Source: Streptomyces sp. V1I1
Lineage (GTDB): Bacteria; Actinomycetota; Actinomycetes; Streptomycetales; Streptomycetaceae
Reading direction: 5' to 3'
DNA length: 64,000 bases
NCBI RefSeq assembly: GCF_030817355.1
Contig: NZ_JAUSZH010000001.1
Span: 3,218,501 to 3,282,500 of the forward strand
The notes beneath the pieces are model-generated. The model was not told the origin of the DNA. It saw only the letters and a list, made by a program, of their open reading frames with translations, and made no database searches. The position numbers and the translations under genes were made by a program. The first letter of the stretch is position 1; every line of letters begins with the position of its first letter. Shown piece after piece: positions 1 to 64,000 of this stretch.

Positions 1-678
1 GCCGTACCGGAGTGTGGCCTTGCGCTCCCACGCGCCGGCCAGGAACTCCGGCAGGGTCGCGCCCTCCTCGGGGGCGTACGCGTTGGTGAACCAGGACGCG
101 ACGGCCACGTCGTACGCGGCGGTGTGCTGGAACGCTTCCGCCGCCAGGCGCTTGCGCGCGGCCAGGTCGAAGCCGCCGGTCTTGACGGCGTCGAGCACGT
201 CGCCGTACCGCGCCGGGCTGGTGACAACCGCGACCGACGGATGGTTCTTCGCCGCCGCGCGGACCATCGACGGGCCGCCGATGTCGATCTGCTCGACGCA
301 CTCGTCGGGAGCCGCGCCGGAGCGGACGGTCTCCTGGAAGGGATACAGGTTCACGACGACGAGGCCGAAGGGCTCCACGCCCAGCTCGGCGAGCTGCTCA
401 CGGTGCGACTCGAGCCGCAGGTCGGCGAGGATCCCGGCGTGCACGCGCGGGTGCAGAGTCTTGACCCGGCCGTCCAGACACTCGGGGAAGCCGGTGAGCT
501 CCTCGACCTTGGTGACCGGCACCCCGGCCGCGGCGATCTTCGCGGCGGTCGAGCCGGTGGAGACCAGCTCCACGCCCGCCTCGTGCAGCCCGCGGGCGAG
601 CTCCTCAAGACCCGTCTTGTCATACACACTGACCAGCGCTCGCCGGACGGCTCGCTTCGCAGCAGCCTCAACAGTCAC
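1..678 (-). CDS. purH: PurH, AICAR transformylase/IMP cyclohydrolase (5' part only)
   Basis: Catalyses the last two steps of de novo IMP synthesis: formylation of AICAR and ring closure to IMP. Only the first 226 codons lie in the window; the gene continues past its left edge, so the formyltransferase domain is mostly absent. The visible part is the N-terminal MGS-like cyclohydrolase domain, with the family signatures [28 protein letters not shown] and [14 protein letters not shown] in order. The chosen start is the GTG at 678-676, because it overlaps the purN stop in a 4-base GTGA arrangement. That overlap implies translational coupling in a purNH operon. Identification is secure; the incompleteness is only the window edge. 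Confidence 0.96.
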
Positions 679-1313
679 GGGAAAACTACCTTTCGTCCCT
701 CAATGCGGTAGCCGTTACGGGCCAGACGCCCCACGACCTCGACGAGCAGCCGTCGCTCGACTTCCTTGATGCGCTCATGGAGAGCGGCTTCGTCGTCCTC
801 GTCCCGTACCTCGACCACGCCCTGCGCGATGATCGGGCCGGTGTCGACGCCGTCGTCGACGAAGTGGACGGTGCACCCGGTGACCTTGGCGCCGTACGCG
901 AGCGCGTCGCGCACGCCGTGGGCCCCGGGGAAGCTGGGCAGCAGGGCGGGATGCGTATTGACGCAGCGGCCGCCGAAGCGGGCGAGGAATTCCTTACCCA
1001 CGATCTTCATTGTGAAGCCGGCCGAGACGACCAGATCCGGTTCGTACGCGGCGGTGGCCTCGGTGAGCGCGAGATCCCAGGCGTCGCGGGTCTCGTAGTC
1101 CTTCACCTTGCACACGAAGGTGGGCAGCCCGGCGCGCTCGGCGCGCTCGAGACCGGCGATCCCGTCCCGGTCGGCCCCGACGGCGACGACACGGGCACCG
1201 AAGCCCTGCGGATCCTCGTCGATCGCCTCGAGCAGGGCCTGGAGGTTCGTACCGGACCCGGAGACCAGGACGACAAGGCGTGCAGGACGGCGGGAGGGGG
1301 GCGGGGAGGCCAC
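675..1313 (-). CDS. purN: PurN, phosphoribosylglycinamide formyltransferase
   Basis: Transfers a formyl group from 10-formyl-THF to GAR in purine synthesis (cytoplasm). The product is 212 aa, a normal PurN length. Visible signatures are the N-terminal [14 protein letters not shown] loop, the catalytic region [15 protein letters not shown] (Asn and His of the active site) and the downstream DDGVDTGPI segment carrying the catalytic Asp. The open frame extends far upstream, but similarity begins just after the GTG at 1313, giving [15 protein letters not shown] at the N-terminus. purN overlaps purH by 4 bases, so they form one operon. The 264 bases upstream (1314-1577) are a divergent promoter region shared with the next plus-strand gene. 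Confidence 0.96.
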
Positions 1314-1577
1314 GTCGGGTCTCTTTCTCGCGGTGTGGTGCGGCTTGCGGTGCCGCTTACTGTGCGGCTTTGTGTGGTCGTACGAACGAATCGCGCCCCT
1401 CAATAGGGGAACTCTACGAAGGGGCCGACCGTCAGCAACGATACCGGCACACAGAACCGCCCCCACGGGACGGGGGCGTGCCCGGGAGGTAGCGTCTGGG
1501 GACAGGTCCCGTCCCCTGACGGGCACTACGACACAAGACCCCATGTGCGCTGGGTCTGAGGGGAAGACGTTCACCAC

Positions 1578-2372
1578 ATGCCGGACCGACGCCGCCGTAC
1601 GGACCTCCTGTTGCCGCGGGAGCGCCAGTCCACGGACGACAACAACCCCTTCGCGCCGCCACCGGAGGGCAGGCCTGACCAGCCCTGGCAGCCGCGCCGC
1701 CCAGCGAACGACGGCGACAACTCCGACGACTCCTCTTCGTCCGACTCGTCCGGCTCCTCCGGGTCGGGCTCTTCCGGATCCTCGGGCTCCTCGAGCGGTG
1801 GTGGCTCCGGCTGGGGCAGCCAGTGGAGCAGCCGCCAGCCGGGCCGCTCCTCGGGCGGTGGCTTCGGCGGCCGCCCCGGCGGCGAGAACGGCCAGAACGG
1901 CGGCGGCCGGCAGGGCCCGGACGGCGGCTCCCCCGGCGGCCTCCGCTGGGACCCGACGGACCCGGCCCAGCGCAGGGCGCGCTATGCGCTGCTGTCGGGC
2001 ATGTGGGCGTTCTTCTTCGCGCTGTTCGAACTCCCGGAGATCGCGCTGCTGCTGGGCGCGCTGGCGCTGTACTGGAGCATCAGCTCCCTGCGCGCCAAGC
2101 CCCAACGCCCCGCAACGGACGCGGTGACCTCACCCCCGCCCGTACGCCCGACGCCGCCGACATCCCCGAACAAGCCCCAGCTGACGGCGGCCTTGAGCGG
2201 CCTGGTGATGGCGAGCATCGCGCTGGTGATCGTGGCGGCGTCGTTCACTGCGCAGCTCGTCTACCGGGACTACTACACATGCGTGAACGACGCCCTGACG
2301 AAGTCGGGCCAACTCGCCTGCAACGACCTGCTCCCGGATCCGCTGCGGGGCTTGATCGGCGTCAAGGAGTAG
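1578..2372 (+). CDS. Two-TM membrane protein with Ser/Gly-rich N-terminal half
   Basis: A 264-aa protein of unknown function. Residues 1-120 are low complexity: an acidic Asp/Ser run, then Gly/Ser/Arg/Gln-rich sequence, presumably disordered and cytoplasmic. Residues about 135-175 hold a hydrophobic hairpin-like segment ([20 protein letters not shown] onward). A second membrane helix is at about 205-230, followed by a short tail with two cysteines. The gene diverges from purN and its last 11 bases overlap the 3' end of the converging DUF6350 gene. Proteins of this type sit beside purN in other Streptomyces, but I cannot name a function. Confidence 0.8.
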
Positions 2373-3990
2373 CCCGCACGGGCGGTTCACCGGGGGGTGG
2401 GGGTTCGGCCCCCTCCCCCGGCGGTTCCTTCGCGGCCGACGGCTCCTTCGCTGGCGGCGCCTCAGGCAGCGCCGGATCCGGCTCCGGCGTCGCCACCGGC
2501 TGAAGCTCCGCCGTCAAACCCCCCGACGCCTCCTTGAGCGCCGCCACCCGATCCTCCCGGCCCTCCCTCTCGGCCCAGGAACCCGACGGCAGGAAGTCGT
2601 ACGCCTCCGACGCCCCGTCGTCCGGCTCCGGCGGCCCGGCGGGTGCGGGCACCACAGGCACCGGTGCCGCAGCCTCCGGGGCCGACTCCGGCACCGGCTC
2701 CACCGCCCCGCGCCTCCACCAACGCCCCGGCACCCGCACCCGCCACGCCCGCACCCCCAGCGCTCCCGGCACCCCGATACCCGCCGTCCATGCCAGCGCC
2801 GCCGGCCCCGTCAGCCACCACACCGGGCCGAACGCGGCCAGCCGGCCCGTGCCCATCGGGCCGCCCGCGGCCCCCGCCATCAGGGCCGCCAGGACCCCGC
2901 AGCCCACGGCACCCAGGAGCGCCGTCAGCGCGGTCTCGCGCACGCCCCACGCGGTCTCCCGTGCCCCGTGCCGCGGCGCCGCCGCCCGCACCGTGAACCA
3001 CGCGATCACCACCCCCGCCACCACCGGCACAGCCGCCGCAGCCCAGTGCATCGGCATCCCCCGCCCCTCACCCGGGACCGCGGCCAGCAACGGGAAGTGC
3101 GGCAGCGCCGGGTCCCCGGCCAGCGCGAGCGGGGTCGCCGTGGCGCCCGTACCGAGCGCGAAACCCGGCCCGAGCCCGTACGCCGCACCCCACACCGCCG
3201 CGTTCGGCACCAGCGCGAACCCCAGCAGCAGCACCGCGAGCCGCCCCGACCACGGCTCCGCCAGGCGCAGGAACGAATCCTGCGTCGCGTCGGAGTGCCA
3301 CACCAGCGACACCGCGACCAGCAGCGCCCCGCCGCCCAGCAGCGCCATCGCCCCCGCCGCGGCGGACCGCAGTGCGACGGCCACCCCGGTACGGGCGAGC
3401 GCCACCCGTACCCGCCCGGGCAGCCAGGCGGGCAGCAGCTCGCGCGGGCTGCCGCTCCCCGTCCACACCCCGGCCGCCGCCGCGAGCGCCGTCACCAGCG
3501 GCACATGGAACAGCGCGCTCACCGGGTCCGGCGCCAGCGGCCCGCCCGTCGTGTAGACCGCCGCAGCGATGCCGACCAGGAGATATCCCGCGGTCACTGC
3601 GCACAGCGCACCCGGAGCCGACGGCCGCAGCCGCCCCTCCCCCAGTTCCAGCGCGTCGCGCGCCGCCCGGTGCACCAGCCAGGCCGGAAGCGCGACGAAC
3701 AGCAGCGGCACGACCCCCACCGGCGCCGGGGCCCCGGAGAGCGTGCCGGCGCGTACGAGCTCGGTGCCGTGGGCCAGCAGCCACAGCCCGGCGACGAGGT
3801 GCAGCGCCCCATCGGGACCGCTGTCCGGGTACGGAGAGCTGATCCACAGCACCATCACCACAAGCGCGAGCCCGCCCAGCCCGAGCCCCGCCGCGGTCGC
3901 CCCGCGCACGAAGGACGCGGCCAGGGCAGGCACAGGCCCCCCCTGCACGGGGACCGGAGTCTGCGGCACAGAAGGGCTGCGATCGGTCAT
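2362..3990 (-). CDS. DUF6350 family polytopic membrane protein (PerM-like annotation)
   Basis: An integral membrane protein of about 542 aa, with roughly ten hydrophobic segments spread over residues 20-430 and a cytoplasmic Pro/Glu/Ala-rich C-terminal tail of about 100 residues. It matches the DUF6350 family that lies next to purN in Streptomyces and is sometimes annotated as cell division protein PerM; the function is not established. I chose the ATG at 3990 ([10 protein letters not shown]). A GTG at 3999 three codons upstream is also possible. It converges on the preceding gene with an 11-base overlap. The family call rests on location and membrane pattern rather than on a catalytic motif. 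Confidence 0.85.
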
Positions 3991-4115
3991 TTGAGTCACG
4001 CGGCCATGCTGCCAACGACACGCGCCGTAGTCGCGTAACAGGCGATCACCCGCTGTGTCGTTCAATATACGTTTATGTACTTTCTCGTCGAGTGGAGTGC
4101 TGACGGGAGCCCTTC

Positions 4116-5273
4116 ATGACTCAGAGCACCACACGCTCCGTACCCGCCCCGCTGCCCTCCCCCATGGAACGGCGCAGGCTGCGCGAGGCGAAGTTCCTGA
4201 GCGAGGAGGAGGCCGCGAGCGTGGTCGGCGTCACGCGGGCGACGATCAGGTCCTGGGAGACCGGCCGCAGCAGCCCACGGGGGCGCAACCGCGAGCTGTA
4301 CGCGAGGCTGCTCGCCGACTCTGCCGAGAGGACCAGGGAGTCCAGGGAGTTCTGGGAATCCAGGGAATCCGGCGAATTCCCCGCCTGGCAGCCCGAACCC
4401 GAACCCGCCGCCAAGCACGCGGCCGAACAGCAGGCCCCGCCGCCGAAGCCACCGGAACCGCCGGCACTCCCCGAGTTCACCCCCGCCGAGGCCTTCGACG
4501 CTCTCTACTCGTACGCCGCCCCGGCCCTCGTACGCCAGACCTACCTGCTCACCGGTCGGCTCCGGCTCTCCCACGAGTCGGTCGAGCGCGCCTTCCATCT
4601 CGCCTGGCAGCGGTGGCCAAAGGTCGCCGTCGACCCGGACCCCGCGGGCTGGGTACGGGCCGCCGCGTACGAATACGCCATGTCCCCCTGGCAGCGGCTA
4701 CGGCCCGTCCACCGGCACCCCGACTTCCCTCGCGTCGAGGGGGACCGGCGCCGGCTGCTCGACGCGCTGCTGGAACTTCCCCCGTCGTACCGCCGCACCC
4801 TGGTGCTCTACGACGGCCTCGGCCTCGATCTCCCCGAGACGGCCGCCGAGACGGAGGCGAGTACCCCCGCCGCGGCAAACCGCCTGGTGCACGCGCGGGC
4901 AGCCGTCGCCGAGCGGGCGCCCGAGCTCGGCGTGCCCGAGACGCTGCACGAGCAGCTCACGGCCCTCGCGAACGCCGGCCCGGTGCCGCGGCTGAGCGCC
5001 GCCAGAGCGGTACGTACGGGCTGCGAGCGCCGGGCCCGGTTCTGGACGCGAGCCGCCATCACGGTCACCACACTGATCATCGGCGCCACGGCCTACACCC
5101 TGGCCACCGCGCCGACGCGGTACGAACCGCCGCTCGCCCCCGGGCAGCAAGTCGGCGGCGTACCGCCGCACAGCGGGCCGCAGCCGCTGACCCCGCGGGT
5201 CATGGAGCTGCGCGCGAAGCTGCTCGCCGAGCCGGCGTACGGTCCGGAACGACTCCTGCCCCAGGTGCGCTGA
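4116..5273 (+). CDS. HTH and sigma-like regulator with a C-terminal membrane anchor
   Basis: A 385-aa protein with an unusual domain order. Residues about 24-60 form an XRE/excisionase-like helix-turn-helix (LSEEEAASVVGVTRATIRSWETG). Residues 65-125 are an acidic, Pro-rich linker. Residues about 128-260 resemble ECF sigma region 2 and a degenerate region 4 (AFDALYSYAAPALVRQTYLL; LLELPPSYRRTLVLYDGLGL). A single hydrophobic helix at about 310-330 (AITVTTLIIGATAYTLA) is followed by a short tail that would be extracytoplasmic. It may be a membrane-tethered DNA-binding protein; sigma activity is not proven by sequence. A strong terminator follows at 5295-5344. Confidence 0.85.
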   Translation: MTQSTTRSVPAPLPSPMERRRLREAKFLSEEEAASVVGVTRATIRSWETGRSSPRGRNRELYARLLADSAERTRESREFWESRESGEFPAWQPEPEPAAKHAAEQQAPPPKPPEPPALPEFTPAEAFDALYSYAAPALVRQTYLLTGRLRLSHESVERAFHLAWQRWPKVAVDPDPAGWVRAAAYEYAMSPWQRLRPVHRHPDFPRVEGDRRRLLDALLELPPSYRRTLVLYDGLGLDLPETAAETEASTPAAANRLVHARAAVAERAPELGVPETLHEQLTALANAGPVPRLSAARAVRTGCERRARFWTRAAITVTTLIIGATAYTLATAPTRYEPPLAPGQQVGGVPPHSGPQPLTPRVMELRAKLLAEPAYGPERLLPQVR

Positions 5274-5294
5274 CCAGGTCAGTTGCTTAGTACG

Positions 5295-5344
5295 CGAGTG
5301 GGCCCGCACCTCACAGGAATCGCCTGGAGGCGCGGGCCCACTCG
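5295..5344. terminator. Bidirectional rho-independent terminator
   Basis: A perfect 13-bp stem (5295-5307 with 5332-5344, CGAGTGGGCCCGC) and a 24-base loop lie between the converging HTH gene and sucD. It can terminate transcription from both sides. Confidence 0.85.
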
Positions 5345-5368
5345 TACGTGCCGTACCTACCGCAAAGG

Positions 5369-6253
5369 TCAGGCGCCCAGGATCTCGCGCGCCAGCTTGG
5401 CCGTCTCGGTCGGCGTCTTGCCGACCTTGACGCCCGCGGCCTCGAGGGCTTCCTTCTTGGCCGCGGCCGTGCCGGAGGAGCCGGAGACGATGGCGCCGGC
5501 GTGGCCCATGGTCTTGCCCTCGGGGGCGGTGAAGCCCGCGACGTAACCGACGACCGGCTTGGTGACGTTCTTCGCGATGAAGTCCGCCGCACGCTCCTCG
5601 GCGTCGCCGCCGATCTCGCCGATCATCACGATCAGCTCGGTCTCCGGGTCGGCCTCGAATGCGGCCAGCGCGTCGATGTGGGTCGTGCCGATGACCGGGT
5701 CGCCACCGATGCCGACGGCCGAGGAGAAGCCGATGTCACGGAGCTCGTACATCATCTGGTAGGTCAGCGTGCCGGACTTGGACACGAGACCGATGCGGCC
5801 GGGCTTGGTGATGTCGCCCGGGATGATGCCGGCGTTGGACTGGCCGGGGGTGATCAGGCCGGGGCAGTTCGGACCGATGATCCGGGTCTTGTTGCCCTTG
5901 GCGGTCGCGTACGCCCAGAAGGCGGCGGAGTCGTGGACCGCGATGCCCTCGGTGATGACGACCGCGAGGCCGATCTCGGCGTCGATCGCCTCGACGACGG
6001 CGGCCTTGGCGAAGGCCGGCGGCACAAAGAGGACGGAGACGTCGGCTCCGGTCTTCTCCATCGCCTCGGCGACGGAGCCGAAGACCGGCACCTCGGTGCC
6101 GTCGAAGTCGACGGTCGTGCCCGCCTTGCGCGGGTTCACGCCACCGACGATGTTGGTGCCGTCGTTCAGCATGAGCTTGGTGTGCTTCATGCCCGTGGCG
6201 CCGGTCATGCCCTGGACGATGACCTTGCTGTCCTTGGTGAGGAAGATAGCCAT
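5369..6253 (-). CDS. sucD: SucD, succinyl-CoA synthetase alpha subunit
   Basis: The 294-aa alpha subunit of the ADP/GDP-forming succinyl-CoA ligase of the TCA cycle. The N-terminal CoA-binding Rossmann domain begins [15 protein letters not shown]. The C-terminal domain carries the phosphohistidine loop [10 protein letters not shown], where His251 is the residue transiently phosphorylated in catalysis. Length is standard. It lies 21 bases downstream of sucC and is almost certainly co-transcribed with it. A shared bidirectional terminator follows the gene. Confidence 0.98.
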
Positions 6254-6274
6254 GGTTCTGGAGTCCCTCTTCCC

Positions 6275-7453
6275 TTACTTCGCAGCCGCGAGCTCGGCGG
6301 CCTTGTCGGCCGCGCCGTCCATGGTGTCCACGCGCTGCACGAGCGGGTGGTTGGCGTCGGAAAGGATCTTGCGACCCAGCTCCGCGTTGTTGCCGTCGAG
6401 GCGCACGACCAGCGGCTTGGTGACGTCCTCGCCCTTGGACTTGAGCAGCGCCAGGGCCTGCACGATGCCGTTGGCGACCTCGTCGCACGCGGTGATGCCA
6501 CCGAAGACGTTGACGAAGACGGACTTGACGTCCGGGTCGCCGAGGATGATTTCGAGGCCGTTCGCCATGACCTCGGCGGAGGCGCCGCCGCCGATGTCGA
6601 GGAAGTTGGCGGGCTTCACGCCGCCGTGGTTCTCACCGGCGTACGCGACGACGTCGAGGGTCGACATGACCAGACCCGCGCCGTTGCCGATGATGCCGAC
6701 TTCGCCGTCGAGCTTGACGTAGTTGAGGTTCTTGGCCTTGGCGGCAGCCTCGAGCGGGTTGGCTGCGTCCTTGTCCTCGAGCCCCGCGTGCTCGGGCTGA
6801 CGGAAGTCCGCGTTCTCGTCGAGCGAGACCTTGCCGTCGAGCGCGATGACACGGCCGTCGGCGACCTTGGCCAGCGGGTTGACCTCGACGAGGAGCGCGT
6901 CCTCGGCGATGAAGGTCTTCCACAGGGTCACCAGGATGTCGGCGACCTGGTCGGCGACATCGGCCGGGAACTTCGCGGCCGCGACGATCTCGCGGGCCTT
7001 CTCCAGGTCGACACCCTCGTTGGCGTTGACCGGGATCTTCGCGAGGGCCTCGGGGTTCTCCTCCGCGACGACCTCGATCTCCACGCCGCCCTGGACGGAG
7101 GCCATGGCAAGGAAAGTGCGGTTGGTGCGGTCGAGGAGGTACGAGACGTAGTACTCCTCGGCGATCTCAGGCGCCGTCTCGGCCAGCATCACCTTGTGGA
7201 CCGTGTGGCCCTTGATGTCCATGCCGAGGATCTGACCGGCCTTCTCGACCGCGTCGTCCGGGTCGGAGGCCAGCTTGACGCCGCCGGCCTTGCCGCGGCC
7301 GCCGACCTTCACCTGCGCCTTGACGACCGACCGGCCGCCCAGACGCTCGGTCACCTCGCGCGCCGCCTCAGGCGTGTCGATGACTTCACCGGCCAGCACC
7401 GGTACACCGTGCTTGGCGAAGAGGTCCCTCGCCTGGTACTCGAACAGGTCCAC
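6275..7453 (-). CDS. sucC: SucC, succinyl-CoA synthetase beta subunit
   Basis: The 392-aa ATP-grasp beta subunit, partner of SucD. It begins [16 protein letters not shown], typical of the family, and ends with the CoA-ligase domain ([18 protein letters not shown]). The open frame extends 32 codons further upstream, but the GTG at 7453 is preceded by a purine-rich ribosome-binding site (AAAAGGGACGG) at good spacing and fits homologues. First gene of the sucCD operon. Confidence 0.98.
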
Positions 7454-7679
7454 GCGCGTCCGTCCCTTTTCTGATGATCGCGGTTCGTTGTCTGCGTGGG
7501 CGTGCCGCGAAGGGCAACGTGACTGCGCTGTCACAAGGGAGGCGTACACGGTGTCCGTGGCCGCGGCATGTCCGTCTCGCAGGTTATCCCCGTGGGCCGT
7601 AGGTCCCTAAATCGCAGATCACACCTGGGCGGTGATAACAGTCACAGATCGCACCCGGTGGCTGTGCCGGAAACGGAAC
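7454..7679. other. sucCD upstream region
   Basis: Non-coding sequence upstream of sucCD, which should hold its promoter. I see two short related motifs (CGCAGATCACACC and CACAGATCGCACC, near 7613-7656), which could be a protein-binding site, but nothing firmer. Confidence 0.4.
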
Positions 7680-7711
7680 CGGGCGGTCCCCACCCCAATG
7701 AGGACCGCCCG
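7680..7711 (-). terminator. Terminator of the hendecad-repeat protein gene
   Basis: A perfect 10-bp stem (7680-7689 with 7702-7711, CGGGCGGTCC) with a 12-base loop, about 80 bases past the stop codon of the gene at 7792-8901. Confidence 0.75.
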
Positions 7712-7747
7712 TGGAGCTCCGTAGAACCGCGTAACTTCCGACCCGCC

Positions 7748-7808
7748 TGTCAGATGTTCTGCGTCATTCGTTCTGCGTCATTCGTTCTGTGTCAGATGCC
7801 CTGCGTCA
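7748..7808. repeat. 14-bp tandem repeat spanning a stop codon
   Basis: Three 14-base units starting at 7757, 7771 and 7785: two exact copies of TTCTGCGTCATTCG and a diverged third. The third unit contains the TGA stop of the adjacent minus-strand gene (7794-7792), and the stop context ATCTGACA recurs about 35 bases downstream. Confidence 0.8.
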
Positions 7809-8901
7809 GGTGCGACGCGTAACCCGGAGTGACAGAGGAAGCCGCGCCCTGAACGCCGGAAACGGCGTTGCCGGCGAGCGGGGCCGCGGTGACCGTGCCG
7901 GTCAGGTCCTGCGCGAACGGCTGGACCTCGGAGACCACGCCGCCCGCGAACGGCGTCACGTCGCCGACGACACCGTGCGCGAGGGAGCCGGCGCTGCCGC
8001 CGACGCCGTACGCGACCGGCGTCACGTGGTCGACCACGGTGTGGACGAGCGGCTGAACCGAGCCGACGACACCGCCCGCGAAGGGCTGGACGTCGGAGAC
8101 CACGCCGCCGGCGAACGGCTGGACCTCGCTGACGACACCGCCGGCGAACGGCGTCACGTCGCCGGCCACGCCCTGGGCGAGGCCGCCGACGTCGCCGACC
8201 GCCTGACCGGCGACCGGGACGACGCCGTTGACGGCCCGGCCGGCGATGGGCGGCAGAACGTCCTGAGCGGCGGCGTCGACGACCGGAGTGGCGTCGGCGA
8301 CAGCGCCCTGGGCCCGGTACTGGGCCTGGGCCGGGGCCTGCTCCAGCTCGTGCGCGAAGGCGGAGAGCGGGCCGAAGAGGTAGTCGATCTCGTCCTGGAC
8401 GTCCGTGCGGGCAGCGGACTGGGCGTTGCCCTGGGCCTGGGCGGCGGTGCCAGCGGCGGTGCGCTGAGCCTGCGCGGCCGTACCCGTCGTCTTGCCCTTG
8501 GCCTGGGCGGCCGTGCCCGTAGCGGTGCGCTGAGCCTTCGCGGCCGTACCCGTCGTCTTGCCCTTGGCCTGGGCGGCCGTGCCCGTAGCGGTGCGCTGAG
8601 CCTGCGCAGCCGTACCGGTGGCCTTGCCCTTGGCCTGGGTGACCGCACCCGTAGCGGTGCGCTGAGCCTGCGCGGCCGTACCCGTCGCCTTGCCCTTGGC
8701 CTGGGCGACCGCACCCGTGGCCGTGGAGCGCGCGTCGGAAGCGGCACCCTTGGCGTCCTGGACGGCGTCGGCCGCCTGGTCGGGCGTGGAGAGCGGTACG
8801 GAGACGTGCACCTCGTCGGCGCTGGCCACGGCGGTGCCGATGGCCCACATGCCGCCGGCCGTGGCGGCGACGGCTATAGAACGGCGAATATTCTTGTGCA
8901 T
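7792..8901 (-). CDS. Secreted hendecad (11-residue) repeat protein, LEA-like
   Basis: A 369-aa exported protein; the signal peptide ends near VASA/DEV (residues 28-29). Nearly all of the mature part is 11-residue repeats. Residues 62-160 are nine back-to-back hydrophilic units alternating TGTAAQAKGKT and TGTAAQAQRTA types. Residues 227-336 are ten more units of hydrophobic type such as VTPFAGGVVSE and VQPFAGGVVSD. A short non-repeat segment (TDVQDEIDYLFGPLSAFAHELEQ) separates them. The first block has the periodicity and composition of LEA group 3 amphipathic helices, suggesting a surface or lipid-interacting role; that is inference. It has no catalytic motif. The next secreted-protein gene lies 107 bases upstream on the same strand. 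Confidence 0.85.
   Translation of the reverse strand: MHKNIRRSIAVAATAGGMWAIGTAVASADEVHVSVPLSTPDQAADAVQDAKGAASDARSTATGAVAQAKGKATGTAAQAQRTATGAVTQAKGKATGTAAQAQRTATGTAAQAKGKTTGTAAKAQRTATGTAAQAKGKTTGTAAQAQRTAAGTAAQAQGNAQSAARTDVQDEIDYLFGPLSAFAHELEQAPAQAQYRAQGAVADATPVVDAAAQDVLPPIAGRAVNGVVPVAGQAVGDVGGLAQGVAGDVTPFAGGVVSEVQPFAGGVVSDVQPFAGGVVGSVQPLVHTVVDHVTPVAYGVGGSAGSLAHGVVGDVTPFAGGVVSEVQPFAQDLTGTVTAAPLAGNAVSGVQGAASSVTPGYASHLTQGI
7894..8223 (-). repeat. Ten 33-bp tandem coding repeats
   Basis: Exactly 330 bp, or ten 33-bp units, encoding the hydrophobic 11-mers at residues 227-336. The units at residues 249-281 and 315-325 are the most conserved. Confidence 0.85.
8422..8718 (-). repeat. Nine 33-bp tandem coding repeats
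   Basis: Exactly 297 bp, or nine 33-bp units, encoding the hydrophilic 11-mers at residues 62-160 of the host gene. Alternate units are the most similar, so the higher-order unit is 66 bp. Confidence 0.9.
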
Positions 8902-9008
8902 GCTTGAGTCGAATCCTTCGAATGAGTTCGGCTGTCCGGAACTGTCCGGTTGGCGGGCAGACCTGTCCCGCCCCCGCGCGGCAGGTCTTGAGCGGGGAAA
9001 GGACTGCC

Positions 9009-9857
9009 CTAGCCGGGGAATTCGAGGATGTCGCGGGGTCGTTCGCAGGTCGGCGCGGCCGCCGTCGCCCGGACCGCGCCGGAGACGAGCGCGTATGGAC
9101 TGTCGTACGCACTCACCGCCGCGGGCTGGTCGCCCTTTCGCGGCGTGTGCGTCTCGGTGGACTGCTGCAGCGCGCCGTGCGTGGAGTTGCAGGGCTTGCC
9201 GGGGACTTGAGCCGGTGCGGGTGCCGACGCGGGCTGCGCGTGCGGGACTTCACCGGGGTGCCGGCCGAGCGCACCGGCGTACTCACCGTCGTACTCACCG
9301 GCCGGGCCGACCGCGGCAACGGTCGCGCCGGACGACCGGGCCGGGTCCGCCTCGTCCGAGGAGGGCTTGGCCGTGATTCCGCCCGGGGACTCGTCCACGA
9401 GCCGGTCGGCGGGGCCTTGCGGCTGTCCGGGGTCTGTACCGCCGCCGGCAGACGGCGGCGGTACGGGAAGGAACTCGCCCGGTGTGCCGGTCACCGGCTC
9501 GACCACGGGCCCTACGACATCCGCCACAGTGCCCGCGGCCGGCTGAAGAACCTCGCGTACGGATCGCACCGGCGCAATGGACGCCGCCGCGTCGACGGAG
9601 TCCGTTGCCGCGCGCCGCAGTTCCCGCGCCGGGACCGGCCGGGTCGACGACGCCGGGTCGCTCGCCTCGGTGTCGGCGGGCGCCTGGGAACTCGGCGCCG
9701 AATCCGGCAGCTCGGCCGCCTGCGCCTGTCCGCCGTAGAGGAAACCGACCGTCAGCAGACCCCCGAGAAACAGCATCACCCGCAGCGCACGCCGCTCGCC
9801 CGCTGCCCGGCGCAGCGCGCACAGGACAGCGGCAGAACGAGCAGCTGCGGCAGTCAC
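9009..9857 (-). CDS. Secreted hypothetical protein, Pro/Ala-rich
   Basis: A 282-aa protein I do not recognise. A basic N-terminus and a hydrophobic helix at about 27-46 end in AQAQA/AEL, a plausible signal peptidase site or membrane anchor. The rest is low complexity (Pro, Ala, Ser, Gly) with a central amphipathic stretch at about 95-125 that resembles the 11-mers of the neighbouring secreted protein (VADVVGPVVEPVTG). Two cysteines lie in the C-terminal third. It is upstream of and co-directional with the hendecad-repeat gene, so the pair may form an envelope-related transcription unit. No enzymatic motif is visible. Confidence 0.7.
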   Translation of the reverse strand: MTAAAARSAAVLCALRRAAGERRALRVMLFLGGLLTVGFLYGGQAQAAELPDSAPSSQAPADTEASDPASSTRPVPARELRRAATDSVDAAASIAPVRSVREVLQPAAGTVADVVGPVVEPVTGTPGEFLPVPPPSAGGGTDPGQPQGPADRLVDESPGGITAKPSSDEADPARSSGATVAAVGPAGEYDGEYAGALGRHPGEVPHAQPASAPAPAQVPGKPCNSTHGALQQSTETHTPRKGDQPAAVSAYDSPYALVSGAVRATAAAPTCERPRDILEFPG

Positions 9858-9951
9858 GGTGAAGGAGCCTTCCCGAGGTTGGCGGAAGTGGACCTTCCGC
9901 GGGGATCGGGACGATGCTCGCCGAGTCGCCCGGGTCGGCGCAAGTCCTACG

Positions 9952-11133
9952 TTACTGATGGGTCACCTTGTCCGGTATGGGCAGTGGACGCTTCTCGATC
10001 GCCGCCGCCATAACATCCGGGAAGAGGTCCGGCGTACATGCGAAGGCCGGTGCGCCCAGCGCCGCGAGAGCCGCGGCGTGCTCCCGGTCGTACGCGGGTG
10101 TCCCCTCGTCCGAGAGCGCGAGCAGCGCCACGAACTGCACGCCCGACGCCTTCATCGCCGCGACCCGCTTCAGCATCTCGTCCCGTATGCCACCCTCGTA
10201 GAGGTCGCTGATCAGTACGACGACGGTGTCGGCGGGGCGGGTGATTTGCGACTGGCAGTACGCGAGCGCCCTGTTGATGTCGGTGCCGCCGCCGAGCTGC
10301 GTGCCGAACAGGACGTCGACCGGATCGTCGAGCTGGTCGGTGAGGTCGACGACCGCGGTGTCGAAGACGACGAGGCGGGTGGCGATGGAGCGCATCGACG
10401 CCAGGACCGCGCCAAAGACGGATGCGTAGACGACGGAGGCCGCCATCGAGCCCGACTGGTCGATGCAGAGGACGACGTCCTTCTTCACTGACTGCGACGC
10501 CCTGCCGTATCCGATCAGCCGCTCAGGGACGACGGTGTAGGCACCTTCTCTTTCAGGAATCGGCAGACAGTTCTTGAGGTTGGCCCGGATGGTGCGGTCC
10601 CAGTCGATGTCCCGGTGGCGCGGCCGGTTGATCTTCGCCGAGCGGTCGAGCGCACCGGTGAGGGTGGACCGGGTGCGGGTGGCGAGCCGCTTCTCGAGGT
10701 CGTCCACCACTTTCCGTACAACGGCTCTGGCTGTCTCCTTGGTCGTCTCGGGCATCGCCTTGTTGAGGGAGAGCAGCGTGCCGACGAGGTGGACGTCCGC
10801 CTCGACGGCCTCCAGCATCTCCGGCTCCAGCAGGAGCGTGGACAGGCCGAGCCGGTCGATCGCGTCGCGCTGCATGACCTGGACGACGGAGCTGGGGAAG
10901 TACGTACGGATGTCGCCGAGCCAGCGCGCGACCGACGGCGCGGACGCCCCGAGCCCGGCCGAACGGTCGCGTCCGCCCTGGTGGTTGCCGCTGCCCTTGC
11001 CGTAAAGGGCGGTGAGGGCGCCGTCCATCGCCGCGTCCTTGCCCGCGAGCGCGCACCCGGTGCCGTCGGCGGACTCCCCGCCGAGCACCAGCCTCCAGCG
11101 CCGCAGCCGCTCGTCGTACTCGGTCCCTGTCAT
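9952..11133 (-). CDS. VWA-domain protein of the AAA-DUF5682-VWA module
   Basis: A 393-aa cytoplasmic protein with a C-terminal von Willebrand A domain. The MIDAS metal site is complete: DQSGS at 225-229, the Thr of GGGTD near 284 and the Asp of ISDLYEG near 310. The N-terminal half (about 1-215) is helical and specific to this group of VWA proteins. Its start overlaps the stop of the DUF5682 gene in an ATGA (11133-11130), so translation is coupled. Pairing with a MoxR-type AAA ATPase suggests a chaperone-like or remodelling complex, as known for MoxR/VWA pairs; the target is unknown. Confidence 0.9.
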   Translation of the reverse strand: MTGTEYDERLRRWRLVLGGESADGTGCALAGKDAAMDGALTALYGKGSGNHQGGRDRSAGLGASAPSVARWLGDIRTYFPSSVVQVMQRDAIDRLGLSTLLLEPEMLEAVEADVHLVGTLLSLNKAMPETTKETARAVVRKVVDDLEKRLATRTRSTLTGALDRSAKINRPRHRDIDWDRTIRANLKNCLPIPEREGAYTVVPERLIGYGRASQSVKKDVVLCIDQSGSMAASVVYASVFGAVLASMRSIATRLVVFDTAVVDLTDQLDDPVDVLFGTQLGGGTDINRALAYCQSQITRPADTVVVLISDLYEGGIRDEMLKRVAAMKASGVQFVALLALSDEGTPAYDREHAAALAALGAPAFACTPDLFPDVMAAAIEKRPLPIPDKVTHQ

Positions 11134-13643
11134 CGGGCCACCCCCGCAAGGTCGTTGTCGTCGATTCCGAGGAGCAGCTGGAGCACCGGCAGCACCGCGT
11201 CCGCCCGCGGCTCGTCGAGACCGAGGCCGAATCCGGGCATCGTGGGCGCGGCGTGCACCGGACCGGATGCCGCCGCGGGTCCGCGCCGGACCAGCTCGCC
11301 CAGGGTGCGGCGGACACCCGATTCGTACGCGGAGAAGGTGCGGCGCAGCAGCGGCAGTACGTCGGTGAAGGCGTCCGCGGGCACGCTGGTCAGCCAGGCG
11401 TCGACGAGTGTGAGCAGGCGCTCGTCGTGGACCAGGAGCATCCCGCCCCCGGACGCACCGCCGACGAAACCCTCGATCCAGGCGGCCGCTTCGGCGGGCG
11501 GCGTGCCCGGTGAGAGCGCGAGGGCCATGAGCCGCGCGGCCTCGTTCTCCGCGAGCCGCCCGTCGTCCAGCAGCAGCCGGGCGGCCCGGCCGCGTATGAC
11601 CCCCGGCACGGTGTCCCGGGCCGCGAGCCGGTGCAGTACGGAGCCCCAACGCTCGCCCAGCTCCCGCGCCTTGGGCAGCAGCCCGATCGCTGTGTGCACC
11701 CCGTCCAGATGGCTCCGCATCTCGGCCGCGCCGTCCGCGTCGAGCCCGGTGCACGCGGGCGGCAGGCCGACGCAGATGCGCTCGGCGAGCCCGGCCGCGA
11801 CCTCGCCGAGCGCGGCCGTGTCGGTGGACCGCACATCCCCGTACCGCAGGGAGCGGGCCAGGGCGGGCAGCGCCTGGGCGAGATGACCGACGTCGGTGTC
11901 GAGGGCGGCGCGGTCCGCGAGCGCCTTCATCACGACGGGGAGCGCGTCGGGCAGTTCGGCCAGCAGGCACTGCTCGGCGAGCGCGGTGACGTCGGCGAGG
12001 GCGGTCGCCGACACGGCTCTGTTCTCGGCGTTCGCCGTGGCCGCGGAGAGCACCGTCGTACCCCATACGCCGGCCTCCGCGACCCGGACGAACAGCTCGG
12101 GCTCCCAGCGCAGCCGCCAGCTCTCCCGGAACGTGCCCGTGCTCCCCCGCCCCGTGACGGGCTCGCCCCAGCCGATGGCCAGCAGCCGCAGCCGGTGCAG
12201 CAGCCTGCTCTTCGCCGCGTCGGTCTCTTTGCGCAGATCGAGGTCCAACTCCCGCTCCAGCGCCTCCGGTTTGAGCCGCAGGCTGCGCTGGAGCCGGCTG
12301 AGGTCGCGCTGCAACGGCACGGCGGGCGCGGCGTCCGGCACCTCGCCGAGCACGTCCCCGACGATCAGCCGGTCCCGGATGAGGTCGAGCGGCACGTCGG
12401 AGCCGTCGCACATCACGGCCCGGATGGCATCGGTCGTCTCGGTCAGCCCGGCGAGCGGACGCCCGCGCATGGCGGCGAGCGTGTCGGCGAGCCGGACGGC
12501 CTCGATGACATGGGCGGACGAGACCATCCGGTCCTCGTCCCGCAGCAGCCCGGCGACCTTGGTCATCCAGCGCTCGACGGGCCGGTCGGGCGCGCCGAAG
12601 AGATGCCCGTACCAGCCGGGCGAGTCGATCCCCGCGCCGTACCCGCTGTGCCGGGCGAGCCTGCGGTGCGTCCAAGGCACCCAGGTCATCTCGGTCTTGA
12701 CCTTGGGCAGGCCTTTGAGGAGGGCCTTGTCGGCGGCGACGGTGTACTTCGCTGCCAGCGCGGGAACGTGCCAGGCGCCGCAGACGACGGCGACGTCGTC
12801 CCCGAACTCCTTGCGCGCGGCGCGCAGTTGGATCCGCATATGTGCCTCGCGCGCGAGATCGCGTTCGTGCCCGCCGTGTCCGTACATCTCGCGCAACGCG
12901 GCCATGGCTTCACCGAGCGCCATGAAGGGGGCGCAGGGGTCAGCACCGTGGGAGCGGAGTGCGGGCGCGCCCTCAGGGCGGGGCCCGTCCGCAGACCCGG
13001 ACACAGACCCGGACCCGGCCCCGGACACAGACGCGGACACAGACGCGTGCCGGGACGGGACCTCGGCCGCGGACCCGCGGTGCTCGATGACGTCCTCCCA
13101 CCAGCGCTCCGGGTCGTCGTACCCGGCGGTTTCGGCGAGGACGGCGATGGGATCGATCCGTACGCCCCGAGCTTCGAGAGGCTCCTGCCCCGGCACGATG
13201 TCCCATTCGGGGTCGACGGCCTCCGCGTCGGCAACCTCAGGTGCCCGGCCTGCAAGAGGCTCCTCTCCGTCCGGCGCCGGTCCCTCCGGTCCGGCCGCGT
13301 CCGCAGACTCCTCCGCCGCTGCCAGCGCCAGCGAATGCGCTGCCGGGAGGTCGATGAAGCGCACCGGCACCCCCCGGGCGAGCGCCCAGCGAAGCGCCAC
13401 CCACTCCGGCGAGAACTCGGCCAGCGGCCAGAACGCCGCCCGTCCCGGGTCGTCCACGGCATGCGCGAGCAGCGCGACCGGCGGGCGCATCTGCTCGTCC
13501 GCCGCGAGCGCGAGCAGCGCGTCTCCCTCGGGCGGCCCCTCGATCAGCACCGCCGGTGGCGAGGCCGCCTCCAGCGCGGCCCGCACCGCCCGCGCCGAAC
13601 CCGGCCCGTGGTGACGGACGCCGAGCAGCAGGGGCCCGGTCAT
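11130..13643 (-). CDS. DUF5682 family protein
   Basis: An 837-aa soluble protein, the middle gene of three translationally coupled genes. It begins MTGPLLLGVRHHGPGSARAV, whose GVRHHGPGSA motif is the family hallmark; the invariant His pair near residue 10 could be catalytic or metal-binding, but no reaction is known. A Ser/Gly/Pro-rich acidic linker lies at about residues 190-235. The C-terminal half is helical. It overlaps both neighbours by 4 bases (ATGA), so AAA ATPase, DUF5682 and VWA proteins should be made together and probably act together. Function unknown. Confidence 0.88.
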   Translation of the reverse strand: MTGPLLLGVRHHGPGSARAVRAALEAASPPAVLIEGPPEGDALLALAADEQMRPPVALLAHAVDDPGRAAFWPLAEFSPEWVALRWALARGVPVRFIDLPAAHSLALAAAEESADAAGPEGPAPDGEEPLAGRAPEVADAEAVDPEWDIVPGQEPLEARGVRIDPIAVLAETAGYDDPERWWEDVIEHRGSAAEVPSRHASVSASVSGAGSGSVSGSADGPRPEGAPALRSHGADPCAPFMALGEAMAALREMYGHGGHERDLAREAHMRIQLRAARKEFGDDVAVVCGAWHVPALAAKYTVAADKALLKGLPKVKTEMTWVPWTHRRLARHSGYGAGIDSPGWYGHLFGAPDRPVERWMTKVAGLLRDEDRMVSSAHVIEAVRLADTLAAMRGRPLAGLTETTDAIRAVMCDGSDVPLDLIRDRLIVGDVLGEVPDAAPAVPLQRDLSRLQRSLRLKPEALERELDLDLRKETDAAKSRLLHRLRLLAIGWGEPVTGRGSTGTFRESWRLRWEPELFVRVAEAGVWGTTVLSAATANAENRAVSATALADVTALAEQCLLAELPDALPVVMKALADRAALDTDVGHLAQALPALARSLRYGDVRSTDTAALGEVAAGLAERICVGLPPACTGLDADGAAEMRSHLDGVHTAIGLLPKARELGERWGSVLHRLAARDTVPGVIRGRAARLLLDDGRLAENEAARLMALALSPGTPPAEAAAWIEGFVGGASGGGMLLVHDERLLTLVDAWLTSVPADAFTDVLPLLRRTFSAYESGVRRTLGELVRRGPAAASGPVHAAPTMPGFGLGLDEPRADAVLPVLQLLLGIDDNDLAGVAR

Positions 13644-14764
13644 GCGCTCACCTCGCGGCAGGCGCGGTAGAAGTCCTTCCAGCCCTCGCGCTCACGCACC
13701 ACCGTCTCCAGGTACTCCTGCCAGATGACCCGGTCCGCCGCCGGGTCACGGACGACCGCGCCGAGGATGCCGGCCGCCACATCGCCGGGCCGCAGCACGC
13801 CGTCGCCGAAGTGCGCGGCGAGCGCGAGACCGCCCGTGACGACCGAGATCGCCTCGGCCGTGGAGAGCGTGCCCGAGGGCGACTTGAGCTTGGTGCGGCC
13901 GTCGGCCGAGACGCCGTCCCGCAGCTCTCGGAAGACAGTGACCACCCGGCGGATCTCCTCGAGCCCCTCAGGCACGGCCGGCAGATCGAGCGAGCGCCCT
14001 ATCTGGTCGACGCGCCGAGACACGATGCCGACCTCGTCCTCGGGCGTCGCGGGCAGCGGCAGCACGACGGTGTTGAACCGGCGGCGCAACGCGCTGGACA
14101 GGTCGTTGACCCCGCGGTCGCGGTCATTGGCCGTGGCGATGAGGCTGAACCCACGCACCGCCTGGACCTCCTGCCCCAACTCAGGGATCGGCAGGGTCTT
14201 CTCGGACAGGATCGTGATCAGCGAGTCCTGTACGTCCGCGGGGATACGGGTGAGCTCCTCGACCCGAGCGGTCATGCCCTCGGACATCGCGCGCATGACG
14301 GGACTGGGCACGAGCGCGTCCCGGCTGGGGCCGTGGGCGAGCAGTTGGGCGTAGTTCCAGCCGTAGCGGATCGCCTCCTCGGGCGTGCCCGCCGTGCCCT
14401 GCACGAGCAGCGTGGAGTCGCCGCTGACGGCCGCGGCGAGATGCTCGGAGACCCAGGTCTTGGCGGTGCCCGGCACGCCGAGGAGCAGCAGCGCCCGGTC
14501 GGTGGCGAGTGTGGTGACGGCGACCTCGACGATCCGGCGCGGCCCCACGTACTTGGGCGTGATCGCCGTGCCGTCGGGCAGCGTGCCGCCGAGCAGATAG
14601 GTGGCGACGGCCCACGGCGACAGCTGCCAGCCGACCGGCCGCGGCCGGTCGTCGGCCGCGGCGAGCGCCTTGAGTTCCTCGGCGAATGCGTCCTCGGCAT
14701 GCGGTCGCAGAGCCTCGGCCCCGGTGGCTGCGCCTGCGGTCGCGCCGGTTTCGGACACGGTCAT
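13640..14764 (-). CDS. MoxR-like AAA+ ATPase of the module
   Basis: A 374-aa AAA+ protein and first gene of the minus-strand operon. Visible elements are Walker A GVPGTAKT (96-103), an acidic Walker B region around EELTRIPADVQDSL (169-182), sensor 1 in ATANDRD (about 210-216) and a probable arginine finger in ALRRRF (225-230). The ATG at 14764 is preceded by a strong GGAGG ribosome-binding site. Its stop overlaps the DUF5682 start. It resembles MoxR/RavA-type ATPases that work with VWA partners; here DUF5682 is the extra component. No transmembrane segment. Confidence 0.93.
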   Translation of the reverse strand: MTVSETGATAGAATGAEALRPHAEDAFAEELKALAAADDRPRPVGWQLSPWAVATYLLGGTLPDGTAITPKYVGPRRIVEVAVTTLATDRALLLLGVPGTAKTWVSEHLAAAVSGDSTLLVQGTAGTPEEAIRYGWNYAQLLAHGPSRDALVPSPVMRAMSEGMTARVEELTRIPADVQDSLITILSEKTLPIPELGQEVQAVRGFSLIATANDRDRGVNDLSSALRRRFNTVVLPLPATPEDEVGIVSRRVDQIGRSLDLPAVPEGLEEIRRVVTVFRELRDGVSADGRTKLKSPSGTLSTAEAISVVTGGLALAAHFGDGVLRPGDVAAGILGAVVRDPAADRVIWQEYLETVVREREGWKDFYRACREVSA

Positions 14765-14884
14765 GGATCCCCCTCCAGATCGTTCGACCCGATGTGGGAT
14801 CCACCGTGCACCATGCCACTGACAATCGACCGTCGCCGCAGGTCAGGACCTCAATGGCCAGGATTCGACCGGGAGTTACGGGAG

Positions 14885-15295
14885 TTACTCCACGATCGGG
14901 GAGACCGCGATGCAACCGGCCGCGGCGGCCAGGCCCGCGCCCTTCTCCTCCTTGATGACCTTGCCCTTGTACGTGATCTTGCAGCTGACCTCGGAGCCGG
15001 TGATGTCCGCGGCAACCGGCATGACGGCGGGCGGCATGATGCCGCGCAGCGTGACCGTCTTCTTCCACGGCAGCGAGGGCTTCTGCACCGTCTCGATCTC
15101 CGGCTCCATCGCCTTGCCGCCACCGCCGTGGAAGTCGATCGAGTCGACGTTCTTCCCGGTCACCTCGTACGTGACTTCGTACGTCTCGTTCGTGGCCTTG
15201 TCTACGGCGTCGACGGCGTCGGAGCAGGCGGAGAGGCCGAGCGTGAGGCCGGAAACGGCGACGGCGCAGACGGCGGCGCGGATGGTGCGGTTCAT
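14885..15295 (-). CDS. MmpS-like lipoprotein
   Basis: A 136-aa exported lipoprotein. The lipobox LSAC places the lipidated cysteine at residue 24. The mature part has the layout of MmpS-type transport accessory domains: VTYEVTG, LPWKKTVTL and a Cys-containing VSCKITYKGK segment that may form a disulfide with the Cys near the C-terminus. The ATG at 15295 was preferred because it begins a proper signal peptide; the open frame starts 15 codons earlier. It lies between the two halves of the AAA/SWIM module, but its role there is unknown. No MmpL transporter is nearby. Confidence 0.8.
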   Translation of the reverse strand: MNRTIRAAVCAVAVSGLTLGLSACSDAVDAVDKATNETYEVTYEVTGKNVDSIDFHGGGGKAMEPEIETVQKPSLPWKKTVTLRGIMPPAVMPVAADITGSEVSCKITYKGKVIKEEKGAGLAAAAGCIAVSPIVE

Positions 15296-15427
15296 ATGGA
15301 ATCCCCCCGGATCCTGAGGCTGAGCCCTCCAGCCAATCACAAAGGGAAGGTAGGGCCAAGATGCTGTCGGGCGCGCGAATCCGCAGGTCAGAACCGATTG
15401 TCAGTGGTGGCCCGTAGCGTCTTCAGC

Positions 15428-16828
15428 ATGCTGCGATCTAACGGGGGAGAACCCTCGAACGCCCCGGAGCAGGGGGTGCGCTGGACGTCGGATCAGGTGC
15501 TGGCACTGGCTCCTGACGATGCGTCGCGCAGAGCGGGAAACAGACTAGGCGCGGCCGGGCCGTGGTCCGGCGCGGGCAGCAGCGGCTCGGGGGCCGTGTG
15601 GGGCCTGTGCAAGGGCAGCGGCAGCAAGCCGTACCAGACGGTCGTCGACACCACGGGCCCGGCCTACAAATGCAGTTGCCCGAGCCGGAAGTTCCCGTGC
15701 AAGCACGCGCTGGGGCTGCTGCTGCTCTGGGCTGCGGACGAGGGCGCCGCACCGGTCTCCACCACGCCGGACTGGGCCGAGGAATGGCTTGAAGCGCGCA
15801 GAAAGCGCGCCACGGACAAGGAAGAGAGCGACGCGGGCGCGGGACAGCCCGCGAAGACCGCCGACCCCGAGGCGGCCAGGCGCCGGGCCGAGCGCCGGGC
15901 GGGGCGGATCACCGCGGGGGCCACGGAGCTGGAACAGCGGCTCACGGATCTGCTGCGCGGCGGCCTGGCCGCGGCCGAACAGAGGGGGTACGAACTGTGG
16001 GAGGAGACCGCGGCTCGCATGGTCGACGCTCAGGCACCCGGACTGGCGGGACGGGTGCGGGAGTTGGGCGCGATTCCGGGCTCGGGGCCGGGCTGGCCCG
16101 TGCGGCTGCTGGAGGAATGCGCGCTGATCCATCTGCTGGACGAGGCGTGGCTCGGGCTGGAGAAGCTGCCGGACCCGTTGGCCGCGACGGTCCGCACCCG
16201 GGTCGGCCTCACCTCGCCCGCCGAGGGCCCGCCGGTCCGGGACGGCTGGCTGATCCTGGCCCAGTACGACTCCTCGGACGGGAAGATCACCACGCGCCGT
16301 ATATGGCTGTACGGACGCGGCTCCGGGCGCACGGCACTGCTGCTCTCCTTCGGCGCAGCAGGCCGCTCTCCGCAACAGGCGCTCCCGGTGGGGCTGATGA
16401 TCGACGCCGAGCTCACCGCGTACGCGGGCGCGGGGCAGCTGCGGGTGGACCTGGGCGAGCAGTTCGGCGCGCCCGTCCCGATCGGGTCCCCGCCGCCGGG
16501 CGGGCCGGCCGCGGCGGCCCTCGACGCATACGGCAAGGCTCTGCGGGACGACCCCTGGCTGGACTCCTGGCCGGTCACGCTGAGCGGCGTCATTCCCACC
16601 CAGGCGGGCGAGGGGTGGCAACTGGCCGACGCCGACGGCGAGTCCGCGCTGCCCATCGCGCCCGGCGCGCTCTCCCGCCCCGGGCTGTGGAAGCTCGTGG
16701 CGCTCTCCGGCGGTGGCCCGCTCACCGTCTTCGGCGAGTGCGGTCACCAGGGCTTCACGCCGCTCGCCGCCTGGGCAGCCCGGTCCGAGGACGCCACGGG
16801 TCCGGCCGAGACGATCCCGCTCATCTGA
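15428..16828 (+). CDS. SWIM zinc-finger protein
   Basis: A protein of about 466 aa with an N-terminal SWIM zinc finger, CSCPSRKFPCKH (Cys82, Cys84, Cys91, His93), the CxCx(n)CxH ligand pattern used for nucleic-acid or protein binding. The rest has no catalytic motif I recognise; residues about 130-180 are charged and probably coiled. Start choice is uncertain: the ATG at 15428 lacks a clear ribosome-binding site and a GTG at 15476 is an alternative. The DUF5691 gene follows 16 bases after the stop, so they form an operon diverging from the AAA-DUF5682-VWA genes. Confidence 0.88.
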   Translation: MLRSNGGEPSNAPEQGVRWTSDQVLALAPDDASRRAGNRLGAAGPWSGAGSSGSGAVWGLCKGSGSKPYQTVVDTTGPAYKCSCPSRKFPCKHALGLLLLWAADEGAAPVSTTPDWAEEWLEARRKRATDKEESDAGAGQPAKTADPEAARRRAERRAGRITAGATELEQRLTDLLRGGLAAAEQRGYELWEETAARMVDAQAPGLAGRVRELGAIPGSGPGWPVRLLEECALIHLLDEAWLGLEKLPDPLAATVRTRVGLTSPAEGPPVRDGWLILAQYDSSDGKITTRRIWLYGRGSGRTALLLSFGAAGRSPQQALPVGLMIDAELTAYAGAGQLRVDLGEQFGAPVPIGSPPPGGPAAAALDAYGKALRDDPWLDSWPVTLSGVIPTQAGEGWQLADADGESALPIAPGALSRPGLWKLVALSGGGPLTVFGECGHQGFTPLAAWAARSEDATGPAETIPLI

Positions 16829-16844
16829 ACGTACGGAGGACGTC

Positions 16845-18494
16845 ATGACCAGCACCGTCAGCACCTCACCGTGGGAAGAGCTCGTCACCTCGGCCCTGCT
16901 CGGCACCGACCGCCGTACGCCGCCGGATTCCGTGCTGTCCCCCGGCAAGGACGCGCCGGTCGCGCTGTTGGACGCGGCGGCGGTCCAGACCGTACGGCGC
17001 AGGGCGGGACTGCTGCCCGCGCCCGCCGCCGACCGGCCGGAGCCCGCGCCGCACGACGCCCGCCCGCAGCTGCCCGCGCCCGCCCGGCGCCGGCTCGCCC
17101 AGCTGCTGGCCGACCGGTCCGCCCCGTCGCACGCGGGAGGACGACGAGGTACGGCACCCGATCTCACCGAGCTGCTCCCCCAGTGGCTGGCCGCGGCCAA
17201 CGAGCACCGGTACCAGGCGCCGCCGTCCGTACTGCCGGCTCTGCTGGACGCGGCCCGTGCTCGTACGGATCTGCGGCCGCAGGCCCTCACTTTCGCGGGG
17301 CCGCGCGGGCTGTGGCTGGCCCGGCTCAACCCGGAGTGGAAGTTCGCGCTGCGCGGAGCGTCCGGAAGCTCTGTGCTGCCGGACGCCGGTGACGAAGAGG
17401 CGGTCCAACGGCTCTGGGAGGAAGGGCTGTTCGCCGAGCGGGTCGCGCTGCTGGCGGCGGCGCGGGTGCACGATGCGGGGGCGGCGCTGGCGCTGCTGAC
17501 CGCGACGTGGGCGACGGAGCGGGCCGAGGACCGGCTGATGTTCCTCGACTCCCTGCGTACCGGACTGTCCGACGCGGACGAGCCGTTCCTGGAACAGGCC
17601 CTGTCCGATCGAAGCCGCAACGTCCGTGCCACCGCGGCCGAACTCCTGTCGGCGCTGCCGCACTCCGCACTTGCCGGGCGGATGGCGGCGCGGGCGGCGT
17701 CGTGCGTCAGCCTGGACCGCAGTGGCGACGGCGACGCGGCGATAGGCGTGGAGGCGCCGCACGAATGCGATGCGGGCATGCAGCGCGACGGGGTGGCGCC
17801 GAGCCCGCCGACGGGGCGGGGCGAACGGTCATGGTGGCTGGGCCAGTTGGTGGAGGCGGTCCCGCTGTCCACCTGGCCGGGGCGGCTCGGCGGGCGTACG
17901 GCCCAGGAGATCGTCGCGCTGCCCGTCACCGACGGCTGGGGCGAGGAGCTGCACGCGGCGTGGTGCCGGGCGGCGGTGCGGCAGCGGGACGCGGAGTGGT
18001 CCCGCGCCCTGCTCGGGGCGCCGGGCAACCCGCCGGACACCGGCCCCGGCACGTCGTCCCTCGCCGAACGGGCGAAGCTGCTCGCGACGCTGCCGGACGG
18101 TGAACGGGCGGTGTGGGTCGCGGAGTTCATCGCGGCGCACGGCCTGTCGGAGGCGTTCCAGCTGCTTGGCGTCTGCGCGGTGCCGTGGGGGGAGCCGCTC
18201 GGCCGTTCGGTGGTGGACGCGCTGGACATCGCGCGTGAGGCGGGGAGTTACCCCTGGAGCTTCAGCGGGGTGATGGGCCTGGCGGAACGCTGCCTGGACC
18301 CGGCGGAGGCGAGCCGACTGGAGCTGCTGACGGCGACGCCGGACGAAACGGAGGGGGCGTCGCCGGGGGCGGGGGGGTACTGGTCGGAGGCGTTTCAGCG
18401 GCTGGTGTCGACGTTGCGGTTGCGGGCGGCGATGCGGGTGGAGCTGGGGGGTGTGTGTTCCCCCACCCCGCCCCTTCCCGAAACTGGGGGCTGA
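16845..18494 (+). CDS. DUF5691 family protein
   Basis: A 549-aa soluble protein, probably of repeated helical hairpins (HEAT-like, inferred from the Ala/Leu-rich helices at 150-300). It begins WEELVTSALLGTDRR, the family signature. The ATG at 16845 has a GGAGGA ribosome-binding site. It is paired with the SWIM gene, as DUF5691 usually is, opposite an AAA-DUF5682-VWA operon. The last dozen residues (CSPTPPLPETGG) come from a GC-rich palindromic intergenic element that reads into the gene, so the native C-terminus was probably near MRVELGG. Biochemical function unknown. Confidence 0.87.
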   Translation: MTSTVSTSPWEELVTSALLGTDRRTPPDSVLSPGKDAPVALLDAAAVQTVRRRAGLLPAPAADRPEPAPHDARPQLPAPARRRLAQLLADRSAPSHAGGRRGTAPDLTELLPQWLAAANEHRYQAPPSVLPALLDAARARTDLRPQALTFAGPRGLWLARLNPEWKFALRGASGSSVLPDAGDEEAVQRLWEEGLFAERVALLAAARVHDAGAALALLTATWATERAEDRLMFLDSLRTGLSDADEPFLEQALSDRSRNVRATAAELLSALPHSALAGRMAARAASCVSLDRSGDGDAAIGVEAPHECDAGMQRDGVAPSPPTGRGERSWWLGQLVEAVPLSTWPGRLGGRTAQEIVALPVTDGWGEELHAAWCRAAVRQRDAEWSRALLGAPGNPPDTGPGTSSLAERAKLLATLPDGERAVWVAEFIAAHGLSEAFQLLGVCAVPWGEPLGRSVVDALDIAREAGSYPWSFSGVMGLAERCLDPAEASRLELLTATPDETEGASPGAGGYWSEAFQRLVSTLRLRAAMRVELGGVCSPTPPLPETGG

Positions 18495-18510
18495 CGCCCC
18501 CAGCCCCCGC
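18461..18510. repeat. GC-rich palindromic element at the DUF5691 gene end
   Basis: Contains CCCCGCCCCTTCCCG followed by a GGGGGCTGACGCCCCC hairpin. The same CCCCGCCCCTTCCCG motif recurs at about 44967 inside a kinase gene. It supplies the terminal codons and stop of the DUF5691 gene. Confidence 0.7.
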
Positions 18511-18947
18511 CGGGGCGGAGGAGGTGGGCGTGGGGGCTGACGCCCCCACGCCCCCGGAAGCGGCAGCTTCGCGCCGCGCCCGGCCCCAGGCGCAGGGGGC
18601 GCAGGCGCTGCGTCACGCCCGGCGGCGTCAGGCGCCCGCGGGCTGGCGGAGGGAAGAGCCGGCGCTGCTCCCGTCCAGTGTCGCCGGACGGTGCCAGGCC
18701 ACCCCAGGTTGGCGGACGCAGGGGGCGCAGGCGCTGCGTCACGCCCCGCGGCGCCGTACGGCGTCAGGCGGACGCAGGGAAAGGGCCTGCGTCCCCGCCC
18801 GGCGGCGCCGACAGGTGCCCGCAGGGCACGGGTCGCGTCACGGCCGGCGCGTCGGAGGGCGTCAGGCGGCCGCAGGGGGCAGGGGTCGCGTCACGGCCGG
18901 CAGAGCCGGACCGCGTCAGGCACCCGCAGACTCCCCACCCGGCCGCG
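18495..18947. other. Gene-free stretch of degenerate repeats downstream of icmB
   Basis: I see no gene here. The sequence is a patchwork of degenerate direct repeats. A 26-bp segment at 18625-18650 is identical to 18945-18970, the stop and final codons of icmB. Shorter relatives (GTCAGGC plus CCGCAGGG, GTCACGGCCGGC) recur at about 18765, 18859 and 18917. A second repeat pair is centred on GGGGGCGCAGGCGCTGCGTCACGCC at about 18595 and 18720. It may be decayed duplications of the icmB 3' end. Confidence 0.7.
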
Positions 18948-19361
18948 TCAGGCGCCCGCGGGCTGGCGGACGTTTGCGTTGACCCAGTCAACGATCGACG
19001 CCGTCGTCGCGCCCGGCGTGAAGATCTCCGCTACGCCCTTCTCCTTCAGCGGCGCGATGTCCGCCTCCGGGATGATGCCGCCGCCGAAGACCTTGATGTC
19101 CTCCGCGTCGCGCTCCTTCAGCAGCTCGATGACCTTCGCGAAGAGCGTGTTGTGCGCACCGGAGAGGATGGACAGGCCGATCGCGTCCGCATCCTCCTGG
19201 ATCGCCGTGTCCACGATCTGCTCGGGGGTCTGGTGGAGACCGGTGTAGATGACCTCCATGCCCGCGTCACGCAGCGCCCGCGCGATCACCTTGGCCCCGC
19301 GATCATGGCCATCGAGCCCCGGCTTGGCCACCACCACGCGGATCGGACCAGTCACACCCAT
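18948..19361 (-). CDS. icmB: IcmB, isobutyryl-CoA mutase small (B12-binding) subunit
   Basis: A 137-aa cobalamin-binding subunit, equivalent to the C-terminal domain of methylmalonyl-CoA mutase. The DxHxxG motif is [10 protein letters not shown], with His19 as the lower axial ligand of B12; downstream SGAH and [10 protein letters not shown] complete the fold. It pairs with a large IcmA subunit (not in this window) to interconvert isobutyryl-CoA and n-butyryl-CoA, a source of butyryl units for fatty acid and polyketide synthesis. The ATG at 19361 is preferred because a GGAGG site lies 5 bases upstream; a GTG at 19373 lacks one. Sequence and location match streptomycete icmB. Confidence 0.92.
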
Positions 19362-19737
19362 CACTGCCTCCACCTACCGACTGCGCCGCCCTGGGCACGG
19401 GTCCCGAACCGCAGCGGCCCGGGGAAGTGAACGAACGTTATCTCCAGCATCCCGCAACCCGCCGTTTCACGGCCGATAGCGAGGGGGAAATCACACATGG
19501 GACAACTTAGCTATGCGTCGTACCCGCACCACGCGGCACACACGCCGCACCGCACCACCGCGGGAACGATCGCTACGGGAGCCGCTTCAGGGTTCGTAGC
19601 CCCGTGCCGTCAGCCGCGCGGCACGGCGTTACGACCCCTTCGGTACTGGCCCAGCACGGGCACAGGGCCTGAGTGGCGCCCACGAGGGCACACGGGGGAC
19701 GGAGCCGTCCTCCAGCGTGCCGTACGGGAGGTCGGCC
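19362..19737. other. Divergent intergenic region, icmB / lipase
   Basis: About 376 bases between divergent genes; it should contain both promoters. Open frames crossing it have no protein-like character, and I see no structured RNA. Confidence 0.4.
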
Positions 19738-20580
19738 ATGAAGGCTTTTCCCTTCTTTCCGCTGTGTCTGCGCCCCGTGCGACACCTACGAATACCGGCC
19801 GTGCTGATGCGCGCCGCCACCCTCGAGCTGGCGATCCTCGCCGGGCATCTGCTCCTCTACCCCGCCGGCCTCGTCCCGGAGCGTCGCGAACCCGACCAGG
19901 ACCCCGCCCCAGGACCGAACCCCCGGCTCCCGGCGCCTGGCGCGGACCGCCCGCCCGCCGTGCTCCTCCATGGCTTCGTGGACAACCGCTCCGTGTTCGT
20001 CCTGCTGCGCCGCTCCCTCGCCCGGCACGGCTGGCGGCACCTCGAGTGCCTCAATTACTCCCCGCTGACCTGCGACATCCGCGCCGCCGCCGAGCTGCTC
20101 GGCCGGCACATCGAGGAGATCTGCGCGCGTACGGGCCGGTCCGAGGTCGACATCGTCGGGCACAGCCTCGGCGGCCTGATCGCCCGCTATTACGTACAGC
20201 GCCTGGGCGGTGACCATCGGGTACGCACGCTCGTCACCCTTGGCACCCCGCATTCGGGCACCAGCGTCGCCCCGCTCGCCAGCGCCCACCCCATCGTGCG
20301 CCAGATGCGCCCCGGATCCGCCGTGATCGAGGAGCTGCGCATGCCCGCGCCCGGCTGCCGTACTCGCTTCGTGAGTTTCTGGAGCGACCTGGACCAGCTG
20401 ATGGTCCCGGTCGAGACGGCCTGCATCGACCACCCGGATCTCATCGCGCAGAACGTACAGGTCAGCGGAATCGGACATCTCGCGCTCCCGGTCCACCCGG
20501 CCGTCGCGGCCGGCATCCGGCAGGCGCTGGAGTCGAGCCAACCCGCGACCGGCACATCCGGCGCCGTCTCCGTCGCCTGA
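19738..20580 (+). CDS. Alpha/beta-hydrolase lipase/esterase
   Basis: A 280-aa serine hydrolase. The nucleophile elbow GHSLGG places the catalytic Ser at about 143; HGFVDN (from residue 78) supplies the oxyanion region, and a late GHLALPVHP provides the probable catalytic His. LVTLGTPHSGT is typical of triacylglycerol lipases and PGAP1-like esterases. The N-terminus has a hydrophobic stretch (residues 25-45) that may act as a membrane anchor or uncleaved signal. The ATG at 19738 has a GGGAGG ribosome-binding site; two upstream in-frame starts lack one. Natural substrate unknown. Confidence 0.88.
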   Translation: MKAFPFFPLCLRPVRHLRIPAVLMRAATLELAILAGHLLLYPAGLVPERREPDQDPAPGPNPRLPAPGADRPPAVLLHGFVDNRSVFVLLRRSLARHGWRHLECLNYSPLTCDIRAAAELLGRHIEEICARTGRSEVDIVGHSLGGLIARYYVQRLGGDHRVRTLVTLGTPHSGTSVAPLASAHPIVRQMRPGSAVIEELRMPAPGCRTRFVSFWSDLDQLMVPVETACIDHPDLIAQNVQVSGIGHLALPVHPAVAAGIRQALESSQPATGTSGAVSVA

Positions 20581-20846
20581 TTCGGGCCCGACGGCGCTCG
20601 CCACCACGCCCAGCCCCAGCAGACCGGGTAACGAAATGTCGAACACTTTTCGAACGTAGAGCCAAAGCTGTGCCCACAGTCCGCCGAAAGGCATCCGAAT
20701 GCCCGTTTCCTGATTGCCTAAAACCTGCCGAAGATTGTCGCCGTCGCATACCGCCGGGTACAGTCGCGCCACTGCTTTCCCTCTGGGACCCCTGCGCTCC
20801 ACGGCCCCAGAACCCAGGTCCTGCTGCCGAGGCGAGAGAGAAGTTG

Positions 20847-22412
20847 GTGAACGACCAGCACGCCCACGCCGGGTACGTCGAATACGACGGCTACTCCACT
20901 GGCAGCTTCGACACCGACCCGCTCTTCGGTGCGCTTCCTGGCAGTTACGAAGCCGGCCACAGCGGCCAGTACGACACCACCCAGTGGGACACCGGGTCGC
21001 ACCAGACCTCCGGTTACGACGTCTACGCCGCGCAGCAGGCACAACAGCCGCAGCAGGCGCAGCAATTCCCGCAGTACGAGACTCACGCGCAGTACGAGAC
21101 TCACGCCCAGTACGACGGCACCGCCCAGTACGACAGCACGGCCCAGTACGACGGCACCGGCCAATACGACGCCGCCGCGGTCCAGTACGACACGACGGGC
21201 CAGTGGGACGCCGCCGCGTGGAACCAGACCGCGCAGACGGATCAGTACGAAACCGCCGCGGCCACGTTCGCGTACGACACCACCGGACAGTGGACGGCGC
21301 CCGCCTTCGACACCGGCACGTACGACGCCACCGCCTGGAACACGGGCGCGGAAGCCGTCGTAGCGCACGTACCGCACCAGTTCACGCCGGAGCATGAGTT
21401 CATCCCGGACCAGGACTTCAGCACCGCGGCGCCCGCTGACCTCACCACCGAATTCCAGCCGGAGTTCCAGTCGGACCTCACGTACGAGTACGAGGAGTAC
21501 CAGTACGAGGCCGAGCCTGAACCCGAGGCCCAGCCCGAGGCCGAGGCCGGGCTCGAAGCGGAAGCCGGACTCGAAGCGGAAGCCGAACTCGACGGCGAAT
21601 ACGAGCTCGCGCCGGAACCCGACCCCATCGCCGCCGCCGTCATCCCCCGCCCCGTCCGCCGTTCCGGCGGGTCCCGCGGCCGTCGCCGCACCCCCGCGAA
21701 GCGCTCCGCGCTCCTCACCGTCGCCGTGCCCTCCGCCTGTGTGATGGGCGTCGCCGGCATCGCTGCCGCCTCCGTCGGCAGCCTCGGCACCGGCGACACC
21801 AAGGGCGACACCAACGTGGAGGCGGCCGATCCGTCCTCCCCCAAGGCGATCGCGGCCAACAACAAGATGGACACGCAACTCGCCGCTCTCAGCGCCGACG
21901 CCCGCGACTTCGGCGACCGCGCGTCGCGCACCCAGGAACGCCTCGACCTGAAGGCGCGCCAGGAGGCGGAGAAGAAGAAACGCGAGGAAGAGGCCAAGCG
22001 CCGCGAGGCGTTGCGCCCCAAGTTCGTATTGCCGGTGAACCGGGAAGGCCTGAGCGCGTACTACGGCCAGGCCGGCGTCAACTGGATGTCCGTACACACC
22101 GGCATCGACTTCCCGGTGTCCTATGGCACCGAGGTGATGGCCGCGACCGACGGCACCGTCCGTACTCAGTGGAACAGCGCCTACGGCAACATGGCCATCG
22201 TGACCGCCTCCGACGGCACCGAGACCTGGTACTGCCACCTGAGCAGCACCAAGATCCGCTCCGGTTCGGTCAAGGCCGGTGATGTCATCGCGTACTCCGG
22301 CAACTCCGGCAACTCCACCGGGCCGCACCTCCACTTCGAGGTACGGCCCGGCGGCGGCTCGGCGATCGACCCGCTGCCGTGGCTTCGCAGCCACGGCCTC
22401 GACCCGACGTAA
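20847..22412 (+). CDS. M23 (LytM) metallopeptidase with Tyr-rich repeat N-terminus
   Basis: A 521-aa type II membrane protein. Residues 1-260 are low complexity and rich in Gln, Tyr, Thr and Asp, with short tandem units such as AQYETH, AQYDGT and AQYDST, followed by acidic Glu/Pro repeats. A basic stretch and one membrane helix occur at about 285-310. The periplasmic part has a coiled segment (about 340-390) and a complete LytM domain: HTGID (His417, Asp421) and HLH (494-496) are the zinc and catalytic residues. It should cleave peptidoglycan cross-links. The GTG at 20847 follows a GAGAGAAG site. The following 27-bp palindrome terminates it and pcrA. Confidence 0.9.
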   Translation: MNDQHAHAGYVEYDGYSTGSFDTDPLFGALPGSYEAGHSGQYDTTQWDTGSHQTSGYDVYAAQQAQQPQQAQQFPQYETHAQYETHAQYDGTAQYDSTAQYDGTGQYDAAAVQYDTTGQWDAAAWNQTAQTDQYETAAATFAYDTTGQWTAPAFDTGTYDATAWNTGAEAVVAHVPHQFTPEHEFIPDQDFSTAAPADLTTEFQPEFQSDLTYEYEEYQYEAEPEPEAQPEAEAGLEAEAGLEAEAELDGEYELAPEPDPIAAAVIPRPVRRSGGSRGRRRTPAKRSALLTVAVPSACVMGVAGIAAASVGSLGTGDTKGDTNVEAADPSSPKAIAANNKMDTQLAALSADARDFGDRASRTQERLDLKARQEAEKKKREEEAKRREALRPKFVLPVNREGLSAYYGQAGVNWMSVHTGIDFPVSYGTEVMAATDGTVRTQWNSAYGNMAIVTASDGTETWYCHLSSTKIRSGSVKAGDVIAYSGNSGNSTGPHLHFEVRPGGGSAIDPLPWLRSHGLDPT

Positions 22413-22417
22413 AAACG

Positions 22418-22450
22418 CCGATCAGAGCTCGATCCGAGCTCTGATCAGAG
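22418..22450. terminator. Bidirectional terminator overlapping the pcrA stop codon
   Basis: A perfect 27-base palindrome (arms 22420-22431 and 22435-22446, GATCAGAGCTCG, 3-base loop) flanked by A-rich and T-rich runs. The pcrA TGA (22447-22445) lies in the right arm, so the stop context is present twice. Confidence 0.85.
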
Positions 22451-24916
22451 CTTTTCGACCGGTGCGTACCGCAGCAGCAGCCGCTTCGGCTTGGTGTCCC
22501 CGAAGTCGATCGTCGCCTGCGCGTCCGCGCCCGACCCCGTCACCTCCACCACGGTCCCCAGGCCGAACTGGTCGTGCGTGACCCGGTCTCCGACCGCCAG
22601 CGAGATCACCGGCTTGTCGGTCGTGCGCCGCGTGGCGAAGCCCGAAGCACCGCCGCCCGAGCGTGAGCGCGAGGACGAGAGCGACGAGGCGATGCCGGAC
22701 GTCGGACCGGCGGGCGCGGCCATCGGACCGGTCCGCTTCCACTGCAGGTGCTGCCCGGGGATCTCCTCCAGGAAGCGCGAGGGCGGGTTGTACGAGGGCT
22801 GGCCCCAGGCGCTGCGCATCGACGACCGCGTCAGATAGAGGCGCTCGCGGGCGCGCGTGATGCCGACGTACGCCAGCCGCCGCTCCTCCTCCAGCTCCTT
22901 CGGCTGGCCGAGCGCGCGCATGTGCGGGAAGACGCCGTCCTCCATGCCCGTCAGGAACACCACCGGGAACTCGAGGCCCTTCGCCGTGTGCAGCGTCATC
23001 AGCGTGATGACGCCGGAACCGTCCTCGTCCTCGTCCGGGATCTGGTCGGAGTCGGCGACGAGCGCGACCTTCTCCAGGAACTCGGCGAGCGTGCCCGCGC
23101 CTTCCTCCTCGGCGCGGTCCTGCTCGAACTCCAGGGCCACGGCGGCCAGTTCCTGGAGGTTCTCGATGCGCGTCTCGTCCTGCGGATCGGTCGACGCCTG
23201 CAACTCGGCGAGGTAGCCGGTCCGCTCCAGGACGGCCTCGAGCACGGTGGCCGGTCCGGCGCCCGACTCGACGACCGTACGCAGCTCCTCCATCAGCACG
23301 TTGAACCGCTTGACGGCATTGGCGGAGCGTGCCGCCATGCCGTACGCCTCATCGACGCGGCGCAGCGCCTGCGGGAAGGTGATCTTCTCGCGCAGCGCGA
23401 GCGCGTCGATCATCGCCTCGGCTCGGTCGCCGATGCCGCGCTTGGGGACATTGAGGATGCGGCGCAGCGGGACGTTGTCCTCGGGGTTGGCGAGAACCCG
23501 CAGATACGCGAGGACGTCCCGGACCTCCTTGCGCTCGTAGAAGCGCACTCCGCCGACGACCTTGTACGGCAGCCCGACCCGGATGAAGATCTCTTCGAAG
23601 ACACGGGACTGGGCGTTCGTACGGTAGAAGACGGCGACGTCGCCGGCCTTCGCGTCGCCGGCGTCCGTCAACCGGTCGATCTCGTCTGCGACGAACTGCG
23701 CCTCGTCGTGCTCGGTGTCGGCGACATAGCCGGTGATCTGCGCGCCGGCGCCGGCGTTGGTCCACAGGTTCTTCGGGCGGCGGCTTTCGTTGCGCTCGAT
23801 GACGGCGTTGGCGGCGGAGAGGATCGTCTGCGTGGAGCGGTAGTTCTGCTCGAGCAGGATCGTCGTCGCGTCCGGGTAGTCCTCCTCGAACTGGAGGATG
23901 TTGCGGATGGTCGCGCCGCGGAAGGCATAGATCGACTGGTCGGCGTCGCCGACGACGCAGAGCTCGGCCGGGTCGTCGTCCGGGCCCGAGGGACCCACCA
24001 GCTCGCGTACGAGCGTGTACTGAGCGTGGTTGGTGTCCTGGTACTCGTCCACCAGCACATGGCGGAACCGGCGCTGATAGTGCTCGGCGACGTCCGGGAA
24101 CGCCTGCAGCAGATGCACCGTCGTCATGATGATGTCGTCGAAGTCCAGAGCATTGGCCTCACGCAGCCTCGCCTGGTACATCCGGTACGCCTCTGCGAGC
24201 GTCTTCTCGAAACCTCCCCCAGAGCCTTCGGTCTGGGAGGTACCCCCAACAGCCTGGTCGGCGAAGGTCTCCTCGTCGATCAGCTCGTTCTTCAGGTTCG
24301 AGATCTTCGCGCTGAAGGACTTCGGCGGGAACTTCTTGGGGTCGAGTTCCAGATCACGGCAGACCAGGGCCATGAGGCGCTTGGAGTCGGCGGCGTCGTA
24401 GATCGAGAACGACGAGGTGAAGCCGAGCCTCTTGGACTCACGGCGCAGGATGCGGACGCAGGCGCTGTGGAAGGTGGAGACCCACATGGCGTTGGCGCGC
24501 GGGCCGACGAGGTGCTCGACGCGCTCCTTCATCTCGCCGGCGGCCTTGTTGGTGAACGTGATCGCCAGTATCTGGCCGGGGTGGACGCTGCGGCTGCCCA
24601 GCAGATACGCGATCCGGTGGGTCAGCACCCGGGTCTTGCCGGACCCGGCCCCGGCGACGATGAGCAGCGGCGAGCCGGTGTGCACGACGGCGGCACGCTG
24701 CTGCTCGTTCAGCCCCTCGAGCAGGGCGGCGGGGTCCACGACGGTGCGCGGGGCGCCGTCACGGTGGTACGGGTCCCGGGCCGGAGGGACGTCGTAAGCA
24801 CCCTGGAAGAGATCGTCAGGGATCTCCTCCGGGGCCGAGTCCTCGGGCGGCGGCGGGTGGTGCTCCGCACTGGGCTGGAGGTCCGCCAGGAAGCTGTCGT
24901 CAAAGAGGCTGCTCAT
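22445..24916 (-). CDS. pcrA: PcrA/UvrD-type DNA helicase
   Basis: An 823-aa superfamily 1A 3'-5' DNA helicase for repair and replication-conflict resolution. Motif I (Walker A) GAGSGKT is at 89-95; motif II is DEYQDTN, motif III GDADQSIYAFRGA, then QNYRST, and motif V/VI TAKGLEFPVVF and VGITRARERLYL. The C-terminal GDRVTHDQFGLGTV Tudor-like RNAP-interaction domain is present. Residues about 1-60 are an acidic actinobacterial extension. An in-frame palindromic insertion encodes GGTSQTEGSGGG at about 222-235, absent from typical homologues. It should be tolerated in a surface loop of domain 1B. Confidence 0.97.
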   Translation of the reverse strand: MSSLFDDSFLADLQPSAEHHPPPPEDSAPEEIPDDLFQGAYDVPPARDPYHRDGAPRTVVDPAALLEGLNEQQRAAVVHTGSPLLIVAGAGSGKTRVLTHRIAYLLGSRSVHPGQILAITFTNKAAGEMKERVEHLVGPRANAMWVSTFHSACVRILRRESKRLGFTSSFSIYDAADSKRLMALVCRDLELDPKKFPPKSFSAKISNLKNELIDEETFADQAVGGTSQTEGSGGGFEKTLAEAYRMYQARLREANALDFDDIIMTTVHLLQAFPDVAEHYQRRFRHVLVDEYQDTNHAQYTLVRELVGPSGPDDDPAELCVVGDADQSIYAFRGATIRNILQFEEDYPDATTILLEQNYRSTQTILSAANAVIERNESRRPKNLWTNAGAGAQITGYVADTEHDEAQFVADEIDRLTDAGDAKAGDVAVFYRTNAQSRVFEEIFIRVGLPYKVVGGVRFYERKEVRDVLAYLRVLANPEDNVPLRRILNVPKRGIGDRAEAMIDALALREKITFPQALRRVDEAYGMAARSANAVKRFNVLMEELRTVVESGAGPATVLEAVLERTGYLAELQASTDPQDETRIENLQELAAVALEFEQDRAEEEGAGTLAEFLEKVALVADSDQIPDEDEDGSGVITLMTLHTAKGLEFPVVFLTGMEDGVFPHMRALGQPKELEEERRLAYVGITRARERLYLTRSSMRSAWGQPSYNPPSRFLEEIPGQHLQWKRTGPMAAPAGPTSGIASSLSSSRSRSGGGASGFATRRTTDKPVISLAVGDRVTHDQFGLGTVVEVTGSGADAQATIDFGDTKPKRLLLRYAPVEKL
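24209..24251. repeat. Palindromic element inserted in frame in pcrA
   Basis: CCTCCCCCAGAGCC-TTCG-GTCTGGGAGG followed by TACCCCC is an imperfect hairpin with a stable C(UUCG)G loop. This kind of element (GGGGGTACCTCCCAG...) is a dispersed intergenic repeat in Streptomyces; here it lies inside a coding sequence and keeps the frame. Confidence 0.8.
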
Positions 24917-25212
24917 CGCTCTACGAGTCTAGGCCGCCGCACTGACAGCTCGCCGCCGCATTGGGGTACGACGGCGACACGGCGGCGCGATCCGGCCGGG
25001 ACACGATGCCCGCGACCCTCCGTGATCGGGCCACGTCGCCGGGTCATCGTGCGGAACGCGCCGGTCCGCCGATTGCCAAGGTCACGAAAATGTATCGGAC
25101 ATATCGAACATCAACCTTCACAGCAGCCACACGAGTTGGCTAGCGTGCTCCCCCAAGGCGGCCCGTACCCCCATGGCGATCCACGCCACATCGGGCAGCC
25201 TGCGCCGAATTC

Positions 25213-25352
25213 GGGCTTTCCACGAGGGAGTTCGGAACCGGGGACCCACCATGCACAACCGGGGTGAATCGGACCGCGCCCCATCCGGTCCGTAGGGCGA
25301 TCTTCCGTTCCGCCCGAACCCGACAGCTAACCCGGTAGGCGGTCCACGGAAG
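25213..25352 (+). ncRNA. c-di-AMP riboswitch (ydaO/yuaA class)
   Basis: The leader of the first NlpC/P60 gene matches actinobacterial ydaO riboswitches. It contains GAGGGAGTTCGGAACCGGGG at the 5' side, the conserved GGGGTGAATCGG (25261-25272), then TAGGG...CTTCCG, and the 3' hallmark CGAACCCGACAGCTAACC followed by GGTAGGCGG (25314-25342). The closing stem pairs CTTTCC near 25216 with GGAAG near 25348. In Streptomyces these elements repress cell-wall hydrolase genes when c-di-AMP is high. It ends directly at the ribosome-binding site of the downstream gene. Confidence 0.88.
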
Positions 25353-25367
25353 AAGGAGATGCCGGCC

Positions 25368-26531
25368 TTGGCGTCGCATCGCAAAACGCGAAGTCGAACC
25401 GTAAAGACCTCCCCCGCCGTCGGGTTCACGACGGCAGCCCTCGCCTCCGTCACCCTGTTGTCGACGCAGAGCGCCAATGCCGCGCCCGCCGAGCCGAAGC
25501 CCTCCGTCGAAGAGGTACAGAAGAAGGTCGACGACCTGTACCGGCAGGCCGGCACGGCAACCCAGAAGTACAACAAGGCCAAGGAAGCGACCGAGGAGAA
25601 GCGCCGCGAGGTCGACGAGCTCCTCGACGACGCCGCCAAGCGCACGGACAAGCTGAACGAGTCCCGCCGGGAGCTCGGCACCTACGCGGCCGCGCAGTAC
25701 CGCACGGGCGCGGTCACTCCGACCGCCGCGCTGCTCTTCGCGGACAGCCCGCAGGCGTACTTCGACCAGACGCAGCTGATGGACCGGATGACCGACCGTC
25801 AGCGCAGTGTGATCGACGACTACGAGACTCAGCGGGCCGCGGCCGCCGAGCAGCGCGCGGAGGCGACGAAGAGCCTCGAGTCGCTCACCCGCTCCCAGCA
25901 GGCCCTGCGCACGAGCAAGCAGGACGTCCAGGCGAAGCTCGCCGAGGCGCGCACGCTCCTGTCGAAGCTGACGGCCGAGGAGAAGGCACGGCTCGCGGCG
26001 ATCGAGCGCAAGCAGGAGGAAGAGGCCCGCCGCAAGGCCGAGGCCAAGGCCAAGGAGGAGGCGGAGGCCCGCGCGGAGGCCGAGCGCCGGCGCCAGGAGC
26101 AGGAGCAGAACCAGGGCGGCGGCACGGGCACGGACACCGGGTCGGACACCGGCTCCGGTTCCACGGGCGGCGCCACGTACGCGGCGAAGGCCGAGAAGGT
26201 CCTCTCCTTCGCCCGCTCCCAGATTGGCAAGCCGTACGTCTGGGGCGCGTCGGGCCCGAGCTCGTACGACTGCTCGGGACTGACCCAGGCCGCCTGGAAG
26301 GCGGCGGGCGTGGACCTGCCGCGCACCACCTGGGACCAGGTGAAGGTGGGCCAGCGGGTCGAGACGAAGGATCTGCTCCCGGGTGACCTGGTCTTCTTCT
26401 ACGACGACATCAGCCACGTCGGCATCTACATCGGCGACGGCAAGATGATCCACGCGCCCAAGCCGGGTGCGAACGTCCGCGAGGAGTCGATCTACTACAT
26501 GCCGATCTACGGCAGCGTGCGCCCGGCCTGA
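25368..26531 (+). CDS. NlpC/P60 peptidoglycan endopeptidase, riboswitch-controlled
   Basis: A secreted cell-wall hydrolase of 387 aa. It has an N-terminal signal peptide (cleavage near ANA/AP, about residue 40), a long charged coiled coil (about 50-255), a Gly/Thr/Ser linker and a C-terminal NlpC/P60 domain. Catalytic Cys302 is in YDCSGL, His350 in ISHVG and the third polar residue is His362. I chose the TTG at 25368, giving MASHRKTRS as in homologues, because AAGGAG abuts the in-frame ATG at 25359 with no spacing but lies 9 bases before the TTG. Its leader is the c-di-AMP riboswitch at 25213-25352. A paralogue follows at 27375. Confidence 0.93.
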   Translation: MASHRKTRSRTVKTSPAVGFTTAALASVTLLSTQSANAAPAEPKPSVEEVQKKVDDLYRQAGTATQKYNKAKEATEEKRREVDELLDDAAKRTDKLNESRRELGTYAAAQYRTGAVTPTAALLFADSPQAYFDQTQLMDRMTDRQRSVIDDYETQRAAAAEQRAEATKSLESLTRSQQALRTSKQDVQAKLAEARTLLSKLTAEEKARLAAIERKQEEEARRKAEAKAKEEAEARAEAERRRQEQEQNQGGGTGTDTGSDTGSGSTGGATYAAKAEKVLSFARSQIGKPYVWGASGPSSYDCSGLTQAAWKAAGVDLPRTTWDQVKVGQRVETKDLLPGDLVFFYDDISHVGIYIGDGKMIHAPKPGANVREESIYYMPIYGSVRPA

Positions 26532-26626
26532 GACCGGTCAACACACGAACGCCCGGGGGCCGACGTCGGCGCCCGGGCGTTCTCATGTCCGGCTCACACC
26601 CGGCTCTCGCCCGGCTCATTCCCGGC

Positions 26627-26980
26627 TCACGTCCAGAGCGTCGCGATGAAGATGTTCGCGACCGTCAGCCCGCCCACCGCGCCGAACAGCGCCTTGTCCA
26701 CCTTCTCCTCGTCCCGCTTGACGTACACCAGGCCCAGGATCACAACCAGCACCGCCAGCTTGATGCCGACCTTGAGGTTGTTCACCGGCTGGTCGTCCGC
26801 CTGGTTCAGACCCACCAGCGCCACGCCCGTGATCAGCATGGTCAGCGCGCCGTGCAGCATCGCCGGGGTGAAACGGGCCGTTCCCGCGCCCATCGCCTTC
26901 ATCTGGGTGAGGAAACCGCCGAGCAGCGACGCGATGCCGATGATGTGCAGGGCGACGAAGACATTGATGAGTACGTCCAT
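26627..26980 (-). CDS. Small four-TM membrane protein
   Basis: A 117-aa integral membrane protein with four predicted helices: residues about 4-26, 38-58, 68-90 and 97-116. No enzymatic motif. The ATG at 26980 (MDVLINVFVALHIIG) was chosen over upstream in-frame starts because the first helix begins there. It is conserved in Streptomyces beside NlpC genes, but no function can be stated. Confidence 0.82.
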   Translation of the reverse strand: MDVLINVFVALHIIGIASLLGGFLTQMKAMGAGTARFTPAMLHGALTMLITGVALVGLNQADDQPVNNLKVGIKLAVLVVILGLVYVKRDEEKVDKALFGAVGGLTVANIFIATLWT

Positions 26981-27374
26981 GTCGCGGAGCCTAACCCTCC
27001 CCATAGCACCGATCTCCAGGCAGGTATGCCTCATTCGCCGCATCGGTCACAGCGGCACGGGGATCCGGGCCTGCACCATCAGTCCCGCTCTCAGAAAGCG
27101 CACTCACATGTCCAGCTTCGGGCAGTACCGGTCCACGCCTCATTCCCGTGACTCCCAGGTTTAGCGTCCTTGTCTCAGGTGACCGACTCCCCACCGCCGC
27201 CGAGCTCCCGGGCGGCAGTCGGCCACCCCCGCCGAGAAATCCGGCGACGGGCCGCTCCCCTGTGCGGACCCGCCGTCGGACTCGGCGGACTCGGCGTCGG
27301 ATTCGGAGTCGGACTCGTCGTCGGACGGCGTCGGATTCGGACCGCAGGGAAGACGGAAGGACGTGGACGCCCTC
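26981..27374. other. Intergenic region upstream of the second NlpC gene
   Basis: About 390 bases with no gene and no ydaO-like motif, unlike the leader of the first paralogue. 27275-27345 holds short degenerate repeats of GGACTCGGCG/GTCGGATTCGG type. Promoters for both flanking genes should lie here. Confidence 0.5.
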
Positions 27375-28430
27375 GTGGCAGCGCACCGGAAACCCAAGCA
27401 GCATCCGCTCAGCGGGCCCGCCGCCCGGACCGCCGCCACCCTCGCGCTCGCCGGCGCAGCGACCGCCACCGCGTTCGACGGCACCGGGCACGCCGAGCCC
27501 GGTCTCACTCCCGCACAGATCAAGGCCAAGGTCGACAAGCTCTACCAGGAGGCGGAGGCCGCCACCGAGAAGTACAACGGGGCCAAGGAGCAGACCGCGA
27601 AGGCCCGCGCGTCGCTGGACCGGCTGCGCGAGGAGGCCGCCCGCAGGACCGAGCGGCTCAACGCCTCACGCAACGCCCTCGGTTCGATCGCCACCGCCCA
27701 GTACCGCGCCGGCGGCATGGACCCGGGCTTGCAGCTCGCCCTCACCTCCGACCCCCACGAGTATCTGGAGCGGGCCGCGCTCACCGAGCGGGTCGGCACG
27801 CGGCAGGCGGACGCCATTGCCGGTGTGCACCAACAGCTCGTGGAGATCGCCCGGTTGAGAGCCGAGGCGGGCGAGCGCATGGACGGCCTCAAGGCCCGGC
27901 AGACCGAGCTGGCCACGCACAAGGCCACCGTCCAGGACAAGCTCGCGGCCGCCGAACGCATCCTCGCCGCGCTCACCGCCGAGCAGCGCGCATCGTACGA
28001 GAGCTCGAACAGCGCGGAAAGCCCCGCGGGCACGCGTGCCGACCGGTCAGCCGGCCCCCGCGGCTCCCTCAAGGCCCCCAACTCCCGTGCCGCCCAAGCC
28101 GTCGCGTACGCCTACGGAGCGCTCGGCAAGCCGTACGTCTGGGGTGCGACCGGGCCCGCCTCCTTCGACTGTTCCGGGCTCACCCAGGCCGCCTGGGGCT
28201 CCGCCGGGGTCTCGCTGCCCCGCACCACGTACACGCAGATCAACGCGGGCCGACGGGTGTCCCGTTCCCAACTCGCCCCCGGCGACCTGGTGTTCTTCTA
28301 CTCCGGGATCAGCCACGTCGGCCTGTACATCGGCGGCGGCCAGATGATCCACGCCCCGCGCCCCGGCGCCCCGGTCCGCGTCGCGCCGATCGACGAGATG
28401 CCCTTCGCGGGCGCGACCCGCCCCGTGTAA
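27375..28430 (+). CDS. NlpC/P60 peptidoglycan endopeptidase, second paralogue
   Basis: A 351-aa paralogue of the gene at 25368, with the same plan: signal peptide, coiled coil (about 45-210), linker and NlpC/P60 domain. Catalytic residues are Cys266 (FDCSGL), His314 (ISHVG) and His326. The start is uncertain: the GTG at 27375 gives MAAHRKPKQ, matching the paralogue, while the GTG at 27363 is only 2 bases from GGAAGG. It lacks the riboswitch of its sister. Its 3' third overlaps antisense the extended reading frame of the esterase at 28047-29606. Confidence 0.9.
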   Translation: MAAHRKPKQHPLSGPAARTAATLALAGAATATAFDGTGHAEPGLTPAQIKAKVDKLYQEAEAATEKYNGAKEQTAKARASLDRLREEAARRTERLNASRNALGSIATAQYRAGGMDPGLQLALTSDPHEYLERAALTERVGTRQADAIAGVHQQLVEIARLRAEAGERMDGLKARQTELATHKATVQDKLAAAERILAALTAEQRASYESSNSAESPAGTRADRSAGPRGSLKAPNSRAAQAVAYAYGALGKPYVWGATGPASFDCSGLTQAAWGSAGVSLPRTTYTQINAGRRVSRSQLAPGDLVFFYSGISHVGLYIGGGQMIHAPRPGAPVRVAPIDEMPFAGATRPV

Positions 28431-29606
28431 GCCGTCGGCCGAGTCAGACCCGCAGATCCGAGCCGCAGGCCAGACCCGTAGATCAGAACCGCAGGTCAGA
28501 ACCGCGGCCGCACGCTGCTGCGTCAGCCACTCGAAGGCGTACGGCAGCTGCCTGCTCCACACCGGAGTGACATGCCCGCCCTTCGTCGCCCGTACATCCA
28601 CCTTCGTCGGCGGCTTGGCCGCCCGCTTCAGCGCAAGACCCGGCTCGTACCCGTCCGCTCCCTCCCCCGTCGCCAGCAACGAGACCCGCGGCGGGGTCTT
28701 GGCCGACTTCAGGATGTGCAGGACGTTGTTCTCGACGCGCAGCTCCGGGTCCGCGGCCGTCAGCGAGCGGGACTCGGCGGCCGGGTCGTTGTAGCCGGAG
28801 AAGCTGACGGCCGCGCTGTAGCGGTCGGGGTGGGCCAGAGCCAGCTTGGCCGCGCCGTGCGCGCCCGCCGAGTAGCCCGCGATCGCCCAGTTCTCAGGTG
28901 CCAGCGACACCCGGAAGTTGTCGGCGACCATTTTGCGTACGTCGACGGTCAGCCAGCTGTCCGCATTCACCTTGCCCGGTATGTTCGCGTAGCCGGTGTC
29001 CGCGTCGCCCAGCATGGTGCGCGGCGAGACCAGGATGAAGGGCGCGACCCTGCCCGACTCGATCAACGGCTGCACCCGGTCCTGGAACTTCAGCGTCCGG
29101 AACCAGTTCTTCGAGGAACCGGGGAAGCCCGAGAGCACCTCGACGACCGGGAACTTCTTGTCGCGGTACGCGGGGTCGTCGTACTGCGGCGGCAGCCAGA
29201 CGTACACCTCGCCCACGACACCCGAGATGGCGCCCTTGAGCTCGGTGCGCCGCAGACCGCTGCCGAGCGACGGGTCGTTGACCTTCTCCCACTTCTGGAT
29301 CACCTTCGGCAGCGCGGAGATCTGCTTGCCGCCGGTGCCGTTCGGTCCCAGGTCGAGGGCCGAGTCGACATGGTCCGCCGTGCCGAGCAGGTCGTCCCAG
29401 CCGTCATAGAGGCCATTGGCGTTGTTGACCGCCACGAACACCACCAGGACCGCCGTGGCCTGCGCGAAGAGCACCATGAGCAGCCGGCCGGCGCCCCGCA
29501 CCAGGGCGGGTCCGCGCAGACGGCTCCAGAGCAGCAGCGGCAGCAGTACAGCGATCACGACCAGGCCGATCGTGATCAGGAAGAAGGTGTTCCCCGTCAA
29601 ATTCAT
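28047..29606 (-). CDS. Membrane-anchored esterase, C-terminus extended antisense to NlpC
   Basis: An esterase-D/mycolyltransferase-like alpha/beta hydrolase. The N-terminus has two membrane helices (about 5-25 and 40-62). The hydrolase domain spans about 110-375: GFPGSSKNW oxyanion region, nucleophile elbow GYSAGAHGA and terminal GGHVTPVW with the catalytic His. Homology ends near FEWLTQQ (about 28510). The open frame then runs through two 26-bp tandem repeats and about 130 codons antisense to the NlpC gene before stopping at 28047. The native stop has probably been lost, or the frame shifted, by the repeat. The ATG at 29606 has no clear ribosome-binding site. The domain call is secure, the true 3' end is not. 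Confidence 0.75.
   Translation of the reverse strand: MNLTGNTFFLITIGLVVIAVLLPLLLWSRLRGPALVRGAGRLLMVLFAQATAVLVVFVAVNNANGLYDGWDDLLGTADHVDSALDLGPNGTGGKQISALPKVIQKWEKVNDPSLGSGLRRTELKGAISGVVGEVYVWLPPQYDDPAYRDKKFPVVEVLSGFPGSSKNWFRTLKFQDRVQPLIESGRVAPFILVSPRTMLGDADTGYANIPGKVNADSWLTVDVRKMVADNFRVSLAPENWAIAGYSAGAHGAAKLALAHPDRYSAAVSFSGYNDPAAESRSLTAADPELRVENNVLHILKSAKTPPRVSLLATGEGADGYEPGLALKRAAKPPTKVDVRATKGGHVTPVWSRQLPYAFEWLTQQRAAAVLTCGSDLRVWPAARICGSDSADGLHGAGRAREGHLVDRRDADRGAGARGVDHLAAADVQADVADPGVEEHQVAGGELGTGHPSARVDLRVRGAGQRDPGGAPGGLGEPGTVEGGGPGRTPDVRLAERSVGVRDGLGGTGVGGLEGAAGAG
28445..28506. repeat. 26-bp tandem repeat at the esterase 3' end
   Basis: Two full 26-bp units (28445-28470 and 28471-28496, CAGACCCG(C/T)AGATC core) plus a partial third (CAGAACCGC). 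They sit exactly where homology of the esterase ends. Confidence 0.85.
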
Positions 29607-29676
29607 CACGCAGAACAAGAGGTGAACATGGCATGGACGGTTGCCCGGCTATGTACCAGTTACCTCACGATGGAGC

Positions 29677-30372
29677 CTAAACCAGACGTCGTGCCGTGGC
29701 CCATCGCGTCAGCTCATGCCGGTTCGAGAGCTGAAGTTTCCGCAGCACCGCCGACACATGCGACTCCACCGTCTTCACCGAGATGAACAGCTGCTTCGCG
29801 ATTTCCTTGTACGCGTAACCCCGCGCGATCAGCCGCAGCACCTCGCGCTCCCGCTGGGTGAGCCGATCGAGGTCCTCGTCCACCGGCGGCGCGTCCGTCG
29901 AGGCGAAGGCGTCCAGCACGAAGCCCGCCAGACGCGGCGAGAACACCGCGTCCCCGTCCTGCACCCGGAAGATCGAGTCGACCAGATCCGTGCCCGTGAT
30001 GGTCTTGGTGACATAGCCGCGGGCGCCGCCCCGGATCACCCCGATCACGTCCTCGGCCGCGTCCGAGACGGACAGCGCCAGGAAGCGCACCGGGTTCTGA
30101 GACGCCGCCATCAGCGGGGCACAGCGGCGCAACACCTCCACTCCACCGCCGCCCGGCAGATGCACATCCAGCAGGACGACCTCGGGCCGGGTCGCCGTGA
30201 TCACGGTGACCGCCTGGTCGACGTCGGCGGCCTCACCGACCACTTCGACGCCGGTGTGGTCGGTCTGGCCGATTTCGGCCTGCACTCCGGTGCGGAACAT
30301 CCGGTGGTCGTCGACGAGCACGACCCGTACGCGCCGCTCGGCAGTCTCTCCAGCAGCCTCGGTCTCGGTCAT
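29677..30372 (-). CDS. NarL/LuxR-family response regulator
   Basis: A 231-aa response regulator. The receiver domain (about 14-140) has acidic pair DD at 21-22, phospho-acceptor Asp69 (VVLLDVHLP), the switch residue in LALSVSD and Lys in YVTK. The C-terminal LuxR helix-turn-helix (about 165-225) reads LTQREREVLRLIARGYAYKEIA. Its start overlaps the stop of the histidine kinase by 4 bases (ATGA), defining a two-component operon. The regulon is not evident; a PspC protein diverges from the operon and is a plausible target. Confidence 0.95.
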   Translation of the reverse strand: MTETEAAGETAERRVRVVLVDDHRMFRTGVQAEIGQTDHTGVEVVGEAADVDQAVTVITATRPEVVLLDVHLPGGGGVEVLRRCAPLMAASQNPVRFLALSVSDAAEDVIGVIRGGARGYVTKTITGTDLVDSIFRVQDGDAVFSPRLAGFVLDAFASTDAPPVDEDLDRLTQREREVLRLIARGYAYKEIAKQLFISVKTVESHVSAVLRKLQLSNRHELTRWATARRLV

Positions 30373-31661
30373 TCGCCCGCCCTCTCCATCTCCAGCTCGA
30401 CCTCGGTGCCCCCGCCGGGCACCGAGCGAAGCCGTGCCGTTCCGCCGTTGCGCTGCATCCGGCCGATGATCGATTCTCTTACGCCCATCCGGTCGCCGGG
30501 TACGGAATCCAGGTCGAAGCCCGGCCCCCGGTCCCGTACCGACACGAAGACCGTGCGGCCCTCGACCTCGGCGTAGACCTGGACGGCCCCGCCCTCGCCA
30601 CCGTACTTGGCCGCATTGACCATTGCCTCGCGTGCGGCTTGCATCTGTGCGGCCAGTTTCTCGTCCAGCGGGCAGTCGCCGACGACCACGACCTCGAGCG
30701 GGACGCCGTGCTTGTCCTCTACCTCGGCCGCGGCCTTCTTCACCGCCTCGGCGAGCGTGTCCGGTTCCTCGTCCTCGTCCTTGCCGTTGCCCTCCGGCTT
30801 GTAGAGCCAGTTCCGCAGCTCGCGCTCCTGGGCGCGGGCGAGGCGGCGCACTTCGCCCGCGTCGTCGGCGTTCCGCTGGATCAGGGTGAGGGTGTGCAGT
30901 ACGGAGTCATGGACGTGCGCGGCGACCTCCGCACGCTCCTGGGCCCGGATGCGCATCGTCCGCTCCTCCGAGAGGTCCTGCGTCATCCGCACCAGCCAGG
31001 GCCCGGCGAGCAGGGCCATGCCAGCGATGACGGCGATCGCCGCCGTCAGCACATTGCCGAGCTGGGCGGCGGAGCCGCGTACCAGGATGAAGACGGTCAG
31101 GCCCATGCCGACCAGCGCCACGCCCGCGAGTGCGCGGCCGAGTTGGAGGAGCCTGCGGCGGCGGCCGACTTCGGTCCAGCGGGCCCGGCGAGCGTTGTCC
31201 GCCTGCCGCCAGACCAGCACCACACCGGCGCCGGTCAGCAGGATCGGCCAGATGTAGCGGCTGGCGTTGCCGCCCATGTTCACATTGCCGACGAAGATCG
31301 CCGCGCCGATCATCAGCGCGACCAACGCGAACAGCTGCCCCTTGTCGGGCTTGCGCAGCCGGCGCCGGCCGTCGTCCGTGGTCTCGAACACGGAACGCGG
31401 CTCGGCGGCCCTGCCACCGACGCCGAGCGGCACGACTATCCAGAAGACGGCATACAGCAGCACGCCGAGGCCGTCGGCCATGAACAGGCCGAGGAAGACG
31501 AGACGGACCCAGATGACGGGCAGTCCCAGATGCCCGGCGAGGCCGCGCGCCACACCACCGAGCATCCGGCCGTCCGCGCTGCGGTACAGCTTGCGCAGCG
31601 GCTGCTCCTCCGGCGCGGGGGCGCGGGAGGGGCCGGGGGGTCGGGGCGTGGCGACTGGCAT
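30369..31661 (-). CDS. PspC-domain sensor histidine kinase
   Basis: A 430-aa membrane kinase. Residues about 22-82 are a PspC domain with two hydrophobic segments (LYRSADGRMLGGVARGLAGH). Further helices lie at about 108-126, 136-152, 178-196 and 204-224. The HisKA_3 region VAAHVHDSVLHTL carries the phospho-accepting His251. The ATP-binding domain has the N box REAMVNAAKYGG and G boxes DRGPGFD and GVRESIIGRM. This is the kinase type with PspC as sensor, associated with envelope stress. It is coupled to the downstream response regulator and diverges from another PspC protein gene. Confidence 0.94.
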   Translation of the reverse strand: MPVATPRPPGPSRAPAPEEQPLRKLYRSADGRMLGGVARGLAGHLGLPVIWVRLVFLGLFMADGLGVLLYAVFWIVVPLGVGGRAAEPRSVFETTDDGRRRLRKPDKGQLFALVALMIGAAIFVGNVNMGGNASRYIWPILLTGAGVVLVWRQADNARRARWTEVGRRRRLLQLGRALAGVALVGMGLTVFILVRGSAAQLGNVLTAAIAVIAGMALLAGPWLVRMTQDLSEERTMRIRAQERAEVAAHVHDSVLHTLTLIQRNADDAGEVRRLARAQERELRNWLYKPEGNGKDEDEEPDTLAEAVKKAAAEVEDKHGVPLEVVVVGDCPLDEKLAAQMQAAREAMVNAAKYGGEGGAVQVYAEVEGRTVFVSVRDRGPGFDLDSVPGDRMGVRESIIGRMQRNGGTARLRSVPGGGTEVELEMERAGE

Positions 31662-31813
31662 GCTCCGATCGTCACATGCAGCAGCGGGCCGGGGTATCAG
31701 GGTCCTCCCTTAAACCGACCCTGAAAGCCGGGGTCCGCGGCCTGACCGATATCAGGGAAGGGCCAGGGTCGGGGTGGGTGCCGTCCCGGCGCGGGGCCCG
31801 TCACCATGGACGT

Positions 31814-33130
31814 ATGACACAGCCGACCACTCCGCCTCCTGCGAAACCGGACGCGCCGCCCGAGGCGCGTGCCGACACGCAGCCGCTGCGCCGCGCCCCG
31901 AACCAGAAGGTGGTGGCGGGTGTCTGCGGCGGGCTCGGCCGGTACTGCGACATAGACCCGGTGATCTTCCGGATCGTGATCGGGGTGCTCTCCGTGACCG
32001 GTGGCATCGGCCTGATCTTCTACGGCTTCGCCTGGCTGCTGATCCCCTTCGAGGACGAGGAGGAGAACGAGGCGCGTCGCCTGCTGTCGGGCCGGGTGGA
32101 GGGCGCGTCACTGACCGCCGTGCTCCTCGCCCTGATCGGCTGCGGACTGTTCCTGTCCATGCTGGGCAACAGCGGGACGCTCGCCTTCGCCGCCCTCCTC
32201 TCGGTCGCGGTCGTCGGGGCGTCCGTGTGGTCGCAGCGCCGCCGTGTCGCCGCCCCCGACGGTGCGCTGCTGGACGCCGCGACGGCGCATGCGGTGGCCG
32301 AGGCGCCGCCCGAGACGAAGGCTCCGCCTGTCCCCGACAGCCCGTCCTGGTGGCGGGACCCGATCATCAAGGACGGCACGACGGGCCCAGTGGCGACCGG
32401 CTATCTGTGGGGCCCGGAAGAGGCTGCGGCCCAGGCGGCCGCGGAAGCCGCCGCACCTCCCCAGCGGCGTCCGTCAACAGCTCCCCCGCAGACGCGCGGG
32501 CCGCGCGGAATCGGCGGCACCGTCTTCCTTCTCGCCCTGCTCGCGGGCGGCCTCGGCACCGGGCTCAGCTGGGACGGCAGTCCGCTGGGCACGAGTCTGC
32601 AGATCGGTCTTGTCTGCGCGCTGGCGGTGTTCGGGCTCGGCCTGCTGGTCAGCGCGCTGCTGGGCCGTACCGGCTTCGGCACGATCATGATGACGGTGAT
32701 CACCGCGGGTCTGCTGGCGGGGGCTGCCGCGCTCCCCAAGGACATCAGCACCCACTGGGCGCGCACGGACTGGAAGCCGGCCTCGGTGGCCGCCGTCCAG
32801 CCGCTGTACGAAATGGGCTCCGGCGTCGCGACCCTCGACCTCTCGTCGCTCGCCGTCCCCGCCGGGCAGACGGTGTCGACGAGGGCGGAAGTCGGGGCCG
32901 GTCAGCTCAAGGTCGTGGTACCGAAGGACGCGACGGTGAAGCTGCGGGTCGAAGCGGGCATCGGCGACATCCGGCTCCCCGAGGACGCGGCGAACGACAT
33001 CGACGTCGCCCCCGGTCAGGACCGGCAGAGCACCCTGCCTCCGCCGGCCGGCGCGAAGCCGTCGGGCACGCTGGAACTCCGCCTCGAAGTAGGCATCGGA
33101 CAGGTGGAGGTGACCCGTGCCGCGTCGTGA
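31814..33130 (+). CDS. PspC-domain membrane protein with a LiaF-like C-terminus
   Basis: A 438-aa membrane protein. An N-terminal PspC domain (about 28-85, KVVAGVCGGLGRYCDIDP) is followed by several hydrophobic helices (about 97-135, 235-255, 262-285 and 290-310). The soluble C-terminal domain (about 330-438) has beta-rich repeats such as GVATLDLSSL, EVGAGQLKVVVP and EAGIGDIRLP, typical of LiaF/DUF2154-like domains. It diverges from the PspC histidine kinase operon and probably forms a sensing or effector pair with it in envelope stress response; this is inference from organisation. The next small gene overlaps it by 14 bases. Confidence 0.92.
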   Translation: MTQPTTPPPAKPDAPPEARADTQPLRRAPNQKVVAGVCGGLGRYCDIDPVIFRIVIGVLSVTGGIGLIFYGFAWLLIPFEDEEENEARRLLSGRVEGASLTAVLLALIGCGLFLSMLGNSGTLAFAALLSVAVVGASVWSQRRRVAAPDGALLDAATAHAVAEAPPETKAPPVPDSPSWWRDPIIKDGTTGPVATGYLWGPEEAAAQAAAEAAAPPQRRPSTAPPQTRGPRGIGGTVFLLALLAGGLGTGLSWDGSPLGTSLQIGLVCALAVFGLGLLVSALLGRTGFGTIMMTVITAGLLAGAAALPKDISTHWARTDWKPASVAAVQPLYEMGSGVATLDLSSLAVPAGQTVSTRAEVGAGQLKVVVPKDATVKLRVEAGIGDIRLPEDAANDIDVAPGQDRQSTLPPPAGAKPSGTLELRLEVGIGQVEVTRAAS

Positions 33131-33392
33131 ACTCCGGCATGAATTCCGGCCGGGCAAGCTGATCGCGGGCCTCGCCGTGCTGGCCGCAGCGCTGCTGTAC
33201 GCGGGCGATGCGGCCGGCTCCTGGCAGACACCCTGGTTCGTGGTCTTCCCGGTCGTCTTCGGCGGTCTGTTCCTGGCCGGGGCGGTGACCTGGGCGCACT
33301 ACGGCATTCGGCGACGCCGGTTGGCCAGAAGGGCGTCGAGCGAAAGGAACGAGGCCCCGGCGAGCACCAGCGGCAGCCAGGCCATCAGATAG
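33117..33392 (+). CDS. Small two-TM membrane protein
   Basis: A 91-aa protein starting at a GTG inside the end of the PspC gene (14-base overlap), so probably translationally coupled. Two membrane helices lie at about 14-32 and 40-62, followed by a basic, Ser-rich tail. The last 94 bases overlap the 3' end of the converging DoxX gene. Function unknown. Confidence 0.75.
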   Translation: MPRRELRHEFRPGKLIAGLAVLAAALLYAGDAAGSWQTPWFVVFPVVFGGLFLAGAVTWAHYGIRRRRLARRASSERNEAPASTSGSQAIR

Positions 33393-33823
33393 GCGAGGTC
33401 ATTGCCGTAGTAGTACGGCTCGGTCTGCCAGCTCACCGTCAGCCACAGGCTCAGCGAGATGAGAGCCCCGCCGAGCGCGGCGAGCCGGGCCAGCAATCCG
33501 ACGAGGGTGCCGATGCCAACGGCGAGCTCACCGAGGGCAATCGCGTGGCCGAAGCCCTCGGGGCTCTTGAGCGCAAGGTCCACAAGAGCGGGCACGGCGG
33601 AGGAGTCGCGCACGCTGCGCATCAGATCGCCGACGGAGCCCTGCCCGCTCGCGGCCATGAACTGGCTGTCCGTGAGCTTGTCGATCCCCGCGTAGATGAA
33701 AGTCACGCCGAGGAAGAGCCGCAGCGGCAGAAGGGCGTAATGGCTCGCCCGTTCTCTCAAGCCGCCGCGCCGCCCGCCGTCGACCGTGCCGTAGTCGACC
33801 GTAGTCCGATATGTGTGTGTCAT
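33299..33823 (-). CDS. DoxX family membrane protein
   Basis: A 174-aa membrane protein of the DoxX/TQO small-subunit family. Four helices lie at about 25-45, 78-100, 103-122 and 132-155; the first carries the family pattern LRLFLGVTFIYAGIDKL. Such proteins often act in membrane redox processes, but the partner is not evident here. The ATG at 33823 is used; an in-frame GTG exists 10 codons upstream. Its last 94 bases overlap the converging small membrane protein gene. Confidence 0.87.
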   Translation of the reverse strand: MTHTYRTTVDYGTVDGGRRGGLRERASHYALLPLRLFLGVTFIYAGIDKLTDSQFMAASGQGSVGDLMRSVRDSSAVPALVDLALKSPEGFGHAIALGELAVGIGTLVGLLARLAALGGALISLSLWLTVSWQTEPYYYGNDLAYLMAWLPLVLAGASFLSLDALLANRRRRMP

Positions 33824-33952
33824 CGCTGGTCCCGCCTTCGGTAGACCCGTCAACTGACCATACGTACGACGAAGCCGAGCCGCTCACCAGCCGTGCGGCT
33901 CACTCTGTGACATTCAGGGGCGGGCGGGATCGGTCCGTTTGCGCCAGGTGGG

Positions 33953-35194
33953 TCAGTCCGTCACCTCGATGAGGCAGCGGTTGCTCTCCATCCCTGATGC
34001 CGTCACCACCTGGATGTTCACCGTCCCCGGCTCGACGTCCACGGGGACCGGCACGGTGAGCGCGGTGTCCGTCGGATTGGCGAAGCCGCCGGGGACCGGG
34101 ATCAGCGGGACATGGACATGGACCGCGCCGAAACGCACGACCATTCGGGCGAGCCGGTCGGGCGTGCCCGCGCCCGGAGGTACGAAGCCGGCGCCGCGGA
34201 TCTCGATGTCGTCGCCGGTACGGATGGGGGCGTCCAGATCCCCGGCCTCGCGGGCCCGGACGACCGAGAGCACGATCGGCCGGCCGCCCTCCGCGTACTT
34301 CCCCGCGAAGTACGTCGCCGCCGAGATCGCGACCAGCAGGGCAAGCGCCCACGGCAGATCGGGCAGCTGGTCGGGCCGGCGGGCGAGCCGTACCAGCGCG
34401 AAGACCGCCGCGACGGAGCTCACCAGCGCGTACTGCACATCCGCGAAGCTGCCGCGCCCGCTGTCGTCGCAGAGCAGATCCGCCAGGCGCGGCCGGTCGG
34501 CGCGGATCTTCTGCAGCCGCTGGCCAAAGACGCGTACGGCCACCACGCGGCGTACGACGACGGCGATCGCGCACACAAGCGCGAGGACGGACAGCATGCC
34601 CGCGCCACGGGCCAGGTCGAGTCCTTCGATCAGCGCGTCCCGGTCGGCGGCGGACGAGGCCCAGGCCAGCTGGAGGGCGAGCACCAGCACCGAGAAGACG
34701 ACGAGCAGCACCCAGGCGGTGGCGACGGCGCGTGAGGTGGAGAGGCGGTTGTCCTCGCCGATCAGCGGAGCGAGGAGGCCGCCGCGCGACCGGTGCAGGC
34801 GGGCTGCGCCGCTCAGCAGGGAGGCGACGACGAACGCGGCGAGCAGCCCGGAGGTGCGGGCGCCGGTCCAGCCCGCGCCGATCGCGGTCACGAACTGCCC
34901 GAGCCCGAGGGCGGCGAAGGCCACCCAGACGACCAACAGCGAGCGCTGCCAGACCAGTTGGAGCCACGCGTCGCCCGCCTCACGGCTGCGGTCGGCGACC
35001 GTGCGGGCCGACTGGGTCAGCTCGTCCGACACCCACTGGCGCGAGGCGCCCGGCGAGTGGGCGACGGCGGCCGGCAGCCCCTGCCCGGCGGCGAACTCGT
35101 CCCGCTTGGCGAGGAATTCGGCCACTGCTCGCCGATGCCCTTCGCGCGCGCCGTGCGTACATTCGTCGCACTGTCCCGCTTCTTGCACCGCCAC
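33953..35194 (-). CDS. Polytopic membrane protein with a C-terminal beta domain
   Basis: A 413-aa protein with a charged N-terminal helical region (1-75, containing CDEC at 9-12) and membrane helices at about 85-105, 114-132, 155-180, 195-215 and 285-300. A C-terminal domain of about 100 residues (DDIEIRGAGFVPPGAG; TVNIQVVTASGMESNRCLIEV) looks like an IPT/TIG-type immunoglobulin fold. Starts at a GTG. I do not recognise a named family; it could be a receptor or scaffold. Confidence 0.78.
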   Translation of the reverse strand: MAVQEAGQCDECTHGAREGHRRAVAEFLAKRDEFAAGQGLPAAVAHSPGASRQWVSDELTQSARTVADRSREAGDAWLQLVWQRSLLVVWVAFAALGLGQFVTAIGAGWTGARTSGLLAAFVVASLLSGAARLHRSRGGLLAPLIGEDNRLSTSRAVATAWVLLVVFSVLVLALQLAWASSAADRDALIEGLDLARGAGMLSVLALVCAIAVVVRRVVAVRVFGQRLQKIRADRPRLADLLCDDSGRGSFADVQYALVSSVAAVFALVRLARRPDQLPDLPWALALLVAISAATYFAGKYAEGGRPIVLSVVRAREAGDLDAPIRTGDDIEIRGAGFVPPGAGTPDRLARMVVRFGAVHVHVPLIPVPGGFANPTDTALTVPVPVDVEPGTVNIQVVTASGMESNRCLIEVTD

Positions 35195-35327
35195 GAGTGA
35201 AAGCCGCCTTCCGCGCCCCGTACTGACTGAACTTCCGTGTAATTCATGGGAATTGTGCCGTACGAAAGGGGCGCACGCCCCGGCGCCCGAGGCTACAGGG
35301 GGTGAACGTGCCGGTGCCCGATTGACC

Positions 35328-35381
35328 CTACTGCTTTGCTACTGCTTGCTACTGCTCTGTTACTGCTTCGCTACTGCAGCA
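35328..35381. repeat. Tandem repeat of the aldolase stop-codon context
   Basis: Five units of 10-11 bases (C/T)TACTGCTT(N) at 35328, 35339, 35349, 35360 and 35371. On the minus strand this is GCAGTA(G/A) five times, and the first copy is the real TAG stop (35373-35371) of the aldolase gene. Confidence 0.85.
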
Positions 35382-36168
35382 GTTCGGGTTCCGCCTGGCT
35401 GATCTGCCGCCACAGGGGCTGGTAGTTGATCCACGCGACCAGATCGCTGCCGAGCTGCTCGCGGGTGGCCACCGCGTCCCGGTGCTCGATCAGCACGGGC
35501 TTGCCCGACGCCCTCGCCGCGAGCTGCACCTGGGCGCAGCGCTCCATGGAGATGAACCACCAGGCCGCGGCGTCGACCGAGTCGCCGACCGTCAGCAGCC
35601 CGTGATTGCGCAGGACGACGGCCTTGTACGCGCCGAGGGCGCCGGCGATCCGCCGCCCCTCCTCCTCGTCGACGACCACGCCTGTGTACCGGTCGACCAG
35701 GGCGTGGTCCTCGTAGAAAGCGCAGGCTTCCTGTGTGACCGGCTCGATCAGCTCTCCGAGCGCGGACAGCGCCCGCCCGTGCACGGAGTGGGTGTGCGCT
35801 ACGGCGACGACCTCGGGCCGGGCGCGGTGCACCTGGGCGTGGACGGCGAACGCCGCCTGGTTGACGTGGTGCCTCCCGATTACAACCCGGCCAACCTGAC
35901 CCTCCCCGTTGACGAGGATCAGATCACCGGCGGTGACATCCGCGAAGGGGACGCCGAAAGGGTTCACCCAGAAGCAGTCGGTGAACTCCGGATCCCGCGC
36001 GGTGATATGGCCGGACACCCCGTCCTCGTAACCGAACCGCCCGAAGAGCCGCAGCGCCCCGGCGAGCCGCTCCTTGCGGTACGCCCGCTCGTCCACGACG
36101 GACTCGTGCACGGGCGGCATGGCGAATCGCAGCTGCTCGACAGGGATCGGCGGAGGCGTCTCAGTCAT
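35371..36168 (-). CDS. Class II aldolase/adducin family protein
   Basis: A 265-aa protein of the fuculose-phosphate aldolase/ribulose-5-P epimerase fold. Probable zinc ligands are His125 and His127 (AHTHS) and His189 (RNHG); the N-terminal signature is YEDGVSGHITARDP. Substrate cannot be told from sequence; homologues act on sugar phosphates or decarboxylate. It is monocistronic and diverges from the cupin gene. The stop codon begins a tandem array of stop-containing repeats. Confidence 0.9.
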   Translation of the reverse strand: MTETPPPIPVEQLRFAMPPVHESVVDERAYRKERLAGALRLFGRFGYEDGVSGHITARDPEFTDCFWVNPFGVPFADVTAGDLILVNGEGQVGRVVIGRHHVNQAAFAVHAQVHRARPEVVAVAHTHSVHGRALSALGELIEPVTQEACAFYEDHALVDRYTGVVVDEEEGRRIAGALGAYKAVVLRNHGLLTVGDSVDAAAWWFISMERCAQVQLAARASGKPVLIEHRDAVATREQLGSDLVAWINYQPLWRQISQAEPELLQ

Positions 36169-36237
36169 GGCTGGGAAGCTACCTCCGGGTACCGCAACTG
36201 ACCAGAGACGTCACGCGCCTTGCACGAGAATGCGCGC

Positions 36238-36678
36238 ATGACCGAACCGACATCCCCCCTGGTCCCGCTCCTCGGCCTCGAACCGCACGTGGAGGGCGGC
36301 TGGTTCAGGCAGACCTGGCAGACGGCGGGCTCGACGACCCCGCCCGGCTACCCCGGACCGCGGGCGTACGCCACCGGCATCTACTTCCTGCTGCACCCCG
36401 GCGAGAGCTCGCGGTGGCACCGCGTACGCTCCGACGAACTCTGGCTCTGGCACCGCGGCGGCCCGCTCAGGCTGCACCTCGGTGGCACGGCCGAGAAGCC
36501 TTCGGCGACCGGGACTCTCACTCTCGGCCCGTCGGTGGAGTCGGGCGAACAGCCCCAGCTCCTTGTCCCCGCGAACACCTGGCAGGCTGCGGAACCCGCG
36601 GGCACCGAGCCGGTCCTGGTGACGTGCATCGTCGCGCCGGGATTCCACTTCGACGACTTCACGCTGGAGCAGCCGTAA
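36238..36678 (+). CDS. DUF985 cupin
   Basis: A 146-aa single-domain cupin. It starts LLGLEPHVEGGWFRQTW and has the core ESSRWHRVRSDELWLWHRG and a C-terminal CIVAPGFHFDDF, all DUF985 hallmarks. It probably binds a metal or a small ligand; no reaction is known. The ATG at 36238 was chosen; the frame opens 6 codons earlier. It shares a terminator with the converging guaA. Confidence 0.92.
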   Translation: MTEPTSPLVPLLGLEPHVEGGWFRQTWQTAGSTTPPGYPGPRAYATGIYFLLHPGESSRWHRVRSDELWLWHRGGPLRLHLGGTAEKPSATGTLTLGPSVESGEQPQLLVPANTWQAAEPAGTEPVLVTCIVAPGFHFDDFTLEQP

Positions 36679-36682
36679 GAAC

Positions 36683-36723
36683 GCCGACGCCGCCGCTCAG
36701 GACTGCTGAGCGGCGGCGTCGGC
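36683..36723. terminator. Bidirectional terminator, cupin / guaA
   Basis: A perfect 17-bp stem (36683-36699 with 36707-36723, GCCGACGCCGCCGCTCA) with a 7-base loop between two converging genes. Confidence 0.9.
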
Positions 36724-36742
36724 ATCTGCCCTGTGGAAAGGG

Positions 36743-38323
36743 CTACTCCCACTCGATGGTGCCCGGCGGCTTGCTCGTCACGTCGAGGACCACGCGGTTG
36801 ACGTCCGCGACCTCGTTGGTGATCCGGGTCGAGATCTTGGCCAGCACCTCGTACGGCATCCGCGTCCAGTCCGCCGTCATCGCGTCCTCGGACGAGACGG
36901 GACGGAGCACGATCGGGTGGCCGTAGGTGCGGCCGTCGCCCTGGACGCCGACACTGCGCACGTCCGCGAGCAGCACCACCGGGCACTGCCAGATGGAACG
37001 GTCCAGGCCCGCCGCCGTGAGCTCCTCGCGGGCGATGGCGTCCGCCTCGCGCAGCAGGTCGAGCCGGTCCTTGGTGACCTCACCGACGATACGGATACCG
37101 AGGCCCGGGCCCGGGAAGGGCTGGCGCTGGACGATCTCGTCCGGCAAGCCGAGCTCCTGGCCGACCATCCGGACCTCGTCCTTGAACAGCTTGCGCAGCG
37201 GCTCGACAAGGTCGAACTCGAGGTCCTCGGGCAGGCCGCCGACATTGTGGTGCGACTTGATGTTGGCGGTGCCGGTGCCGCCGCCGGACTCGACGACGTC
37301 CGGGTAGAGCGTGCCCTGGACCAGGAAGGCGACGTCCTCGCCGTGCGCAGCCTCGGCGATGATCTCGGCCTGGGCCTGCTCGAAGACCCGGATGAACTCT
37401 CGGCCGATGATCTTCCGCTTCTGCTCGGGGTCGGACACCCCGGCGAGCGCGTTCAGGAAGCGGTCGGCCGCGTCCACGACCTTCAGCTGGACGCCGGTCG
37501 CCGCCACGAAGTCCTTCTCGACCTGCTCGGTCTCGCCCTTGCGCATCAGCCCGTGGTCGACGTACACGCAGGTCAGCTGCGAGCCGATGGCCTTCTGCAC
37601 CAGGGCCGCCGCCACCGCCGAGTCCACGCCGCCGGACAGACCGCAGATGGCGCGCTTGGTGCCGACCTGCTCGCGGATCAGCGCGACCTGCTCCTCGACG
37701 ACATTGGTCGTGGTCCAGGTCGGCTCGATGCCGGCGCCCCGGTAGAGGAAGTGCTCCAGGACCTGCTGGCCGTACGTCGAGTGCATCACCTCGGGGTGAT
37801 GCTGCACGCCGTACAGCTTCTTCTCGTCGTTCTCGAAGGCCGCGACCGGCACGACGTCAGTGGACGCGGTGACGGTGAAGCCCTCGGGGGCGGCGGAGCA
37901 GGCGTCGCCGTGGGACATCCACACCGACTGCTCGGCCGGGGTGCCCTCGAAGAGTGTCGAGCCGGGCTTGGAGACGTGCAGCGGCGTACGGCCGTACTCA
38001 CGCGCGCCCGTGTTGTCGACGGTCCCGCCGAGCGTCGTCGCCATCAGCTGGAAGCCGTAGCACATACCGAAGACCGGGACCCCGGCCTCGAAGATCTCGC
38101 GGTCCAGCCGCGGGGCGCCCTCCGCGTACACGGACGACGGGCCGCCGGAGAGGATGATCGCCTTGGGGTTCTTGGCCAGCATCTCCGCCACCGGCATGGT
38201 GGACGGCACGATCTCGCTGTAGACCCGGGCCTCACGGACGCGGCGGGCGATGAGCTGGGCGTACTGCGCGCCGAAGTCGACGACGAGTACGACGTCGGTG
38301 GCGGCGGGGGGTGCTGCTGGCAC
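36743..38323 (-). CDS. guaA: GuaA, GMP synthase (glutamine-hydrolysing)
   Basis: The 526-aa last enzyme of GMP synthesis, converting XMP to GMP with glutamine and ATP. The N-terminal class I glutamine amidotransferase has nucleophile Cys88 (GMCYGFQL) and the HPE of its triad (His176, Glu178). The ATP-pyrophosphatase domain carries the PP-loop SGGVDS (230-235), and the C-terminal dimerisation domain ends in [11 protein letters not shown]. The GTG at 38323 is preceded by GGAAGG; the open frame extends further but without homology. guaB and guaB3 lie at 58-61 kb. Confidence 0.98.
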
Positions 38324-38417
38324 GGGTGGCGGCCTTCCGGCGGTGGGAGGGAGGGTCTGCTTTGTCGATTCTACCGGCGCGCCGGTAGAGCTCTTCGTCT
38401 CACCATCCGAACCCGGA

Positions 38418-38449
38418 TTGGGCCCGCGCGGGCGGGCGGTCCATACTGT
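38418..38449 (+). promoter_or_regulatory. Candidate promoter of the chorismate mutase leader
   Basis: A possible -35 (TTGGGC, 38418-38423) and -10 (TACTGT, 38444-38449). The -10 ends only 4 bases before the leader ATG at 38454, so the transcript would be leaderless or nearly so. The spacer (20 bases) is long, so this is tentative. Confidence 0.45.
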
Positions 38450-38453
38450 CGCC

Positions 38454-38525
38454 ATGCACAAGCAGCTGACCTTCGTCTTTACCTATGGCACCGGCCCGTC
38501 CGGCTGCCATGGTCGTGCTGCTTGA
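38454..38525 (+). CDS. Phe/Tyr leader peptide of chorismate mutase (putative)
   Basis: A 23-codon open frame, [12 protein letters not shown] followed by [11 protein letters not shown], immediately upstream of a strong terminator and the chorismate mutase gene. It places Phe, Val, Phe, Thr and Tyr codons together at positions 7-11. Chorismate mutase makes prephenate, the precursor of Phe and Tyr, so the peptide is well placed to sense charged tRNA-Phe/tRNA-Tyr and control a transcription attenuator, as trp leader peptides do. There is no independent support for translation. Confidence 0.6.
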
Positions 38526-38549
38526 GCCACTGACAAGCAACTTCCCAGG

Positions 38550-38576
38550 CGCCCCGGGCCGACAAGGCCCGGGGCG
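38550..38576 (+). terminator. Attenuator-type terminator before chorismate mutase
   Basis: A perfect 11-bp stem (38550-38560 with 38566-38576, CGCCCCGGGCC), 5-base loop, then TTCTGTCATTT. It starts 25 bases after the leader peptide stop and ends 57 bases before the chorismate mutase ATG, so it would block readthrough into the gene. Confidence 0.7.
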
Positions 38577-38633
38577 TTCTGTCATTTCCGGGCCTTGCCG
38601 CTCCGGGGCCGCCGCCCCGACAAGGAGCCCCGC

Positions 38634-38936
38634 ATGACTGTCACCGACACCGGAGCCAACGCCGGAGCCGACACCGGAGCCCGTACCGACGAGGCCGCGT
38701 GTGTGATCACCGGCGCCCGTGAACGCATCGACGCACTCGACGACCGCATCATCGGACTGATCCAGGAACGGATGGCGGTCTCGGCCGTCATCCAGCAGGC
38801 CCGCATCTCCTCCGGCGGCCGCCGCGTGAGCCTGTCGCGCGAGATGGAGGTTCTCGGCCATTTCCGCGACGCGCTCGGAAAGCCCGGAACGGCGCTCGCG
38901 ATGACGCTGCTGGAGCTGTGCCGGGGCCGTATCTGA
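38634..38936 (+). CDS. AroQ-type chorismate mutase
   Basis: A 100-aa all-helical chorismate mutase converting chorismate to prephenate in Phe/Tyr synthesis. Core motifs: ARERIDALDDRIIGLIQERM (helix 1), RVSLSREMEVL and the C-terminal ALAMTLLELCRGRI. The N-terminal 28 residues are a Thr/Gly/Ala-rich extension. The ATG at 38634 has AAGGAG 6 bases upstream. It lies behind a leader peptide and terminator, so it is probably regulated by attenuation. Confidence 0.92.
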   Translation: MTVTDTGANAGADTGARTDEAACVITGARERIDALDDRIIGLIQERMAVSAVIQQARISSGGRRVSLSREMEVLGHFRDALGKPGTALAMTLLELCRGRI

Positions 38937-39645
38937 GTTCGGGCGCTTCCCTCACCCGTACGGCGCGTGACCGCACCCGACGAGGCTTCGTTGGTACCGG
39001 TGTCCGTGCCAGCCAGGGGCGGGCCTCGAAGGAAACCACGCATGGCTCCGCTGGAGCGTGTGACGTACCGCAGGTACGTCGTGGGACCTCGCCCCAGCGC
39101 GCGTGACCGGTCGGCAGGGGACAGCAGCCCGGTCACCCCAAGGGCGGTCGGCTCCGGGGACGCCCGGGGCCGACCGCATCCGGTCCAAAAGGTTGCGCAG
39201 GCCGCAGCCCTTCCAGCACGATGCAAGAAGAAGCGCGTCCCCCTCTGCGCGACAACAGTGCCAAAGGTCGATACCACCCGCGCGCCGCAAGTGCGCCGGG
39301 TCGGCGACCCTCCCCAAGCGGCGCTACCCCCCGGCGCCGCACCTCGGCACCGGCGCTGCCCTGACGTCGGTGCTGACCACAAGGGCCCCGCGGATCACGC
39401 ATCCGCGGGGCCCTTGCTCATGCACGGGTGCGCGAGACGCGGGCGGTTGACGGGGGCGAACGACGGGGCTGTGACGGGGCATGTGACGGGGGCCACATAA
39501 GTTTTCTGTGAGACCGAGGGCAACCATTCCGGCCATTCGCAAGTCATGCATGCGAAACAACGGCCTCACCCGTGTACCCCCACCTCGGAAGGCCTCCAAA
39601 CTCCGTACCGTGTCAAGCGGTACGCCGGACTTCGCTGAGGTCTTA
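38937..39645. other. 709-base stretch with no convincing gene
   Basis: Open frames here have clearly lower third-position GC than the neighbours, and none resembles a protein I know. No tRNA-like TpsiC motif was found. The striking feature is a perfect 15-bp terminator at 39381-39415, too far from the chorismate mutase stop (445 bases) to be its obvious terminator. The tract 38940-39380 may encode an untranslated RNA. The rest holds the promoter of the LAETG protein gene. Confidence 0.5.
39381..39415. terminator. Strong hairpin terminator
   Basis: A perfect 15-bp stem (39381-39395 with 39401-39415, AAGGGCCCCGCGGAT), 5-base loop. It does not directly follow an identified gene. Confidence 0.8.
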
Positions 39646-40626
39646 ATGAAGCTTCGCCGCGCCATGGCAGTCGCTGCCGCGACGGCTGTTATAGCCCCCG
39701 CCACCTTCCTGGCGGCGCCTGCCGCGTTCGCGACGACCCCGACCCCGACGTCGACGGAGACGATCACCACGTCGCCGTCGCCGACGGACACGGCGACCAC
39801 GTCTCCGTCGCCGACGGACACTGTCACCACGCCCCCCGCTCCGACGGACACGGCTACGGCCCCGAGCACTCCGGCGAACAGCCCGAGCACGCCGGCCACC
39901 TCGCCGAGCACCACTGCCACCACGCCGGGCGAGGACGAGGAGGAGGACGACGAGTTCTGCGAGGAGGCCCCGCTCAAGGTCGCCCTCAAGGGCTTCCCCG
40001 AGAAGATCGTCGCCGGAAGCGGCTGGAAGAACTTCAAGTTCACCATCAAGAACACCGGGAAGAAGGACCTCAAGCAGGTCAATGTCTACACGGTTGCGAC
40101 GATGCTCGCCGACGCCGACAAGGACACCGACCGGCTCATCGAGAAGTACGCGCACTTCGAGTACCGCGGCAAGGGCGGGAAGTGGATCAACGACTTCGCG
40201 GGCTCGGGCTTCAACAACGGTTTCTTCATTGGCCAGTTCCGGCTGGACGCCGGCAAGTCGGCCTCCGTCGACCTGCGCGTGAAGATCGACAAGGGTGCCC
40301 CCACCGGCGACGGTCTGGCCATCGCGGCCGGCGGATACCAGAAGGGCGACACCTGCTACGACAACGGGGACGTCTACCCGTTCCAGGTGCTCAAGGCCGG
40401 CAGTATCCCCGGGGACGTCGACGACTCCAAGCCGAACGGTGACAAGCCGAAGGACGTCAAGCCGCAAGGTGAGGCCAAGGAGATCCCGGTCACCGGCAAC
40501 CTCGCTGAGACCGGTTCCAGCTCCATCCTGCCGACCGTCGGTATCGCCGGTGGCATCGCCGTCGTCGCCGGCGCCGGTGTCGTGTTCGCGATGAAGCGTC
40601 GCCGCAGCGACGGCGCCACCGCGTAA
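39646..40626 (+). CDS. Sortase-anchored (LAETG) surface protein
   Basis: A 326-aa cell-wall protein. The signal peptide ends near AFA/TTP (about residue 29). A Thr/Pro/Ser-rich repeat stalk (30-88, units like TSPSPTDT) and an acidic EDEEEDDE patch lead to a globular beta domain (about 105-250) with two cysteines that could form a disulfide. The C-terminus is a sorting signal: LAETG at 286-290, a hydrophobic helix and KRRR. LAXTG is the target of actinobacterial class E sortases. No sortase gene is in the window. The ATG at 39646 follows a GAGG site. Confidence 0.92.
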   Translation: MKLRRAMAVAAATAVIAPATFLAAPAAFATTPTPTSTETITTSPSPTDTATTSPSPTDTVTTPPAPTDTATAPSTPANSPSTPATSPSTTATTPGEDEEEDDEFCEEAPLKVALKGFPEKIVAGSGWKNFKFTIKNTGKKDLKQVNVYTVATMLADADKDTDRLIEKYAHFEYRGKGGKWINDFAGSGFNNGFFIGQFRLDAGKSASVDLRVKIDKGAPTGDGLAIAAGGYQKGDTCYDNGDVYPFQVLKAGSIPGDVDDSKPNGDKPKDVKPQGEAKEIPVTGNLAETGSSSILPTVGIAGGIAVVAGAGVVFAMKRRRSDGATA

Positions 40627-40645
40627 CACCCGGCCACACCAGGCC

Positions 40646-40685
40646 AAGAGGCCGCTGCACTCGGAGGGGGGTGCAGCGGCCTCTT
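40646..40685. terminator. Bidirectional terminator, LAETG protein / GMC oxidoreductase
   Basis: A perfect 15-bp stem (40646-40660 with 40671-40685, AAGAGGCCGCTGCAC), 10-base loop, between converging genes. Confidence 0.9.
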
Positions 40686-40699
40686 TGTGTCTCGTACGG

Positions 40700-42505
40700 T
40701 CAGGACTTCTTCGACGGGACCGCCGGGATCCCCAGGAACGGCAGCCTCAGCGCGCCGAAGGCCGCCTCCGGGACCGCCGGGGACTTCGGCGCGATCGGGG
40801 TCAGGCGTTCGTACGCCGAACCCTGCGCCGGACGCGGGTCCTCCTCGCCCTTGTTGGGCCAGAACGACATCGCCCGCTCCGCCTGCGCCGTGATCGTCAG
40901 CGACGGGTTCACGCCCAGGTTCGCCGAGACCGCCGCGCCGTCCACGACCGAGATGCCCGGGTGGCCGTACAGCCGGTGGTAGGGATCGATGACGCCCGAC
41001 TCCGGTGCCGCGCCGATCGGGCAGCCGCCGAGGAAGTGAGCGGTCAGGGGCGTGCCGATGAGTTCACCGACGTTGCTGCCGGCGAAGCCGTTGATCTCCT
41101 CGGCGAGGAGGGACGCCGCCCGCGTCGCCTCCGGGATCTGCTGAGGGTTCGGGGCCCCGTGGCCCTGGCGGGCGGTGAGCAGGCCCTTGCCGATGCCGCC
41201 CGGCTTGCGGAACGTCGTCAGCGAGTTGTCCAGGGACTGCATGACCAGGCCGATGATGGTCCGCTCCGACCAGCGGCGGTTGGACAGCGAACGCGCCACC
41301 AGCACCGGGTGCTTCGCCGCGTTGCCCAGCCAGCCAAGCACCCGGCGGTTGCGGTAGGGCACCTGGAGGATGGACAGCGCGCCCATCGCGTTGGAGCCCT
41401 TGCCATAGCGGACCGGCTCGATGTGGGTGTTGTCGTCGGGGTGGATCGATGACGTGATCGCGACGCCCTGGGTGAAGTCGGCCTTGTTCGCCCCGTGCCG
41501 CTTGCGGTAGCGGCGGTTGTCGGTCTGGGCGCCCACGAGCGCCTCGGAGTTCGTACGGGTCAGCTCGCCCAGCCGCGGCGAGATCCGCGGCAGCAGCCCG
41601 CGGTCCTTCATGGTGTGCAGGAGGGTCTGCGTGCCGTACGTGCCCGCCGCCACGACGACCCGCCGGGCGCGCAGCACCTTCGTCCTGCCCTTGCGGCGTG
41701 CGTCGGTCGGGACGGTCGTCACCTGGTAGCCGCCCTCCGCGTCCTCGCGGACCGCGGCGACCGTCGTCATCGGATGGATGACAGCCCCGGCCTTCTCCGC
41801 CAGGTAGAGGTAGTTCTCGTTGAGGGTGTTCTTCGCGCCGTGGCGGCAGCCCGTCATGCACTCCCCGCACTCGGTGCACGCCTTGCGGGACGGGCCCGCG
41901 CCGCCGAAGTACGGATCGTCGACCGCCGTGCCCGGCTTGGCCTTTGACGTACCGTCAGCGTCGTTCCCGTCGCCGAAGAAGACGCCCACCGGCGCCAGGT
42001 GGAAGCTGTCGCCGACCCCCATCGCCTGCGCCGCCGCCTTGAGATGCACATCGGACGGGGTCGTCGTCGGATTGAGCCGTACGCCCAGCATCCGCTTCGC
42101 CTGGTCGTAGTACGGCGACAACTCCGCCTGCCAGTCGGTGATCGCGGCCCACTGACGGTCCTCGAAGAAGGCCGCCGGCGGTACATACAGAGTGTTGGCG
42201 TAGTTGAGCGAACCGCCGCCGACCCCCGCCCCCGCCAGCACCATGACCTTGCCCAGCAGATGGACTCGCTGGATGCCGTACAGGCCGAGCGCAGGCGCCC
42301 ACAGATAGTTCTTGATGTCCCAGGAGTTCCTGGGCAGGGTCTCGCGGGTGAAGCGGCGGCCCGCCTCCATGACCCCGACCCGGTAGCCCTTCTCGGTCAG
42401 CCGCAGCGCGGAGACCGAGCCGCCGAAGCCCGAGCCGACGACGATGACGTCATAGTCGTAGAGCGACTCGTCGTCCTGGATCTGGGCCTGGGTGTCCCGT
42501 GACAT
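40700..42505 (-). CDS. GMC oxidoreductase, cholesterol-oxidase (ChoD) like
   Basis: A 601-aa FAD enzyme. The dinucleotide motif GSGFGG is at 24-29, and the C-terminal FAD contact is in PGISVVDGAAVSANLGVNPS. Residues 210-220 read CTECGECMTGC, a CxxCxxCxxxC spacing normally used to hold an iron-sulfur cluster. The family includes mycobacterial ChoD (Rv3409c), which occupies the corresponding chromosomal place; natural substrate in Streptomyces unknown. No signal peptide, so probably cytoplasmic. It lies 29 bases downstream of the aldehyde dehydrogenase and is likely co-transcribed with it. Confidence 0.92.
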   Translation of the reverse strand: MSRDTQAQIQDDESLYDYDVIVVGSGFGGSVSALRLTEKGYRVGVMEAGRRFTRETLPRNSWDIKNYLWAPALGLYGIQRVHLLGKVMVLAGAGVGGGSLNYANTLYVPPAAFFEDRQWAAITDWQAELSPYYDQAKRMLGVRLNPTTTPSDVHLKAAAQAMGVGDSFHLAPVGVFFGDGNDADGTSKAKPGTAVDDPYFGGAGPSRKACTECGECMTGCRHGAKNTLNENYLYLAEKAGAVIHPMTTVAAVREDAEGGYQVTTVPTDARRKGRTKVLRARRVVVAAGTYGTQTLLHTMKDRGLLPRISPRLGELTRTNSEALVGAQTDNRRYRKRHGANKADFTQGVAITSSIHPDDNTHIEPVRYGKGSNAMGALSILQVPYRNRRVLGWLGNAAKHPVLVARSLSNRRWSERTIIGLVMQSLDNSLTTFRKPGGIGKGLLTARQGHGAPNPQQIPEATRAASLLAEEINGFAGSNVGELIGTPLTAHFLGGCPIGAAPESGVIDPYHRLYGHPGISVVDGAAVSANLGVNPSLTITAQAERAMSFWPNKGEEDPRPAQGSAYERLTPIAPKSPAVPEAAFGALRLPFLGIPAVPSKKS

Positions 42506-42534
42506 TGGCTCTCCTCGTGCGAAAAGGGCGGAAA

Positions 42535-44151
42535 CTAGCGCAGGCGCAGGGCCTTCATCGCCTTCAGGCTGCGGCTCATGAACGCGGCGTACTTCTCGTC
42601 GTCCATGCCGAAGGACGGAGCCAGCGGGATCAGCCGCTGCTGGGCGACGGTCTGGGCTTCGGTGTACTTGAGGATGCCCTCCGAGCCGTGCCGCCGGCTG
42701 AGGCCGGAGTCCTTCATGCCGCCCATCGGGGACTGCACACTGCCGTACGCCGGGGCGTACCCCTCATTGATGTTGACGGTGCCGGTGCGCAGCTTCGCGG
42801 CGACGGCGTGACCGCGCTTGCCGTCCTTGGTCCAGACGCTCGAATTCAAGCCGTACGGGGTGGCGTTGGCCTGCTCGACGACCGTGTCCTCGTCCGTGAA
42901 GCGGTAGATGGAGACGACCGGACCGAAGGTCTCCTCGGTGCACACGGCCATGGGAGCCTCGACACCGTCGAGGATGGTCGGCTCGTAGAAGAGCGGGCCG
43001 ATGTCGGGGCGCGCGACGCCGCCCGCGACGAGGGTCGCGCCCTTGGCGACGGCCTCCTCGACATGGCGGGTGACGGTCTCCAGCTGGCGCTCTCCGACGA
43101 GCGAGCCCATGTCGGCGCCGTACGCGAGGGACTTGCCGAGGCGCATCGCCTTCGTACGGGCCGCGAAACGCTCGACGAAGGCGTCGGCGATCGACTCGTG
43201 GACGTACAGCCGCTCGATGGAGATGCAGAGCTGGCCCGCGGAGGAGAAGCAGGCGCGGACCGCTCCCGCCGCCGCCTTCTCCACGTCCGCGTCGTGCAGC
43301 ACCAGCATGGCGTTCTTGCCGCCGAGTTCGAGGGATACGCCGATCAGACGGGCCGCCGCGCCCTGGGCGACCTCGCGGCCGGTGCGGGTGGAGCCGGTGA
43401 AGGAGACGTAGTCCGCGTGCTTGACGACCTCCGGGCCGACAACCGGCCCCTCGCCGATGACGACCTGAAAGACGCCGGCCGGCAGGCCCGCCTCGATCAG
43501 CAGATCACGTGCCCACAGGGCGGTCAGCGCGGTCTCGGTGTCGGGCTTCATCACGACGGCGTTGCCGGAGACGAACGCGGGCAGCGCGTCGCCGACGGAG
43601 AGTTCGAGCGGGTAGTTCCAGGGTGCGATCTGGCCGACGACGCCGCGCGGCTGGCGCAGTTCGGTGGTCTTGGTGAGGACGGGGACGACGCCGGTGTGCC
43701 GCTTGGGCTTGAGATAGGCGGGCGCCTTGCGGCCGTAGTGGCGGGCGGCGACGGCGACGGCCAGGACCTCTTCGTGCGCATGGAGGCGGGCCTTGCCGGT
43801 CTCCAGCTGGATGAGGTCGAGGACCTCGGCCTGGCGCTCCAGGACCAGATCGTGGAAGCGCAGCAGCACGGCGGCGCGGGCGCGGGCGGGGGTGGCGGCC
43901 CACACTGGCTGTGCGGCGCGGGCGCGTTCGAAGGCCTCGGCGACGTCCTCGGGCGTGGACTCGGGCAGGTCCGCCAGCTTCTTCCCGGTGAACGGGGTGT
44001 GGTTGGCGGTACGGCCGGAGCCGACCACACCACGGGTGAGCTGGGCGACCACCTCGGGAGTGACCACGTCGGCTGCGGTGCGCGCACCGGCCGGGGAGGC
44101 GGCTGTCGGGTTGGTACCGAGGGCGGCGGCGGGGGCCTGCGAGTCCGTCAT
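42535..44151 (-). CDS. Succinate-semialdehyde dehydrogenase (NADP+)
   Basis: A 538-aa aldehyde dehydrogenase. Catalytic Cys309 (SSAGQLCISIERL), general base Glu275 (SLELGGKN) and Asn179 (APWNYPLE) are all present; VSFTGSTRTGRE is the nucleotide-binding turn. It resembles GabD2-type succinate-semialdehyde dehydrogenases, but substrate specificity is inferred. The ATG at 44151 has a poor ribosome-binding site; a TTG 7 codons upstream is no better. First gene of an operon with the GMC oxidoreductase. Confidence 0.92.
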   Translation of the reverse strand: MTDSQAPAAALGTNPTAASPAGARTAADVVTPEVVAQLTRGVVGSGRTANHTPFTGKKLADLPESTPEDVAEAFERARAAQPVWAATPARARAAVLLRFHDLVLERQAEVLDLIQLETGKARLHAHEEVLAVAVAARHYGRKAPAYLKPKRHTGVVPVLTKTTELRQPRGVVGQIAPWNYPLELSVGDALPAFVSGNAVVMKPDTETALTALWARDLLIEAGLPAGVFQVVIGEGPVVGPEVVKHADYVSFTGSTRTGREVAQGAAARLIGVSLELGGKNAMLVLHDADVEKAAAGAVRACFSSAGQLCISIERLYVHESIADAFVERFAARTKAMRLGKSLAYGADMGSLVGERQLETVTRHVEEAVAKGATLVAGGVARPDIGPLFYEPTILDGVEAPMAVCTEETFGPVVSIYRFTDEDTVVEQANATPYGLNSSVWTKDGKRGHAVAAKLRTGTVNINEGYAPAYGSVQSPMGGMKDSGLSRRHGSEGILKYTEAQTVAQQRLIPLAPSFGMDDEKYAAFMSRSLKAMKALRLR

Positions 44152-44255
44152 GGGGGCGAGAATATGCCGCAAACGGAGCTTTGGGTACCCGTCAGTAACG
44201 GCTTTTCACCAGGCCCTCACCATCGCGCCAGCGATCACTGGCAGATAAGGCCTGA

Positions 44256-45893
44256 TCAGGGGCTCGTCTCGGCTCTGCCGAGCTTCAGCCGCTCTCGTAC
44301 GCCGCGGAACAGATCCTGCCCCTCGGCCTCCTCCTTGCCGCCCTTGGGCATCTCGACGAGCACGGTGTAGCGCTCACCGGCTTCGGTCACGACGTAGAAC
44401 GCCAGCCGGTGGACGGGGCGGGCAGTGTCGCCTTCCTGGGCGTAGTACGTCACGTCCAGCAGGGCGGCGTCGACACCGTGGTGATTGGCGGGGACGACGG
44501 TGCCTTTCGCCTCGGACGCGGTGAACCGGCCCGCGCGCGGGCCGCCGTCCCTCAGCCACTTCAGCTCGCGCTGCGCCCACTGGAGGGGTGTGTCCGTCGC
44601 CTTGGCTGCGTGCTTGAGCTCGACCCAGACGGGGTTGCCGCGCTCCTCGAAGGTGATCTCCTTGTCATTCGCAAGGGCGGCCTCGGAGGTGACGGGCTCG
44701 CGACTGTACGAGGCGGGGACGGAGATCTCAGCGTCGAGCCGGGACTCGAAGTAGGGCCGCCAGGTCTTCCAGGCGTCGGGGGTGGGCATGGGAGGTGGGG
44801 TGGTGCGGGTGGAGGTGCTGGCGCTGGGTTGGGCGGGGTCGTAGGCCCATACCGCTACGGCTACGGCTACGGCTACGGCGACGGCGATCGCGGCGGCGGT
44901 GCCGGCGAGCGCGTAGGGGACGCGGGAGCGGCGGCGCTTGGCGCCTGCGGCGGGCTTCTCCCCCGCCCCGCCCCTTCCCGGAACCGGGGGCGAGCCCCCA
45001 GACCCCGTATGCCCTTCGGGCATGTCCTCAGTCGCCGGCGGGGGGTCTGGGGCAGAGCCCCAGTTCGGGAAGGGGCGGGTAGGGGAGAGTTCCCGCTCCA
45101 CCTCGCCCACAGACGGCCGCTGCGACGGGTCCTTCGACAGCAGCCGTACGATCAACTCCGCCAGCGGCCCCGCCCGTACCGGCTCCGGCGGCTGCGCCTG
45201 GAGGATCGCGGCGAGCGTCGACTCGAGCGTCGTACGGCGGAACGGCGACCAGCCCTCCACCGCCGCGTACAGCAGCACCCCCAGCGACCACAGATCCGAC
45301 GCGGGACCGGCCGGGATCCCCTGCATGCGCTCCGGCGCGATGGATTCGAGCGAGCCCACGAACTCGCCGCTCACCGTCAGCGGCTCCTCGCCCTGGATAC
45401 GGGCGATGCCGAAGTCGGTGAGCACCACCCGGCCGTGCGGGCCGAGCAGCACGTTCGCGGGTTTCACATCCCGGTGGACGACCCCCTTCGCATGCGCCGC
45501 GCCCAGCGCGCCCGCGACGGCGAGGCCGATCCGCGCGGCCTCGGCCGGGGGCAGTGCGCCGCGCTTGAGGAGTTCGTGGAGGGATTCGCCACGGATCAAC
45601 TCCATGACGATCCAGGGGAGTCCGCCGTCCATGACGACGTCGTGGACGGCGATGGCCGCCGGGTGCTCGACCTGGGCCGCTGCCCGGGCCTCCCGCCGGA
45701 GCCGTTCGTACAGCCGCTGCCGGTAGGGGTCGTCTGGATCGCCGGGGAGCCGCGGCTCCTTCACCGCGCAGTCGCGGCCGACGAGTTCGTCGCGGGCCCG
45801 CCAGACGGTGCCCATGCCGCCGGAGCCGACACGCTCGACGAGGCGGTAACGGCCACCGATCAGCCGCCCCTCGCCCGAACTGGTCATGCTCAC
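44256..45893 (-). CDS. Receptor Ser/Thr protein kinase 1
   Basis: A 545-aa PASTA-less Hanks-type kinase. The kinase domain (16-270) is complete: Gly-rich loop VGSGGMGTVW, Lys45, HRD at 140-142, DFG at 160-162 and SDLWSLG. One membrane helix lies at about 323-347. The extracellular domain of about 190 residues ends in a region shared with the other kinases here (SVPASYSRE; ALLDVTYYAQEGD). The juxtamembrane linker (about 270-315) is encoded by a GC-rich palindrome inserted in frame. GTG at 45893 overlaps the upstream kinase stop (GTGA), so it is coupled to it. Confidence 0.93.
   Translation of the reverse strand: MSMTSSGEGRLIGGRYRLVERVGSGGMGTVWRARDELVGRDCAVKEPRLPGDPDDPYRQRLYERLRREARAAAQVEHPAAIAVHDVVMDGGLPWIVMELIRGESLHELLKRGALPPAEAARIGLAVAGALGAAHAKGVVHRDVKPANVLLGPHGRVVLTDFGIARIQGEEPLTVSGEFVGSLESIAPERMQGIPAGPASDLWSLGVLLYAAVEGWSPFRRTTLESTLAAILQAQPPEPVRAGPLAELIVRLLSKDPSQRPSVGEVERELSPTRPFPNWGSAPDPPPATEDMPEGHTGSGGSPPVPGRGGAGEKPAAGAKRRRSRVPYALAGTAAAIAVAVAVAVAVAVWAYDPAQPSASTSTRTTPPPMPTPDAWKTWRPYFESRLDAEISVPASYSREPVTSEAALANDKEITFEERGNPVWVELKHAAKATDTPLQWAQRELKWLRDGGPRAGRFTASEAKGTVVPANHHGVDAALLDVTYYAQEGDTARPVHRLAFYVVTEAGERYTVLVEMPKGGKEEAEGQDLFRGVRERLKLGRAETSP
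44961..45085. repeat. Long inverted repeat inside kinase 1
   Basis: Two arms of about 37 bases (CCGCCCCTTCCCG to AGACCCC at 44969-45006; complement at 45042-45078), nearly perfect and themselves containing hairpins, separated by about 35 bases. It encodes a Pro/Gly-rich linker. The outer motif also occurs at 18466. Confidence 0.8.
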
Positions 45894-47563
45894 ATCCTGG
45901 GGGTGAAGGAGTCGAGCGCCGTGTCGAAATGCCGTCGCGCCTCGTCGAGCCGGCCGACCGGGGCCGAGACCCAGACGTCGTACATCTTCCCGTCCTCGTC
46001 CCAGCAGATGTCGAACGTGTGCCGGGGTCCCTCGGCCATGGAGAAGCCGTTCCAGGTGAACTCCCAGAGCGCGGCGGACAGTCCGTTGTGCGTGGTCGCG
46101 GTGACCTTGCCGTCGCGGTAGCCGGGGTTGGTGCTGGGCCCGTCGGCGTCCGAGCGCCGCATCGCGCCGAGCGGCCCGTCGGAGGCCGGCTGCTGCATGC
46201 GTACGCCGATCCTGATGCCCTTGTCCGGCGCCATGTAGTAGACCCGCTTGTCGTCCGCGGAACGGACGAAGCCTGCGGGGACGGCAAGCGCGAAACCGTC
46301 CCGATCGGACACCATGAGATAACCCTCCGGCGCCACCGGCCTGTTGGGTGATGTGGAGGCGGTGACGGTCACCGTGGGCGTGGGAGTAGGGGTGGGCGTG
46401 GGCTTCGCGCCTGCCGCGGGCGACTGCGCCGTACGCACCGGAGGCGTACTGCTCGCCGCGGTGCGCCCCGCAGCCGCCCGGCCGTCGCCCCCGCCGTCGT
46501 CCAGGAGGAGCGCGGTGGCCCCTCCCGCCCCGGCCAGCGCGGCTACCAGGGCGGCTGCGACGAGCAACTGCGTACGGCGGCGAGCGGCCTTCGCGGGCAC
46601 GGACGGGCCGACGGGCGGGGCGACCGGCGGGTCGACTGGCGGTCGGGGCGCGTGCGCGCGCGGCGCGTCGAGACGGGTGGGTGTGTAACGCACCCCGGAC
46701 CCGGCCCCGGACCGGGACACCCCGGGCGTCGGTACGGCCCCCGTCGTGACGTACGTACGCAGCAACTCCTCCGCCTCCGCCGCGCCCAGCCTGCGCTCCG
46801 GATCCCGCTCGAGCAGCCCCAGCACAACCGGCAGCAGCGGCCCGGCCTGGGCGGGCGGACGGATCTCGTCCTCGACGACCGCATGCAGAATGCCGCCCAA
46901 CGAGTCGCGGCGGAACGGAGATTCACCGCTCAGCGCCGCGCACAACAGCACCCCCAGCGACCACAGATCCGACTCGGGACCCGCGGTGACGCCCTGCATC
47001 CGCTCCGGCGCTGTGTACTCGGGCGATCCGACGAACGACCCCGACTCGGTGATCGTGGTCGACCCGGCGAACTGCGCGATGCCGAAGTCGGTGAGGACGA
47101 CCCGGCCGGTCGACTCCTCAAGGAGTACGTTGGCGGGCTTCAGATCCCGGTGCAGCACGCCGAGCCCGTGCGCCGCGCGCAGCGCGCCCAGCAGCGCCAG
47201 CCCGATGCGCGCCGCCTCGGCGACGTCGACCGGTCCGCGCCGCGTGATCCGTTCGGCGAGCGAGCCGCCGTCGACCAACTCCATGACGATGTAAGGGAGT
47301 CCGTCGTCCACCACCACGTCATGGACGACGACCACATGCGGATGCTTGACCCGGGCGACGGCGCGAGCTTCGCGCAGCGGCGCGGCCGTCGAGGTGTACG
47401 GGGACGCGGAACGGCGCCCCTCGTCCTCCGGATGCAGCTCCTTGACGGCAACGCGACGCCCGAGCAGCTCGTCGTCCGCGCGCCACACAGTGCCCATGCC
47501 CCCGCGTCCCAGCCGGTCGAGGAGCCGGTAGCGGCCCGCGATCAGCCGCGTTTCCTCGGACAC
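45890..47563 (-). CDS. Receptor Ser/Thr protein kinase 2
   Basis: A 557-aa kinase with a complete catalytic domain (10-270): LGRGGMGTVW, Lys41, HRD (138-140), DFG (159-161). A Pro/Arg-rich juxtamembrane segment leads to one helix at about 330-355. The outer domain has a Pro/Thr-rich stalk, then a globular region (GYLMVSDRDGFALAVPAGF) that resembles the sensor domains of kinases 1 and 3. Start GTG at 47563 has AAGGGGGAG upstream. Its stop overlaps the start of kinase 1, and it follows kinase 3 by 29 bases, so three kinases form one operon. Confidence 0.94.
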   Translation of the reverse strand: MSEETRLIAGRYRLLDRLGRGGMGTVWRADDELLGRRVAVKELHPEDEGRRSASPYTSTAAPLREARAVARVKHPHVVVVHDVVVDDGLPYIVMELVDGGSLAERITRRGPVDVAEAARIGLALLGALRAAHGLGVLHRDLKPANVLLEESTGRVVLTDFGIAQFAGSTTITESGSFVGSPEYTAPERMQGVTAGPESDLWSLGVLLCAALSGESPFRRDSLGGILHAVVEDEIRPPAQAGPLLPVVLGLLERDPERRLGAAEAEELLRTYVTTGAVPTPGVSRSGAGSGVRYTPTRLDAPRAHAPRPPVDPPVAPPVGPSVPAKAARRRTQLLVAAALVAALAGAGGATALLLDDGGGDGRAAAGRTAASSTPPVRTAQSPAAGAKPTPTPTPTPTVTVTASTSPNRPVAPEGYLMVSDRDGFALAVPAGFVRSADDKRVYYMAPDKGIRIGVRMQQPASDGPLGAMRRSDADGPSTNPGYRDGKVTATTHNGLSAALWEFTWNGFSMAEGPRHTFDICWDEDGKMYDVWVSAPVGRLDEARRHFDTALDSFTPRM

Positions 47564-47592
47564 GCAACTCCCCCTTGATCAGCCTGCGTACA

Positions 47593-49197
47593 TCATGCCG
47601 GAGGCCGCCAGCCCCGCAGCATGGTGTCGAACTGCTCGCGGGTTGTCGCCCAGTCGTCGGCCGGTCCCGACATGTAGAGCGCGTACTCGGTGCCGTCGTC
47701 CGTGTAGTAGATCTGGTCGATGGCCCGCCGCGGGCCGGGGAAGGTCTTCTTCTCGGTCCAGGTGAACTCCCACTGCGCGGAGTTCGTCTGGTCACGGAAG
47801 GTGTTGGGGCCCAGCTTCAGCCTCTTGTACTTGGGCAGCCGCTTCTCCAGCCCCTTCTCCATGTCCAGCATGTGCATGTACGGATTCTCGAAGTCGGGCG
47901 ATGAGTTGCTGCTGATCCGGATGCGATGGCGGCCGTTGTCGGGTGTGTAGTCGATCTGGTCGCCGTCCGTCTGGCGCGTCCAGCCGTCCGGTACCCACAG
48001 GCTGAAGCCCTCCGGGTCCTCCACCCGGTGCCAGCCGGTCGGCACGCTCGACGAGGTGCCCGGCGGCGCGGTCGACTGCGTACCGGTGCGCTCCCCGCCG
48101 CCGTTGCCGCCGCCCGCGTACTTCATGGCCGCCAGTCCCGCGCCGCCACCGACGACGGCCGCGAGGACGACGACGATCGCCGCTCTGCGCAGGCGGCCGC
48201 CGCGCCGGGGCTCAGCCGCGGAAGCCGTGTTGGTGTGCCCCGGGTGCGGGAGGACGGGGGCGGGAGCGGCCGGCGTCGGGGAAGGCTGCTGTGTGGTCAC
48301 GGGCCGGGTGTGCTGCTGAGTCGGCTGCTGGGGCGGTACGTGTTTCCTCGTGGCGGCCGACGAGCCGCCCCCCATCGCCTCCAGCAGCAACTGCTCGGCC
48401 TCGGCGGCCGACGGCCGGGCCGCCGGGTCCTTGCGCAGCAGCGCCATGATCACCGGTGCCAGGGGTCCCGCCTGGTCAGGATGGCGCGGCTCCTCGTCAA
48501 CCACAGCCTGCATCGTGGACAGCGGAGACGAGCGCCGGAACGGCGACTCCCCCTCGACCGCCGTGTACAGCGTCGCGCCCAGCGACCAGAGGTCGGACGC
48601 GGGCCCCGGATCGGCACCGCGGACCCGCTCGGGGGCCAAGTAGTCGATGGACCCGACGATTTCCCCGGTTCTGGTGATCGTCGAGTCGCCCTCGATGGCG
48701 GCAATGCCGAAGTCGGTGATCAGCACCCGGCCGTCGCGGTTGAGCAGTACGTTCGCGGGCTTGACGTCCCGGTGCAGCACCCCGGCCGCGTGCGCGGCGC
48801 CCAGCGCGCGCAGTACGTGCAGCCCGATCCGGGCGGCCTCCTGCGCGGGAATTCGCCCGGACTCCTTGGCCGCGTCGGCGAGCGAGGGCCCGTCGACATA
48901 CTGCATGACGATCCAGGGGCGGGCGTCGTGTTCCAGCACATCGTGCACGGTGACGACACCGGGGTGGCTGATCCGGGCGGCGGCCCGGGCCTCTTTCTGG
49001 GTGCGGGCATGCAGGACGACCCGGTCGGCCTCGGAGACATACCGCCCGGCCGTCAGCTCCTTGACCGCGACGACCCTGTGCAGCAGTTCGTCGTGTGCGC
49101 GCCAGACCTTGCCCATGCCGCCGCTTCCGATGGTCTCGCTCAGGCGGTAACGCCCAGCGAGCAGTAGACCCGCGCCCGTACTTTGAGAGTGTTCCAC
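47593..49197 (-). CDS. Receptor Ser/Thr protein kinase 3
   Basis: A 534-aa kinase: IGSGGMGKVW, Lys46, HRD (142-144), DFG (162-164), then a Gln/Thr/Pro-rich linker, one helix at about 345-367 and an outer sensor domain (GWHRVEDPEGFSLWVPDGW; QWEFTWTEKKTFPG). I chose the GTG at 49197 because homology starts with the following residues; a GTG at 49224 also opens the frame. First gene of the three-kinase operon. Confidence 0.93.
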   Translation of the reverse strand: MEHSQSTGAGLLLAGRYRLSETIGSGGMGKVWRAHDELLHRVVAVKELTAGRYVSEADRVVLHARTQKEARAAARISHPGVVTVHDVLEHDARPWIVMQYVDGPSLADAAKESGRIPAQEAARIGLHVLRALGAAHAAGVLHRDVKPANVLLNRDGRVLITDFGIAAIEGDSTITRTGEIVGSIDYLAPERVRGADPGPASDLWSLGATLYTAVEGESPFRRSSPLSTMQAVVDEEPRHPDQAGPLAPVIMALLRKDPAARPSAAEAEQLLLEAMGGGSSAATRKHVPPQQPTQQHTRPVTTQQPSPTPAAPAPVLPHPGHTNTASAAEPRRGGRLRRAAIVVVLAAVVGGGAGLAAMKYAGGGNGGGERTGTQSTAPPGTSSSVPTGWHRVEDPEGFSLWVPDGWTRQTDGDQIDYTPDNGRHRIRISSNSSPDFENPYMHMLDMEKGLEKRLPKYKRLKLGPNTFRDQTNSAQWEFTWTEKKTFPGPRRAIDQIYYTDDGTEYALYMSGPADDWATTREQFDTMLRGWRPPA

Positions 49198-49351
49198 GTC
49201 CCCCGCCCAGTTCCTTGGGATCACAGGTTACGGAGGGGAATACGGCCACGGAACCTCGGATGCCTCAAGTGACCGCACTGTGATGATTGTGACTCTGCGC
49301 AACCGGAGCCAAAACGCCCACTAACGGATTTCCGGCGGGGTGTTGGACGGC

Positions 49352-49416
49352 TCCCCGGCGGCTCTCGGGCGGTCCCCGGCGGCTCTCGGGTGAGTCTCCG
49401 GCGGCTCTTGGGCGGG
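49352..49416. repeat. 21-22 bp tandem repeat downstream of the pseudokinase stop
   Basis: Three units of TCCCCGGCGGCTCTCGGGCGG type (49352, 49373, 49395) end one base before the TAG stop (49420-49418) of the minus-strand pseudokinase gene. Confidence 0.85.
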
Positions 49417-49417
49417 T

Positions 49418-52099
49418 CTAACGGGTGGCGCGGTACGCGGTCGTGGCTTCCCGGAAGACCTCCGTCACCTTGTCGCGCTGGTCCTCGGGACCGATCACCT
49501 GGACGACGTGGTAGCTGCCGCCGACGATCAGGGCGAGGTTGCGTACGTACACCTCGCGGCCGTTGCTGTCCTGCCAGGTGAACTGGCCCTCGGCCATGAC
49601 CTGCTGTCCCACGTCGATACGGCGCAGCCCGCTCGCCCCGGCCCAGGAGGACTCCCGCCACGGCTGGAGCTCGCGCTCCTTGTCGCGCTGATAGGCCAGC
49701 GGGTCGTTGCCGTTCGCCTTCACGGTGTCGCGGCCGGGAACCACGATCAGTGTGAAGTCACCGCCGGTATAACGGACTTGGCCGATGTCGTTGATGGGGC
49801 GGCGCTGCCAGGTCTTGTCGACGGCTGTCTGGAATCCCTCGGGGTCCTTGCGCAGCGTATAGCCGGACGGCAGGCTCCCGGCCGGCGCGGAGGTCTGGGG
49901 CTGCTGGGCTCCGGGGCTCGTGGTGGGGGTCGTGGGCGGGGTGTCCGGGCCCGTACGGTCCGGGCTCGGACCGGCCGCCGACGGACGCCCACCGCCCTTG
50001 CCCTGGGGCTGGTTCTGCTGCTGTGGCTCGGCCTTGGGCATGAACAGGACGGCGTACGCGATGGCGGCGACCAGGAGGAGCAGTATCAGCAGCAGGAAGG
50101 TGCGGCCGAGCGCACGCGGCCCGCGCCGCTCCCGGTTGCCCCGGGCCTTCTTGTGGCGGTGGCGGCCGTGCACCACTTCGGCCGAGCCCGCGCGGCGTCT
50201 GCGCACGAGCTCGCCCCGACGGCGTACGACCGGCAGCCGGTTGCCGTCCACCGGGCTCGACGGGACCGGCACGACGTCCATCCCGGCCTCGGGCTCGGGC
50301 GCGGACCGTACGAGCGAACGCAGCCAGCCGCGCAGTTCCTCGAAGTCCGGGCGTTCCGTGGGGTCCTGGCGCAGCAGTGACTCGACGACCGGGCGCAGCG
50401 GCCCGCACTCCTCGGCGAACGCGGGCGGCTCCGCGCACACGAGCTGGACCAGCTCGACCGCGCTCTCCTCGGGGTACGGGGCGTGGCCCTGCACGGCCCG
50501 GTAGAGGAGCGCACCCAGAGCCCAGAGATCGGTGGCGGGGCCGACGGGGGCCGCCAACTGCCAGTTCTCGTGTACGGGTCCGGCCTGCTCGGGGGCCCAC
50601 CGCTCGGTGACGGCCCCGACGACGGCGATACGCGCCTGCCGGGCACGCTCGGCGGCGAGCGGCGTTGCGGGGCCGCGATAAGCGGGGGTGCTGCCGCTCG
50701 CGACAATCTCGTCCCACCGCCCGGTGGGCACGGGGGCCCCGGCCACGACGGGCTGCCGCTGGGCGTCGGCCCGCAGGGCTTCCCGTCCGGCACCGCCGTG
50801 GTCCCAGCTCGAAGTGTTGCTGGTGGTGTTGCTGGTGGCGGGGGTGGTGCCGGTGCGGGCGCCGGGGAGCGCGGGCCGGGAGGCGTACGGGTCTCCGGCG
50901 GGGCGGTCGCGGGCGGCGCGGGGCTTACCGTCCGGGCCCACCTGGCGAGCGCCGTACGGCAGTTCCGGGGTGGGCCGATCAGCGGTGGGCCCTCCACCGG
51001 CCGGGAGGGCGCGTGGGCCGTCCTGTCCCGGGAACGGCCCGTCGTGCCAGGTCCCCGCCAGCCGGGCGCGGCCCGAGCCGCGCGGCCCGCCGCCCGGGTG
51101 CCAGCCGCCCTCGATCTCGTCCTCGTCGTCGATCTCGTCGTCGGTGTCGTCCACATTGAGGACCGGGCCCAACTCGCCCGGCCGCCTGGCCCACCAGTCC
51201 GGGTCGAAGCCCTGCACCGGACGGTCCCCCATGGCGGCGGAGCCGTCGCCCTGGCGCTGGTCCTCGCTGACGCGGGCCGCGGCCCGGGCACCCGCGCGGT
51301 ACGCCGCGATCGCGCCCGCCCTGGCGGCCCGGACGTCCGGCACGCCGGTCGCTGCACCGGTTCCGGCGCCGGGCAGCGCGGCGGGGGCAGCCGGGGCGGC
51401 GGGCAGTGCGGGCTCCCCCGACGGGTCGTCGTACTCCGGCGGCTCTTCCGAGTGCTCGCCCGAGTACTCATCCGAGTACTCCTCCGAGTGCTCGTCCGGC
51501 GGGCCCGGCACCGGGGCGTACCCGCACAGCGCCTCCTCCGCCGCGCCCGACGCCAGCCCGGTCAGGACCACGCGCCCGTCGTCGCAGACGAGCACCGTAC
51601 GGACGGTGATGTTCCGGTGGGTCCAGCCGTGCGTGTGCAGCACACGCAGCGCGGTGAGCACGTCGGAGGCGACCTCCGCAGCCCGGTAGGGACTGAGCGG
51701 CTTCTCCGCGAGCAGCGCCGCCAGCGGCCGTGCCGCGACACGTTCGCTCACTATCCAGAGCGAACCGCCTTCCGCGAAGACGTCGAAGACCTGGTCCAGA
51801 CGCGGGTGGTCGGGGATCTGCGCGGCCGCCTGCGCGGCCTCGATGGCCCGCCGCACCGCCGGGTCCGTGGGCCTGCGCGTCGTACGCCCCTGGGTCCGCC
51901 GCGGTACCGCCGCCCCGGCCAGGCCGTCCCCTTCGACGACCTCCGCGTCCACCACCTCCGGCAACGGCACCTGCCGCACCAGGACTTCCTGCCCGCTATA
52001 GGTGTCGAACGCCCGGGTCTCGACCAGTTCGTACTCGTCGGAGGGCGGCAGCGGCAGGCGGTAGCGGTCGGCGAGCACCCTTCCCGCATAGTCGTCCAC
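49418..52099 (-). CDS. Membrane pseudokinase with a long disordered insert
   Basis: An 893-aa protein related to the adjacent kinases but catalytically degenerate. The Gly-rich loop is absent, the beta-3 Lys is Arg42 (VLVRQV), HRD is HRN (161-163) and DFG is GLA (181-183). About 310 disordered residues (190-500; acidic Glu/Asp/Tyr/Ser tracts, then Gly/Pro/Arg) separate the N-terminal part from the C-lobe, which resumes at PATDLWALGALLYRAV. A helix at about 660-685 leads to an outer sensor-like domain (GYTLRKDPEGFQTAVDKTW). GTG at 52099 has GGGGAGG upstream. It probably acts as a scaffold or allosteric partner. Confidence 0.9.
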   Translation of the reverse strand: MDDYAGRVLADRYRLPLPPSDEYELVETRAFDTYSGQEVLVRQVPLPEVVDAEVVEGDGLAGAAVPRRTQGRTTRRPTDPAVRRAIEAAQAAAQIPDHPRLDQVFDVFAEGGSLWIVSERVAARPLAALLAEKPLSPYRAAEVASDVLTALRVLHTHGWTHRNITVRTVLVCDDGRVVLTGLASGAAEEALCGYAPVPGPPDEHSEEYSDEYSGEHSEEPPEYDDPSGEPALPAAPAAPAALPGAGTGAATGVPDVRAARAGAIAAYRAGARAAARVSEDQRQGDGSAAMGDRPVQGFDPDWWARRPGELGPVLNVDDTDDEIDDEDEIEGGWHPGGGPRGSGRARLAGTWHDGPFPGQDGPRALPAGGGPTADRPTPELPYGARQVGPDGKPRAARDRPAGDPYASRPALPGARTGTTPATSNTTSNTSSWDHGGAGREALRADAQRQPVVAGAPVPTGRWDEIVASGSTPAYRGPATPLAAERARQARIAVVGAVTERWAPEQAGPVHENWQLAAPVGPATDLWALGALLYRAVQGHAPYPEESAVELVQLVCAEPPAFAEECGPLRPVVESLLRQDPTERPDFEELRGWLRSLVRSAPEPEAGMDVVPVPSSPVDGNRLPVVRRRGELVRRRRAGSAEVVHGRHRHKKARGNRERRGPRALGRTFLLLILLLLVAAIAYAVLFMPKAEPQQQNQPQGKGGGRPSAAGPSPDRTGPDTPPTTPTTSPGAQQPQTSAPAGSLPSGYTLRKDPEGFQTAVDKTWQRRPINDIGQVRYTGGDFTLIVVPGRDTVKANGNDPLAYQRDKERELQPWRESSWAGASGLRRIDVGQQVMAEGQFTWQDSNGREVYVRNLALIVGGSYHVVQVIGPEDQRDKVTEVFREATTAYRATR

Positions 52100-52264
52100 G
52101 ACGCCTCCCCACGAGCGTGCTGTCCCCAGGCCGGTCCGTCCCGGAGGTGTCGCAGCCGTGCCGCAGCAAACCGTCAATTCCGGTCATTTGACGGCCCCTT
52201 ACGGCCTCATACGACCCCTTGCAGCTGCCTACCGTCCGCGAGCTCTCACGATACGTGGCCTTAC

Positions 52265-54670
52265 TCAGTCCTTGGGCTTGAATGTGGCGAACGCCGTCTT
52301 GCGCAACGTCTCGCACTCCGTGCTCTGCCACTCGCTCGCCTTGCACGTGATCATGATCGAGTAGCCGCGCCGGGCGTCCACCTTGAAGCCCCTGTTGAGG
52401 ACCCGTACCCGCTGGCCGCCCTGATTGCGCTCGAACTGCCAGTCGGCGACCGTCGGATAGCCGTTGTAGGCGACCTTCCCGATCCCCAGGTGCTTGTAGC
52501 CGTTGCTGCTGGCGCGGGTCCCGGCCACCGCGGCGCTCCAGGCGGCGGCCGCGTCGTCCCTGGGGCTGCCGTTGAAGTCGACCTGAATGCGCGGGAATCC
52601 GCCGTTCCGGCTGAAGATCCCACCGGAGTTCTGGCCGGCGATGCCGGTCAGCTTGAAGCCCTTTGGCATCGCCATCGTGAAGTGGAACTGGTCGTTGGAG
52701 ACCAGGGCGTACCCGGCCGGCAGCCCGTCCCCGATCACGGGCTCACCCGTCTTGGGCCCGCCGGACGGCTTCCCGCTGCCCGCACTCCCGCCGCTCCCGC
52801 TGCCGTTGTCGTCGTTCCCGGTGCCCTTGCCCTTGTCCGGGGTGGCGTCCGTGCCCTTGCCGTTCCCACTTCCGCCGTTCGCAGCGCCGGCCGAAGCGGT
52901 CTTGTCGTTCTTGGACTTGCCCTGGCTGCCCGTGTCGTCGCCGCCCAGGGTCAGATAGAGCACCGTGGTCAGCACGGCGAGCGCGGCGACAACCGCGATG
53001 ATCACCAGGGTGCGGCGGGGCACCACATCGGTGAGCGGCGCCCGCGCCGGCGCGGGTCGCGCGGCGGGCGTCTGCGGCGCGGGCCGAGGCTTCGGCTCCG
53101 GCTTCGCAGCCGCCGCGGCATTCCGTACGGAGCGCAGCGCAGCCCGCACCCGGTCAGCGGCCGGATCCTTCGGCCTCGCCTGCGGTGGCACCGGCGGAAT
53201 CGGCGGCAGCGGTATGGCGCGCGTCGCATCCGGCGCCGGCTCGGGCTCGACGGGCGGCTCCGGAACCTCGGGCGCGTAGAGCACGTTGGTGAGCAACGCC
53301 CGCGCGCCCGCGTCGTCCAGCCGCTGATCGGGGTCCTTGACGAGCAGGCCGTAGATGACCTCCTCCAGCGGGCCCGCGTTCTTCGGCGGGTCGAGCGGCT
53401 CGGTCATCACGGCGGTCAGCGTCGCGATGGCGGAGCCCTTGTCGTACGGCGGACTGCCCTCGACGCTCGCGTACAACAGCCCGCCCAGCGACCACAGGTC
53501 CGCGGCAGGACCGGGCTTGTGACCGCGGGCGCGCTCCGGCGAGATGTACGAGGGAGCGCCGACGAGCATGCCGGTGGAGGTGATCGACGGGTCGCCCTCG
53601 ACCTGCGCGATGCCGAAGTCCGTGAGCACGACGCGCCCGTCCTCGGCGATCAGCACGTTGGAGGGCTTCACATCGCGGTGCAGGATGCCCTCGCGGTGGG
53701 CGGAGCGCAGTACGTCGAGGATCGCGAGCCCGACCTCGGCGGCCCGCCTCGGCGTCAGCGTCCCGTCCTCGCGCACGGCTTCGGCAAGCGACTTGCCCTC
53801 GACGAGTTCCATGACGATCCACGGGCGGTCGTCCTCGTCGACGACGTCGTACACCGTCACCGCGCTGGTGTTGCGGATCCGGGCGATCGCCTTGGCCTCG
53901 CGCAGCGTACGCGTGATCAGACGGCGCTTCTCATCCTCGTCGATGCTGTTGGGGAAGCGGAGCTCCTTCACCGCGACCGTACGGCCGAGGGTCTCGTCGA
54001 CGGCCCGCCAGACGGTGCCCATGCCTCCGCGACCGAGCACGCCTCCGAGCCGGTACCGCCCTGCGAGCAGCCGCCCCTCGGCCTCCCGCCCGGAACTCCG
54101 CCCGGACGCGCCCGCCTTGACGGCACTCTGCCCGGCCCCTCGCCCGGCGCCTGCCCCGGCCCCGGACGCGCCGCCCGGCGCTGAGCCACTGTCAGCGGCC
54201 TGCGCGGACTCCCGCCCGGCACCGGAAGCATCGCGCCGCCCCGAACGGCTGTCAGCCGACTGGGCGGGCACCTCCTCGTCCGGCTTTCCGGAGCCGCTCT
54301 GCTCTGAGCCCTGTTCGGACTTCCGCTCACCCACACCCTCGTGCACGGCACCCGTGGCGGACGCCCTCGCGGACACCTGTCCCGCAGCCTCGCCCGACTT
54401 CTCGGCCCCAGCCCCGGCCGTATCTCCGGCCTCGGACCGGACACCGGACCCGCGCTCGGGTTCGACTCCGGAACCGGCCTCGGAAGCGGCCTCGGCGCCG
54501 GCAACCCCGTCGGCCCCGCCTCCCGAACCAGAATCCGCGCCTCGCCCAGCACCGTCCGCGGACTGCTTACCGGCCCCGGCCCTCAACTCCCGCGACGTGG
54601 ACTCCTTGGGCTCCTTGGGCTCCTCGGCCGTGTCCCGCTGGGGCTCCCGCGACTGCTCCGCCTCCGACAT
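52265..54670 (-). CDS. Receptor Ser/Thr protein kinase 4, long N-terminal extension
   Basis: An 801-aa kinase with about 200 residues of low-complexity Glu/Ser/Gly/Ala sequence before the kinase domain, unusual for the family. The catalytic domain (about 203-465) is complete: LGRGGMGTVW, AVKEL, ILHRDVKPSN, LTDFG, DLWSLGG. A Pro/Arg-rich linker, one helix at about 552-573, a Gly/Ser/Asp linker and an outer domain follow (GYALVSNDQFHFTMAMPKGF) with two cysteines near the C-terminus. The ATG at 54670 has GAGGGGACGC. It lies 165 bases upstream of the pseudokinase and on the same strand. Confidence 0.93.
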   Translation of the reverse strand: MSEAEQSREPQRDTAEEPKEPKESTSRELRAGAGKQSADGAGRGADSGSGGGADGVAGAEAASEAGSGVEPERGSGVRSEAGDTAGAGAEKSGEAAGQVSARASATGAVHEGVGERKSEQGSEQSGSGKPDEEVPAQSADSRSGRRDASGAGRESAQAADSGSAPGGASGAGAGAGRGAGQSAVKAGASGRSSGREAEGRLLAGRYRLGGVLGRGGMGTVWRAVDETLGRTVAVKELRFPNSIDEDEKRRLITRTLREAKAIARIRNTSAVTVYDVVDEDDRPWIVMELVEGKSLAEAVREDGTLTPRRAAEVGLAILDVLRSAHREGILHRDVKPSNVLIAEDGRVVLTDFGIAQVEGDPSITSTGMLVGAPSYISPERARGHKPGPAADLWSLGGLLYASVEGSPPYDKGSAIATLTAVMTEPLDPPKNAGPLEEVIYGLLVKDPDQRLDDAGARALLTNVLYAPEVPEPPVEPEPAPDATRAIPLPPIPPVPPQARPKDPAADRVRAALRSVRNAAAAAKPEPKPRPAPQTPAARPAPARAPLTDVVPRRTLVIIAVVAALAVLTTVLYLTLGGDDTGSQGKSKNDKTASAGAANGGSGNGKGTDATPDKGKGTGNDDNGSGSGGSAGSGKPSGGPKTGEPVIGDGLPAGYALVSNDQFHFTMAMPKGFKLTGIAGQNSGGIFSRNGGFPRIQVDFNGSPRDDAAAAWSAAVAGTRASSNGYKHLGIGKVAYNGYPTVADWQFERNQGGQRVRVLNRGFKVDARRGYSIMITCKASEWQSTECETLRKTAFATFKPKD

Positions 54671-55053
54671 GCGTCCCCTCTGCGATCCCTGATCTTCGCC
54701 CGCGCCTGCCGCTTCCCGCGCGATGCGGTAACCCGCCCTGGCAGAGCCTTCATTGTCCCTTACTCCGGGACCGGCGTTTCTCCCGGGTCCGCCGTCCGCC
54801 AGACGGGTCCGGGAGGTTGGGACCACCCACCATGCCACTACTCAGGGTAAAGCTCACCGCCTCGCTGGTCGCAGCCCTGCCCGGCCGCCACCGGGATCAG
54901 CGCCAACGGACGGATAGCCACCGGTTTCGGACCGGCGCGGGGACCAGGACCAGACCGGCGCGGGGTTCGGACCGGCGCCGGGTTCGGACCGGCACCAGGG
55001 CCAGACCAGACCGGCGCCGGGGATCAGGATCGGGATCAGAGCGGCGCCAGGGA
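54671..55053. other. Intergenic region between kinase 4 and glpD
   Basis: About 380 bases without a gene. The half next to kinase 4 should hold its promoter; the half next to glpD is occupied by the degenerate repeat at 54925-55056. Confidence 0.6.
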
Positions 55054-55056
55054 TCA
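54925..55056. repeat. Degenerate 16-18 bp repeat at the glpD 3' end
   Basis: Units of CGGACCGGCGCCGGGTT type (about 54928, 54966, 54983) grade into GGGATCAGAGCGGC units near 55031 and 55048. The glpD stop (55056-55054) is inside the last ATCAGAGCGGC, and the identical segment is repeated just downstream. Confidence 0.75.
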
Positions 55057-56760
55057 GAGCGGCACGATGTCCGGCGCCCCCAGCCGCGCCGCGTCCGCCG
55101 TCAGGTCGTCAGGCTGCCGTTGCGACTCGCGCTCCGCCTCCACCCGCTTCTCGTAGTGCTCCACCTCCTTCTCGATCTGCTCCTTCTCCCAGCCGAGCAC
55201 CGGCGCCATCAACTCCGCGCACTCCCGCGCACTGCGCGCCCCCCGGTCGAACGTCTCGATCGAGATCCGGGTCCGCCGCGTCAGTACGTCGTCGAGGTGT
55301 CGCGCCCCTTCGTGCGAGGCCGCGTACACGATCTCGGCCCGCAGATAGTCCTCCGCACCCCCGAGCGGCTCACCGAGTTTCGGGTCGTCGGCGATCAGCG
55401 CCAGCACCTCCTCGGTCAGCGAGCCGTACCGGTTCAACAGATGCTCCACGCGCACCACATGAAGCCCCGTCCGTGCCGCGATCCTCGCCCGCGCGTTCCA
55501 CAGCGCGCCGTACCCCTCGGCGCCGACCAGTGGCACGTTCTCCGTGACTGAGGCCGCGACTCGCTGGTCGAGCCCGTGCACCGCCTCGTCCACCGCGTCC
55601 TTCGCCATCACCCGGTACGTCGTGTACTTACCGCCGGCCACGACCACGAGGCCCGGCACGGGATGCGCCACCGTGTGCTCGCGCGACAGTTTGCTGGTCG
55701 CGTCCGACTCCCCGGCGAGCAGCGGCCGCAGCCCCGCGTACACCCCCTCGACGTCGTCCCGTGTCAGCGGGACGGCCAGCACGGAGTTGACGTGCTCCAG
55801 CAGATAGTCGATGTCCGCGCTGGACGCCGCCGGATGGGCCTTGTCGAGGTCCCAGTCGGTGTCGGTCGTCCCCACGATCCAGTGCCGTCCCCAGGGGATG
55901 ACGAACAGCACCGACTTCTCGGTCCGCAGGATCAGCCCGGTTGTCGAGTGGATCCGGTCCTTGGGCACCACCAGATGGATGCCCTTGGAGGCGCGCACAT
56001 GGAACTGCCCGCGCTCCCCGATCAGCGCCTGGGTGTCGTCCGTCCACACCCCGGTCGCGTTGACAATCTGCTTGGCCCGGACTTCGTACTCCCCGCCGGC
56101 CTCCACGTCCTGAACCCGCGCGCCGACGACCCGCTCGCCCTCCCGCAGGAAGCCGATCACCCGGGCCCGGCTGGCGACCTGGGCGCCGTAGCTCGCGGCC
56201 GTCCGCACCAGCGTGGCCACATAGCGCGCGTCGTCCATCTGCGCGTCGTAGTACTGCAACGCTCCGACCAGCGAGTCCTTCTTCAGGCAGGGCGCGACCT
56301 GCAGCGCGTGCCGCCGCGACAGATGTCGGTGGACGGGCAGTCCTCGCCCGTGCCCCGACGACACCGACATCGCGTCGTACAGCGCGACGCCCGATCCGGC
56401 GTAGAGCCGCTCCCAGCCCTTGTGCTGGAGCGGATACAGAAAAGCCACCGGTTTCACCAGATGCGGCGCCAGCCGCTCCAGCAGCAGCCCACGCTCCTTC
56501 AGCGCTTCCCGTACGAGCGCGAAGTCCAGCATTTCCAGATAGCGCAGCCCGCCGTGGATGAGCTTGCTCGATCTGCTCGATGTGCCCGACGCCCAGTCAC
56601 GGGCCTCGACCAGACCGGTGGAGAGTCCTCGCGTCACGGCGTCCAGCGCGGTCCCGGCTCCGACCACGCCCGCGCCCACCACCAGCACGTCCAGTTCACG
56701 CTCGGCCATCCCGGCGAGCGCCTCGGCACGCTTTTCGGGTCCCAGTGTCGCTGTCCTCAC
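55054..56760 (-). CDS. glpD: GlpD, FAD-dependent glycerol-3-phosphate dehydrogenase
   Basis: A 568-aa peripheral membrane flavoprotein that oxidises sn-glycerol-3-phosphate to DHAP and feeds electrons to menaquinone. FAD motif VGAGVVGAG at about 28-36, then SGTSSRSSKLIHGGLRYLE, VPWGRHWIVGTTDTDWD and GGKYTTYR, all characteristic of GlpD. I chose the GTG at 56760, which follows GGGAGG; an in-frame start 15 codons upstream lacks one. No glycerol transport or kinase gene is adjacent. Confidence 0.96.
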   Translation of the reverse strand: MRTATLGPEKRAEALAGMAERELDVLVVGAGVVGAGTALDAVTRGLSTGLVEARDWASGTSSRSSKLIHGGLRYLEMLDFALVREALKERGLLLERLAPHLVKPVAFLYPLQHKGWERLYAGSGVALYDAMSVSSGHGRGLPVHRHLSRRHALQVAPCLKKDSLVGALQYYDAQMDDARYVATLVRTAASYGAQVASRARVIGFLREGERVVGARVQDVEAGGEYEVRAKQIVNATGVWTDDTQALIGERGQFHVRASKGIHLVVPKDRIHSTTGLILRTEKSVLFVIPWGRHWIVGTTDTDWDLDKAHPAASSADIDYLLEHVNSVLAVPLTRDDVEGVYAGLRPLLAGESDATSKLSREHTVAHPVPGLVVVAGGKYTTYRVMAKDAVDEAVHGLDQRVAASVTENVPLVGAEGYGALWNARARIAARTGLHVVRVEHLLNRYGSLTEEVLALIADDPKLGEPLGGAEDYLRAEIVYAASHEGARHLDDVLTRRTRISIETFDRGARSARECAELMAPVLGWEKEQIEKEVEHYEKRVEAERESQRQPDDLTADAARLGAPDIVPL

Positions 56761-56989
56761 TGCTGCCTCCCGTCGCCCCCGTGTGTCCCCTGCGGTCGGG
56801 CTCACAACGTCGATTCTGTCCGCAGTCGCCGACTTCAGCCACCGCCTGTGGATAACACTCGGACAGCCACAGGCTCACAATGCGGCATATCGGTCATATT
56901 TACGCCTAGTCTGACATTGCGCTTGCTCGTTCTGCCCACAGGGCTTGCGCTCTCTGTCCCCTCCGGCTAAGGGAAGGACGGCCTACGCC

Positions 56990-58231
56990 ATGCCCGCAGA
57001 TCTCGCCGTCATCGGACTCGGTCATCTCGGCCTGCCCCTCGCCCAGGCCGCCGTAACCGCCGGCATCGAGACCATCGGCTACGACACGGACCCCCGCCAT
57101 CTCACGGAACCGGCGGCGGGGCGCACGCCGGCCGACATCCGCCGCATGCTCTCCGGAGGCTTCAGGACCGTCACCGACCCGGCCGAGCTGGGCCGCGTAC
57201 GCACTGCCGCCATCTGCGCCCCCACCCCCCTCGGCGCGGACGGCAACCTCGACCTCACGGCACTCGCCGAGGCCGCCCGCGCGCTCGCCGCCCGGCTGCG
57301 CCCGCACACCACCGTGCTGCTCGAATCCGCCGTCCAGCCCGGCACCACGGAAACCTTCCTCCGCCCGATCCTCGAAGAAGGCTCCGGGCTGCGGGCGGGC
57401 CGCGACTTCCATCTCGCGTACTCCCCCAGCCGCGTCGACCCGGGCAGCCGCACCCACGGCTACGCCAACACCCCCAAAGTGATCGGCGGCCTCACCCCCG
57501 CCTGCACCGAATCGGCCGCCGCCTTCTACAGCCGCCTCACCGACAAGGTGGTCCGCGCGCGCGGACCACGCGAGGCCGAGACCGTCAAGGTCCTCGAGAC
57601 GAACTTCCGCCACGTCAACATCGCCCTGGTCAACGAGATGGCGGTGCTCTGCCACGACCTGGGCGTCGACCTCTGGGACGTCATCCGCTGCGCCGAGACC
57701 AAACCCTTCGGTTTCCAGGCCTTCCGCCCCGGCCCCGGCGTCGGCGGCCACGGTGTCCCCCTGGACCCCAACGGCCTCGCGCACACCGGACGCCCCCCCG
57801 GCCACCCGCTGCGGATCGTCGGCCTCGCCCAGGAGATCAACACCCGGATGCCGCAGTACGTCATCCAGCGCTGTGCCACGCTCCTCAACGAACACGGCAA
57901 ATCGGCCCGCGGCGCGCGCGTGCTGCTCCTCGGCATCACCTACAAGCCGGACCTCCCCGACCTGGAGAGCTCCCCCGCCACCGAGATCGCCCGCCGTCTG
58001 ATGGACCTGGGCTCCGCCGTCAGCTACCACGACCCGTACGTCCCGGACTGGCGTGTGCGCGAGTTGCCCGTCCCCCGTGCGGACTCCCTCTACGAGGCCG
58101 CCGCCAGCGCGGATCTGACGGTGCTGCTCCAGCATCACCGCACGTACGACCTCCAGGGACTGGCGGTCAAGGCCCAACTCCTGCTCGACACAAGGGGAGC
58201 CAGCCCGGCCGGTGCGGCACACCGCCTCTGA
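56990..58231 (+). CDS. UDP-sugar/UDP-ManNAc dehydrogenase-like, catalytic Cys replaced
   Basis: A 413-aa member of the nucleotide-sugar 6-dehydrogenase family (WecC type). The NAD-binding motif GLGHLGLPLA starts near residue 8, ESAVQPGTTE and YSPSRVDPG follow, and the central ETNFRHVNIALVNE helix is intact. The catalytic loop reads GPGVGGHGVPLDP: the position expected to be Cys is Gly255 (GGT codon at 57752-57754). Oxidation to the uronic acid needs that thiol, so activity may be lost or changed. The C-terminal UDP-binding domain (LLGITYKPDLPDLESSP) is present. The ATG at 56990 has GGGAAGGA upstream. Confidence 0.9.
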   Translation: MPADLAVIGLGHLGLPLAQAAVTAGIETIGYDTDPRHLTEPAAGRTPADIRRMLSGGFRTVTDPAELGRVRTAAICAPTPLGADGNLDLTALAEAARALAARLRPHTTVLLESAVQPGTTETFLRPILEEGSGLRAGRDFHLAYSPSRVDPGSRTHGYANTPKVIGGLTPACTESAAAFYSRLTDKVVRARGPREAETVKVLETNFRHVNIALVNEMAVLCHDLGVDLWDVIRCAETKPFGFQAFRPGPGVGGHGVPLDPNGLAHTGRPPGHPLRIVGLAQEINTRMPQYVIQRCATLLNEHGKSARGARVLLLGITYKPDLPDLESSPATEIARRLMDLGSAVSYHDPYVPDWRVRELPVPRADSLYEAAASADLTVLLQHHRTYDLQGLAVKAQLLLDTRGASPAGAAHRL

Positions 58232-58251
58232 GGCGGCGGCGGACGCATGCG

Positions 58252-58286
58252 AAGGGGCCCCACACCATCCCGGTGCGGGGCCCCTT
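58252..58286. terminator. Bidirectional terminator
   Basis: A 15-bp stem with one mismatch (58252-58266 with 58272-58286, AAGGGGCCCC core), 5-base loop, between the converging dehydrogenase and guaB3. Confidence 0.88.
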
Positions 58287-58301
58287 TCGTACGCAGCGGC
58301 G

Positions 58302-59426
58302 TCAGCGGCGGTGCTGCGAGTCCGCCACCGTCACCTCGACGCGCTGGAACTCCTTGAGCTCGCTGTAGCCCGTCGTCGCCATCGCCCGGCGCAGCGCGCC
58401 GAAGAAGTTCATCGACCCGTCGGGGCTGTGCGAGGGACCGGTGAGGACCTCCTCGGTCGTGCCCACGATGCCCAGGTCCACCAGCTTGCCGCGCGGCACG
58501 TCCTCGTGGACCGCCTCCATGCCCCAGTGGTGACCGCGCCCCGGCGCGTCCGTCGCTCGGGCCAGCGGGGAGCCGATCATCACCGCGTCCGCGCCGCACG
58601 CGATCGCCTTCGGCAGGTCGCCCGACCAGCCCACACCGCCGTCCGCGATGACGTGCACGTACCGGCCGCCGGACTCGTCCATGTAGTCACGGCGGGCCGC
58701 GGCCACATCCGCGACAGCCGTCGCCATCGGGACCTGGATGCCCAGGACGTTGCGCGTGGTGTGCGCGGCCCCGCCGCCGAAGCCGACCAGCACGCCCGCC
58801 GCGCCCGTACGCATGAGGTGCAGCGCGGCCGTGTAAGTGGCGCAGCCGCCCACGATGACCGGCACATCGAGCTCGTAGATGAACTGCTTCAGGTTCAGCG
58901 GCTCCGCGGCGCCCGAGACGTGCTCGGCCGAGACGGTGGTGCCGCGGATGACGAAGATGTCGACACCCGCGTCCACGACGGCCTTCGAGAACTGCGCGGT
59001 GCGCTGCGGTGAGAGCGCGGCGGCGGTCACCACACCCGAGTCGCGCACCTCCTTGATCCGCTGCCCGATCAGGTCCTCCTGGATCGGAGCCGCGTAGATC
59101 TCCTGCAGACGGCGGGTCGCGGCGGCCTCGTCGAGGCCGGAGATCTCTTCGAGCAGTGGCTGCGGGTCCTCGTACCGGGTCCACAGACCCTCGAGGTTCA
59201 GCACGCCCAGACCGCCCATCTCACCGATGCGGATCGCGGTCTGCGGGGAGACCACCGAGTCCATCGGAGCGGCCAGGAAGGGCAGCTCGAAGCGGTAGGC
59301 GTCGATCTGCCAGGCGATCGAGACCTCCTTCGGGTCCCGGGTGCGCCGGCTCGGTACGACGGCGATGTCATCGAACGCGTACGCCCGGCGGCCGCGCTTT
59401 CCGCGCCCGATCTCGATCTCAGTCAC
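58302..59426 (-). CDS. guaB3: GuaB3 family IMP dehydrogenase-related protein
   Basis: A 374-aa TIM-barrel protein of the GuaB3 subfamily found next to guaB in actinobacteria. The barrel motifs are present (AAPMDSVVSP; VIVGGCATYTAALHLMRTGAAG; IADGGVGWSGD), but CBS domains are absent, and the IMPDH cysteine loop GxxSICTT is replaced by RGTTVSAEHVSG. Its physiological reaction is therefore not certain. GTG at 59426 is used; the open frame extends 21 codons further without homology. It lies downstream of guaB, separated by the guaB terminator. Confidence 0.94.
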   Translation of the reverse strand: MTEIEIGRGKRGRRAYAFDDIAVVPSRRTRDPKEVSIAWQIDAYRFELPFLAAPMDSVVSPQTAIRIGEMGGLGVLNLEGLWTRYEDPQPLLEEISGLDEAAATRRLQEIYAAPIQEDLIGQRIKEVRDSGVVTAAALSPQRTAQFSKAVVDAGVDIFVIRGTTVSAEHVSGAAEPLNLKQFIYELDVPVIVGGCATYTAALHLMRTGAAGVLVGFGGGAAHTTRNVLGIQVPMATAVADVAAARRDYMDESGGRYVHVIADGGVGWSGDLPKAIACGADAVMIGSPLARATDAPGRGHHWGMEAVHEDVPRGKLVDLGIVGTTEEVLTGPSHSPDGSMNFFGALRRAMATTGYSELKEFQRVEVTVADSQHRR

Positions 59427-59490
59427 GTTGTGTGGCCTTTCCGTTCTTCTCGGCGCTACTGTCTGCCGCTTCCAGTATCCCCGACACACA

Positions 59491-59527
59491 CGTCAGGGGC
59501 GGCCCCGGGAACCGGGACCGCCCCTGA
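59491..59527 (-). terminator. guaB terminator
   Basis: A 15-bp stem with one mismatch (59491-59505 with 59513-59527, GTCAGGGGCGG core), located 12 bases past the guaB stop. Confidence 0.85.
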
Positions 59528-59538
59528 CCACGCGTGGA

Positions 59539-61083
<1,545 letters not shown>

Positions 61084-61169
61084 CTAACGGGCTTCACACC
61101 CGTCTCATTCCACGATCAAGATCACCGGGAAGCTTTGTGTGTTCGTACGTACGCGGCGCGCCGCGCAAA

Positions 61170-61847
61170 TCACTGCTCGGCAAGCGCCCGCAGACGGCTG
61201 AGCGCCCGGTGCTGCGCGACCCGTACCGCCCCGGGGGACATGCCCAGCATCTGCCCGGTCTCCTCGGCCGTCAGCCCCACCGCGACCCGCAGCACCAGCA
61301 GCTCGCGCTGGTTCTCCGGGAGGTTGGCGAGGAGCTTCTTGGCCCACTCGGCATCCGAGCTGAGCAGCGCGCGCTCCTCGGGACCGAGGGAGTCGTCGGG
61401 GCGCTCCGGCATCTCGTCCGACGGCACGGCGGTCGATCCCGGGTGTCGCATGGCGGCCCGCTGCAGATCGGCGACCTTGTGCGAGGCGATGGCGAAGACG
61501 AAGGCCTCGAAGGGCCTGCCGGTGTCCTTGTACCGAGGCAGCGCCATCAGTACGGCGACACAGACCTCCTGCGCGAGGTCCTCCACGAAGTGGCGCGCGT
61601 CGCCCGGCAGCCGGCTGAGCCGGGTGCGGCAGTAGCGCAGCGCGAGCGGATGGACATGCGCGAGGAGATCGTGCGTAGCCTGCTCGTCGCCATCGACGGC
61701 AAGATGAACGAGCGCACCGATGGCCCCTTGGGCATTCGCAGCCTCGTCCTCGCGCATCGGTCCATGGTGCCTTGACGGCTCAGACTCCGTGGCACCGCGT
61801 CCAATGTTGTGCACCGAAGCGTTATGAGTAGGTGCGCCGGAACTCAT
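61170..61847 (-). CDS. shbA: ECF sigma factor ShbA (SigD-like)
   Basis: An ECF-type sigma factor of about 225 aa. Region 2: [21 protein letters not shown] and [20 protein letters not shown]; region 4: [26 protein letters not shown]. Its place beside guaB and bldM matches ShbA, the sigma factor that drives the principal sigma gene hrdB in S. griseus, and SigD of mycobacteria. The start is unsure: ATG 61847 has AGGAG abutting it with no spacing; GTG 61814 and ATG 61757 are alternatives, and the first 30 or so residues are not conserved in sigma factors. No anti-sigma gene is adjacent. Confidence 0.9.
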
Positions 61848-62011
61848 CTCCTGCGCCCTCCCGTTCCGCTCGACCGACTCGTCCCCGAGGTCCTCCACCC
61901 CTCAAGGATGCGGCATCGCGAGGGAAACGGTTGCCCACTGGCTTCCGTCACCCCGCCCACCCGACGGCGGGCGGGGTTCGTCGTACCCCCGCGGCAGTGC
62001 ACTCGCGGGAC

Positions 62012-62623
62012 CTAGCGGACCAGGCCCCAGCGGAATCCGAGCGCCACGGCGTGCGCCCGGTCCGAGGCGCCCAATTTCTTGAAAAGCCGCCTGGCGTGCG
62101 TCTTCACCGTGTCCTCGGAGAGGAAGAGCTCACGGCCGATCTCGGCGTTCGACCGTCCGTGGCTCATACCTTCGAGCACCTGGATCTCACGCGCGGTGAG
62201 CGTGGGTGCCGCGCCCATTTCGGCCGAGCGCAACCGCCGCGGGGCGAGCCGCCAGGTCGGATCGGCGAGCGCCTGGGTGACGGTCGCGCGCAGTTCGGCG
62301 CGCGAGGCGTCCTTGTGCAGATAGCCGCGGGCGCCGGCGGCGACCGCCAGCGCGACGCCGTCCAGATCCTCGGCGACGGTGAGCATGATGATCCGGGCGC
62401 CGGGGTCCGCGGACAGCAGTCGGCGGACCGTCTCGACGCCGCCCAGACCGGGCATGCGTACGTCCATCAGAATCAGGTCCGAGCGGTCGGCGCCCCAGCG
62501 GCGGAGGACTTCCTCGCCGTTGGCCGCGGTCGTCACGCGCTCGACGCCGGGCACGGTCGCAACCGCCCGGCGGAGCGCCTCTCGGGCAAGCGGGGAGTCG
62601 TCGCAGACGAGGACGGATGTCAT
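62012..62623 (-). CDS. bldM: BldM, orphan response regulator of development
   Basis: A 203-aa atypical response regulator controlling aerial hyphae and sporulation genes in Streptomyces. The receiver domain has DD at 8-9 and Asp54 (LILMDVRMPG); BldM is known to act without phosphorylation. LuxR-type HTH at about 140-200 (LTAREIQVLEGMSHGRSNAEI). BldM homodimers and BldM-WhiI heterodimers are known activators. The upstream region contains a canonical sigma-BldN promoter. whiD lies divergent, separated by 430 bases. Confidence 0.97.
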   Translation of the reverse strand: MTSVLVCDDSPLAREALRRAVATVPGVERVTTAANGEEVLRRWGADRSDLILMDVRMPGLGGVETVRRLLSADPGARIIMLTVAEDLDGVALAVAAGARGYLHKDASRAELRATVTQALADPTWRLAPRRLRSAEMGAAPTLTAREIQVLEGMSHGRSNAEIGRELFLSEDTVKTHARRLFKKLGASDRAHAVALGFRWGLVR

Positions 62624-62748
62624 GGCCGCCCTCCGCAGCTGATGCGCGTCACCTTGAGCCTCCAGGCTGGGTACGTTTCGTCACCTGTGCGGTTGAACGC
62701 TGTCGGACATGTGCCCGAGCGCTTCTTCTTTCAACCGCTTCCGCACTC

Positions 62749-62776
62749 TCAACGACGGTCACTCGAAAGAGTTACG
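62749..62776 (-). promoter_or_regulatory. Sigma-BldN promoter of bldM
   Basis: On the minus strand, CGTAAC (62776-62771) and CGTTGA (62754-62749) are separated by exactly 16 bases. This is the published sigma-BldN consensus CGTAAC-N16-CGTTGA of bldMp1. Transcription would start about 62740, giving a leader of roughly 120 bases. Confidence 0.92.
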
Positions 62777-62930
62777 GGTCGGACAGCCGCCTTCAGCACT
62801 CTATGTGAGGGGCCGTGCGCGGAGGAGAGCACCGCAGGTCACGAGTCCTTCACCCGGAAGCCATGCACCATTTAGCGCCTTTTCTTCCCTTTTTGTGACG
62901 TATGTGGCTAGATTCGCAATGAGTCATATT

Positions 62931-62955
62931 TACATCTACTAAGACAGTAGATGTA
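62931..62955. promoter_or_regulatory. Inverted repeat upstream of whiD (candidate operator)
   Basis: A perfect 10-bp inverted repeat, TACATCTACT-AAGAC-AGTAGATGTA, about 100 bases before the whiD start in the AT-rich tract. It lacks a T-tract and is not between converging genes, so a protein-binding site is likelier than a terminator. Confidence 0.5.
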
Positions 62956-63053
62956 CGGTCGGTGAGGCACGTGCGGTGCCGGATCGGCTCGTACCCCGCT
63001 CGTGTTCGACCTGACCTGTATCCACTCAGCACGGTTTCAAGGGGACATGCGCT

Positions 63054-63377
63054 ATGGCAGATTTCTCCCGCCTTCCCGGACCCAACGCCGATTTGTGGGA
63101 CTGGCAGCTCCTCGCAGCCTGCCGTGGGGTGGACAGCTCTCTCTTCTTCCACCCCGAGGGCGAGCGGGGCGCAGCACGAAGTGCGCGTGAGAACTCGGCG
63201 AAAGAGGTCTGTATGAGGTGCCCGGTCCGCGCGGAGTGCGCGGCGCATGCGCTGGCGGTGCGGGAGCCGTACGGCGTGTGGGGCGGACTGACAGAGGACG
63301 AGCGCGAGGAGCTGATGGGGCGCGCGCGGCACCGACTGATCCCGGCGTCCAGCGCGGGGGGCCCGGCGCGGAGCTGA
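63054..63377 (+). CDS. whiD: WhiD, WhiB-family iron-sulfur regulator
   Basis: A 107-aa Wbl protein needed for late sporulation in Streptomyces and orthologous to mycobacterial WhiB3. Four conserved cysteines (Cys23, Cys53, Cys56, Cys62) bind a [4Fe-4S] cluster that reacts with O2 and NO; the GVWGG turn at 75-79 and a basic C-terminus complete the fold. AAGGGGA precedes the ATG at 63054. Divergent from bldM. Confidence 0.97.
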   Translation: MADFSRLPGPNADLWDWQLLAACRGVDSSLFFHPEGERGAARSARENSAKEVCMRCPVRAECAAHALAVREPYGVWGGLTEDEREELMGRARHRLIPASSAGGPARS

Positions 63378-63455
63378 CACGCGAGGTTCGAAAAGTTTCG
63401 AAGAAACGTTCCTGCGCCATCGCCGCCCGGCCTCGGACGGGGGTGGTGCGGTTTC

Positions 63456-64000
63456 CTAGCGGCGCGCGGCCAGTGTCAGCTGGTCGAGCGTGGCCGCGAC
63501 CGCGGGGACCTGGGCCAGGTCCGGGAGCGTGAGCGCGACGATCTCGCGGCGCACGGACGGCTCGACGGTCACGGTGCGCGCACCCTTGGGCCGCACCGAC
63601 TCCATCGCGAGCTCAGGCAGCACCGCCACGCCAAGACCCGCTCCCACCAGGCCGATCACGGCCGGATAGTCGTCGGTGGCGAAGTCGATGCGGGGCGTGA
63701 ACCCGGCCTCTTCGCAGACCTCGACGAGCTGGCGTCGGCAGCGTGGGCAGCCTGCGATCCAGGGCTCGTCGGCCAGATCGCCGATGGTCACCGTGCCCGA
63801 ATCGGCGAGCCGGTGGCCCTCGGGGACCAGCCCGACGAGGCGGTCGGTGAGCAGGGGGCGGACGATCAGGTCGCCCCACTCCGCGGCCGTCGCGCCGTAC
63901 CGAAAGGCCAGCGCCACATCGCAGTCACCCTCGCGCAGCATCTCCACCGAACGCGGCGGCTCGGCCTCGACGAGGGAGACCCGGGTGCCCGGGTGCGCCG
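63456..64000 (-). CDS. LysR-family regulator (C-terminal part)
   Basis: The C-terminal 181 codons of a LysR-type transcription factor, running off the right edge; the DNA-binding N-terminus is outside the window. The visible part is the substrate-binding domain: SLVEAEPPRSVEML, GDCDVALAFRY, GLVPEGHRLAD, DEPWIAGCPRC and GLVGAGLGVAVLPELA. The effector cannot be told. The CPRC pair near the middle might be redox-active. Confidence 0.92.
   Translation of the reverse strand, partial: AHPGTRVSLVEAEPPRSVEMLREGDCDVALAFRYGATAAEWGDLIVRPLLTDRLVGLVPEGHRLADSGTVTIGDLADEPWIAGCPRCRRQLVEVCEEAGFTPRIDFATDDYPAVIGLVGAGLGVAVLPELAMESVRPKGARTVTVEPSVRREIVALTLPDLAQVPAVAATLDQLTLAARR

What the first reader, a model, noticed from the sequence alone, without database searches (positions are those of the whole stretch)
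9952..18494. Divergent five-gene AAA / DUF5682 / VWA and SWIM / DUF5691 module of unknown function
Three minus-strand genes (MoxR-like AAA ATPase, DUF5682, VWA) overlap by ATGA at both junctions, and two plus-strand genes (SWIM zinc finger, DUF5691) diverge from them, with an MmpS-like lipoprotein between. The ATPase keeps Walker A, sensor 1 and an arginine finger, and the VWA MIDAS is intact. MoxR/VWA pairs are known remodelling or chaperone systems. Here three further families of unknown role are tied to them; DUF5682 has an invariant GVRHHGPGSA N-terminus that looks like an active or metal site. This is the best candidate in the window for an undescribed machine, perhaps metal insertion, nucleic-acid surveillance or conflict. 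Function is inference.
Basis: partly seen in the sequence, partly recalled or inferred. Interest (0 to 1): 0.75.

Follow-up and report, generated by a model that had tools for sequence, protein, structure and literature searches.

The report
DNA-damage-promoter MoxR machine with enzyme-like partner
A five-gene set in a Streptomyces genome encodes a relative of the uncharacterised E. coli yehLMPQ machine, an ATP-driven protein remodeller with an enzyme-like partner, and its promoter carries a signal that also stands before recA and other DNA-repair genes, so this long-mysterious machine probably works in the response to DNA damage.

Summary
In detail: AAA, DUF5682 and VWA overlap by ATGA and diverge from SWIM and DUF5691. 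It is a real, widespread module. All five genes lie together in 70 of 70 Streptomyces loci of at least 15 kb; of 198 actinobacterial genomes, the 16 with DUF5691 above cut-off all carry DUF5682 beside it. The set is collinear in Rhizobium and Deinococcus. The core is E. coli yehL-yehM-yehP-yehQ, the named but functionally blank YehL subfamily of MoxR. MmpS is a passenger (9 of 76 loci).

Two leads. (1) The DUF5682 N-terminal domain is predicted to have a TraB/erythromycin-esterase (TIKI) fold; invariant His11, Glu35, Arg265 and His292 match the catalytic set of EreC. (2) The SWIM promoter carries TTGTCRGTG-N8-TANNNT in 73 of 73 intergenic regions tested. The genome has 25 such sites, one at the second, E. 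coli-type copy; 8 of 17 genes read behind others belong to repair or nuclease families, recA, uvrB and radA among them.

Best reading: a DNA-damage-inducible MoxR-VWA remodelling machine with a TIKI-fold hydrolase. Linkage and motif are shown, fold and active site predicted, induction, activity and substrate inferred. Defence is poorly supported.

The parts
9952..11133 (-). VWA (CoxE/YehP-type) protein, 393 aa, MIDAS DQSGS
   Evidence: VWA_CoxE 3.9e-60; E. coli YehP 224 bits
11130..13643 (-). DUF5682 (YehM family), 837 aa: residues 1 to about 330 predicted TIKI/TraB/Ere-like domain, 537-796 helical repeats
13640..14764 (-). MoxR-type AAA+ ATPase, YehL subfamily, 374 aa
   Evidence: (YehL 229 bits)
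14803..14825 (-). TTGTCAGTG-N8-CACGGT upstream of the AAA gene: conserved left half of the damage-type motif, right half not canonical
   Evidence: TTGTCAGTG in this direction in 71 of 73 intergenic regions; strict form with TANNNT 0 of 73
14885..15340 (-). MmpS-like lipoprotein; passenger, not part of the module
   Evidence: 9 of 76 loci
15398..15420 (+). TTGTCAGTGGTGGCCCGTAGCGT: RecA-independent DNA-damage-type promoter motif heading SWIM-DUF5691
   Evidence: 73 of 73 regions; 25 sites in the genome; 76 of 80 loci, one each
15428..16828 (+). SWIM zinc-finger protein (ATG 15428 favoured by the promoter position; alternative GTG 15476)
   Evidence: (scanned from 15476)
16845..18494 (+). DUF5691 protein, 549 aa, weak HEAT signal below cut-off
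   Evidence: 2.7e-175; HEAT 0.011, 16.3 of 23.5 bits

Best explanation
A DNA-damage-inducible protein-remodelling machine. On DNA damage the RecA-independent promoter pathway switches on SWIM-DUF5691 and probably the divergent AAA-DUF5682-VWA operon. The MoxR AAA+ ring (YehL type) drives its VWA partner, as NorQ drives NorD. DUF5682 is the third core subunit: a TIKI/TraB/erythromycin-esterase-like hydrolase domain on a helical-repeat scaffold, tied to the VWA protein (fused to it in one copy). The SWIM zinc finger and the HEAT-like DUF5691 (replaced by DUF4132/WGR-type proteins in the E. coli type) recruit the machine to its target, probably damaged or stalled nucleoprotein. ATP-driven remodelling exposes a substrate that DUF5682 cleaves or processes. 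Shown: linkage, families, fusions, promoter motif and its company. Predicted: the fold and active site. Inferred: induction, hydrolysis, recruitment, target.
Confidence: 0.5

Rival explanations
1. A NorQD-like cofactor-insertion chaperone: the MoxR-VWA pair remodels a specific metalloenzyme and the other subunits are adaptors; DUF5682 binds metal through its two histidines and does not cleave.
For: NorQ is among the solved structures matched by the AAA protein (3.4e-7); NorQD drives metal insertion by a twisting mechanism (PMC13036017 abstract); CoxE-type VWA.
Against: No recurrent extra enzyme gene is seen in the annotated loci read, though this was not tested systematically. The promoter groups the module with recA, uvrB and radA. 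EreC, the best-matched fold with a proposed mechanism, is described as metal-independent (PMC7979712 passages); Tiki itself is described as metal-dependent (PMC6254334 passages).
Confidence: 0.2
2. A conflict or anti-phage system of the MoxR-vWA ternary kind.
For: MoxR-vWA ternary conflict systems exist (PMC7159879 passages). The Iodobacter plasmid copy lies near type I restriction genes.
Against: bpMoxR below cut-off (23.7 of 27 bits). PADLOC gives only two weak AAA matches, E 0.015 and 0.043. Core location: E. coli 5162 of 5426 genomes at 80% coverage or more, 5320 of 5322 places on chromosomes; Streptomyces sucC and sucD flanks in 63 of 63 full loci. Rare in plasmids (30 of 72,556 records), phages (1 of 50,697) and two pattern-limited viral scans (0).
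Confidence: 0.08
3. General stress proteostasis: the machine refolds or degrades many proteins after stress, and the damage promoter is only one input.
For: MoxR proteins are described as chaperone-like (PMC3893208 passages). The same motif also stands before a PhoH-family gene and several transporter genes.
Against: The motif is rare (25 sites) and 8 of 17 genes read behind it are of repair or nuclease families. SWIM, and WGR in E. coli YehF, point to nucleic acid (their function is recalled).
Confidence: 0.17

Closest known systems
E. coli K-12 yehL-yehM-yehP-yehQ (YehL subfamily of MoxR AAA+)
   Same: Related AAA (229 bits), DUF5682 (113 bits) and VWA (224 bits), and a SWIM protein, in one locus
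   Different: E. coli has DUF4132/WGR genes (yehI, yehF) nearby and no DUF5691 annotated, puts SWIM last; no damage-type promoter was recognised there (LexA-like box tested only)
NorQ/NorD MoxR-VWA complex
   Same: MoxR ring plus VWA protein with MIDAS (PMC9976466 passages)
   Different: NorQD is a two-protein system with one enzyme target; here five genes including a TIKI-like subunit
TIKI/TraB/erythromycin esterase superfamily (EreC, 2qgm, TraB/GumN)
   Same: Predicted fold, and a His-Glu-Arg-His set with like spacing: DUF5682 H11-E35 24 and R265-H292 27; EreC 28 and 28
   Different: DUF5682 adds a long helical-repeat region and an ATPase partner; sequence similarity marginal; activity unknown
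MoxR-vWA ternary conflict systems (Kaur et al. 2020, PMC7159879)
   Same: MoxR plus VWA plus a third core protein
   Different: Pfam identifies the third protein here as DUF5682; the module is core chromosomal in E. coli and Streptomyces
Actinobacterial RecA-independent (P1/PafBC) DNA-damage regulon
   Same: Promoter motif shared with recA, uvrB, radA and others in this genome
   Different: Module members are not known repair enzymes; induction untested

Membership tests
YehL subfamily of MoxR AAA+ | AAA_5 domain with Walker A, sensor 1, arginine finger, like YehL | tested here: met
   Walker B is Glu-Glu in 7 of 7 aligned members; no tree against the other MoxR subfamilies was made
YehL subfamily of MoxR AAA+ | local gene structure: VWA partner and the yehM/yehQ-type genes | tested here: met
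MoxR-VWA remodelling pair (NorQD type) | VWA with MIDAS | tested here: met
   DQSGS in 6 of 6; the Thr is replaced by Asn in Deinococcus
MoxR-VWA remodelling pair (NorQD type) | VWA finger in the AAA pore, hexamer, client remodelling | not tested
TIKI/TraB/Ere superfamily | parallel-sheet core fold | tested here: inconclusive
TIKI/TraB/Ere superfamily | catalytic His/Glu plus Arg/His | tested here: met
   H11, E35, R265, H292 in 38 of 38; for EreC; TraB H43, E69, R242, H265 invariant in 6. Residue equivalence is by spacing and range, not by a printed structural alignment
TIKI/TraB/Ere superfamily | two GX2H motifs (recalled) | tested here: inconclusive
   second motif (G289, H292) 38 of 38; first motif Gly8 only 24 of 38
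TIKI/TraB/Ere superfamily | hydrolase or protease activity | not testable with these tools
   bench assay needed
MoxR-vWA ternary conflict systems | bpMoxR model above cut-off (beta-propeller type) | tested here: not met
   23.7 of 27 bits
MoxR-vWA ternary conflict systems | VMAP, iSTAND, FtsH or propeller third component | tested here: not met
   the third protein matches DUF5682 over its length and no such component; the other members show no such domain above cut-off
MoxR-vWA ternary conflict systems | variable effector domains | not tested
   no systematic effector search was made
RecA-independent damage regulon | TTGTCRGTG-N8-TANNNT promoter (letters recalled) shared with recA | tested here: met
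   for the SWIM operon; AAA side only the left half
RecA-independent damage regulon | damage induction and PafBC dependence | not testable with these tools
   needs expression data

The most novel reading that the evidence does not exclude
The module is an ATP-driven DNA-damage protease: SWIM/DUF5691 (or WGR/DUF4132) proteins sense damaged or stalled nucleoprotein, the MoxR-VWA motor pulls the bound protein open, and the TIKI-fold DUF5682 cleaves it, clearing DNA-protein crosslinks or stuck repair complexes. It would be a new class of bacterial nucleoprotein-repair machine, present in nearly all E. coli.
Probability: 0.22. Interest if true: 0.92.

Novelty: new variant of a known kind. Interest (0 to 1): 0.74.

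Why it matters
MoxR-VWA machines are widespread and few have known clients. The YehL subfamily has a name but, as far as searches show, no function, although the yehL-Q region is covered to 80% or more in 5162 of 5426 complete E. coli genomes. A promoter link to the DNA-damage response and a predicted active site turn an open question into specific tests in laboratory strains, and would add a motor-driven, enzyme-like player to bacterial genome maintenance.

Tried and rejected
Conflict/defence reading: PADLOC, plasmid, phage and viral searches and location data did not support it. One hit (MT835988, unverified 14-kb 'phage' scaffold) carries AAA-DUF5682-VWA at one end; whether it is phage DNA was not tested.

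MmpS as a module member: rejected (9 of 76 loci).

LexA-like box in the E. coli region: 13 matches at up to one mismatch against 7.25 expected (4 of 100 shuffles reach 13), none within 500 bases upstream of yehL; one about 10 bases before yehF, not counted as evidence.

A diverse-profile protein search listed only near relatives and added little. The Kaur paper and the CRISPR clustering paper hold no 'DUF5682' (find). No paper in the library holds DUF5682 or DUF5691; searches for the yeh names gave 2 papers and 696 papers of which 40 were listed, and those listed look like name mentions or unrelated words. The founding TIKI paper was not held.

Rows dropped before counts: three sub-cut-off DUF5691 hits (G049, G153, G187), in genomes without DUF5682; 10 of 80 Streptomyces loci under 15 kb in the five-gene count; 8 of 80 loci without a usable AAA-SWIM stretch (72 loci plus the window); 3 of 20 motif sites with no ORF of 120 aa within 400 bases; 3 of 23 other motif sites in the genome not fetched; of 30 plasmid records 11 were fetched. 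The short same-genus second-copy loci L104-L109 were not scanned for the motif.

Full report
WHAT IS THERE. On the minus strand AAA (13640-14764), DUF5682 (11130-13643) and VWA (9952-11133) overlap by ATGA at both junctions; on the plus strand SWIM (to 16828) and DUF5691 (16845-18494) diverge; an MmpS-like lipoprotein (14885-15340) lies between. The window lies at 3.22-3.28 Mb of an 8.3-Mb genome; the listed named protein matches are Streptomyces.

IT IS THE E. COLI YEH SYSTEM. E. coli K-12 yehL, yehM, yehP and yehQ are the AAA, DUF5682, VWA_CoxE and SWIM genes in one run. The window AAA matches YehL at 229 bits and the VWA matches YehP at 224 bits; the window SWIM protein did not match YehQ by phmmer and is linked by the SWIM domain and position. 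YehL is one of seven named MoxR subfamilies (PMC3893208, passages). I found no functional paper on yehLMPQ in the listings, and none holding DUF5682 or DUF5691. The library lacks most subscription journals.

LINKAGE. In 80 Streptomyces loci from one genome scan that kept the best 80, 70 are 15 kb or longer and all 70 have the five genes on the divergent strands (in L018 the SWIM/DUF5691 order came out reversed). MmpS is found in 9 of 76 loci with both AAA and SWIM. In 198 actinobacterial genomes, DUF5682 is present in 17 and DUF5691 above cut-off in 16; all 16 are among the 17 and lie within 3.4 kb of DUF5682 (Fisher p 1.2e-22 with genomes treated as independent). Three weak DUF5691 hits below cut-off lie in other genomes. 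The 17th genome (G124) has DUF4132 instead. From 30 plasmid records with a match I fetched 11. Deinococcus, Rhizobium and Methylosinus carry SWIM-DUF5691-AAA-DUF5682-VWA in one direction (DUF5691 by the records' annotation; the Methylosinus VWA is broken). Hymenobacter has SWIM and DUF5691 fused in one 1009-aa protein. Methylobacterium, Nocardia and Nonomuraea show the same set by phmmer. Fusobacterium shows SWIM, AAA, DUF5682 and VWA, with DUF5691 not detected. Iodobacter, an E. coli plasmid and a Streptomyces plasmid are of the E. coli type. The divergent Streptomyces layout is therefore probably a rearranged form of a collinear operon (inference).

THREE TYPES. Type A has SWIM and DUF5691. 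Type B (E. coli, Iodobacter, G124, the second copy in this genome) has DUF4132-type genes in front; SWIM comes last where it was found. In the second own copy (L007) DUF5682 and VWA are one 1337-aa ORF, which suggests physical contact. Type C (two same-genus loci, L152 and L154) has VWA, AAA and a diverged DUF5682 (about 140 bits against a 38-sequence profile with filters off). E. coli YehF, near yehI, carries a WGR domain; WGR as a DNA-break-binding domain is recalled.

MOTOR. The AAA protein matches midasin and NorQ among solved structures. Its Walker B reads Glu-Glu in 7 of 7 aligned members, and the VWA MIDAS DQSGS is present in 6 of 6. NorQD is the best mechanistic model (PMC13036017, abstract; PMC9976466, passages).

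PROMOTER. Upstream of SWIM stands TTGTCAGTG-N8-TAGCGT (15398-15420). The strict form TTGTCRGTG-N8-TANNNT occurs in the SWIM direction, somewhere in the AAA-SWIM stretch, in 73 of 73 regions tested (72 loci and the window), and 76 of 80 loci hold exactly one each, 76 sites in 1.6 Mb. Towards AAA, TTGTCAGTG occurs in 71 of 73 but the strict form in 0 of 73. The genome holds 25 strict sites and 0 of the reversed control. One is the window's; one lies about 73 bases before the DUF4132 ORF of the second copy. I fetched 20 of the other 23; 17 gave an ORF, and 8 match repair or nuclease families: a DinG/YoaA-type helicase (below NCBIfam cut-offs), RadA, AlkZ-like, UvrB, RecD2-HHH, MgsA, RecA, and an RNase_T exonuclease, which is the least specific. 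The other nine are a PhoH-family protein, an AI-2E-type transporter, two ABC transporter parts, an MFS transporter, a mycothiol-dependent isomerase-type protein, a DUF4253 protein, an AAA_16 protein and one without a family. That this motif is the actinobacterial RecA-independent damage promoter is recalled; [quoted passage not shown] smegmatis, without the letters. The strict motif also stands in L139 and L153 (type B, before DUF4132/YehF-type ORFs) and in L152 and L154 (type C). It was not found in the non-Streptomyces loci scanned, many with short flanks, nor in L131, L132, L133 and L138.

LOCATION. The yehL-Q region is covered to 80% or more in 5162 of 5426 E. coli genomes; 5320 of 5322 places are chromosomal; intactness of the genes was not tested. 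In 63 full Streptomyces loci the flanks are conserved: sucD 63, sucC 63, the B12-binding gene 62. This is core-genome behaviour within each group, though the family is patchy across the phylum (17 of 198).

CONCLUSION. The module is a DNA-damage-linked MoxR-VWA machine with a TIKI-like third subunit, at about 0.5 for the whole chain of steps. By step (my judgement): conserved module 0.97; damage-regulon promoter in Streptomyces 0.85; TIKI/TraB/Ere fold 0.8; DUF5682 catalytic 0.5; target on DNA 0.25.

Noticed in passing
L007 (G000:C1:436000-455900), 4981-18077: Second, E. coli-type copy in the same genome: damage-type motif, DUF4132, a large protein without Pfam family, AAA, fused DUF5682-VWA, SWIM below cut-off.
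   Followed up: partly
L152, L154: Third, diverged type: VWA, AAA and a DUF5682-like protein (about 140 bits), each locus with the strict promoter motif.
   Followed up: partly
window 13640-14764: Walker B of the YehL-type proteins reads Glu-Glu instead of Asp-Glu (7 of 7 aligned).
   Followed up: partly
L131 8362-8973 and L132 8756-8992: An extra small gene of unknown function lies between AAA and DUF5682 in Hymenobacter and Deinococcus.
   Followed up: no
L134 11154-12379: The VWA gene of Methylosinus pOB3b3 is broken across reading frames; insertion elements lie further downstream.
   Followed up: no
window 7792-8901: Minus-strand ORF with tandem Ala/Thr/Gln/Lys-rich repeats next to sucC.
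   Followed up: no
window 38514-38536, minus strand: A further TTGTCAGTG without the TANNNT half.
   Followed up: no
L140 (MT835988.1), 166-4876: AAA-DUF5682-VWA at one end of an unverified 14-kb scaffold labelled phage; may be bacterial DNA.
   Followed up: no
L166 276-3011 and L164 90-2999: Large ORFs without a Pfam family (911 aa) or with an AAA_16 domain (970 aa, cut by the fetched end) directly behind damage-type motif sites: candidate further members of the damage regulon.
   Followed up: no
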